36,727 nt of DNA from Chthonomonadaceae bacterium (GCA_025054835.1 JANWZQ010000051.1:1-36727); one strand, 5' to 3'. Counted from the first letter of the stretch, positions 1 through 36,727 are shown. The notes: generated by a model not told the origin, from the sequence alone. Program-made: numbers and translations.

Positions 1-539
1 CCCCAGGGCTGCATCTGCAGATCGCTGGCGAAGGGCCGGAACATCGCTTCGATCGCTTTCAGATCGCCCTCCACAAAGATCCGGGATCCGTGAAAGTGGA
101 TGGGAACGTTCAGACAGACTTTCCCGCCTGGCTTGCAGACGCGGAAGCATTGCCAGAGACCGACTTCGGTGCGGCATCCCGACTCGTTCCAGTGCTCCAT
201 GGTCTGATTGCCGACAACCAGATCGAAGGTCTGGTCCGGGAAAGAGAGCGCCTCGACAGACTCAATCCGGGTGGCTATGGTTGGCTTTCCGTAGTAGGTC
301 GGGCTGATATCGATCCCGTCCATTGCGCGTTGATTTGCAGGCAGTGTTCCCGGATGAGGCTCCATGTGCCGCATCCAATTTCCAGAACGCGCATTCCGGG
401 ACCGATCAGCGCATTGTATTCCTGCGCGATGGCTACCCAGACAGGCCCGCACGCGATTCACGGGCGTGAGCGGCCATTCCGGTGGCAGCGCCGTGCATTT
501 CGTCCCATCAAACCAGCGACAGTCCGCACAGTCCGGCAT
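1..539 (-). CDS. Class I SAM-dependent methyltransferase, partial, with apparent compensating frameshifts
   Basis: The gene runs off the left edge; its N-terminal 179 codons are visible, starting at the ATG at 539. The frame from 539 is open to the edge. It begins with a Cys-rich segment (MPDCADCRWFDGTKC) and ends with typical methyltransferase motifs: GIDISP (post-I), ALSFPDQTFDLVVGNQTMEHW (motif II/III region) and a CKPGGKV loop. The expected SAM-binding motif I (MRVLEIGCGTW) is missing from this frame. It is present in another frame of the same strand, between about 457 and 323, which is closed by a TGA at 460-458 and a TAG at 277-275. One frame change near 452-457 and an opposite one near 320-331 would restore a continuous protein. 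This is either two sequencing errors or a compensated frameshift that destroys the cofactor site. The substrate is unknown. Confidence 0.75.
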   Translation of the reverse strand, partial: MPDCADCRWFDGTKCTALPPEWPLTPVNRVRACLGSHRAGIQCADRSRNARSGNWMRHMEPHPGTLPANQRAMDGIDISPTYYGKPTIATRIESVEALSFPDQTFDLVVGNQTMEHWNESGCRTEVGLWQCFRVCKPGGKVCLNVPIHFHGSRIFVEGDLKAIEAMFRPFASDLQMQPW

Positions 540-681
540 GGTCACACCCCGTTGACCCTCCACTTCGGTTACAGGATGATCAACCCGGGAGCTACGGTCA
601 CTGCGGGCGACGGGATCACCGTGTGGCACCCGGGTTCTCTGTTACTGGATGGTTGCGGGGCTCCGGAACCGTGGCCGGACG

Positions 682-870
682 CTAACGTTGTTCGCCCTTC
701 TCGTCGGCGCGGGTGCCTGGCATGGGGCTGGCCGGTGCGCCTGTGGAAGCAGGGGTGGTGGCAGAGGGAGAATTCTCTGCGGGCGTTTCCTTGTTCTCGG
801 AGCATCCGCCTGTCAGGAGCGCGCTCAGCGTGCAGAGGGCTACCGCGAGCCGGGCCTGGAGGTAACGCAT
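682..870 (-). CDS. Small predicted lipoprotein (62 aa)
   Basis: The product starts MRYLQARLAVALCTLSALL and has a lipobox ending LTGGC, so signal peptidase II would leave a lipidated Cys at about residue 23. The mature part is only about 40 residues, rich in Ser, Thr, Pro and Ala, a flexible linker-like tail with no recognisable domain. The ATG at 870 is chosen because GGGAGGT lies about 10 nt upstream on the minus strand; an ATG 33 nt further upstream lacks this. It precedes the partial methyltransferase on the same strand, with a gap of about 140 nt. No function can be assigned; small lipoproteins of this kind are common in diderm genomes. Confidence 0.6.
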   Translation of the reverse strand: MRYLQARLAVALCTLSALLTGGCSENKETPAENSPSATTPASTGAPASPMPGTRADEKGEQR

Positions 871-1113
871 GGGTTCTGACCTCCCTGTGTAAAGCGCTCG
901 CACATTTTGACGAGCATTGCGTGAGCAGAGTTCGGGATAAGTATGTCACTGTTTCTTTTAAGGGCGTGTTAAGCAGAGGTTAAATTTCTGTTGCAACGGC
1001 GGATGCTTTCCCGGTACGGTGTTATTTTCGCGAAACGTGCCGGGGACGGCATCTGTCCATGATATGAAGCGCGGGAAGCTCGCTGCTGATGCGGAGGGAG
1101 GTCTGGAAAGGGG

Positions 1114-2526
1114 ATGGGGGTGCGCTCGGTGCGAAATGGGATGCAATCTGGCTGGATATCGGTGTGTCTGCTGCTGGTTCCGGTGGTCTGCTACGGGAAT
1201 GTTGCCCGGAAGGTGGATGCATATGTGCGCGCGGAGATGCAGAAGCGGCAGATTCCCGGGGTCTCCCTCGCGGTGGTTCGTGCGGGCCGACCGGTGCTGA
1301 TCAGAGGGTATGGCCGGGCGAATCTGGAGCTGGATGTGCCGGCGACTCCGGATACCGTGTACCAGCTGGCTTCGATCACGAAGACGTTCACGGCGACAGC
1401 GATCCTGCTGCTGGCGCAGGAGGGGAAGCTCTCGCTGGAGGACAGTGTGCGCAAGTTCCTGCCGGACGCTCCGGCCGCATGGGAAGGGATCACGGTGCGG
1501 CATCTGCTCAATCACACTTCCGGGATCAAGAGTTACACGGAGTTGCTGAGCTTCCTGTCCGGTATGGGCAGGGCCTACACGCAGAGCGAGATGTTGAAAA
1601 CTATTTATGAGCAGCCGCTGGAGTTTGCTCCCGGGGAGCGGTGGAAGTACAACAACTCCGGGTACTACCTGCTGGGTGTGATTGTGGAGAAGGTGAGTGG
1701 CAAGGACTACGAGGCTTTCCTGCGTGAGCGTATCTTCCAACCTGCGGGAATGACCGCGACCCGTCTCAACGTGAAGTCGGCGATTATTCGAGGGCGTGCT
1801 GCGGGCTACACACGGGTCGCTTCGGAGGTGCGTCATGCTGAGATGGTTCACCCCTCGCAACCCTTTGCGGCGGGCGCTCTGCTCTCCACGGCGCGGGATA
1901 TGGCCCGGTGGGACGCTGTGCTGTACACGGACCGGATCCTCAAGCTCCCGGTGCTGGAGCAGATGTGGACGCCCACGAAGCTGAAGGACGGCACGACGCA
2001 CGGCTATGGCTACGGGTGGGGGGTCCGCCAGATCAACGGGCATCGGGAGATCGGGCATGGCGGCGGGATCCCCGGGTTCTCCACGTATATGGCGCGTTTT
2101 GTGGACGATAAGCTGAGTGTGATTGTTCTGGTTAACATGGATGGGGGGCATGCCGAGGCGCTGGCCCGTGGCATCGCGGGGTACTACCTGCCGGACCTGG
2201 CGCCGAAGCCTGTGACCGATGGTCCGGACTCCGGGGTGGCGAGCCGGGTCCGGCAGGCGATCCACAATTTTGTGGAGGGTCGGAGCAATGTGGATCTGCT
2301 GGCCCCGCAGGTGCGCGCGGCGCTCACACCGGAGCGCACGCAGCAGGCGGGGAATTTTCTGAAGTCGCTGGGCGCGCTGCAGTCCATGGAGTTGCTGGAG
2401 CAGCAGGTGGAAGGGGATCTGCGTCGCTACCGGTATCGGGTCCGGTTCGCGTCCGGTTCGGTGATCTGTCAGGTGGCGCTGGATCGGGAGGATCGGTTCG
2501 TGGTTCTGTTGTTTGCGCCGGAGTGA
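1114..2526 (+). CDS. Secreted beta-lactamase-fold serine hydrolase (class C / PBP4*-like)
   Basis: This 470-residue protein belongs to the beta-lactamase/D-alanyl-D-alanine carboxypeptidase-like family (Pfam Beta-lactamase). A signal peptide is visible at the N-terminus (hydrophobic SVCLLLVPVVCYG, cleavage near residue 28), so it acts outside the cytoplasm. The three catalytic motifs are present: S87-I-T-K90 (nucleophile and general base), Y179-N-N (the YxN motif) and H315-G-G (replacing KTG). Residues from about 375 to 470 form a C-terminal extension of the kind found on esterase or peptidase-like members. The start at 1114 has GGAGGGAGG about 12 nt upstream; an internal ATG at 1141 is a shorter alternative. 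The family includes carboxypeptidases, esterases and D-amino-acid peptidases, so the substrate is uncertain. A lipoprotein gene follows 74 nt downstream on the same strand. Confidence 0.88.
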   Translation: MGVRSVRNGMQSGWISVCLLLVPVVCYGNVARKVDAYVRAEMQKRQIPGVSLAVVRAGRPVLIRGYGRANLELDVPATPDTVYQLASITKTFTATAILLLAQEGKLSLEDSVRKFLPDAPAAWEGITVRHLLNHTSGIKSYTELLSFLSGMGRAYTQSEMLKTIYEQPLEFAPGERWKYNNSGYYLLGVIVEKVSGKDYEAFLRERIFQPAGMTATRLNVKSAIIRGRAAGYTRVASEVRHAEMVHPSQPFAAGALLSTARDMARWDAVLYTDRILKLPVLEQMWTPTKLKDGTTHGYGYGWGVRQINGHREIGHGGGIPGFSTYMARFVDDKLSVIVLVNMDGGHAEALARGIAGYYLPDLAPKPVTDGPDSGVASRVRQAIHNFVEGRSNVDLLAPQVRAALTPERTQQAGNFLKSLGALQSMELLEQQVEGDLRRYRYRVRFASGSVICQVALDREDRFVVLLFAPE

Positions 2527-2600
2527 GCGCGGCCCTGCGTTCTCTGTGGCGCGGGATCTGATCGGGAGCGGTGTTGTGGTGTTGTGTGAGGAGGAGAGCC

Positions 2601-3257
2601 ATGCAAGTTCGCTGGAGAGTCTGTGCTATGGTGGGCATTGTGTTGCCGGGGTTGTTTGCCGTGTCGGGGTGCTGTGTGAGTGAGGAAGCCATGGCGCGCA
2701 GGACCGGCACGACGTTCCTCCGGTCGGCGCGTCAGGGGGATACGGCTGCGCTCCGGGGCATCCTGACGCAGGAGGCGCAGGCCAACATGGGGCAGGATCC
2801 GGAGAGTATCCGGCGTCTCGCGCGGCGCTTCCGGGGGAAGTATACGATTGACCGGACCGAGGTATCGGGGGATACGGCCCGGATGTACTTCACGCGGACC
2901 GAGGGGGCGGGGCGGGATGTGACGGGGTATCTGCAGTTGCGCAGGCAGGGTGCGGAGTGGCGCGTATCCGGCGTCACGCTGAGGCATCTGCCCGATGGTC
3001 GTGAGTTCACGCTGGATCTGGAGAGTCCGGCCTATCTGCTGGTTGATGCGTTGCAGCAGTTGCCCGATCTGATGGCGGAGGGTTTGAGGGCGCTGGGGGA
3101 TAGCTTTGTGGCGGCCGGTGAGGCGCTCAGGGTAACCGGCGAGGAGATCCAGAAGCAGGCTCGCCCGGCAGAAAACTACACTGCACCCAATAGCCCGCCG
3201 CTCAGGGCAACAGGCAAGGAGCTCCAGAAGCAGGGGAAGAAACCGTGCCATCCCTGA
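2601..3257 (+). CDS. Lipoprotein with NTF2/DUF4878-like domain
   Basis: The 218-residue product has a lipoprotein signal ending AVSGC24. The start at 2601 is fixed by GAGGAGAG 5-8 nt upstream; an upstream in-frame ATG at 2571 would extend it by ten residues and spoil the signal peptide. Residues about 32-130 look like a small alpha+beta NTF2-type fold (helical segment FLRSARQGDTAALRGILT, then beta strands around TARMYF and EWRVSGVTLR). This resembles DUF4878-type lipoproteins and is a fold guess only. The C-terminus holds two copies of an amphipathic unit, LRVTGEEIQKQ (176-186) and LRATGKELQKQ (201-211), 25 residues apart. It is probably co-transcribed with the serine hydrolase. Function unknown. 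Confidence 0.7.
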   Translation: MQVRWRVCAMVGIVLPGLFAVSGCCVSEEAMARRTGTTFLRSARQGDTAALRGILTQEAQANMGQDPESIRRLARRFRGKYTIDRTEVSGDTARMYFTRTEGAGRDVTGYLQLRRQGAEWRVSGVTLRHLPDGREFTLDLESPAYLLVDALQQLPDLMAEGLRALGDSFVAAGEALRVTGEEIQKQARPAENYTAPNSPPLRATGKELQKQGKKPCHP

Positions 3258-3289
3258 CCGGGCAGGCACCGGGGATGGCAGGAAGGGGC

Positions 3290-3319
3290 TTGCTTTTTCG
3301 CTGTTCTGTGTGCTATAAT
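3290..3319 (+). promoter_or_regulatory. Sigma-70-type promoter for the nusA operon
   Basis: TTGCTT (3290-3295) and a perfect TATAAT (3314-3319) are separated by 18 nt. It lies about 195 nt upstream of the nusA start and just before a terminator-like hairpin, giving a long leader. Confidence 0.7.
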
Positions 3320-3347
3320 CGCAGTCAGTCCTGACACGCTCGTTCTC

Positions 3348-3373
3348 AAGAGTGGGTGGCCGCCCACTCTTTT
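3348..3373 (+). terminator. Terminator-like hairpin in the nusA leader (candidate attenuator)
   Basis: AAGAGTGGG (3348-3356) pairs perfectly with CCCACTCTT (3363-3371) around a 6-nt loop, followed by TTTG. It is about 30 nt downstream of the promoter -10 box and about 140 nt before nusA, so it sits inside the leader rather than at the end of a gene. The T-run is short, so termination may be partial. NusA stimulates intrinsic termination in model bacteria, which makes a feedback role plausible. Confidence 0.5.
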
Positions 3374-3513
3374 GCATTAGTGCCGCTCCTGCCGGTCCGG
3401 CTATTCCGGCCTGCGGGGGCTCTCCGGGTGGTCTGCGGGGTGCGTGGAGCTGGAACGGGCAGGCCATGCCGGGTACGGGTGGGGGGTGCTCGCCCACGGA
3501 GACACACAGAACT

Positions 3514-4767
3514 ATGAACGGGGAATTTCTGGAAGCGCTGCAGGCCATCGCGCGTGAGAGGGATATCCCTCTGGAAACGCTGGTAGAGACCGTGGAGTCC
3601 GCCCTGGCTACGGCTTACAAGCGGAACTTCGCCACCAACATGGGGGTGCATGGCAACATCCGGGTGCGGATCGTACCGGACAAGTCGGCGGCGTCTCCCT
3701 TCCGGATCTTCTGTGAGAAGCGTGTGGTGGAGGTGGTGGAAAACGAGCAGGAGGAGATCTCTCTGGAGGACGCCCGGGCGCTCAACCCGGATGTGCTGGT
3801 CGGGGAGACGGTGGAGATCCCGGTCAATCCCGGCAATTTCGGGCGTATCGCGGCGCAGACTGCCCGTCAGGTGATGATGCAACGGATTCGTGAGGCGGAG
3901 CGTCGCAAGATTTTCGATGAGTTCAGTGAGCGTGTGGGCGAGGTCATGACGGGTGTGGTGCAGCGGCGGGAGGGGCGCAATGTGGTGGTCAATCTGGGGA
4001 AGCTGGAGGCGCTTCTGCCCGTACAGGAGCAGGTGGAGACCGAGCCCTACCGCTCTAACGATCGGATCAAAGTGTACGTATTGGAAGTCAGGGAGACCAC
4101 GCGGGGGGCACAGGTGATTGTGTCGCGCACGCACCCGAGCCTGATCCGGCGTCTGTTTGAGCTGGAGGTGCCCGAGATTGCGGATGGGATTGTGACCATC
4201 AAGAGTGTGGCGCGTGAGCCGGGGGCGCGGTCCAAGATTGCGGTTGTGAGCCGGGATGAGGGTGTGGATCCGGTGGGGGCCTGTGTGGGCCATCGGGGCA
4301 GTCGCGTGCAGGCTGTGGTGAATGAGCTGTACGATGAGAAGATCGACATTGTGCGCTGGCACGCGGATCCGGCCGTTTTCATTGCGGAGGCGCTCTCGCC
4401 GGCCAAAGCGGTGAAAGTGACCGTGAATGAGGAGGCGAAGAGCGCGAGCGTGGTGGTGCCGGACAATCAGCTGTCGCTGGCGATTGGCAAGGCGGGGCAG
4501 AACGTGCGTCTGGCGGCGCGTTTGACCGGGTGGCGGATTGACATTCGCAGTGAGGCGCAGGTGGCACGCGCCGCGTTGCAGGCCATTGCCGAGGAGGCTG
4601 AGAAGGAGGCGATGCTGCAGGCCGAGCAGAACGGGCATGCGCTTCCCGGGGTGGCCGATGCGCATGTGGAGGCCGGGGAAGCTGTGTCGCATTCGGAGGG
4701 CGATACGACGCCGGGGGATAGCTCTGATGCGGGCGCTTCCGAGTCGGCTGAGACGGGCGTGGTATGA
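3514..4767 (+). CDS. nusA: Transcription termination/antitermination factor NusA
   Basis: NusA binds RNA polymerase and nascent RNA, modulating pausing, intrinsic termination and antitermination. The 417-residue product shows the domains in order: N-terminal polymerase-binding domain (1 to about 130), S1 domain (about 141-205), KH1 (about 206-285, with GHRGSRV) and KH2 (about 305-375, with [20 protein letters not shown]). An acidic low-complexity tail follows, and the C-terminal repeats of the E. coli protein are absent, as in many bacteria. The start [20 protein letters not shown] matches the family N-terminus although the ribosome site is weak (GGAG about 13 nt upstream). An in-frame extension back to 3352 would run through the leader hairpin and is rejected. 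rimP, the usual upstream partner, is not present here. It is the first gene of the operon. Confidence 0.95.
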
Positions 4768-4985
4768 GCGGGGGACGTGTGCTCCGGGGTTGCTGGCATG
4801 ACGCGGCGGTTCTGCCTCCGGGCAGCACGGTTGTGATCGGGGCGCCGGGGCGCTGGATCGAACGCCTGCGAGCGCGATGGGGAGGTGGCCATGCCGGCAG
4901 AGGCCGGGCAATGAGCGTTGAGCGGGCGTGCTGGCCCCGCTACCGGACCGGTGTGAGGGCACAGAGGAGCCGCGATGTGATGTGA
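4764..4985 (+). CDS. Possible 73-aa ORF overlapping the nusA stop (doubtful)
   Basis: An ORF begins with an ATGA overlap at the nusA stop codon, a geometry typical of translational coupling. The product is rich in Arg and Gly (IERLRARWGGGHAGRGRA), resembles no family I recognise, and has the composition expected of random reading in GC-rich DNA. It may occupy the place where many operons carry ylxQ (L7Ae-like), but I see no L7Ae features. Most of the 355-nt nusA-ylxR gap otherwise appears non-coding apart from the terminator hairpin at 5048-5074. Confidence 0.15.
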   Translation: MSGGRVLRGCWHDAAVLPPGSTVVIGAPGRWIERLRARWGGGHAGRGRAMSVERACWPRYRTGVRAQRSRDVM

Positions 4986-5047
4986 GCGTGTGGTCGGCGA
5001 GCCGGGGAGGGCCTGTGGCCTGTCTGGTTCGCAGCAGTCCATCACAG

Positions 5048-5074
5048 AGCCGGTGCATCTCTGCGCCGGCTTTT
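5048..5074 (+). terminator. Intrinsic terminator between nusA and ylxR-infB
   Basis: AGCCGGTGCA (5048-5057) pairs with TGCGCCGGCT (5062-5071), with one T-G wobble, around a TCTC loop and is followed directly by TTTT ending at 5074. This is a textbook intrinsic terminator placed inside what should be one operon, 49 nt before the ylxR start, so it should lower expression of ylxR-infB relative to nusA or be regulated. Confidence 0.7.
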
Positions 5075-5122
5075 GACGTTGATGCGCCCGGCGCGTTGCC
5101 GGTGCTGTCACGGAATGGTGCT

Positions 5123-5485
5123 ATGAGCAGGACCCGACATCAGCCGATTCGTACCTGTGTGGCCTGCCGGCAGACGGACGAGAAGCGCGATCTGTTGCGC
5201 GTTGTGCGTCTGGCGAGCGGGGGGGTGGCGTATGACCCGCGGGGCAAGATGTCCGGGCGCGGGGCCTACGTGTGTGCGCGTGTGTCCTGTATTGCGCTGG
5301 CGCGGAGACGCAAGGGGCTGGAGCGCTCGTTGAAGATCGGGGAGATTCCCGAGGCGGTGTTTGAGGAATTGTTGCGGCATGCGACGCCGGAGCCGGGGCA
5401 GAGCCGGCCGGGTAGCGCGATTTCTGGAACGGGGTCGGAGGGCACTTCCGTTCCGCATGTACCGAGTGAAGGGGAGGAAGCATGA
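5123..5485 (+). CDS. ylxR: YlxR family RNA-binding protein (DUF448)
   Basis: YlxR is a small RNA-binding protein normally encoded between nusA and infB. The 120-residue product has the family signature RTCVACRQTDEKRDLLRVV near the N-terminus and the GRGAYVC segment at about residues 49-55, followed by a helical region (KGLERSLKIGEIPEAVFEELL). The C-terminal 30 residues are low complexity. The ATG at 5123 puts the signature at the usual distance from the N-terminus; the ribosome site is weak (GGAATGG). The stop overlaps the infB start (ATGA at 5482-5485), indicating coupled translation. In Bacillus and Clostridium relatives the protein has been linked to RNase P and to regulation of many operons; here the role is inferred from context. 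Confidence 0.9.
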   Translation: MSRTRHQPIRTCVACRQTDEKRDLLRVVRLASGGVAYDPRGKMSGRGAYVCARVSCIALARRRKGLERSLKIGEIPEAVFEELLRHATPEPGQSRPGSAISGTGSEGTSVPHVPSEGEEA

Positions 5486-7440
5486 CTGTCGTACCGGGCA
5501 TCCGACTGGTGGATCTGGCCAGAGAGCTGAAGATGACGCCGGCAGAGCTGGTGACGGCGCTGAAGGATCTGGGGGTGGAGACGTCCGGGCCCAATACTGT
5601 GCTGGATCCCGAGACGGCCAACGACGTCCGGAGCCTTCTGGGGAAGCCTGCTGAGGCGGATAAGGTGATCGAGATAGGTGCGGACGCCACGGTCAAGGAC
5701 ATTGCGCAGGCGATGCAGGTGGCACCCAACGAGGCACAGAAGAAGCTGTTGCAGATGGGTGAGCTTGTTGCGATCAACCAGAAGCTCCCGCACGCGCTGG
5801 CTGAGCGGCTGGCGGCCGCCTACGGGTACACGTTGAAGCTCAAGGCGGAGCCGAAGCCGGCACCGGCTCCTGCGGCTCCGAAGCACAAGGCGCCTGCGGG
5901 CGCGTTGCAACCCCGGCCTCCTGTGGTGACGGTGATGGGGCATGTGGATCATGGGAAGACCACTCTGCTGGATACGATTCGCCATACGAATGTGGTTGCG
6001 GGGGAGCACGGCGGGATTACCCAGCACATCGGGGCGTATCAGGTGGAGGTGGAGCACAACGGGGAGAAGCGCAAGATCACCTTTCTGGATACGCCGGGGC
6101 ATCGGGCTTTCACCAAGATGCGGGCGCGGGGCGCGAGCGTGACCGACATTGTGGTGCTGGTTGTTGCGGCGGACGATGGGATCATGCCGCAGACGGTGGA
6201 GGCGATCAATCATACGCGCGCGGCCGGGGTGCCGATGATTGTGGCCATCAACAAGATCGATAAGCCGGAGGCCAACCCGGATCGGATCAAGCAGCAGCTG
6301 ACCGAGCACAATCTGGTGGTGGAGGAGTACGGCGGCGATGTGATTGCGGTGCCCATTTCTGCGAAGACCGGTCAGGGCATTCCGGACCTTCTGGAGTACA
6401 TCCTGCTGGTTGCGGACGTGGAGGATCTGAAGGCGGATCCGCACGGGCACGCTTCCGGGACCATTCTGGAGGCTTCGGTGGAGCCGGGTCGCGGGCCGGT
6501 TGCGAAGGCACTGGTGCAGTCCGGTACGTTGCGTGTGGGGGACAGTCTGGTGGCGGGTCTGGCCTATGGCAAGGTGCGCGCCATGACGAATGAGCGGGGA
6601 GAGCGCCTGCAGAAGGCGCCGCCGGCGACGCCGGTGGAGATCATCGGGTTTCACAACCCGCCGGATGCCGGGGATACCTTTGAGGTGGTCAAGAATGAGA
6701 AGGAGGCGCGCCAGATTGCCGAGAAGCGGCAGGAGAAGGCGCGTGCGCAGCGGATGAGCGGTCCGGTGCGTCGTCTCACGCTGGATGATCTGTCGCGGCA
6801 GGCGCGTGAGGGGGCGATCAAGGACCTGAATGTGATTGTGAAGGCGGACGTTCAGGGGAGCCTGGAGGCTGTGATCGGGCAGTTGAACGAGCTGGCGGAG
6901 AACAAGTCGGATGATGAGGTGCGCCTGAACATCAAGCACAGCGCGGTCGGTAACATCAGTGAGGCGGACATTGATCTGGCTGTGGCGACCGGTTCGATCG
7001 TGGTCGGGTTCAACGTGCGCGCGGACTCCGAGGCGCAACGTGCGGCGGAGCGCGATGGGGTGGATGTGCGCCTTTACAACATCATTTACGATCTGGTCGA
7101 GGATATGGATCGGGCCATGAAGGGCCTGTTGACTCCGGTCTTCGAGGAGGTCGTACTTGGCAGGGCGGTGGTCCGGCAGAACTTCCGCACGCCGCGTGGC
7201 GTGATGATCGCCGGGTGTTATGTGACGGAGGGCAAGCTCCAGCGCGGGGCTGAGGTACGCCTGCGTCGGGGGAAGGATCTGCTCTTTACCGGGCGCATTG
7301 AGTCGCTGCGGCACCTGAAGGATGATGTGCGTGAGATTGCGCAGGGCTTCGAGTGTGGCGTTGTGATACAGGATTGGAATGAGCCGTATCAGGTCGATGA
7401 CGTGCTGGAGTGTTTTGAGATGCGGCAGGTCAACCGGTGA
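5482..7440 (+). CDS. infB: Translation initiation factor IF-2
   Basis: IF2 is the GTPase that delivers initiator tRNA to the 30S subunit and promotes subunit joining. All G motifs are visible: G1 GHVDHGKT (153-160), G3 DTPGH (203-207), G4 NKID (257-260) and G5 SAK (293-295). The C-terminal domains follow, including the IF2 domain III segment [16 protein letters not shown] and the terminal [25 protein letters not shown] barrel. At 652 residues it is at the short end of the family because the charged N-terminal extension is reduced to an IF2N-like helical domain (residues about 7-55), a second one (about 67-118) and a short Pro/Ala linker. GGGGAGG lies just upstream of the ATG, which overlaps the ylxR stop. 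Confidence 0.97.
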
Positions 7441-7452
7441 TGTGCGCGGCCC

Positions 7453-7734
7453 ATGCATATTGGAGCGCTGACAGTGGTGCTGTATCTGCATGATGCGGCG
7501 TCGTTGAAGGAGAAGCGGCAGGTGGTAAAAAGCCTGATTGAGACGACGCGTCAGCGGTTTAACGTGTCCATTGCAGAAGTGGATGATATGGATAAGTGGC
7601 GTCGGGCGACGGTTGGCGTGGTCTGTGTTTCCAACGATGCGGGCTTCGCCAACCGGGTGCTGGATAAGGTACTGGACTACCTGGAGGCTGATCCGCGTGT
7701 GGAGGTCGGTCAGGTAGATCTGGAAATGCTGTAG
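7453..7734 (+). CDS. ylxP: DUF503 / YlxP-like protein
   Basis: This 93-residue protein matches the DUF503 (YlxP) family: N-terminal MHIGALTVVLYLHDAASLKEK, then KSLIETTRQRFNVSIAEVDD and the C-terminal beta strand. Members are small ferredoxin-like-fold proteins routinely found between infB and rbfA. Their biochemical role is not settled; a link to ribosome maturation is inferred from the neighbours. It starts 12 nt after the infB stop with no strong ribosome site and ends 25 nt before rbfA. Confidence 0.92.
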   Translation: MHIGALTVVLYLHDAASLKEKRQVVKSLIETTRQRFNVSIAEVDDMDKWRRATVGVVCVSNDAGFANRVLDKVLDYLEADPRVEVGQVDLEML

Positions 7735-7759
7735 TGACCGATTGAGGGAAGAGACGGCG

Positions 7760-8161
7760 ATGGGTGTACGACAGGAGCGAGTGCAGGCTCAACTGGTGGA
7801 AGAGATCAGTGAGATTATTCGCACGCAGTTGCGGGATCCGCGTCTGGGGTTTGTGACGCTGACGGGTGCGGAGATCTCGCGCGATCTGCGCCACGCCAAG
7901 GTTTACGTGAGCGTGCTGGGGGATAAGGAGGCGCGTGCGCAGAGCCTGAAGGCGCTCAACGGTGCGGCCGGGTTGCTGCGCGGGGAGTTCGCGCGCCGGG
8001 CACACCTGCGGGTGGCGCCGGAGCTGGAATTTCGTTATGATGAGGGCATTGAGCGGGGGCAGCACATTTTTGAGTTGTTGCACTCCATTGAGGCGGATTT
8101 GCGGCCGCAACCGGAGGGGGCGGCACAGGAGGGATCTGTGGAAGGAGCCGGTGCGGATTGA
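7760..8161 (+). CDS. rbfA: Ribosome-binding factor A
   Basis: RbfA binds the 30S precursor and assists maturation of the 5' end of 16S rRNA. The 133-residue product has the KH-like fold signatures: N-terminal RQERVQAQLVEEISEIIRTQ, the strand RDPRLGFVTLTGAEISRDLR followed by AKVYVSVLGD, and the helix before the conserved PELEFRYDEGIERGQHI segment. The C-terminal 25 residues are low complexity. The ATG at 7760 is preceded by GAGGGAAGAG; a TTG at 7742 is in frame but overlaps that site and is rejected. Its TGA overlaps the TTG start of the next gene. Confidence 0.95.
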   Translation: MGVRQERVQAQLVEEISEIIRTQLRDPRLGFVTLTGAEISRDLRHAKVYVSVLGDKEARAQSLKALNGAAGLLRGEFARRAHLRVAPELEFRYDEGIERGQHIFELLHSIEADLRPQPEGAAQEGSVEGAGAD

Positions 8162-9177
8162 GGCGGTTGTATCAGGAGGCGGCACGGGCTCTCTGCGCGG
8201 CGCACCGTGTGGTGCTGGCCGGGCATGTTAACCCGGATGGTGACACGCTGGGGAGTGCGCTGGCTCTGGCGCATCTGTTGCGGGCGCGCGAGAAGGATGT
8301 GGTGGTGCTTTCTGCCGACGGCGTACCGGATATCTATCGGTGGTTGCCGGGCGCGGATGGCGTGCAGACCGGGACGGATCGGCGGGATTTCGATCTGGCG
8401 GTGGTGTGTGATGCGGGTGCGCTGGATCGCGTGGGGGCGTCTGTTCTGCCTGTGATCGCCTCCGCGGCGCGCCTGATGGATATCGATCATCATGTGGGCG
8501 ATGCACCTTTCGGGGATCTGCGGCTTCTGGATGCGCGTGCTGCGGCGACCTCGGAGATCGTGTTCCAGCTCGGGCAGTTGCTCGGCCCAATCACCCGGCC
8601 GGTTGCTACATGCCTGATGACGGGGATCATCACGGATACGGGTTCTTTCCGTTTCCCGAATACGACGCCCCGCACGTTTCAGATTGCGGCACGCCTGCAA
8701 CGGTGCGGGGCGGTGCCTGCCGAGATTTTCGAGCTGGTGTTTGAGAATCGGTCTCTGGCGGGGCTGAAGTTGCTGGGGCGCGCGCTGGATCGTTTGCAGG
8801 TCTCCGGGGATGGTCGGGTGGCGTGGACGGTGCTCACGGCGGAGGATATGCGTGCGCTGGGGGCTACGGATGCCGATACCGAGGGGATTGTGACGCATGT
8901 GCGCGCGGTGAAGACGGCGCAGGCTGGTCTGTTGTTCCGTGAGATTCCCGGGGGGAAGATCCGGGTTAGCCTGCGCGGGCGTGAGGGGGTGCCGGTGCAT
9001 CGTATTGCGGCGCGATTTGGTGGCGGGGGGCACCCTATGGCTGCGGGTTGCTCGCTGCCGCCTCCGTTGTCGGAAGCAGTGCAGACTCTTCTGGCCGAGG
9101 TGAGGCGGTATCTCGACGCGGGGGAACCATCCGCGGCGGGCGGCGCCGTGTCTGCTGCTCCGGTGGCTACGGGTTGA
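8158..9177 (+). CDS. DHH/DHHA1 phosphoesterase, NrnA-like nanoRNase / pAp phosphatase
   Basis: The NrnA family degrades short oligoribonucleotides and can dephosphorylate pAp using two Mn ions. The 339-residue product has the N-terminal metal motif H23VNPDGD29, the second-motif Asp at D85 (VCDAGALD), the DHH motif D110-H-H, and the C-terminal DHHA1 motif GGGGHPMAAG (about 292-301). The TTG start at 8158 overlaps the rbfA stop (TTGA) and has GGAAGGAG 10 nt upstream, so translation looks coupled. The rbfA-nrnA order is common in Gram-positive and related genomes. Residues after about 310 are a low-complexity tail. Whether its main substrate is nanoRNA, pAp or a cyclic-dinucleotide product such as pApA cannot be read from the sequence. 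Confidence 0.92.
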   Translation: MRRLYQEAARALCAAHRVVLAGHVNPDGDTLGSALALAHLLRAREKDVVVLSADGVPDIYRWLPGADGVQTGTDRRDFDLAVVCDAGALDRVGASVLPVIASAARLMDIDHHVGDAPFGDLRLLDARAAATSEIVFQLGQLLGPITRPVATCLMTGIITDTGSFRFPNTTPRTFQIAARLQRCGAVPAEIFELVFENRSLAGLKLLGRALDRLQVSGDGRVAWTVLTAEDMRALGATDADTEGIVTHVRAVKTAQAGLLFREIPGGKIRVSLRGREGVPVHRIAARFGGGGHPMAAGCSLPPPLSEAVQTLLAEVRRYLDAGEPSAAGGAVSAAPVATG

Positions 9178-9210
9178 TTTTCTGTGCGCCGAAGGATGTG
9201 AGTGCGCGCA

Positions 9211-9435
9211 TCAGTGTTCTGGTTCTACAATCTGGACGGGGCCTGTGCCGGGGATTATCACGGTGTCTCCGGCACGGAGCTTGCGCCCCCGGCGTTCTTC
9301 GCGCTCGCCGTTCACCTGCACTTCGTGGCTGGCGAGGAACGCTTTGATCTCTCCTCCGGTCTGGATCAATCCGATCGCTTTGATCAACTGCCCCAGTGTG
9401 ATGTATTCCCCGCGTAGCTGGAAGTGCTGTGTCAT
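9211..9435 (-). CDS. S4-domain RNA-binding protein (YaaA/RlbA-like)
   Basis: This 74-residue protein is essentially a lone S4 RNA-binding domain: EYITLGQLIKAIGLIQTGGE is the paired-helix segment, followed by AFLASHEVQVNGEREERRGR and KLRAGDTVIIPG, the typical S4 core with its basic turn. It resembles the YaaA/RlbA family often found beside recF. The ATG at 9435 has CAGGAGG about 11 nt upstream on the minus strand; a longer reading reaching 9714 enters the divergent gene and is rejected. It converges with the nrnA-like gene (33-nt gap) and diverges from the decarboxylase-fold gene. The RNA target is unknown. Confidence 0.85.
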   Translation of the reverse strand: MTQHFQLRGEYITLGQLIKAIGLIQTGGEIKAFLASHEVQVNGEREERRGRKLRAGDTVIIPGTGPVQIVEPEH

Positions 9436-9473
9436 GATGCTCCCGGCCTCCTGTGGCGCTGTGCTCTTATTAT

Positions 9474-9490
9474 GGAGCATATTGTGCTCC
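9474..9490. promoter_or_regulatory. Inverted repeat in a divergent promoter region (candidate operator)
   Basis: GGAGCA (9474-9479) and TGCTCC (9485-9490) form a perfect 6-bp inverted repeat with a 5-nt AT-rich centre. It lies between the divergent S4 gene and the HPS-like gene. No regulator is identified, and no clear promoter box could be fixed on either strand. Confidence 0.35.
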
Positions 9491-9647
9491 GATGGTGCTG
9501 GCGTGTGATAAGGCGCACGCTTCGGAGCGTATCCTGTTATTGGAGTGCTTGAGAGGAATCCGGCGGGGCCCCGTTGAACAAGCGGGTGAGGGTGTGCCGG
9601 AGCCTCTGTGCCCGGAAGCGGAAGAACCCCGATAATCAGGGAGAGAG

Positions 9648-10349
9648 ATGGAGCCCATCGTACAGATTTCGCTGGACCTGACGAGCAAGGAGGAGGCGCT
9701 GGAGACGGCGGCAATTGCCCTGCGCGCGGGAGTGGACTGGCTGGAGGCGGGAACGCCGTTGATCCTGGCGGAGGGGTTGCATGGCGTGCGCGCCTTGCGG
9801 GAAGCCTTTCCGGATACTCCTATTGTAGCCGATTTGAAAACGATGGATGGGGGGTATCTGGAGGCGGAGATGATGGCCCGGGCGGGGGCAACGCATGTGG
9901 TGGTGATGGCGCGCGCGCACCCGGCGACGATCAAGCAGGTGGTGCGCGCCGGGAAGGATTATGGCCTCAAGGTGATGGGGGATAATCTGGGGTGCCCCGA
10001 CATGGTCGCCGGGGCTCGCATGCTGGAGGATCTCGGGTGCGACTACATCATTCATCACATTGGCTACGATGAGCGGCGTGATCCGGAGGTGATTGCGCGT
10101 AACGGGGGGGTGCCCCCGAGCCCGCTGGATCAACTGGCTGAGGTCGTCAGAGCGGTTTCGGTTCCGGTGCAGGCGGTGGGGGGACTGAGCCTGGAGCAGG
10201 CCATTGCCTGTCCGCGTTACGGGGCTCCTCTGGTTGTGCTCGGGGCCCCGTTGACGGTGGATGCAGACGCGTTCAAAACGGCGGAGGGCGATCTGGAGGG
10301 TTTGCTCCGCACGATCTGTGAGCGTATTCGCATGAACGCGAGCGCATGA
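9648..10349 (+). CDS. OMP-decarboxylase-superfamily enzyme, 3-hexulose-6-phosphate synthase-like
   Basis: The 233-residue product is a TIM-barrel protein of the orotidine-monophosphate decarboxylase suprafamily. Key features are ISLDL at the first strand, E33 in LEAGTPL, the metal/catalytic motif D62-L-K64-x-x-D67 (ADLKTMDGG), VMARAHPATIK, and HHIGYDERR, which resembles the HTGYDE segment of 3-hexulose-6-phosphate synthase (HPS). The phosphate-binding end is VQAVGGLSLEQA. HPS condenses formaldehyde with ribulose 5-phosphate; the related KGPDC decarboxylates 3-keto-L-gulonate 6-phosphate. I favour HPS-like, but the usual partner isomerase (PHI) is not in this window, so the reaction is uncertain. 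The start has GGGAGAG adjacent. The stop overlaps the next gene (ATGA at 10346). Confidence 0.8.
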   Translation: MEPIVQISLDLTSKEEALETAAIALRAGVDWLEAGTPLILAEGLHGVRALREAFPDTPIVADLKTMDGGYLEAEMMARAGATHVVVMARAHPATIKQVVRAGKDYGLKVMGDNLGCPDMVAGARMLEDLGCDYIIHHIGYDERRDPEVIARNGGVPPSPLDQLAEVVRAVSVPVQAVGGLSLEQAIACPRYGAPLVVLGAPLTVDADAFKTAEGDLEGLLRTICERIRMNASA

Positions 10350-10840
10350 TCCGGCACGTTGTGGTGACGAGGGGATGCTGGCGCTGCGGTGTGCTTGCGG
10401 ATGGGGGGCGACGCATGTTTGGATCCTTGCCAGAGGAACATCCGGCGCATTCCGACGTGGCGATGCGGCGCTTTCTCAATCGCGCGGAGGCAGCCATTCT
10501 ACTGGGGATGATTCTGGTGGTGCTCAGTCTGTTTCTGGCGTGGAAGCGGGAGGCGGTGTCGGTGCCATTGCCCGCCGTTTTTGCCGGGACGACGGTGCGC
10601 ACCGGGCTGGGGCTTGCGACGGTGTTCTGGCCCCTGTTGCTCTGCTCGTCGGTGAGCAGTGCGTTGTTGCTCTGGCCGCCCGATAGTCGGGCGCGTTCCG
10701 GGTTCTTCATGGTTCAGCTGGTCTGCGGGTTGACCTGCATGGTGGTAACTCTGACGCATATGGCGTTGCTGCCCGGTGTTCTGGTGGCGCTGGTGGGGAG
10801 TAGCCTGCTGTTGTTTGGCGCAGTGGATCGCTATGGTTGA
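10346..10840 (+). CDS. Small membrane protein, four predicted TM segments
   Basis: The 164-residue product has four hydrophobic segments at about 48-66, 88-110, 119-138 and 140-160, and a short Arg-rich N-terminus. I recognise no family. The start at 10346 overlaps the preceding stop (ATGA) but lacks a ribosome site. An in-frame ATG at 10415, with GGGGGG six nt upstream, gives a 141-residue protein beginning MFGSLPEEHPAHSD and may be the true start. It lies between the HPS-like gene and the LolA-like gene, on the same strand as both. Confidence 0.6.
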   Translation: MIRHVVVTRGCWRCGVLADGGRRMFGSLPEEHPAHSDVAMRRFLNRAEAAILLGMILVVLSLFLAWKREAVSVPLPAVFAGTTVRTGLGLATVFWPLLLCSSVSSALLLWPPDSRARSGFFMVQLVCGLTCMVVTLTHMALLPGVLVALVGSSLLLFGAVDRYG

Positions 10841-10963
10841 TCCGGGCCTGTGGAGGCGATATGCGGCGTTGCGGTACCGGGAGCGACCGCAGGGGCGCTT
10901 CTACGAGAACGAACAGGGGACTGGTTCTGCTGGTGTGTGGCGATTGTCGGAAGGGGGCCCTGG

Positions 10964-11761
10964 ATGTACGCGCGGAACATACTGAAGTGGTCGGTTTGTC
11001 TGTCGGTGTTGCTTGTGGTGGCGTTGTCGGTTGCGGGGAGCGCGCCCGGACGGGCGGATGCGAAGGGGGAGCGGCTGTTGCGCGAGGCGTTCCGGAAACT
11101 GGGCGGGGCCCGGGCCATGACCGCGTTGATTACCGCACGGATTGAGATTGAGGGGTTGCAGGAGGCTATCCTGTTGAAGGGGACGGTGGCGGCGCTCAAG
11201 CCCAACTACCTGCGGGTGGAGTTGCGCGGGGACCTGCCGTCGCGTGGTCCAATAGAGTTTATCTACGTGGCGGACGGGAAGCACTACTACTCTTTCAGCA
11301 GTCTGGAGAACGCCTATACGAAGGTCCGGCTGGATCCCAATCCTACGGAGTTTCTCGGGCAGTGGGAGGGGGAGATTGACGCGTTTTTTGGGGGCGAGAA
11401 GAACGCCGCGAAAGTCAAGGCGACATATGCCGGGAGCGAGCGTGTTGGCAACCGGATGTGCGAGGTCGTCAGGGCCGATATGGAGGTCAAGGGGCCGGAC
11501 GGCGCGCCTTTGAAGCGTACCATCACCTATTACATTGGTAAGAACGATCTGTTGATCCATCAGGCGAAGTTCAGTGTGGGGGAACAGACGCAGACCAACC
11601 AGCTAACCAACATTCGCCTGGACGCGAAGAAGGAGAAGGAGGACTTTGTGTACGTGCCTCCCCGGGATGCCCGGGAGAAGACGCCCCCACCGCCCCCGCC
11701 GACGCGTGCCGAGGGGCTGTTGTTCCGAACACAACGTCCGTTTTTCCTTGCGATCAAGTAG
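10964..11761 (+). CDS. Exported LolA/DUF2092-like protein
   Basis: The 265-residue product begins with a signal peptide (MYARNILKWSVCLSVLLVV, cleavage near residue 33). Its body is beta-rich in the manner of outer-membrane lipoprotein-sorting (LolA/LppX/DUF2092) folds: alternating strands such as ARIEIEGL, YLRVELRG, FIYVADGKHYYSFS and RTITYYIGKNDLLIHQAKF. The C-terminus carries a Pro run (TPPPPPPT) and a basic tail. The ATG at 10964 is supported by GGAAGGGGG about 6 nt upstream; an in-frame start at 10850 would place the signal peptide 38 residues in. It may bind a hydrophobic ligand in the periplasm, but that is inferred from fold resemblance only. Confidence 0.7.
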   Translation: MYARNILKWSVCLSVLLVVALSVAGSAPGRADAKGERLLREAFRKLGGARAMTALITARIEIEGLQEAILLKGTVAALKPNYLRVELRGDLPSRGPIEFIYVADGKHYYSFSSLENAYTKVRLDPNPTEFLGQWEGEIDAFFGGEKNAAKVKATYAGSERVGNRMCEVVRADMEVKGPDGAPLKRTITYYIGKNDLLIHQAKFSVGEQTQTNQLTNIRLDAKKEKEDFVYVPPRDAREKTPPPPPPTRAEGLLFRTQRPFFLAIK

Positions 11762-11782
11762 GAACAGGTATCAGTACAGAGG

Positions 11783-11788
11783 TATAAT
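11783..11788 (+). promoter_or_regulatory. TATAAT -10-like element upstream of the GDP-mannose fusion gene
   Basis: A perfect TATAAT lies 119 nt before the next start. No good -35 box is found at 16-18 nt spacing, so this is a tentative promoter. Confidence 0.35.
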
Positions 11789-11906
11789 GCGCATATAAAG
11801 CCTGCACAGGCGCGGTCGTGAGGCAGGTCCACCCTGATACTTTCCGGTCGGTAGCGCGTGCGCACCGGGGTCTGCGCGGTCACCGTCCGGATATGGAGGC
11901 GCTCCC

Positions 11907-14438
11907 ATGAAAGCCGTCATTATGGCGGGAGGCGAAGGAACCCGCCTTCGCCCTCTCACTTCGCATCGTCCCAAGCCCCTGACGCCGGCTCTGAACATGC
12001 CCATTATGGAGCATATTGTCCTGCTGCTCAAGCAGCACGGCATCAAAGACATCGTTGTCACGCTGCACTACCTCGCAGATGAGATAGAGGGCTATTTCGG
12101 GGATGGTTCGGAATGGGGTGTGAATATGGTCTACTCGGTGGAGGACACGCCCCTGGGTACTGCGGGAAGTGTGAAGAAAGCCGAGGAGTATCTGAAAGGC
12201 GGCCCTTTTCTGATCATCAGTGGGGATGCCCTTACCGATATCAATCTGCACCGGGCCATTCAGTTCCACAAAGAGAAAGGGAGTATGGCGACCATCGTCC
12301 TCTCCCATGTTCCCAACCCTCTGGAGTTCGGTGTGGTGATCACGGATGATGACGGCCGCATCCGGCGCTTCCTCGAAAAGCCGTCGTGGGGCGAGGTGTT
12401 TTCCGATACGGTGAACACCGGGATGTACATTCTGGAGCCCTCGATCCTTGATTACATGGAGCCCGGGGGGAACTATGATTGGAGCCAGGACATCTTTCCC
12501 CGGATGCTGGCTGAAGGGAAACCGTTGTACGGTTACATCATGGATAACGACTACTGGTGTGACGTGGGGAACCTCCAGCAGTATCGTGAGGCGCAGTACA
12601 CGGTGATGGATGGGCAGACCCGGGTGCGGATCGGCAGTGCCGCCGATTCGCGCGGTGACGGCGTCTGGGTGGGTGATGGTTGTGAGATCGATGCCACGGC
12701 GCAGATCGCGCCTCCGGTGGTGATCGGGCGCAATTGTAAGATCAAGGCGGGCGCGATCGTCGGTCCCTACTCGGTGATCGGGGACAACAGCATCATCGAG
12801 GAGAAGGCGGTGGTGCACCGCAGTATTCTCTGGGACAACGTTTATGTGGGGGTGGAGTCGCGTCTCAACGCCTGCACGGTGTGCTCGCACACGACGATCA
12901 AGCAGAACTGCACCATTCAGGAAGGGGCGGTGATCGGCGATCGTTGCCGCATCGAGAACGATAGCACGATCCGTACGCAGATCAAGCTCTGGCCGGACAA
13001 GATCATCGAGGCGGGCAGTACGGTGACCATGAGCCTGATCTGGGGGCAGAAGTGGGCCGGCTCGCTGTTTCGGAATCAGGGGGTTATGGGCATCGCCAAT
13101 ATCGAGCTGACTCCTGATTTCGCCTGCAAGCTGGGCGCTAGCTACGGGGGGTATTTGAAGCGTGGTGCGACCGTTGTGGTGAGCCGGGACAGTGGTCCTG
13201 CGGCGCGGATGATGAAGCGCGCCATGATCTCCGGCCTGCTCTCGGTGGGTGTGAACGTGGCGGATCTGCATTCTCTGCCGTTGCCGATTGCCCGGCACAG
13301 CATTCTGGGGTCACAGGCTGGCGGGGGGGTGCATGTGCGTCTGGCGCCCAATAACCCGCGGATGCTTCTGATCGAGTTCTTTGATGATCAGGGGATTTAT
13401 CTCTCCAAGAATGCCGAGCGCAAGGTGGAGACGATCTTCTTTCGGGAGGACTTCCGGCGCGTCGACGCCGATCAGGTGGGGGAATTGAAGGACACCGGGC
13501 GCAGCGCGGAGCAATACGCCGAGGACTTCTACCGCCATCTGAAGGTGGATGAGGTACGGCAGCGGCGCTTCAAAATCGTTGCCGACTTTGCGTTCGGGCG
13601 CCTCGCCGGGGTCTATCCGACCATGCTGGGGCGCATCGGGTGCGATCTGATTGCCCTGAACGCGTACCCGGACGTGCAGAAGACGCCCAAAACGCCGGAG
13701 GCTCGTGCGGCGCTGATGCCCAATCTGGCGCAGATTGTGCGTACGCTGCGTGCTGACGCGGGGGTGATGTTTGAGGCCGACGGGGAGCGGATGACGCTGG
13801 TCGATGAGAACGGCGAGGTTATCGAGGGAGAGACGTTGCTGGCGATGATGGCGGTGCTCAAAGCGCGTACCCGGCCCAACGCGCGCATCGCGGTCCCGGT
13901 TAACGCGCCTCGCATGATCGAGGATCTGGTTGCGCTGCACGATGGCACGGTGATCCGTACCAAGACGGACGCACGTGCTCTGATGGGGGTGTGCGCGGCG
14001 GAGCCGGGGCACCCGGGCCGTGCTGATTTTGCAGGGGACGACGCCGGCGGGTTCATCTTTGCCGACTTCCAGCCCTCTTTCGACGCTATGTTTGCGTTTG
14101 GAAAGTTGCTGGAGATGCTGGCTGTGACCGACCTGAAGCTATCCGAGCTGGCCAATGAGTTGCCGAGGGCCTGTATCGCGCGTGCTGTGGTGCGTTGCCC
14201 CTGGGAGGTCAAAGGGCGTGTGATGCGTGTGCTCACCCGTGAGAGCAGCGCACTGGGCGATGGCCACCGGGTGGAGCTGATTGACGGCATCAAGATTTAC
14301 CACGGCGTTGACTGGGTGCTGGTTCTACCGGATGCTTCGGAGCCTTTCTTCCACGTGTACGCCGAGAGTGACACGATGGAGAAAGCCAACAACCTGATGT
14401 GCGATTACGTTGCTAAAATTGAGGCGTTACGCGCCTGA
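11907..14438 (+). CDS. Mannose-1-phosphate guanylyltransferase / phosphomannomutase-like fusion
   Basis: The 843-residue protein has three parts. Residues 1 to about 235 are a nucleotidyltransferase with GGEGTRLRPLT (8-18) and the sugar-binding FLEKP (155-159). About 240-375 is a left-handed beta-helix of hexapeptide repeats (IGRNCKIKAGAIVGPY). About 405-840 is a phosphohexomutase-like region (VVVSRDSGPAARMMKRAMIS, GVNVADLHSLPLPIARH). The first part should make GDP-mannose or a similar NDP-sugar. In the mutase part the active-site serine motif (TASHNP in active enzymes) reads RLAPNNP at 478-484 with no serine, and the metal loop reads EADGERM rather than DGDGDR. The mutase domain may therefore be inactive or regulatory; comparable degeneration occurs in other fusion proteins of this type. 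Length is typical for the fusion. Confidence 0.9.
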   Translation: MKAVIMAGGEGTRLRPLTSHRPKPLTPALNMPIMEHIVLLLKQHGIKDIVVTLHYLADEIEGYFGDGSEWGVNMVYSVEDTPLGTAGSVKKAEEYLKGGPFLIISGDALTDINLHRAIQFHKEKGSMATIVLSHVPNPLEFGVVITDDDGRIRRFLEKPSWGEVFSDTVNTGMYILEPSILDYMEPGGNYDWSQDIFPRMLAEGKPLYGYIMDNDYWCDVGNLQQYREAQYTVMDGQTRVRIGSAADSRGDGVWVGDGCEIDATAQIAPPVVIGRNCKIKAGAIVGPYSVIGDNSIIEEKAVVHRSILWDNVYVGVESRLNACTVCSHTTIKQNCTIQEGAVIGDRCRIENDSTIRTQIKLWPDKIIEAGSTVTMSLIWGQKWAGSLFRNQGVMGIANIELTPDFACKLGASYGGYLKRGATVVVSRDSGPAARMMKRAMISGLLSVGVNVADLHSLPLPIARHSILGSQAGGGVHVRLAPNNPRMLLIEFFDDQGIYLSKNAERKVETIFFREDFRRVDADQVGELKDTGRSAEQYAEDFYRHLKVDEVRQRRFKIVADFAFGRLAGVYPTMLGRIGCDLIALNAYPDVQKTPKTPEARAALMPNLAQIVRTLRADAGVMFEADGERMTLVDENGEVIEGETLLAMMAVLKARTRPNARIAVPVNAPRMIEDLVALHDGTVIRTKTDARALMGVCAAEPGHPGRADFAGDDAGGFIFADFQPSFDAMFAFGKLLEMLAVTDLKLSELANELPRACIARAVVRCPWEVKGRVMRVLTRESSALGDGHRVELIDGIKIYHGVDWVLVLPDASEPFFHVYAESDTMEKANNLMCDYVAKIEALRA

Positions 14439-14625
14439 GCTTTCGCGACGGAGCCAGTGTGCTGTGCAACCGTTGTGGCCCGGCAGATCCCGGGGAAGTC
14501 GTCTTCTTCCCGGAGAGAACCCGGGCCATTGCGCATATTGCAGGGAGCGCTCTGAACCCTCGTGCGGAATGCGGCAATAATCTACGCGGCACGTTCCGGG
14601 GGGAGAAAATTCAGGGAGGAGCGAC

Positions 14626-16104
14626 ATGCGTGATGACCGACAGGTGGTGGTAATTGGTAGCGGGCCCGCCGGCGCGATGGCTGCGCATGAACTGGTGCGC
14701 CTGGGCGTGCCGGTCACCATGCTGGAGAGTGGGGATCGGTTTCAGGGAGGGTTGCTGGTGCGCCTGTCGGGACGCAACCTCTACCGGCGTGTCCCCCCGA
14801 TGGAGCACGGGCGCTACCACATTGCCAGCGGGGACCCGAAGACTGACTGGTACGTGAACCTGGCTCCGGGAGGTCTGTCCAACCAGTGGACGGGGGCGGT
14901 GCCTCGCTTTGCTCCGGAGGATTTCACGGAGGGGGAGCGTCTGCATGAACGGTATCGCTGGCCGGTCACCTATCAGGAGCTTGCTCCCTACTATGAACGC
15001 GCCGAACGTCTGCTGGACATTACGGCGGACCCCCGGGATGTTCCCTGCCTGCCGGCCGGTTATGCCGCGTACCATCATCGTCTGCCGGAGGACTGGCAGG
15101 CCGTGGCCCGGGTGGCGGCGCAATACGGGCAGGGGTTGACCACGCTGCCTCTGGCAGATGGCCCTCCGAACCTGATTGTGGGGCGTGGCACCGCGTTCAA
15201 TAGCTTCACCAACATCGTGCGCCGCCTGATGGCCGCTCCGCACTTCCGGTTGCTGACCGGTGCGCATGCGCTCCGGTTGGAGTGGGATGGAGCTCGAAAG
15301 CGAGTGACCTCTGTCGTCTATCATCGCCGGGCGGACGGGAGCCAGCATCGCGTGGAGGCCGCGGCATTTGTGGTGGCGTGCGGACCGCTCTTTTCCACCA
15401 AGTTGCTTTTTGATTCGGCCTGTTCTGACTTCCCTGAAGGGCTGGGCAACACGGAGGGCCTGCTCGGCCGTTTTCTGCATGATCATCCGCGCGAGTGGTG
15501 GGCATTCGACATGGATCGTCCGATCGCGTTGCTGGCTCCCTCTGCATATCTGACCCGGTTGCCTCATGCAACCTCTGAGCCGTTGATGGCGACCTCGTGG
15601 ACACTGGGGGTGGTCAGTTTGCGCGACAAGATCTGGAGCCGGTTCGGCGGCAGGTCCCGCACCGTGGGGGTTCAGGTTTTTGGAACCATGATTCCTTCCG
15701 AGGCGCACTACGTGCGTCCGTCCGGTCAGAAAAAAGATGCGTTCGGGCTTCCGCTGCTGGAGATCTGTATCCGGTACGAGGAGAAGGTGATCCAGAACAT
15801 GTTGCGTGCGCGTCAGCATCTGATGTGTTTGATGGAAGAGGCCGGCTACCGCAGTCAGATCCGGGAAGTAGAACCGCAACTGTTTCCCGGTACTTCGGTG
15901 CACTACGCGGGCACGGTGCGCATGCATCAGTCGCGGCGCTATGGCGTGCTGGATAGCTGGAACCGGTTGTTCGATGTGCCCAACGTGCTGGTTTGCGACG
16001 CCAGTTGTTTCACGACCGGTTGCGAGAAGAACCCGACGCTGACCGCAATGGCTCTTGCCGCACGGGCGGCGGACCGTCTGGCCAGTGACCTGAAAGCACA
16101 GTGA
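14626..16104 (+). CDS. GMC-family FAD-dependent oxidoreductase
   Basis: The 492-residue protein has an N-terminal FAD-binding Rossmann motif (VVVIGSGPAGAMAA, G11SGPAG16, with E34 at the end of the second strand). It has the C-terminal GMC signature: H426 in HYAGTVRM, VCDASCF, and N469 in KNPTLTAMALAARAADRL. H426 and N469 correspond to the catalytic His/Asn pair of glucose-methanol-choline oxidoreductases, which oxidise alcohols, often on sugars. No signal peptide is visible. GGGAGGAG lies 5 nt before the ATG. The next gene, an aldo/keto reductase, starts 27 nt downstream, suggesting a two-step redox conversion of a polyol or sugar. The substrate is unknown. Confidence 0.9.
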   Translation: MRDDRQVVVIGSGPAGAMAAHELVRLGVPVTMLESGDRFQGGLLVRLSGRNLYRRVPPMEHGRYHIASGDPKTDWYVNLAPGGLSNQWTGAVPRFAPEDFTEGERLHERYRWPVTYQELAPYYERAERLLDITADPRDVPCLPAGYAAYHHRLPEDWQAVARVAAQYGQGLTTLPLADGPPNLIVGRGTAFNSFTNIVRRLMAAPHFRLLTGAHALRLEWDGARKRVTSVVYHRRADGSQHRVEAAAFVVACGPLFSTKLLFDSACSDFPEGLGNTEGLLGRFLHDHPREWWAFDMDRPIALLAPSAYLTRLPHATSEPLMATSWTLGVVSLRDKIWSRFGGRSRTVGVQVFGTMIPSEAHYVRPSGQKKDAFGLPLLEICIRYEEKVIQNMLRARQHLMCLMEEAGYRSQIREVEPQLFPGTSVHYAGTVRMHQSRRYGVLDSWNRLFDVPNVLVCDASCFTTGCEKNPTLTAMALAARAADRLASDLKAQ

Positions 16105-16131
16105 CGCACCGGTCGTACGAGGAGGGGTTGC

Positions 16132-17121
16132 GTGAAGTACCGACGTTTTGGCCGTACGGGCCTGCAGGTCTCCGAGATCGGTTTCGGGTGCTCGCGACTG
16201 GGGGGCGTCTTTGCGCAGGGCAACAGCCGGCAGGAGAACCTGCGCGCGTTGCGCAGTGCGATGGATGCAGGGATCAACTTTTTTGACACGGCCGATATGT
16301 ATGCGCAGGGTGAGGCGGAGTCTCTGCTGGGGGAGGCGTTTCGCGGACGGCGTGATCAGGTGATCCTGGCGACCAAAGGGGGATATTGTCTGCCGGCGCA
16401 ACGCCGGTGGGTTGCGCGCATCAAACCTCTGGTCCGGCCGATCGTTCGCGCACTCGGCCTGCGAAGGGACCGCCTGCCTGCCGGCGTTTCCGGCGCGCTC
16501 TCTCAGGATTTCTCTCCGGGATACTTGCGGGTCGCTGTGGAGGGCAGCCTGCGTCGGCTGCGCACGGACTGCATCGATCTGTATCAGCTGCACAGTCCGC
16601 CGGCATCGGTTATCGAGTCCGGGGAGTTTGTGGGTGTAATGGAGGATTTGAAACGGCAGGGGAAGATCCGCTTCTGGGGGATTGCGGCGGACACTGCGCA
16701 GGACGCGGCGCTCGCTCTGCAGTACCCGCAGGTCGCTTCACTGCAGATTCCTTTCGGGTTGCTCGACCTGGAGGCGCTGGATCTGTTGCTGCGGCGTGTG
16801 GGGTCCGAGGGGCCAGCGATTATCGCGCGCGGTTGTTTCGGTGGGGGCCTGCTGAAGGAGGATCTGACCGCAGAGCAGTTGCAGGCCATGACCGGGAAGT
16901 GGGAACGGATCCTTGCCTACCGGCAGCTGGCACGGGAGAGAGGACGATCGGTTCTGGAGATGGCCCTGCAGTTCGTGCTACGGGCTCCCGGTGTTTCTGT
17001 CACGTTGCTCGGGATGCGCACGGAAGCGCATCTGGCGGATAACCTGCGTTACTATGCGGCACCTGCGCTCTCTGCGGAGGAGTTCGCGCAGATTGAGGGA
17101 GCGCAGGTCGCCGCGCGCTAG
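16132..17121 (+). CDS. Aldo/keto reductase
   Basis: This 329-residue NADPH-dependent oxidoreductase has the AKR tetrad: D52 and Y57 in FDTADMY, K82 in ATKGG and H154 in LYQLHSP. The N-terminal YRRFGRTGLQVSEIGFGC is typical of the YajO/Tas-type AKR subfamily. The C-terminal cofactor segment is VTLLGMRTEAHLADNL. The start is GTG at 16132 with GAGGAGGGG just upstream. A basic insertion at about 90-125 (RRWVARIKPLVRPIVRALGL) is longer than usual and may cover the active site. It follows the GMC oxidoreductase and converges with the radical SAM gene (32-nt gap). Confidence 0.93.
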   Translation: MKYRRFGRTGLQVSEIGFGCSRLGGVFAQGNSRQENLRALRSAMDAGINFFDTADMYAQGEAESLLGEAFRGRRDQVILATKGGYCLPAQRRWVARIKPLVRPIVRALGLRRDRLPAGVSGALSQDFSPGYLRVAVEGSLRRLRTDCIDLYQLHSPPASVIESGEFVGVMEDLKRQGKIRFWGIAADTAQDAALALQYPQVASLQIPFGLLDLEALDLLLRRVGSEGPAIIARGCFGGGLLKEDLTAEQLQAMTGKWERILAYRQLARERGRSVLEMALQFVLRAPGVSVTLLGMRTEAHLADNLRYYAAPALSAEEFAQIEGAQVAAR

Positions 17122-17153
17122 TGGAGTGGGATGCGGGCGCTCCACCCCGGGGC

Positions 17154-18299
17154 TCAGTGCGTGCCGTCCGGACTTCCGGGGGCGGTCGGAGTCTCTGCAG
17201 AGAGACTGCCGTGCAGCTGGAAGAAGCGTTTGCTGAACCGATCGCAGGAGGCGCAGACCGGGTTGGGAACTATGTGTTGCTTTGCGAGTGCGCGGTTGCG
17301 CTGGTAGGCCGCATTGTTCCAGATCTGTTCGAAGGGTTGCTCCAGCAGATTGCCGTAGGTGTACATCTCTTTGAATGGAGTGCAGCACCCGAGCGTGACT
17401 TCTCCGCTGAAGGTGACCCGGAAGTTCTCTCCCCAGAAGAAGGGGCAGGAGAACGGCCGGTCCGGGTCGGCCCATGAGAGATCGTCCGAGGGGAAGGACC
17501 TGCACCGTATTCCCAGCTGCTCCATGCGCTGTGCGGCGGCATCGAGCTCCCGCCGGTAGCTATCTACTGTGCGGCGGTTCTGGAATCCCCAGTCGTATCC
17601 GGCGTAGGTAATGCAGTTGATGAAGTCCACGCCGAGATCTGCCGCCTGTTCCACGAACGTCACCAGTTCCCCCTCGTTTTCGTTGAGCAGCACAAAATTG
17701 AGCCCGATCAGGGGAAACCGGGAGCGGCTGCGCTGTCGGACCCGGATCAGGTTGCGAACGTTCTGATGGACAACAGGGAGTTGCCCTCCGCGACGCACTT
17801 TACAGTAGGTTTCCGGGAGAGCCGCGTCGATGCTAACGTTCAGTTCGGTCAGGCCGCACGAGATCAGGCGCTCTGCGCGCTCCGTGTGGAGCAGCATGCC
17901 GTTGGAGTAGATGCCGATTTTGCACCACGGGCGCTTGCGGCGTGTGTACTCCACCACATCGAAGAAGCGGGGGTACATGAGCGCCTCCCCGAAGCCGTTG
18001 AGCGACAGATTGATCACCCAGGGGAACTGTTCCAGGATACGCTGGTAGGTCTCGAATTCCATCTGGCCAAGCCGGTAGGGCTTGAGGCCCTGTGAGCGCA
18101 GGCACTGCACGCAGGCGAGGTTGCACCGGTTGGTCAGCTCGATTTCGACGCCTGTCGGGTGACTGCGCATGACGAGAGGCCGCTCCCGTTGTTCCTTCTG
18201 GTACCGGTGGTAGTTGGCGAGCACGCGGGGATGTAGCAGGATGCGGAAGGCGTTGTTCTCCTTGAGTTTGTGGTAGTGACGGGTCAGTGATGCGAGCAT
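17154..18299 (-). CDS. Radical SAM protein with SPASM-like C-terminus
   Basis: The 381-residue protein carries the radical SAM cluster motif C59-x3-C63-x2-C66 (NRCNLACVQC), which binds a 4Fe-4S cluster and SAM to make a 5'-deoxyadenosyl radical. The GGE-like strand reads LNGFGEALMYP. The C-terminal region has a Cys series (SCPFFWG, LGCCTPF, VCASCDRF) typical of SPASM/twitch domains that bind auxiliary clusters. The ATG at 18299 has GGAGGAAC 6 nt upstream; the frame is open further but overlaps the preceding gene. It lies downstream of the B12-type radical SAM gene, separated by a strong hairpin. The substrate, a peptide, sugar or lipid, cannot be inferred. Confidence 0.88.
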   Translation of the reverse strand: MLASLTRHYHKLKENNAFRILLHPRVLANYHRYQKEQRERPLVMRSHPTGVEIELTNRCNLACVQCLRSQGLKPYRLGQMEFETYQRILEQFPWVINLSLNGFGEALMYPRFFDVVEYTRRKRPWCKIGIYSNGMLLHTERAERLISCGLTELNVSIDAALPETYCKVRRGGQLPVVHQNVRNLIRVRQRSRSRFPLIGLNFVLLNENEGELVTFVEQAADLGVDFINCITYAGYDWGFQNRRTVDSYRRELDAAAQRMEQLGIRCRSFPSDDLSWADPDRPFSCPFFWGENFRVTFSGEVTLGCCTPFKEMYTYGNLLEQPFEQIWNNAAYQRNRALAKQHIVPNPVCASCDRFSKRFFQLHGSLSAETPTAPGSPDGTH

Positions 18300-18340
18300 G
18301 GATGTTCCTCCGGGCCGGGGACTGGCAGGCGTACAACGGC

Positions 18341-18381
18341 CCGAGAAACGGAAGAGACGACCGATCAGGTCGCCTCTTCCG
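18341..18381 (-). terminator. Strong hairpin between the two radical SAM genes
   Basis: On the plus strand 18349-18362 pairs with 18368-18381 (14 bp, one mismatch that becomes a G-U pair in minus-strand RNA) around a 5-nt loop. On the minus strand it is followed by TTTCT. It begins 8 nt after the stop of the upstream gene and ends about 50 nt before the downstream start, so it may terminate or attenuate transcription within the operon. Confidence 0.6.
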
Positions 18382-18388
18382 CAGGGGG

Positions 18389-19996
18389 TTAGCGCTTGTG
18401 CAGCGAGAGAGGGATTTTCTCCAGCTTGCGTCCGGCGAACTCGGTGGGTATTTCGGCCAGCGGGGATCCGCGGCGGCGCCGATAGGCCACGGCGGCGCGC
18501 ACGTAGGCGAGCGCAATGCGGCGCGGGATCAGTTTGATCTGCGCCAGGAGCATCTGCTTCCAACCGGCCTTGCTGGCGCGGTACAGGCGGTAGGGGATCA
18601 CCAGCTCCAGACGCGCCCACCATCGGGCCAGAGTCAGGTCATCGGTTGTCAGGAAGCGCGAGCGCACCGTGGCGGTGTAGCTATCCCACTTCTCGTAGGT
18701 CATCTCTTTTTCGAGCAGACCTTCCTGCATGGCCCGGAAGTACATGGGCGTGCCCGGGAAGGGCGTCATGAGCGTGAAGGTGCACTCGCACTTCATGGTC
18801 TTGGCGTAGCGAATGGTGCGCTCCACCGTGTCCCAGCTCTCTTCCGGGGCACCGATGACGAAGGTACCGAACACGTGAATGCCCAGTGAGTCGGCCAGTT
18901 CGATCTTCTGGCGCAGCTTGTTGTTGATCGCGATCTTCTGACCGATGGACTCCATGCACTCTTCGTCGGCGGTTTCGATACCGGTGGTGATCGTTTTCAC
19001 TCCGGCCCGGGCCATGAGCTCGATCAGGTCGTCCTCCAGCACTTCCAGACTGACCTCGACGGTGGCGGACATCTTGATGCCTCGCTCGATCACCTTGGTC
19101 AGGATCTCGCGCACCAGCTGGCGGTTGAAGCCGAAGTTGGGGTCACGGAATCGCCACTTGTGAATGCCCCACGTTTTGTTGAGCCATTCCATCTCGGCGA
19201 CCACACGGTCCGCGGTGCTCATGCGCAGCGGGCGCCCTTCGTGGAGCATGTACGGGCACATGGTGCATCCGATGGGACATCCCCGGCTGGCCGTCACGTA
19301 GACGAAGCAGTCGGCGGGGTTGCCTGTGGGGCTATAGCGCTCCAGCGGCAGCAGGTGGTAGGCCGGGAAGGGCAATTCGGCAAGATTTTCTACCAGGACC
19401 CATTCCTTGTAACGCAGCTGCTGCCGGGCCTCGTCGTACAGCGCGTCGCCGGTCAGCGGCACGTAGGTCTTCGGATCGATCACGCCCTTCTGCTGTTTCC
19501 AGTCCTCTCCCTGCGCGTTGAACATCGCGCCGACGACGGCCTCTGGCTCTCCGTACAGGATCGCGTCGGCGTTGGTCTGGCGCACCCAGTGGTCCAGCGT
19601 GGTCATGATAACCGTGCCGAACAGGAACAGGCGGACGTGCGGCAGGCGTTGCTTGATACGGTCGGCGAAGCGCAGATCCGGTGGCAGGGTAGGAATGGAC
19701 AGGCGCACGCCGACCCAGATCTCGTCCTCGGGGCCTGTCTGGCGCTTGATCCGATTGACCACGTAGTCCAGCGCCGCGTCATCGTGGTAGCGTTCCAGCA
19801 GCAGATCGATGACGTCGGTCTGGAGGCCCGATTGTTCGCCGATGGCGGCTACCAGCATCATATCCGGGGGAGGCAGAAACAGGAACGATTTCTCCCACGG
19901 TTTGAGTTTACGTGAAACACCCAGACCGGCAGACTGCGACCGTTCGTTGGAATAGCCGCGCCGCTCCGGTGGATTAACCAGAAACAGGTACCTCAT
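18389..19996 (-). CDS. B12-binding-type radical SAM protein
   Basis: The 535-residue protein has an N-terminal region (1 to about 170) shaped like the cobalamin-binding Rossmann domain of class B radical SAM proteins (YLFLVNPPERRG, RLFLFGTVIMTT, AILYGEPE). The radical SAM motif follows: C240-x3-C244-x2-C247 in TASRGCPIGCTMCPY. SMART Elp3-like features follow (TITTGIETADEE, HVFGTFVIGAPEES). The C-terminal 100 residues are basic with amphipathic helices (WARLELVIPYRLYRASKAGW), as in membrane-associated members of the BchE/P-methylase/HpnJ group. The group includes methyltransferases and ring-forming enzymes, so the reaction is open. GAGGAGAT precedes the ATG at 19996. It follows the glycosyltransferase by 14 nt. 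Confidence 0.9.
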   Translation of the reverse strand: MRYLFLVNPPERRGYSNERSQSAGLGVSRKLKPWEKSFLFLPPPDMMLVAAIGEQSGLQTDVIDLLLERYHDDAALDYVVNRIKRQTGPEDEIWVGVRLSIPTLPPDLRFADRIKQRLPHVRLFLFGTVIMTTLDHWVRQTNADAILYGEPEAVVGAMFNAQGEDWKQQKGVIDPKTYVPLTGDALYDEARQQLRYKEWVLVENLAELPFPAYHLLPLERYSPTGNPADCFVYVTASRGCPIGCTMCPYMLHEGRPLRMSTADRVVAEMEWLNKTWGIHKWRFRDPNFGFNRQLVREILTKVIERGIKMSATVEVSLEVLEDDLIELMARAGVKTITTGIETADEECMESIGQKIAINNKLRQKIELADSLGIHVFGTFVIGAPEESWDTVERTIRYAKTMKCECTFTLMTPFPGTPMYFRAMQEGLLEKEMTYEKWDSYTATVRSRFLTTDDLTLARWWARLELVIPYRLYRASKAGWKQMLLAQIKLIPRRIALAYVRAAVAYRRRRGSPLAEIPTEFAGRKLEKIPLSLHKR

Positions 19997-20010
19997 AGGT
20001 TGTCATCTCC

Positions 20011-21258
20011 TCAACAGGTAGTCACGACCGGAGTGCGATCCGGTTCCCCGTTCAACACGTTGCGATAGATTCGCTCGACATCTTCCGCCTGTCGGCGCGG
20101 AGTGAATTGAGTGAGCACACGCATCCGGCCGCGCCGGCCCATTTCTCTACGCCGCTCCGGATCCTGCAGCAGGGCGATCAGAGCGTCGGCCAGTGCTTCG
20201 GTATCTCTGGCAGGTACCAGCAGGCCTTCCACACCGTCCGTGAGGATCTCCGGCAACGCGCCCGAGGCGAAGCCAACGACCGGGCGTTGCATGGCCATGG
20301 CCTCGGTCACCACGAGGCCAAAAGGTTCTTCCCAGGAGGGAACGGCCAGCACATCAAGATCCGCCATGACTTCTGGCATGGCGTCCAGCCACCCGGTCCA
20401 GATCACATGGGCCTCCAGGCCCAGTTCGGCGATCCGGCGGCGCACCTGATGCTCGTAGGTATCGCCGCTGGCGGCCAGCGCGTCCGTGCGTCCCACGATG
20501 GCAAGGCGCACATTCGGGAGTATCTGCCGTACTTTTGCCAGCGCTTCCACCAGTTCCATGTGCCCTTTCCAGAGCATGATCCGGGCGACAATGCCGATCA
20601 GGGGGGTATCCTCCGACAGGTGATACCGCTGGCGGAGGAAGCCGCGCGGGACACGTTCCGGGTCAAAGTCGCGCGTATCGGTTGCGTTGAGCGCCGTATA
20701 GATTTTATGCGGGGGCACGCCCCCGTCGATCAACGACTGCCGTACGAACTGTGAAATCGCCAGAACACCTGTGCACTCCTGCAGCGCCCAGGTGGTCGCG
20801 CGCCCGATTTCCGGGTACCACTTGATGTGTACGTGTATAATATTGCGTGTGCCGGTGAGCCTGGCCAGCAGCGTCGAGAACAGGGCGTCCCGGGGCCGGT
20901 CGGTTGCATGGAGGATATCGATCCCGCGCGTTCGGACGTACCATGCGAGTCGCAGCAAGGAGACCATGGCGCCGAGATTCCGGAACAGGCTGGCCATTTT
21001 GCTGAGTTTGCCTCGACTCTTGCCTGTGACCTCATAGCCCAGGTTACACACCAGAAGGTTCAGGTGCGGGACCTGCTTCAGGATGCCCAGAGTCTTCTCG
21101 AGGTCCACGGCATTGCGGTTGGTCGCAATGTGCACCTCGACCTGTGCCGGGTCGAAATTCCGGATCAGTTCCAGATGGACGGCGACGTCTGCTCCCAGCG
21201 CGCTACGCGTGTTCACAAACAGCACCCGGGGTTTGCGTCCCGGCGGTAACCCTCTCAC
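20011..21258 (-). CDS. Glycosyltransferase family 4 (GT-B) protein
   Basis: The 415-residue protein is a retaining GT-B glycosyltransferase. The N-terminal domain starts PRVLFVNTRSALGADVAVHLEL. The nucleotide-sugar domain has the R226 and K231 signature (IGIVARIMLWKGHMELVEAL) and the E311-x7-E319 motif (EEPFGLVVTEAMAMQRPVVG). It should transfer a sugar from an NDP-sugar onto a lipid, polysaccharide or small molecule at the cytoplasmic side of the membrane. The start is taken as GTG at 21258, with AGGAGAAGAGG upstream, because the N-terminus then aligns with the family. The frame extends to 21825 but there it overlaps the divergent aldolase. It is the first gene of the minus-strand operon with the B12-type radical SAM gene. 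Confidence 0.88.
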   Translation of the reverse strand: MRGLPPGRKPRVLFVNTRSALGADVAVHLELIRNFDPAQVEVHIATNRNAVDLEKTLGILKQVPHLNLLVCNLGYEVTGKSRGKLSKMASLFRNLGAMVSLLRLAWYVRTRGIDILHATDRPRDALFSTLLARLTGTRNIIHVHIKWYPEIGRATTWALQECTGVLAISQFVRQSLIDGGVPPHKIYTALNATDTRDFDPERVPRGFLRQRYHLSEDTPLIGIVARIMLWKGHMELVEALAKVRQILPNVRLAIVGRTDALAASGDTYEHQVRRRIAELGLEAHVIWTGWLDAMPEVMADLDVLAVPSWEEPFGLVVTEAMAMQRPVVGFASGALPEILTDGVEGLLVPARDTEALADALIALLQDPERRREMGRRGRMRVLTQFTPRRQAEDVERIYRNVLNGEPDRTPVVTTC

Positions 21259-21450
21259 GGTGATGGTCCTCTTCTCCTGTTGGCTCCAGTTCACAGGGAT
21301 TATGGCCAGAGGTTGTTGTAAACGGACTGCCAGAAATACGGGCTTTTCTGCGCTCCGGGACCGCCGTTTGCCTCTCGCGGGTGCAAGAACTGTGCCAATA
21401 ACGTTGTATCTGGCGGGCGCTCCGTCCGGGCCGGAGCATGGAGGAGAGAG

Positions 21451-22287
21451 ATGCCCCTTGTAGCGACCTGTGAGTTGTTGCGCGATGCGCAGCGTCGTGG
21501 CTACGCGGTTCCCGGCTTTGAGCCTTACAACCTGGAGCAGATACAGGCCGTACTGGAGGCCGCAGAGGAGGAGCGGGCACCGGTTCTGATCCAGCTCTGG
21601 GCCGAAGTTCTCGAGACCTACGGGATGGACCTGCTGGTTGCGATCGTGCGTACAATCGCGGATCGGATCGCGGTGCCGGTGGGGTTGCATCTGGATCACG
21701 CAACCGATGAGACGCTTGTGGAGCGTGCCATTGTGGCCGGGTTTACCTCTGTGATGTTTGATGGCTCGGCACTGCCTCTGGAGGAGAACGTGGCGCGGAC
21801 GCGCCGGGTGGTCCGGAAGGCACACGCGTACGGGGTTGCTGTGGAGGCAGAGCTCGGGATTGTAGGGCGTCTGGATCCTGCGGATGACGTGGAAGAGACC
21901 CTGCGGCGCGTCGCGGATCTACTCACCGATCCATCGCTGGCCAGACGCTTTGTGGAGGAGACCGGCACGGATATTCTGGCTCCCGCGGTGGGCACCATCC
22001 ATGGATGCCCGCTGCCGCTGGCGCGGCTGGACATTCCGCGGATTGCCGCGATCGCGCGCGCCGTGCAGGTGCCGCTGGCGTTGCATGGGGGAAGCGGCGT
22101 GGGCGAGGAGGCGCTCCAACAGGCTATTGCGGCGGGCATCGCGAAAGTAAATATCGACACGGAGGTGCGCGCTGTGAGTATTGCCGCCCTGAAGGAGCAG
22201 GTCGCCCGGATCGGTGAGACTGGAGATCCTGTTTACCTGGACTATGCCCGTTATCCGCGCGCGGTTCGCGCCTCAACCGAAGAGTAG
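21451..22287 (+). CDS. Class II (zinc) aldolase, fructose-/tagatose-bisphosphate type
   Basis: The 278-residue protein matches class II aldolases: catalytic D82 and zinc ligand H83 (LHLDHATD), E132/E134 (VEAELG), H184 (GTIHG), H212 (LHGGSG), and the phosphate-binding KVNIDTEVR near 230. The family cleaves ketose 1,6-bisphosphates to DHAP and an aldehyde. At 278 residues it is closer to the GatY/KbaY or short FbaA class than to the 350-residue E. coli FbaA. GGAGGAGAG precedes the ATG. It diverges from the glycosyltransferase with 192 nt between them. It may be the central glycolytic aldolase or a pathway-specific one. Confidence 0.9.
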   Translation: MPLVATCELLRDAQRRGYAVPGFEPYNLEQIQAVLEAAEEERAPVLIQLWAEVLETYGMDLLVAIVRTIADRIAVPVGLHLDHATDETLVERAIVAGFTSVMFDGSALPLEENVARTRRVVRKAHAYGVAVEAELGIVGRLDPADDVEETLRRVADLLTDPSLARRFVEETGTDILAPAVGTIHGCPLPLARLDIPRIAAIARAVQVPLALHGGSGVGEEALQQAIAAGIAKVNIDTEVRAVSIAALKEQVARIGETGDPVYLDYARYPRAVRASTEE

Positions 22288-22413
22288 GTGAGTCAGAGGA
22301 TCCGGATGGTTGGTGCGAATGGAAGAGCATGAGGCGGTTCTGTGGCGCGTGAACAACAGGAGGCTCTCCGGGACCCGGGGACCTGCAAACCATACAACAG
22401 GGGAGACGCTATC

Positions 22414-22956
22414 ATGTCGCACGGTGCACCGTTGCTGGTTTTCGCGTTGAACGTTCAGGCGCCACCACTGCGGCAATTGCTGGTGCCCATGCAGGCGGCG
22501 GGTTTTCCGGTTGCGCTGGGAACCGGGATTGTCGGAGAGGCCGGTGCGGAGGCACTGGATAGCCCGGAGTGGGACGCGGCGTTCATACGCTGGAACCAGC
22601 CTGAAATGCATGAGGTGGCCCTGCTGGAGCGCATGGTCTGCGACGAGGACGAGGAAGGGATGGTGCGCGTGACCGAGGCGATGAATCAGGTGCTACAGTG
22701 GGAGGATCAGGTTGGACGTCTCATCGTTGCCGCGCATCTGCAGCAGACACAGGCTGTGTATGCGTTGCAACTGCTGGACGCATTGTTCACAGACGAGGAT
22801 CATCCGGCGTGGGGAGCGTTTGATATTCTCCTGCGCGTTCTGGCGGACTACACAGATGGCCTGATCTATGTGGAAGGGGAGGGCTACCTCGATGCTGACG
22901 GGGAGTTGCTGCTTTCGGAGGAAGATGCGCCCGCAAGTCCGGGGAAGAGCGTCTGA
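22414..22956 (+). CDS. Unknown acidic protein (180 aa)
   Basis: I do not recognise this protein. It is soluble and acidic with no signal peptide or membrane segment. The N-terminal MSHGAPLLVFALNVQAPPLR, a central acidic helical stretch (VCDEDEEGMVRVTEAMNQVL), and the C-terminal LIYVEGEGYLDADGELLLSEE suggest a compact alpha/beta domain with an acidic tail. The ATG at 22414 has GGGGAG 9 nt upstream. Its last 73 nt overlap the 3' end of tatD on the opposite strand. It follows the aldolase by 126 nt. Confidence 0.65.
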   Translation: MSHGAPLLVFALNVQAPPLRQLLVPMQAAGFPVALGTGIVGEAGAEALDSPEWDAAFIRWNQPEMHEVALLERMVCDEDEEGMVRVTEAMNQVLQWEDQVGRLIVAAHLQQTQAVYALQLLDALFTDEDHPAWGAFDILLRVLADYTDGLIYVEGEGYLDADGELLLSEEDAPASPGKSV

Positions 22957-23702
22957 GCGTTCCGGGTGGTGAGTGCGGCAATATCCTCGAAATGCAGGCC
23001 ACGTAGTTCCGCCAGTTTCTGTGCGATGAGCGGCACGTACGCGGGCTCGTTGCGTTGTCCCCGGTGCGGCATGGGAGCCAGGTAGGGGGCATCCGTCTCC
23101 ACAAGCAGGGTATCCGGGGGGACCGTGCGTGCGGCCGCGCGTATCGCTTCCGCGTTTTTGAAGGTCAGAGTGCCACCAAATCCCAGCTTCAACCCCAGTG
23201 TTGCTGCCCGCTGTGCTTCTTCCACTGTGCCTGCCCAGCAGTGCATGACTCCACCGATCTGCGCTACAGATACTTGCTCCAGAATGGCCAGTGTTTCCGG
23301 GTATGCCTCGCGGCAATGAATGATGACAGGCCGATGGAGGCGGTGTGCCATCTGCAGCTGATCGCGGAAGGCGCGGTACTGGTCCTCGCGTGGTGAGAAA
23401 TCGTAGTGGAAGTCCAGGCCGATCTCACCGATGGCAACCGTACAGGGGTGCATGGCGAGAGCCGTCAGGCGTTCTTCTGCCTCTGGAGTCCAGTGGCGCG
23501 CATCGTGCGGGTGGATCGCGACGGCTGCAAAGAGGGTGCCTTGGTGCTGTTCTGCCAGCGCGACCGCATGCTCGCTGCTGGTCAGGTCGTAGCCAACCAC
23601 GATCATCTGCAGCACCCCGGCCTGTCTGGCGCGTGTCAGGCACACATCAAGGTCGGTGGCAAAACGCTCGTGGTTGAAGTGGCAGTGTGTGTCGATGAGC
23701 AT
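22884..23702 (-). CDS. tatD: TatD family metal-dependent DNase/hydrolase
   Basis: The 272-residue amidohydrolase-fold protein has the TatD metal ligands: H6 and H8 (IDTHCHFN), E93 (AIGEIGLDF), H129 (VIIHCREAYPE), H154 (VMHCWAG) and D204 (VETDAPYLAP). The family shows 3'-5' exonuclease or deoxyribonuclease activity. The ATG at 23702 is chosen because AGGAG lies 7-10 nt upstream; an in-frame ATG at 23717 abuts the T-tract of a terminator and lacks a ribosome site. The C-terminus (SSSESSNSPSASR) is low complexity and lies in the antisense overlap with the unknown acidic gene. It follows the sigma-factor gene, whose terminator ends just before the start codon. Confidence 0.93.
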   Translation of the reverse strand: MLIDTHCHFNHERFATDLDVCLTRARQAGVLQMIVVGYDLTSSEHAVALAEQHQGTLFAAVAIHPHDARHWTPEAEERLTALAMHPCTVAIGEIGLDFHYDFSPREDQYRAFRDQLQMAHRLHRPVIIHCREAYPETLAILEQVSVAQIGGVMHCWAGTVEEAQRAATLGLKLGFGGTLTFKNAEAIRAAARTVPPDTLLVETDAPYLAPMPHRGQRNEPAYVPLIAQKLAELRGLHFEDIAALTTRNAQTLFPGLAGASSSESSNSPSASR

Positions 23703-23718
23703 GCGGGGGCTCCTCATG

Positions 23719-23748
23719 AAAAAGCGTTCCCGAGCGAGCCGGGAACGC
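23719..23748 (-). terminator. Intrinsic terminator after the sigma-factor gene
   Basis: GCGTTCCCG (23724-23732) pairs perfectly with CGGGAACGC (23740-23748) around a 7-nt loop. On the minus strand it is followed by TTTTT (23723-23719). It lies 32 nt after the sigma-factor stop and 16 nt before the tatD start codon. Confidence 0.85.
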
Positions 23749-23780
23749 GCAGGTTCGTAGAGAGACGGCGCCGGGCCGTG

Positions 23781-24434
23781 CTACGCGGTGTTTGGTTGCA
23801 GTTGCGGCAGCGTAGCAAGCCGCTCCTTAAAACCCGGATCCTCTGCCTTCTGAGCGCTCGGAACCTTGTTCAGAGCACGACGCAACAACGATCGTCCGCG
23901 ATGGATGCGGGACCGCACCGTCCCGATCGAGGAGTTCATGATCCGTGCGATCTCCTCGTAGGAGTAGCCCTCTACGTCGCACAGCAGCACTGCGATGCGG
24001 AAGGGCTCCGGGAGCGCCTGAAGGGCTTTCTGCAACCGCTCATCCATCACCTGTTCCATCAGGTTGCGCTCCGGGTTGGTTGCTTCGTCCGGGATTTGCA
24101 GGAGCAGGTTATCGTCGCTTTCCTCATCGCCCACTGGTTGATCGAGCGAGAGTGGTTTCTGCTTCGGTCGACGGCGCAACAGATCGATAAACAGATTCGA
24201 CAGGATGCGGAAGAACCAGCTCTCAAACGGGAGTTGCCGGTTGTACGTGCCAAAAGAGCGGTAGGCGCGCAGGTAGGCCTCCTGCGTCAGGTCTTCGGCG
24301 TCGTCACGGTTGCCGGTCAAACGATAAGCCATGTTGTAAGCCTGCCGGTAGGTGCGATCCACCAGTTTCTGAAACTCCGCGTGATCGGCGGGGCGTACCG
24401 CCGTTGTGCTGGAGGTGTTGATGTGCGTGCTCAT
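23781..24434 (-). CDS. ECF-like RNA polymerase sigma factor (sigma-70 family)
   Basis: The 217-residue protein has sigma region 2 (about 20-90: YRQAYNMAYRLTGNRDDAED, LTQEAYLRAYRSF, FESWFFRILSNLFIDLLRR) and region 4 with a helix-turn-helix (about 130-185: LPEPFRIAVLLCDVEGYSYE, EIARIMNSSIGTVRSRIHRG). There is no region 3, as expected for the group 4 (ECF) class, near RpoE/SigW-type members. The ATG at 24434 has AAGGAGAG about 7 nt upstream; a longer in-frame start at 24476 lacks one. No adjacent gene encodes an obvious anti-sigma factor, which is unusual for this class. It ends at a strong terminator. Confidence 0.92.
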   Translation of the reverse strand: MSTHINTSSTTAVRPADHAEFQKLVDRTYRQAYNMAYRLTGNRDDAEDLTQEAYLRAYRSFGTYNRQLPFESWFFRILSNLFIDLLRRRPKQKPLSLDQPVGDEESDDNLLLQIPDEATNPERNLMEQVMDERLQKALQALPEPFRIAVLLCDVEGYSYEEIARIMNSSIGTVRSRIHRGRSLLRRALNKVPSAQKAEDPGFKERLATLPQLQPNTA

Positions 24435-24604
24435 AGGGTGACTCTCCTTACTCTTGCCGACGACCCACAAATCCATCGTGTTAACCGGTGCCGTTTCGCC
24501 GACAGCATGCCTCGCTTCTCACAAAGTCCGCAAGTGGCATTAGAACTGATCGGTACTAAAGCAAGGCACGAACAAGTGTACTTTCTACTTCTTTTGACGT
24601 CGTT

Positions 24605-25267
24605 TCAGCGGCAAGGTTTCGTGTTTTCGTGTCGCGAGTGTTTCGGGGAAGTGGGCGTAGCGGAAGTGCCGGGCAGGCGCAACAGGTGCAACGCAACCGA
24701 GAGACCGCAGAGCAACGCCTCTGTGTTCTGATGCGCTTTCGCCACAATCAGCAGGCCCTGCAACGAGGCTACCAGAAATGTTGCCATCTCTGCCGGGGGG
24801 AGATCGTTACGGAACTGACCGGCGTGCACGCCTTCTGTCAGGCAGTCGCGCACCGCTTCCTCGACTCTGTGGAACAACCGGCTGAGTGTTTGCCGGTACC
24901 GTTCGTACTGTTCGTTGCCGGGGCCGGTTGGCAGGGAGGCCGTCATGTTGCCGAACGAGCAACCGGCCATACGCGCCTGCTCCTGCATCTGGCAGATCTG
25001 TTCGAAGAAGCGAGCCAGGCGATCGGCGGGGGAGATCTGGCGATTCTGCAGGGACGGAAGGAGGGCTGCCTCGAACTCCGCGATCCGCTGTTCGATCACG
25101 GCGAGGATCAGGGCTTCCTTGCTGGGGAAGTGGTAGTAGAAGTTACTTCTGGAGACCCCGCTCACGCGCAGGATATCATCGATGCTGGTCATCTGGAAGC
25201 CGTAGTGGTAGAAGAGCTCTTTGGCGGTCTGCAGGATACGTTCCCGGCTGCTGGCCCGGTGGTTCAT
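24605..25267 (-). CDS. TetR family transcriptional regulator
   Basis: The 220-residue protein has the TetR N-terminal helix-turn-helix (about 7-55: ILQTAKELFYHYGFQMTSID, DILRVSGVSRSNFYYHFPSKEALI). It has an all-helical C-terminal ligand domain with AGCSFGNMTASL, typical of the TetR C-terminal family seen in YxaF/LmrA-like regulators. The ATG at 25267 overlaps the stop of the TPR gene (ATGA), so its translation is probably coupled. As the last gene of the prfA operon, its nearest likely targets are the ABC ATPase and membrane genes upstream, but no operator could be identified. Confidence 0.92.
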   Translation of the reverse strand: MNHRASSRERILQTAKELFYHYGFQMTSIDDILRVSGVSRSNFYYHFPSKEALILAVIEQRIAEFEAALLPSLQNRQISPADRLARFFEQICQMQEQARMAGCSFGNMTASLPTGPGNEQYERYRQTLSRLFHRVEEAVRDCLTEGVHAGQFRNDLPPAEMATFLVASLQGLLIVAKAHQNTEALLCGLSVALHLLRLPGTSATPTSPKHSRHENTKPCR

Positions 25268-26301
25268 CGTGGTTTTTCCTCAGGGAGTGGCTTTTCGGGC
25301 GTGAGGGTAGAGTTCAGGAAGAGCGCTTCGGGGTTGTAATGCACTCCGGGTAGAATGACGTACGGAACCGATGCGGGGGGCAGTGCCAGCGCCTCGCGTG
25401 CCTCCCGTGCCCGGCGATAGTTCGGGTCGTAGTATAGCGCGATATCCAGCATACGACGTGCCTCCTCCGGGCGACCGTTCTGATGGTACGCGACTCCCAG
25501 ATGGTAGTAGATCTCTTTGCGAGCCTCTGCGTCGTCTGTTTCATGCGAGGCGGACAGGTGATTCAGGGCATCCTGCAGGTACGTGATTGCTTCGGCAGAG
25601 CGACCCAGTCGACACAGGACCCAGCCGTAGCTGTCTTCGATAAGTGGCAGGAGGAACCGATTTTCTGGATTGTGACTGTCTGCGCGCACCAGACGCAGTG
25701 CTGTGGCGAGCAGCCCTTCTGCCATCAGATGAGCCTCCAGCGAGCTCCCGTGATCTGCCAGCAGGTAGGCGTAGTGGTTGATCATGTCCGGGTTCTGCCG
25801 GTCCAGTTCCCAGGCCCTTCTGGCGTACAGCAGGGCCAGCCGGAGAAAGCCGTTCTGCGAACCGGGGGTCGCCTGTTCCAGGTAGCCGAACGTCACGCGG
25901 CGATAGAGCTCGGCACGCACGGCGTCGCGTGCGTACCGACAATCCGTGATCGCGCGTTCTCCGTACAGCACCAGCAGGTTCCACTGTCGGTAGCGCTGGC
26001 AGGCGATCAGGATGGTCAGATAGATTGCAGGGTCTGCAGGGCGTTGCTTCAGAGCGCTCTCAAAGAACTGCTGCGCCTCGGCTATCTGCCCCCGGGACAG
26101 CGCTGCCATGCCGCGTTGCAACTCCGGGGGCGTACGACGTGTGGTTGCGTTGGACAGCAGCGACCAGCCGAGGATCGCAAAAAGCGCGATCAGGCAGAGG
26201 ACGACGATCAGGTTGCGTCCCGGCGGGCTCAACGAGGCCCGGGGTACGGGCAGGGAACCGGGTTCAGAAGTAGTAGAAGGTCTGGGCACCCGTGAGAACA
26301 C
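25264..26301 (-). CDS. Membrane-anchored TPR protein
   Basis: The 345-residue protein has a short cytoplasmic N-terminus, one transmembrane segment (about 29-50: LIVVLCLIALFAILGWSLL) and tetratricopeptide-like helical repeats from about 60 to 305. Clear units are GQIAEAQQFFESALKQRPAD, GRSAEAITYLQDALNHL and GRPEEARRMLDIALYYDPNY. TPR domains are protein-binding scaffolds; with this topology the repeats would face the periplasm. The start is GTG at 26301, with AGGAG about 7 nt upstream. The tail ends in a Pro/Lys/Glu-rich segment. It lies between the CPBP gene and the TetR gene and overlaps the latter by 4 nt. The partner is unknown. Confidence 0.8.
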   Translation of the reverse strand: MFSRVPRPSTTSEPGSLPVPRASLSPPGRNLIVVLCLIALFAILGWSLLSNATTRRTPPELQRGMAALSRGQIAEAQQFFESALKQRPADPAIYLTILIACQRYRQWNLLVLYGERAITDCRYARDAVRAELYRRVTFGYLEQATPGSQNGFLRLALLYARRAWELDRQNPDMINHYAYLLADHGSSLEAHLMAEGLLATALRLVRADSHNPENRFLLPLIEDSYGWVLCRLGRSAEAITYLQDALNHLSASHETDDAEARKEIYYHLGVAYHQNGRPEEARRMLDIALYYDPNYRRAREAREALALPPASVPYVILPGVHYNPEALFLNSTLTPEKPLPEEKPR

Positions 26302-26356
26302 GGCCGGTCTCCTATGACAGCAGCGAACTCCACTCTGTACCTCCTGATATTATGGA

Positions 26357-27346
26357 TTATTGGCCCAGTTGCGGAAACAGAGCCAGTGCGATAAAGCTCA
26401 GGCCGTTGTTCACCGCATGGATCAGGATTGTCACCCAGAGCGAGCCGGTGCGCGCGTACAGGTAGGCAAGCGCCATACCCATGGGAAAGATCACAACAAT
26501 CGCTATCGGGCTGGCGTGGATCAGTGCGAAGGCCAGCGCGCTCAGAACAATTGCCGGCGCCATGCCCAGCCGGACTTTCAGGGCGTTGTAAACGAATCCC
26601 CGGAAGAAGACTTCTTCCCCAATGGGTGCGGCGAGCGTGCCGGCCAGAGCGAACAGTAGTTTCATACCGGTACCGGGCATCTGCAGGAACCATGTGGTGG
26701 CACTGATGCTATGGCCCAGGTGCTTCAATCGCTCTGCCTGCCCGGGCGAGAGAAGCCGGGGGAGCAACGCCGTGAGCGCGCTCTCTGCCGCAAGTCCCAG
26801 ACAGAACAGGCAGATCCCGAGCATTACACCCAGAGCGATGTGGCGCGACGTCGGCTGGCTCATCCCGATCTGTTGCAACGAGGTTCCGTAGCGGCGCAGG
26901 TAGTATGCGGTCGCGCCGATAAACAATCCGTTCTGGATCCAGAGTGCCACGATGACAGTTGCTCCAGTGAGCCAGACCATGCCCGGGCTGTTTGTGAGTG
27001 TCAGGGCCGTGATGCCACCGGGGACCCAGGGCAACAGAAACAGAGCCAGGATCAGGGCCAGCAGATTGGCAACTACCACCACGAACTGGAACGCAAGGAA
27101 GGGGTGTACCAGGCTCCAGGTCGGGGCGAAGGGTGGAGGGATGTACGGCACAGGATCAGGAGCCGGCGTGGCTTCCAGTCCGGGCGTTGCCGGGGGTGCA
27201 TCATGCTGCCGGATTGCTCGGGCCAGCCTGCGCTGGTACCGGATCCAGCGCAGGATCAGGCACAGGTCGATGGTGAGTACGACCAGTACTGCAAGGATGA
27301 GGCCCAGTACCAACAGGTTCAGTTCTGCAGGGTTCTGTGGAAGCAC
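26357..27346 (-). CDS. CPBP (CAAX-prenyl-protease/abortive-infection-like) intramembrane metalloprotease
   Basis: The 329-residue polytopic protein has the three CPBP motifs: E244-E245-x3-R249 (APIGEEVFFRGFVYNALK), H277 (FALIHAS) and H310-x2-N (ILIHAVNNG). These form the glutamate/histidine metal site of type II CAAX proteases and related immunity or Abi proteins. It has about eight membrane segments, with an N-terminal TM (about 10-33) and a Pro-rich linker (50-75) before the core. The start is GTG at 27346 with GGGAGAGAG upstream. It lies 48 nt after the ABC ATPase gene. Possible roles are peptide maturation, membrane-protein turnover or self-immunity; none is proven here. Confidence 0.88.
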   Translation of the reverse strand: MLPQNPAELNLLVLGLILAVLVVLTIDLCLILRWIRYQRRLARAIRQHDAPPATPGLEATPAPDPVPYIPPPFAPTWSLVHPFLAFQFVVVVANLLALILALFLLPWVPGGITALTLTNSPGMVWLTGATVIVALWIQNGLFIGATAYYLRRYGTSLQQIGMSQPTSRHIALGVMLGICLFCLGLAAESALTALLPRLLSPGQAERLKHLGHSISATTWFLQMPGTGMKLLFALAGTLAAPIGEEVFFRGFVYNALKVRLGMAPAIVLSALAFALIHASPIAIVVIFPMGMALAYLYARTGSLWVTILIHAVNNGLSFIALALFPQLGQ

Positions 27347-27394
27347 GCGCTCTCTCCCGGGACCGATGGCATTCGACCCGTTGCATGGCGTCGG

Positions 27395-28201
27395 TTATCC
27401 GGGGTATTGAACCCGGTTCTGCGTTTCGGCGCCGCCCGTCAGGGTAAGAAAGATATCTTCCAGACTGTAATCAGTACCTTCCTGTGTCACGTATGGGTGA
27501 TGGCCGGTACCGTGGCCATCTCTGGCGACCGTGGCCCGCAGCTCGTCCATTGTGCCCACGGCCACGAGGCGGCCCCGGTGCATGATCCCCACGCGGTCAC
27601 ACAGGCGCTCTGCGATCTCCAGAATGTGGGTGGAGATCAGAACGGTGGTGCCCCGGCGGCAGATGGCGCGCAGGACGTCATGTAGCAGGCGGGTTCCCCT
27701 GGGGTCGAGACCTACCGTCGGTTCATCCAGAAAGAGGACTCCGGGGTGATGGATGAGTGCGCCTGCAATCGCAATTTTCTGGCGCATGCCACGCGAGTAG
27801 CCCTGTATCAGAGCATCCCCCTTCTCTTCCAGCTCGAACAGGCGCAGCAGATCCGCGATCCGCCCGGATCGGCCCTCCACTGGAACGTCGTAGAGGTCGG
27901 CCATGAAGTGCAGAAACTCCCGTCCGGTCAGTTTCTCATAGAGGAACGGATTGTCGGGAACGTAGCCCAGAACGCGTTTGGCCTGCAAGGGTTGTTCCTG
28001 TACATCATACCCACCAATGTATGCGGACCCGGAGGTGGGAGCAATCAGGCCTGTCATCATCTTGATACTGGTCGTTTTGCCGGCACCGTTGGGGCCAAGG
28101 AAGCCGAACAGTTCTCCCTGCGCCACGCGCAGGTTCATGTTATCGACCGCGTGCAGTGCGCCGAAGCGTTTGGTCAGGTTCTGACAGACGATCATGTCCA
28201 T
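27395..28201 (-). CDS. ABC transporter ATP-binding protein
   Basis: The 268-residue ATPase has Walker A GPNGAGKT (36-43), the signature region YSRGMRQKIAIAGAL, Walker B VLFLDEP and the H-loop ISTHILEIAE. The arrangement is that of CcmA/NatA-type exporters. The start is uncertain: ATG at 28201 (GGGAG 11 nt upstream), ATG at 28195, or ATG at 28231, which sits 4 nt after a TATAAT that also covers the prmC stop. No cognate permease gene is adjacent; the next gene encodes a CPBP membrane protease. It presumably powers export with a permease encoded elsewhere. Confidence 0.92.
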   Translation of the reverse strand: MDMIVCQNLTKRFGALHAVDNMNLRVAQGELFGFLGPNGAGKTTSIKMMTGLIAPTSGSAYIGGYDVQEQPLQAKRVLGYVPDNPFLYEKLTGREFLHFMADLYDVPVEGRSGRIADLLRLFELEEKGDALIQGYSRGMRQKIAIAGALIHHPGVLFLDEPTVGLDPRGTRLLHDVLRAICRRGTTVLISTHILEIAERLCDRVGIMHRGRLVAVGTMDELRATVARDGHGTGHHPYVTQEGTDYSLEDIFLTLTGGAETQNRVQYPG

Positions 28202-28236
28202 ACTGAACAGGGCTCCCGTGTAACCGGACATTCAGA

Positions 28237-29133
28237 TTATACGTGTGCCGTGGAGGAACGGTATCCGTAAACGATCCGCGGGATGCCTGCAAGGTCAGGA
28301 CGGATTTCCACGCGAGTCAGTCCGGCGCGTTTCATGAAGTCCGCGACTGTGGACGCCTGTCCGCGCGCTACTTCGACGGCCATCAGTCCCTCCGGGCAGA
28401 GCAGCCGTGCTCCCTGTGGGATCAGTCTTCGGTACGCATTCAGTCCGTCCTGCCCGCCATCAATGGCAGCACGGGGTTCTGACAGGCGCACCTCCGGCGG
28501 GAGATCCGGGATTTCCGGCGCGGGGATGTAGGGTGGGTTGGACAGAATGATCTGGAAAGGACCCTGCAGTCCGGACAGGAAGTCGGTGCAAACGTACCGG
28601 ACGCGTGGGGCCACAGCGTGCAGGATGGCGTTGCGTTGCGCGACGCGCAGGGCGTCTGTGCAACAGTCCGTTGCGATGGCACGGACTGCGGGACGGTGCG
28701 CGAGGATTGAGGTCACGATGCACCCGCTTCCGGTGCCAGCATCGGCGATCCAGGCAGGCTGTTGCCCGGGCAGATGCTCTAGGGCGATCTCTACCAGGAG
28801 CTCGGTCTCCGGGCGAGGGATGAGCACTGCGGGCGTGACCTCGAAGTCGAGCCCGTAGAACTCCTGTGTGCCCCGCAGGTAGGCGAGCGGAGTACGCCGG
28901 GCACGTGCGCGCACCAGCTGATCGAATGCGGCCAGTTGCGCTGGATCCGGCGGGGGATAGGTCTCCGCCAGCACAGCGGAACGGGGCACACCCAGCGCCT
29001 GTGCCAGCAGCAACTGGGCCTCCATGCGGGGCGTCTCAATGCCGGCCTCCTTCAGGATCTGGATCGCCTGCTGTATTCGGGCCCGGATCGACGCCCGATC
29101 GATTACGGTACCGGCACTGGAGCGTTGCATCAT
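28237..29133 (-). CDS. prmC: Peptide chain release factor N5-glutamine methyltransferase
   Basis: PrmC methylates the glutamine of the GGQ motif of RF1 and RF2. The 298-residue product has the SAM-binding motif D131AGTGSG137, the catalytic N199PPY202, and the family segments PLAYLRGTQEFYGLDFEV and PRPETE. The N-terminal helical domain (1 to about 90) binds release factor. The start at 29133 lies 4 nt after the prfA stop; a second ATG follows immediately. Its adjacency to its substrate gene prfA is a common and functionally logical arrangement. Confidence 0.95.
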   Translation of the reverse strand: MMQRSSAGTVIDRASIRARIQQAIQILKEAGIETPRMEAQLLLAQALGVPRSAVLAETYPPPDPAQLAAFDQLVRARARRTPLAYLRGTQEFYGLDFEVTPAVLIPRPETELLVEIALEHLPGQQPAWIADAGTGSGCIVTSILAHRPAVRAIATDCCTDALRVAQRNAILHAVAPRVRYVCTDFLSGLQGPFQIILSNPPYIPAPEIPDLPPEVRLSEPRAAIDGGQDGLNAYRRLIPQGARLLCPEGLMAVEVARGQASTVADFMKRAGLTRVEIRPDLAGIPRIVYGYRSSTAHV

Positions 29134-29137
29134 GGGG

Positions 29138-30190
29138 TCAGGTGTCGCTGGCGCTCATCTTCTGCGCCTGATCCTGCACGATGAGTGCATCGATGAAGGG
29201 CTGGATGTCGCCATCCAGGACGGCGGGCACGTTGTAGATGGTCAGTCCCACGCGATGGTCCGTGACACGGCCATCGGGAAAGTTGTAGGTGCGGATTTTC
29301 TCCGCGCGTTCTCCGGTGCCGACCTGCGAGCGGCGGGCACCGGACGCGGCCTCAGCGGCCTGCTGTCGCTGGAGTTCGTACAACCGGGTGCGCAGGACGT
29401 TGCGCGCCTTGATCCGGTTCTGTAACTGACTTCGCTCGTCCTGACAGGTGACCACGATGCCGGTAGGAATATGTGTCAGACGGATGGCAGTGGCCACCTT
29501 CTGGACGTTCTGCCCGCCTGCGCTGGAGGAATGGAACACGTCTTCTTTGATGTCGTTCTCGTTCAACTGAACATCTACCTCTTCGGCTTCGGGCATCACG
29601 GCAACCGTGACGGTGGAAGTCTGGATCCGACCGCTTGACTCGGTGATCGGGACGCGTTGCACTCGATGCACGCCTCCTTCGAACTTCAGCTGGCTGTAGG
29701 CCCCCTGCCCTTCGATCTTGAAGACGACTTCCTGGACGCCTCCCAGCCCGGTCTCCTGAATGTCCAGCACCTCGGTCTTCCAGCGGCGGCGCTCTGCGTA
29801 GCGGAGGTACATCCGGAAGAGTTCTGCCGCGAACAGTTTGGCCTCTTCGCCGCCTGCGGCCGCGCGGATCTCCACAATCACGTTCCGCTCGTCATTGGGA
29901 TCCTTGGGCAGGAGCAGCACTTTCAGGCGCTGTTCCAGCTCATCCCGTTCCCGCTTGAGGGCCTCCAGCTCTTCCGTCATTTCCATCTCTTCGGCAACCG
30001 GAATGTCTTCCAGAACCCTGCGGTATTGCCGGTACGTGTGCACGACCTCCTCGATCTCGTTCCGGGCTCTGGCGGCCTGCATGTAGCGCTGGTAATCGCT
30101 GCAGAACTCCGGGTCGTTAATCTGCGCGAGGATCTGATCGTACCGTCGGTCCAGTTCTTCCAGACGTGCCTGTGCCTGTGCGGAAAACAC
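29138..30190 (-). CDS. prfA: Peptide chain release factor 1
   Basis: RF1 terminates translation at UAA and UAG. The 350-residue protein has the stop-codon-reading tripeptide P181-I-T183 (RVPITESSGR), which identifies RF1 rather than RF2 (SPF). It has the catalytic G225-G226-Q227. The residues around GGQ are unusual: SSSAGGQNVQKVATAIRLTH instead of the classical GAGGQHVNKTDSA. The N-terminal coiled-coil domain and the HRVQRVP segment are standard. The GTG at 30190 has GGGAGAG 8 nt upstream; a longer in-frame start at 30262 would fall inside the promoter and is rejected. It is the first gene of the prfA-prmC-ABC-CPBP-TPR-tetR operon. Confidence 0.95.
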   Translation of the reverse strand: MFSAQAQARLEELDRRYDQILAQINDPEFCSDYQRYMQAARARNEIEEVVHTYRQYRRVLEDIPVAEEMEMTEELEALKRERDELEQRLKVLLLPKDPNDERNVIVEIRAAAGGEEAKLFAAELFRMYLRYAERRRWKTEVLDIQETGLGGVQEVVFKIEGQGAYSQLKFEGGVHRVQRVPITESSGRIQTSTVTVAVMPEAEEVDVQLNENDIKEDVFHSSSAGGQNVQKVATAIRLTHIPTGIVVTCQDERSQLQNRIKARNVLRTRLYELQRQQAAEAASGARRSQVGTGERAEKIRTYNFPDGRVTDHRVGLTIYNVPAVLDGDIQPFIDALIVQDQAQKMSASDT

Positions 30191-30211
30191 GGTGGTTCTC
30201 TCCCGACACAC

Positions 30212-30259
30212 AAAAGTGCGGCGGCCAGGAACTCTGGTGGAGAACCCCGCCGCCCCGCA
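30212..30259 (-). terminator. Terminator-like hairpin in the prfA leader (candidate attenuator)
   Basis: GCGGCGG (30218-30224) pairs with CCGCCGC (30246-30252), with further pairing of GTGCGG (30216-30221) and CCGCAC (30254-30259) possible. On the minus strand the stem is followed by TTTT (30215-30212). It begins at the expected transcription start and ends 22 nt before the prfA GTG. The loop is about 21 nt, longer than usual. Confidence 0.45.
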
Positions 30260-30288
30260 CATTGTACACCATTCTGGCTATTCTGACA
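30260..30288 (-). promoter_or_regulatory. Sigma-70-type promoter for prfA
   Basis: On the minus strand TTGTCA (30288-30283), a 17-nt spacer and TACAAT (30265-30260) form a near-consensus promoter 70 nt upstream of the prfA GTG. The divergent gap of about 410 nt to der holds this promoter, the leader hairpin, the der promoter and no credible gene. Confidence 0.75.
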
Positions 30289-30407
30289 ATTGCAGGCGCT
30301 CTCGCCCGGAGTGCCTGCGTTTTCCTGTACAGGGGTTCCTGCTCGGAGTAATGGAACGTACATCCACGCGATGCGGGCCGACGGAATGACCGGTGACCGG
30401 TTGCCGG

Positions 30408-30436
30408 CTGTCACAGCGCGAGCGAAAAGGTATAAT
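30408..30436 (+). promoter_or_regulatory. Sigma-70-type promoter for der-radA
   Basis: CTGTCA (30408-30413), a 17-nt spacer and a perfect TATAAT (30431-30436). The leader to the der ATG is about 160 nt; I see no riboswitch or terminator in it. Confidence 0.65.
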
Positions 30437-30601
30437 CCGGGATGATCCTGAGGGACCTGTGGTGGCAGGCTGCAATCACGGCAGGGCCTGCATGCCGCTG
30501 GTTCGATCTATCCGAAGTACTCTGCCGGGCGGTGTGTGCGCCGCCATGCAGTCGCCCCTGCCGATCACGAGCATGTAAGAGGCGACAGGAGGGCTGTGCT
30601 C

Positions 30602-31975
30602 ATGCCTCGTCCACTGGTTGCTGTTGTTGGGCGTCCCAACGTCGGGAAGTCCACCCTGTTCAATCGTCTCGTCGGGCGGCGTATCGCCATAGTGGAGGAC
30701 ACGCCCGGCATCACGCGCGACCGTCTGTACCACAATGTGGAGTGGAGTGGGGTGGAGTTCACCCTGATCGATACCGGCGGGATTATTCTCAATGAGACGG
30801 ATCCGCTGGCTGTGCAGGTGCGCTCGCAGGCTGAAATCGCTATTGAAGAGGCCGACGTCATTCTCTTCGTGGTGGATGGGGCCGATGGACTGACGCCGAC
30901 CGATCAGGAGCTGGCCAACCTGCTGCGCGCCTCGCAGCGGCCCGTACTGCTGGTGGTCAACAAGACCGACAATCCGCGCAGAGAACTGGAAGCTGCGGAG
31001 TTCTACGCGCTCGGGCTTGGGGAGGTGCATACCATCTCTGCTGCGCATGGCCACGGTGTGGCGGATCTGCTGGATGCTGTGCTGCGCGTGTTGCCGGAGG
31101 AGCGAGGGAGCACCGAGGAGGATGAGGACGCGATCCGCATGGCGATCGTCGGGCGTCCCAACGTCGGGAAGTCCTCTCTGCTCAACGCGATCCTCGGTGA
31201 GGAGCGTTCGATTGTCAGTCCAATTCCCGGCACGACACGGGATGCTGTGGACACCCGTTTCCGCTGGAATGAGCAGGAACTGGTGCTGGTAGACACGGCG
31301 GGATTGCGGCGCAGTGGCAAGGTTCAGGGGACCGTGGAGTACTACATGGCGTTGCGCGCACGCAGTGCACTGGAGCGCAGCCATGTGGGCATTGTGGTGA
31401 TCGATGGAGCGGCGGGGATCCTGGATGGAGACAAGCGCGTCGCCGGACTGGCGCATGAGGCCGGCCGGGCCTGCATCGTGGCCGTTAACAAGTGGGATCT
31501 GGTGGACCCGGGGATTGTCAGGTCGTCTGGTAAGCGGCACGCGGATCGGGAGAAGATCGAGCGCTTCACCGAAGCGTTCCGCAGGGAGTGCCCGTTTCTG
31601 CACTACGCGCCTCTGGCGTTTCTTTCGGCCACTGAGCGCTTCGGCGTCCAGCAGGTTGTGGAGACGGCGATCGAAGCGGCACAGAACCACGCGCACCGCA
31701 TTCCTACCGGCGTGCTGAACCGGCTGATCCGGGAGGCAGTCGATCGCCGTCCTCTGATGGATCAGGGGCGTACCTTCAAGGTCTACTACGCTACCATGGC
31801 GCGGGTGCAACCGCCGACCATTGTGCTGTTCTGCAACGACCCGGACATGTTTCACTTCTCGTACCAGCGCTATCTGGAGAATCAGGTCCGTGCGCAGTAC
31901 CCGCTGGAGGGCACGCCCATTCGCATTCTGGCGCGCCGGGCGGAGGGTAAAGAGAGAGACAGCCGGGACAGGTAG
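30602..31975 (+). CDS. der: Ribosome biogenesis GTPase Der (EngA)
   Basis: Der is a double-GTPase that acts in 50S ribosomal subunit assembly. The 457-residue product has two G domains, each beginning with a G1 motif: [13 protein letters not shown] (residues 8-20) and [14 protein letters not shown] (about 182-195). Each has a DTxG motif (DTGGI, DTAGL) and an NKxD motif (NKTD, NKWD). The C-terminal KH-like domain includes [20 protein letters not shown] and FLENQVRAQ-type segments. The ATG at 30602 has AGGAGGG 9 nt upstream; the in-frame ATG at 30536 is too far upstream. radA follows with a 7-nt gap. Confidence 0.97.
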
Positions 31976-31982
31976 GCATCGA

Positions 31983-33371
31983 ATGGCGCGACTACAGACC
32001 CGTTATCTCTGCCAGAACTGCGGCTATGAGTCGGTTAAATGGATGGGCAAATGCCCGGACTGCGATGCATGGGACTCCTTTGTGGAGGAAGTAACGGTCC
32101 GTGCGAAGCCCGCAGCTGTATCCGGTGGGGGCATTGTGCCTTCCAGCGGCGCGCCCGTCCCCATTACCGATGTGGCCCTGGCCGATCAGGAGCGGATGTC
32201 GAGCGGGATCGGGGAGTTCGATCGCGTGCTGGGCGGGGGCTTCGTACCGGGTGGAATGGTGCTCATGGGGGGGGAGCCCGGTATTGGGAAGAGCACGCTC
32301 TGCTCACAGGTGGCGGCCTGTGTTGCTGCGCAGGGGCGGGTGCTCTACGTGTCCGGGGAAGAGAGCGCGCAGCAGATCCGGATGCGGTGCGCCCGCCTGC
32401 GCGCAGAGTCCCCGAACATTCTGATCAGCGTGGAAACGGAGATCGCGCTGGTTCTGCGTCATCTGAGCGAGACGCGTCCGGCGCTCGCGGTGATCGATAG
32501 TATCCAGACCATGTCGGACCAGTCGTTCGAGTCGGCGCCGGGGAGCGTCACGCAGGTGCGGGCGTGCGCCGTGCATCTGGCCCGCTTCGCCAAGTCCTCC
32601 GGTGTGCCGGTGGTGCTGATCGGGCATGTGACCAAGGAGGGCAGTATTGCCGGGCCCCGGGTGCTGGAGCATATCGTGGACACCGTGCTGAACTTCGAGG
32701 GCGACCGGCATCATGCATACCGGCTGTTGCGGGCAGCGAAGAATCGCTTTGGTTCCACCGACGAGCTGGGCATTTTTGAGATGCGCGAGAGCGGTCTTGT
32801 GGGGATAGAAAATCCCTCCGCATTGCTGCTGGCCGAGCGCTCGGAGGGCGGCCCGGGCTCTGCAGTGGCCTGTACTCTGGAGGGATCACGGGCACTTCTG
32901 GTGGAGGTGCAGGCACTGGTAGCCCGATCGCCGCTGGCCAGTCCGCGCCGTGCCGTCACCGGTATGGACCCGAACCGGGTGAACATGTTGCTGGCTGTTC
33001 TGGAGAAACGTGTGGGCCTGCGTCTGGCAGAGCAGGACGTTTTTGTCAACGTGGCCGGTGGCATCCGGATTCTGGAACCGGCCGCCGATCTGGCGACCGC
33101 CATGGCAGTGGCATCCAGCTTCCGCGAGCAACCGGTGGATCCCGCGACCATTCTCATCGGCGAGGTGGGACTGGCCGGCGAGGTGCGTGCGGTCACACAG
33201 GTGGAGAAGCGCCTGCGTGAGGCTGCACGGCAGGGCTTCACACGTGCGGTGCTTTCCCGGCACAACGTTGCGGGTGTTCCTGCGATTGCCGGGCTGGAGG
33301 TGGTCGGTGTCGCGTCGGTGCAGGAGGCGTTGCAGACAGCTCTGCTGCCCCCGTCGTCTGCAGCGCGCTAG
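31983..33371 (+). CDS. radA: DNA repair protein RadA
   Basis: RadA is a RecA-like ATPase and helicase that processes recombination intermediates. The 462-residue protein has an N-terminal four-Cys zinc finger (C10, C13, C24, C27), Walker A GEPGIGKST (97-105), the RadA-specific KNRFG motif (AAKNRFGSTDELGIFEM) and a C-terminal Lon-protease-like domain (GEVGLAGEVRAVTQVEKRL). The ATG at 31983 has AGGTAGG about 7 nt upstream. It is probably co-transcribed with der. The gene is intact. Confidence 0.97.
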   Translation: MARLQTRYLCQNCGYESVKWMGKCPDCDAWDSFVEEVTVRAKPAAVSGGGIVPSSGAPVPITDVALADQERMSSGIGEFDRVLGGGFVPGGMVLMGGEPGIGKSTLCSQVAACVAAQGRVLYVSGEESAQQIRMRCARLRAESPNILISVETEIALVLRHLSETRPALAVIDSIQTMSDQSFESAPGSVTQVRACAVHLARFAKSSGVPVVLIGHVTKEGSIAGPRVLEHIVDTVLNFEGDRHHAYRLLRAAKNRFGSTDELGIFEMRESGLVGIENPSALLLAERSEGGPGSAVACTLEGSRALLVEVQALVARSPLASPRRAVTGMDPNRVNMLLAVLEKRVGLRLAEQDVFVNVAGGIRILEPAADLATAMAVASSFREQPVDPATILIGEVGLAGEVRAVTQVEKRLREAARQGFTRAVLSRHNVAGVPAIAGLEVVGVASVQEALQTALLPPSSAAR

Positions 33372-33412
33372 CCCGTTTCGTCAGAAACCGGTGACCTGCC
33401 GGTTCAGGCAGT

Positions 33413-33441
33413 AAAAAGTGCGGGAGCGATCGCTCCCGCAC
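33413..33441 (-). terminator. Palindromic intrinsic terminator of the tRNA gene
   Basis: A perfect 24-nt palindrome occupies 33418-33441 (arms GTGCGGGAGCGA / TCGCTCCCGCAC), followed on the minus strand by TTTTT (33417-33413). It begins 4 nt after the tRNA 3' end. Confidence 0.85.
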
Positions 33442-33445
33442 GCGA

Positions 33446-33517
33446 TAGGGATACGGGGAATCGAACCCCGGTTACCGAGCTGAGAACCCGGCGTCCTGAC
33501 CTCTAGACGATATCCCC
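33446..33517 (-). tRNA. tRNA-Glu (anticodon CUC)
   Basis: The 72-nt minus-strand sequence folds as a cloverleaf. The acceptor GGGGATA pairs with TATCCCT (G-U closing pair) and the D arm is GTC...GAC. The anticodon stem is CCGGG/CTCGG with loop TTCTCAG, so the anticodon is CTC. The T arm is GGGG/CCCC within TTCGATTC. The GTCTAGAGG-CAGGAC D arm is typical of bacterial tRNA-Glu. CCA is not encoded. It reads GAG; a UUC isoacceptor must be encoded elsewhere. Confidence 0.95.
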
Positions 33518-33557
33518 GTTCAACCGAACTGCACGCGCAGGCGCACAGTACGGCGCT

Positions 33558-33587
33558 ATCATACCCGAACCCGCGATCTTTTGTCAA
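33558..33587 (-). promoter_or_regulatory. Near-consensus promoter of tRNA-Glu
   Basis: On the minus strand a perfect TTGACA (33587-33582), an 18-nt spacer and TATGAT (33563-33558) lie 40 nt upstream of the tRNA 5' end. A GC-rich stretch after the -10 box resembles a stringent discriminator. The roughly 309-nt region from 33518 to 33826 otherwise holds only this promoter and upstream sequence of the divergent membrane gene. Confidence 0.85.
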
Positions 33588-33826
33588 GGTGTATTCTCCA
33601 TATCAGGAGCCTCTACTTGCTGCAACTCTACGAACACAGGTATGCGCCGGCATCCTGTTTGCCGGTGTCCACTCGCTGGCAGGTGTTCCTGACGCGGGGC
33701 ATTTGAGCGGAGCGTGCACACCGTGTTCGAAAACGTGAAAGCTATGCGGAGCACGCAGAAGGTTCCGGTTTCTATGAGGTAAAACATAGGGTGCAACCGT
33801 GATCTTCGCACACGTGTACAGCGCCT

Positions 33827-35854
33827 ATGTCCTCTTCTTCTCCGGAAAAACAGTCCCGGGATACGGATGGTTCACAGAGCCCGACGCGCCCTCAGATCGT
33901 CGGGATCACTCCCCGCGCTTTTGTGATCGGCCTGCTCCTGGTTCCCGTGATGTGTTTCTGGAACGAGTACACCGAGGTGGTGGCTCAGGCAACGGATCTG
34001 GCTGCCATGTCGCTGATCATCGCGGTGGTGTTCGCCCTCTTTGTGCTGGTGACGTTGAACCTGCTGCTCAAGCGGTTCGCTCCCCGGTGGGCCTTCTCGC
34101 AGGCGGAGCTGATGTACATCTACATCATGCAGACCTGCTCGATTGGCATCTCCGGTATCGGCATGGCGCAGTTTCTGGTTACCTTCACCGGCAACATCTT
34201 CTACTACGGCACTCCGGAAAATCGCTGGCAGGAGACTTTTCTACCCGCAGTGCGACCGTGGCTCCTGCCCGACCCGGAGATCGTGCGGCCCTTCTACGTC
34301 GGGCAATCCACGTTCTGGAAAGCGGAGCACATTCAGGGGTGGCTGGCGCCCATTCTGGTCTGGAGCCTCTACATCACGGTGCTACTCGGAGTCATGCTCT
34401 GCATAACGGTTATCCTGCGCCGGCAGTGGATGGATCGGGAACGGCTCGCGTTCCCCATCACGCAATTGCCTCTGGAGCTCGCCCGTGACGGAGGGTCAGA
34501 AAAGTTCTTCCGCTCACGCCAGATGTGGGTTGGCTTCCTGATCCCGGTGGTTCTGGAATCGCTGGCAAGCCTGAACTACCTCTACCCGAACGTGCCTTTC
34601 TTCCCGATCAAGCCCAGTGACCCGCGTCTGAACCTGACACCCCTGTTTGAGGCGTCGCCTCCGTGGAACGGGATCGGCTCGCTACAACTTTCTTTCTACC
34701 CGCTCGTGATCGGCCTGACCTACTTCCTGCCGCTGGATGTGGCCTTCTCGCTCTGGTTCTTCTACCTGTTTACCAAGGTGCAGAACGTGGTGGTGACCGC
34801 GCTGGGCTACCGCGACCCGGGGGCAAGTCTGGCCATGTCGCGCATGCCATACATCGGGGAGCAGTCCGCCGGGGCGTTCGTCGGGCTGGCCCTGTTCGTG
34901 CTCTATGGTATGCGGGCACAGTTGCGTGAGGTGTTCCGCAGGGCCCTGCAACGGCGGCAGACCCATGATGAGATGGAGAGTGCGGCCAACGAGGCGATGC
35001 CCTATCGCACGGCGTTGCTGGGTATGATCGCCGGTGGGATTTTCCTGGTCGGCTTTGGCATGGCCATCGGTATGGCGTGGTGGGTGCCGATCGTATTTTT
35101 CGCGCTCTTCTACCTGTACGTGATCACGTTCACCCGGATCCGTGCTGAAGCAGGATTGCCCTGGGGATTCGGTCCCTACATGAACGCGCATGACCTGATG
35201 AAGACCCCGGCGGGCACTTCCGTCTACACGTTCCAGACACAGGTTGGCCTGCACATGCTGCTCTGGCACGATCTGGATTTCCGGACTACCATGATGCCCA
35301 ACCATCTGGAGGCGCAGAAGATCGGCATCGAGTCCCGGATGAACCTGCGGCATGTGGCCATCGTGATTCTGATCGCTACCGTGGTTGCCTGTCTCTCGTC
35401 GTGGGCCGCGTTGCTGACGATCTACTACGACTACGGCGCAGCCAGCGCCAAGGTCAACAGCTGGCGCACGTCCATGGGGAATGAGCCGTGGCGCGTGCTC
35501 AAGGACGTGGTGGATAACCCCTCCAAACCTGACCCGGCCAGAATGCAGGGCGTGCTCGTCGGAATGATCGTGACCGCTTTCCTGCTGGTGATGCGCCAGC
35601 GGTTCGTTGGCTGGCCGTTTCACCCGACCGGTTACGCGATCGCCGGCACCTTCACCATGGAGTGGCTCTGGTGCGCCACGCTGGTCGGGTGGTTGATCAA
35701 GTGGCTGATCGTGCGCTACGGAGGGATGGCCGCCTACCGCCGGTACATCCCGTTCTTTATCGGTCTGATCCTGGGGGACTACATCACCGGGAGCGTCTGG
35801 GCCATCTACGGTTCTGTGACCGGCGTACAGACCTACCGCGCCTTCCCGATCTAG
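33827..35854 (+). CDS. Large polytopic membrane protein, DUF6785/DUF6784-like
   Basis: The 675-residue protein has about 13-15 hydrophobic segments and no signal peptide. Features include an N-terminal ITPRAFVIGLLLVPVMCFWN segment, WAFSQAELMYIYIMQTCSIG, a charged central region (about 378-400) and a conserved-looking RIRAEAGLPWGFGP motif. It resembles the DUF6785/DUF6784 family, distantly oligopeptide-transporter-like, which I associate with Armatimonadota and Planctomycetota; this is family memory, not a search. The ATG at 33827 has no clear ribosome site, so the start is moderately uncertain. It converges with kdsB (12-nt gap). Transport of an unknown substrate is plausible. Confidence 0.72.
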   Translation: MSSSSPEKQSRDTDGSQSPTRPQIVGITPRAFVIGLLLVPVMCFWNEYTEVVAQATDLAAMSLIIAVVFALFVLVTLNLLLKRFAPRWAFSQAELMYIYIMQTCSIGISGIGMAQFLVTFTGNIFYYGTPENRWQETFLPAVRPWLLPDPEIVRPFYVGQSTFWKAEHIQGWLAPILVWSLYITVLLGVMLCITVILRRQWMDRERLAFPITQLPLELARDGGSEKFFRSRQMWVGFLIPVVLESLASLNYLYPNVPFFPIKPSDPRLNLTPLFEASPPWNGIGSLQLSFYPLVIGLTYFLPLDVAFSLWFFYLFTKVQNVVVTALGYRDPGASLAMSRMPYIGEQSAGAFVGLALFVLYGMRAQLREVFRRALQRRQTHDEMESAANEAMPYRTALLGMIAGGIFLVGFGMAIGMAWWVPIVFFALFYLYVITFTRIRAEAGLPWGFGPYMNAHDLMKTPAGTSVYTFQTQVGLHMLLWHDLDFRTTMMPNHLEAQKIGIESRMNLRHVAIVILIATVVACLSSWAALLTIYYDYGAASAKVNSWRTSMGNEPWRVLKDVVDNPSKPDPARMQGVLVGMIVTAFLLVMRQRFVGWPFHPTGYAIAGTFTMEWLWCATLVGWLIKWLIVRYGGMAAYRRYIPFFIGLILGDYITGSVWAIYGSVTGVQTYRAFPI

Positions 35855-35866
35855 CCGGGGGCATCA

Positions 35867-36631
35867 TCAGAAGTCTCCAGAAAGGGAAGCGTTGTGGGGG
35901 GCCAGCAGCTGTCGGGCACGCTCCAGATCTTCCGGGGTGTCCACGCCGACCGGAGCCGTTTCCACCCGCACCATCCGGATCCGATAGCCATGCTCCAGGG
36001 CGCGCAACTGCTCCAGCGCCTCTGTCTGCTCCAGAGGTGTGGGGGGGAGCGTGGCGAACGTGCTCAGGAAATGCCGCCGGTAAGCGTACAGACCCACATG
36101 CTGCATCACAGTGGCGCCTCCGGAAGGGTTGCGCATGAACGGCAATCGGGCACGCGAGAAGTAGAGCGCGTCTCCGTTCAGGGCCGTCACCACTTTGACG
36201 CATGCCGGACTGTCCAGATCGTACTCCGGGCAGGGGCACATCAGGCTGGACATCGGGAGCGTTGCGTCCTGCAGCAGGGGCTGGATCACTGCCTCGATGG
36301 CCTCCGGGTCCAGAAGGGGCTCATCCCCCTGGATGTTGATCACAATTGCCTCCGGTGGCAGTTCGAGCCGTGTAGCGGCCTCTGCCACGCGGTCTGTGCC
36401 AGACCGATGCGCGTGTGACGTCATGACGGCCTGCCCGCCGAACGCTGCCACCACCCGCGCGATCGCCTCGTCCGGGGTCGCAACTACCACGTTCTCCACA
36501 CCCCGTGCCTGCCGCGCGCGCTCCCAGACGTGCTGGATCATCGGCTTTCCTGCGATGTCGATCAGCGGCTTGTTGGGTAGCCGCGTCGCCGCCAGACGGG
36601 CCGGGATCATTCCGAAAACACGCACGTTCAT
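35867..36631 (-). CDS. kdsB: 3-deoxy-manno-octulosonate cytidylyltransferase (CMP-Kdo synthetase)
   Basis: KdsB activates Kdo with CTP to give CMP-Kdo for lipid A inner-core assembly. The 254-residue protein has the N-terminal nucleotide-binding segment MIPARLAATRLPNKPLIDIA, the IQGDEPL motif, the Kdo-binding TSHAHRSGTDR, and QHVGLYAYRR plus EQTEALEQLRALEHG. Length and motifs match the family. GAGGAA lies about 6 nt before the ATG. Its presence supports an LPS-producing diderm. No other Kdo genes are in view. Confidence 0.96.
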   Translation of the reverse strand: MNVRVFGMIPARLAATRLPNKPLIDIAGKPMIQHVWERARQARGVENVVVATPDEAIARVVAAFGGQAVMTSHAHRSGTDRVAEAATRLELPPEAIVINIQGDEPLLDPEAIEAVIQPLLQDATLPMSSLMCPCPEYDLDSPACVKVVTALNGDALYFSRARLPFMRNPSGGATVMQHVGLYAYRRHFLSTFATLPPTPLEQTEALEQLRALEHGYRIRMVRVETAPVGVDTPEDLERARQLLAPHNASLSGDF

Positions 36632-36669
36632 CGCCGTTCCTCGTTATTTGGAAAACTGAAACATTTTTC

Positions 36670-36698
36670 TTGTTTCCTGGTCTCAATCGCTATATAAT
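36670..36698 (+). promoter_or_regulatory. Strong promoter reading out of the right edge
   Basis: TTGTTT (36670-36675), a 17-nt spacer and a perfect TATAAT (36693-36698), preceded by an A/T-rich stretch that may act as an UP element. It is divergent from kdsB and should drive a gene beyond the window. Confidence 0.65.
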
Positions 36699-36727
36699 AG
36701 CATGCGGCACAGTGAAGGACGCGCGAA

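Follow-up and report, generated by a model that had tools for sequence, protein, structure and literature searches.

The question raised by this locus is what could be made jointly by a glycosyltransferase and two radical SAM enzymes that belong to separate classes, all encoded side by side. The locus lies in a window of 36,727 nucleotides, the whole stretch of DNA that was analysed, from a Chthonomonadaceae bacterium of the Armatimonadota, a group that has been little studied. The draft genome (G000; 3.7 Mb, 97% complete) shares its family with the genome G007. The original prediction described a GMC oxidoreductase gene and an adjacent aldo/keto reductase gene, converging on a minus-strand operon for a GT4-family glycosyltransferase, a B12-domain radical SAM enzyme and a SPASM-family radical SAM enzyme. 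Gene calls and Pfam domains agree with this arrangement (Table 1).

Table 1. Features of the locus, with positions counted from the first nucleotide of the window.
Feature	Position	Strand	Length and start	Domain match or stability
Mannose-1-phosphate guanylyltransferase / phosphohexomutase fusion, housekeeping neighbour outside the module	11907..14438	(+)		
GMC-family FAD sugar/alcohol oxidoreductase, optional partner	14626..16104	(+)	492 aa	GMC_oxred_C 1.2e-14
Aldo/keto reductase, always paired with the GMC gene	16132..17121	(+)	329 aa	Aldo_ket_red 3.7e-51
Twitch-type (SPASM-family) radical SAM enzyme	17154..18299	(-)	381 aa	Pfam SPASM 1.6e-9
Two strong hairpins between the B12-type and twitch radical SAM genes	18296..18392	(-)		MFE -46.8 kcal/mol, z -5.2
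B12-domain radical SAM enzyme, AprD4-like	18389..19996	(-)	535 aa	Pfam Radical_SAM 1.9e-15
GT4-family glycosyltransferase, first in the core operon	20011..21258	(-)	415 aa, GTG start	Pfam Glycos_transf_1 2.6e-37
Class II ketose-bisphosphate aldolase, neighbour outside the module	21451..22287	(+)		F_bP_aldolase 8.2e-83

The three minus-strand genes are closely spaced, with 14 nt between the GT4 gene and the B12-type gene and 89 nt between the B12-type gene and the twitch gene. The GMC and aldo/keto reductase genes are separated by 27 nt and run convergently to them. The aldolase gene is divergent from the GT4 gene and stands outside the operon. Based on orthologue alignment and an upstream GGAGG, the GT4 gene most likely starts with the GTG at 21258 and the twitch gene with the ATG at 18299. 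The mechanical ORF starts of both genes lie too far upstream, which makes these ORFs overlong. In the window genome only, the second of the hairpins between the radical SAM genes base-pairs with the twitch gene's ribosome-binding site. A conserved RNA element at this place was rejected, as the hairpins are strong in the window and none were seen in five relatives.

The three core genes occur on one strand and in identical order (GT4, B12-type, twitch) in six genomes (G000, G017, G018, G019, G020 and G027). A search of the relatives with the B12-type protein revealed seven orthologues with 50-73% identity, which stand far apart from other radical SAM proteins (E <1e-168 versus 1e-32). Since the encoded proteins are conserved and carry clear Pfam domains, the genes of the window are not chance ORFs. 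Of the 31 class genomes, 9 have the GT4 gene, 10 the twitch gene (one as a fragment where a contig ends) and 8 the B12-type gene, and these sets are nested almost perfectly. GT4 and twitch genes occur together in 9 genomes, GT4 alone in none, twitch alone in one and neither in 21 (Fisher 5e-7 by genome, 8e-6 by genus). For the B12-type and twitch genes the corresponding counts are 8, 0, 2 and 21 (6e-6 by genome, 1e-4 by genus); in both tests kinship was considered at the genus level only.

In G028 all three genes are present, with the twitch gene located elsewhere, and in G007 the contig stops past the B12-type gene and another contig has the start of the twitch gene at its end. G005 carries the GT4 and twitch genes on different contigs. 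No B12-type gene was found in it; on the upstream side of the twitch gene the contig ends after about 0.4 kb, and this visible stretch contains none. Loss, relocation or an assembly gap may account for this. The same order in six genomes and the near-perfect co-occurrence, even where the genes are unlinked, support the GT4 gene and the two different radical SAM genes as a conserved functional unit, as had been proposed.

This unit appears to be restricted to a narrow group. Orthologues of the B12-type protein are present in 8 of 291 Armatimonadota genomes and no other protein in them comes near. Two diagnostic peptides, searched against 84,980 GTDB species, matched only members of the Chthonomonadales, although diverged members without these peptides would escape such a search. 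No orthologue was found outside this order. Carriage by viruses was rejected, as no relative was detected in viral contigs, and so was carriage by plasmids, where the best matches are only remote (<30% identity). A Solidesulfovibrio plasmid carries both kinds of radical enzyme amid many surface-glycan genes, not arranged as a GT4, B12-type and twitch operon.

The genes around the core behave differently from it. The prediction had proposed a possible module of six genes at 14626-22287, with the operon flanked by the aldolase and the NDP-mannose synthase fusion. The aldolase does adjoin the operon, but the fusion lies outside this interval. Outside G000 neither was found beside the module: all 24 high-quality class genomes carry the fusion, in other parts of the genome, and the aldolase is scattered over 12 of 31 genomes, on contigs other than that of the module. 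By the refutation criterion named in the prediction, genes kept apart in neighbouring genomes, the grouping fails for these flanking genes and stands for the core three. The fusion and the aldolase show no association with the core and look like accidental neighbours, and a six-gene module was rejected. The GMC and aldo/keto reductase genes, which had also been counted as part of the module, are adjacent in all their carriers. These are only G000, G005 and G028, all three with GT4 and twitch genes, but in G005 and G028 the pair lies on another contig than the module genes. The association is weak (Fisher 0.019 by genome, 0.049 by genus). It is suggestive, not firm, of the pair being a plausible optional partner of the core. 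The nearest relatives of the GMC protein with solved structures are FAD glucose and fructose dehydrogenases. With these enzymes and pyranose oxidase it shares the family and a His and an Asn that are conserved close to the C-terminus; it differs from them by low identity and remains under every NCBIfam cut-off.

The family profile of the B12-type enzyme matches AprD4 of the apramycin pathway with 121 bits in the PDB, the next match reaching 37 bits. An AlphaFold model of the protein (mean pLDDT 78) was compared with solved structures by Foldseek; AprD4 (6fd2) ranked first (E 6e-21, TM 0.68/0.79), followed by TsrM (1.6e-14). The NCBIfam model for AprD4 is matched by all eight members of the family (best E 1.7e-42). 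All eight also contain the cluster motif CX3CX2C, at residues 240-247 of the window protein. Domain order, overall fold and three motifs are shared with AprD4, namely RTYxGG (ERSQSAG in subtype I), CPYxxxEG and FRDPxF. The two differ in the cluster motif, which is CX3CX3C in AprD4 (6fd2), and share about 21% identity. By profile and predicted fold, the B12-type enzyme is clearly nearer to AprD4, a dehydratase of sugar 1,2-diols, than to methylases of solved structure. AprD4 dehydrates diols by radical SAM chemistry, together with a reductase partner, and its substrate paromamine is an aminosugar disaccharide made by a glycosyltransferase (PMC5461906). As AprD4 acts downstream of this glycosyltransferase, so the B12-type gene sits with a GT4 gene; unlike the AprD4 system, the window module has no recognised AprD3 reductase gene and no antibiotic cluster. 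From these likenesses, the B12-type enzyme is predicted to dehydrate a sugar 1,2-diol by radical chemistry. In every member the C-terminal 76-91 residues are basic (net charge +8 to +15), while the remaining protein is slightly acidic. This basic tail suggests that the enzyme may work at the membrane. An amphipathic membrane helix in the tail was rejected, as hydrophobic moments are unremarkable and the basic charge alone fits.

The second radical enzyme had been called SPASM-like, and it does have a SPASM-family Pfam domain. Its cysteines, however, are those of a one-cluster twitch domain only. The radical SAM motif CX3CX2C (C59, C63 and C66, at residues 59-66) and the auxiliary-cluster cysteines C285, C305/306, C349 and C352 are invariant in nine orthologues. 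Of the SPASM seven-cysteine motif (CX9-15GX4C-gap-CX2CX5CX3C-gap-C) only the first four cysteines are kept in these nine proteins and the later ones are absent; the spacing past the glycine is x5, not x4. Since the core and the first four auxiliary cysteines are kept and the later ones are missing, the enzyme is, by its cysteine pattern, of the twitch type with one auxiliary cluster. The best relative with a solved structure is BtrN of the butirosin pathway (PDB 4m7t), with a weak match of 38 + 20 bits. The structure model of the twitch protein is poor (pLDDT 57) and too weak for a fold comparison. In both proteins a radical SAM core is followed by a one-cluster domain at the C-terminus, which has four cysteines (C-x19-C, CxxC). 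The twitch protein exceeds BtrN by about 110 residues, has a conserved extension at the N-terminus and keeps two further invariant cysteines (C229 and C266). BtrN holds its auxiliary cluster by four cysteines and oxidises an aminocyclitol (PMC9012708).

The nearest relatives of the GT4 protein with solved structures are GT4 enzymes of the BshA/MshA/HepE type, a name that for some entries is our own assignment. The phylogenetic tree of the GT4 proteins is poorly resolved. In the tree of the B12-type proteins, G000, G007 and G027 split from all others with full support and long branches. G027 belongs to another family than G000 and G007, and its twitch gene groups with its own family (support 93/96). 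This conflict in placement makes it probable that the middle gene of the operon was exchanged between lineages, with at least one neighbour staying in place. The two subtypes of the B12-type enzyme look like variation of one tailoring step.

We consider a glycoside-tailoring operon of three genes the best reading, with a probability of about 0.42: the GT4 enzyme would attach a sugar or cyclitol, which radical chemistry would next dehydrate and oxidise. For the attachment, the GT4 enzyme would use UDP-GlcNAc or a comparable donor to glycosylate an acceptor. On the attached sugar, the AprD4-like enzyme would take a hydroxyl group off a 1,2-diol and leave a keto-deoxy sugar. The twitch enzyme would turn a C-OH group into a ketone in the manner of BtrN, with the auxiliary cluster accepting the second electron. 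Further oxidation or reduction of this product might follow in three genomes, by the additional GMC oxidase and aldo/keto reductase. Given the hint at the membrane in the basic tail of the AprD4-like enzyme, a lipid or an envelope glycan is the probable acceptor. The operon, its conservation, the co-occurrence, the family relations and the cysteine pattern are observed and the fold of the B12-type enzyme is predicted; from these we infer the reactions and the order in which they run, the sugar and a location at the membrane. Counting against this reading, most genomes with the module have no linked reductase partner, the cluster motif of the B12-type enzyme departs from that of AprD4, the window protein scores slightly higher for HpnJ than for AprD4, and the likeness of the twitch protein to BtrN is weak. 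A narrower version, in which the operon makes the head group of an undescribed membrane glycolipid, possibly a hopanoid, seems unlikely as a whole. Here a radical diol dehydratase and a radical dehydrogenase would act on the GT4-attached sugar, the place of the dehydratase being taken by either of two interchangeable subtypes.

A distinct proposal is a hopanoid head-group pathway parallel to HpnI, HpnK and HpnJ, in which the GT4 enzyme adds to bacteriohopanetetrol (BHT) an aminosugar whose ring is reshaped by the radical SAM enzymes. The known pathway to BHT cyclitol ether likewise applies a glycosyltransferase and a B12-domain radical SAM enzyme to a sugar head group, whereas the module has a GT4 enzyme instead of HpnI, an extra twitch enzyme and no HpnK seen beside it. 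The top NCBIfam match of the window B12-type protein is HpnJ with 121.9 bits, AprD4 reaching 103.1 bits; both are far under the cut-offs of 577.6 bits for HpnJ and 500 bits for the AprD4 equivalog. No HpnJ structure is among the PDB search results, so that the fold search cannot weigh this enzyme. Squalene-hopene cyclase (SHC) and HpnH are present in every genome with the module, but as they occur in 28 and 30 of the 31 class genomes, respectively, their presence is uninformative. Linkage to SHC-HpnH is limited to one genus: G020 and G025 carry these genes at a distance of about 5 kb from the module, on its strand and separated from it by unrelated genes. The window genome lacks HpnI and HpnJ and has SHC, HpnH, HpnA and an HpnG-like protein. 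However, six module genomes also carry a true HpnJ as a separate gene, which argues against simple replacement, and the B12-type enzyme as a general substitute for HpnJ was rejected (HpnJ absence versus module, p 0.07). Producers of BHT cyclitol ether without detected hpnI, hpnJ and hpnK are a noted puzzle (PMC12583986). If the module acts on hopanoids, it could bear on these producers. We regard this pathway as improbable.

Similarly doubtful is the decoration of an LPS core or exopolysaccharide, for which the GT4 enzyme would add a branch sugar and the two radical enzymes would make a deoxy or keto sugar. AprD4-like enzymes elsewhere do occur in glycan clusters, in G217 beside a flippase-like protein, a GT2 enzyme and NDP-sugar genes, and on an Eleftheria plasmid with a PIG-L deacetylase, an epimerase and two GT4 genes. 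The window genome makes Kdo (KdsB at 35867-36631), and the top NCBIfam match of the GT4 protein is EpsE, under the cut-off. Nevertheless, in the loci of relatives that were read, the module has no flippase, polymerase or further NDP-sugar gene next to it.

The original prediction also considered C-methylation of a glycolipid or sugar; the B12-type enzyme would then be a cobalamin-dependent methylase. This is less likely, and we give it a low chance. The enzyme has the architecture of class B radical SAM proteins, and a weak Pfam B12-binding match is found in five of eight members (best 0.00093), but none is detectable in the window protein. Methylases were also found by fold, with lower scores than the dehydratase AprD4, which is nearer than any methylase of known structure. 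A cluster for an aminoglycoside-like antibiotic is very improbable: AprD4-like, BtrN-like, GT4 and GMC proteins are enzyme kinds of aminoglycoside pathways, but in the loci read there is no 2-deoxy-scyllo-inosose (DOI) synthase, dedicated transporter or resistance gene beside the module, and the set of DOI synthase, aminotransferase and dehydrogenase with a glycosyltransferase is missing among the window genes and the module neighbours read.

In summary, the three-gene module is real and conserved, with a plausible two-gene addition, and it is apparently undescribed; in agreement with the prediction, no described pathway with a GT4 enzyme and two such radical SAM enzymes was found. Dehydration of the AprD4 type and oxidation of the BtrN type are known from antibiotic pathways. 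In these bacteria, relatives of both enzymes form a fixed set with a glycosyltransferase, and no antibiotic cluster can be recognised around them. The set points to a sugar modification that has not been described so far and that probably concerns the cell envelope.

The middle gene of the operon, encoding the B12-type radical SAM enzyme, was compared between the window (18389-19996) and G027, a relative from another family of the Armatimonadota. The G027 copy (locus L031) is of the same subtype as that of the window, despite a G027 twitch radical SAM gene which clusters with its own family. Therefore, the middle gene of the operon was likely exchanged between lineages. Two strong hairpins lie between the two radical SAM genes of the window. 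The first has a 13-bp stem and the stem of the second spans the twitch gene's ribosome-binding site; neither was seen in the five relatives compared.

A closer relative of AprD4, the radical SAM diol dehydratase of the apramycin pathway, was identified in G217, which belongs to a further Armatimonadota family (L083:6721-8205; 183 bits to NF033070, YYCPYPF motif present). It lies in an apparent exopolysaccharide locus, together with a flippase-like protein and NDP-sugar genes. A remote relative of the B12-type enzyme is encoded in an unfamiliar cluster on the Eleftheria terrae plasmid NZ_CP106952.1 (94259-111593), together with a PIG-L deacetylase, an NAD(P)-dependent oxidoreductase, a WecB-type glycosyltransferase, a cobalamin-dependent protein, an epimerase and two GT4 glycosyltransferases.

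Five window ORFs have no Pfam or NCBIfam family, and some of them may be non-genes.

Additional features of the window
Feature	Position	Strand	Remarks
Serine hydrolase, class C beta-lactamase/D-aminopeptidase family	1114-2526		under all NCBIfam cut-offs shown
3-hexulose-6-phosphate synthase-like protein	9648-10349		upstream of NDP-mannose fusion; TIGR03128 141 bits, under cut-off
Two strong hairpins	18296-18392	-	z -5.2
Large DUF6785/DUF6784 OPT-like membrane protein	33827-35854		function unknown
ORFs without family	90-983, 10346-10840, 10850-11761, 22342-22956, 23406-24731		

Neither HpnI nor HpnJ was found in the window's genome (G000; contig C163, locus L100), a departure from nearly all relatives; SHC, HpnH, HpnA and an HpnG-like protein are present.
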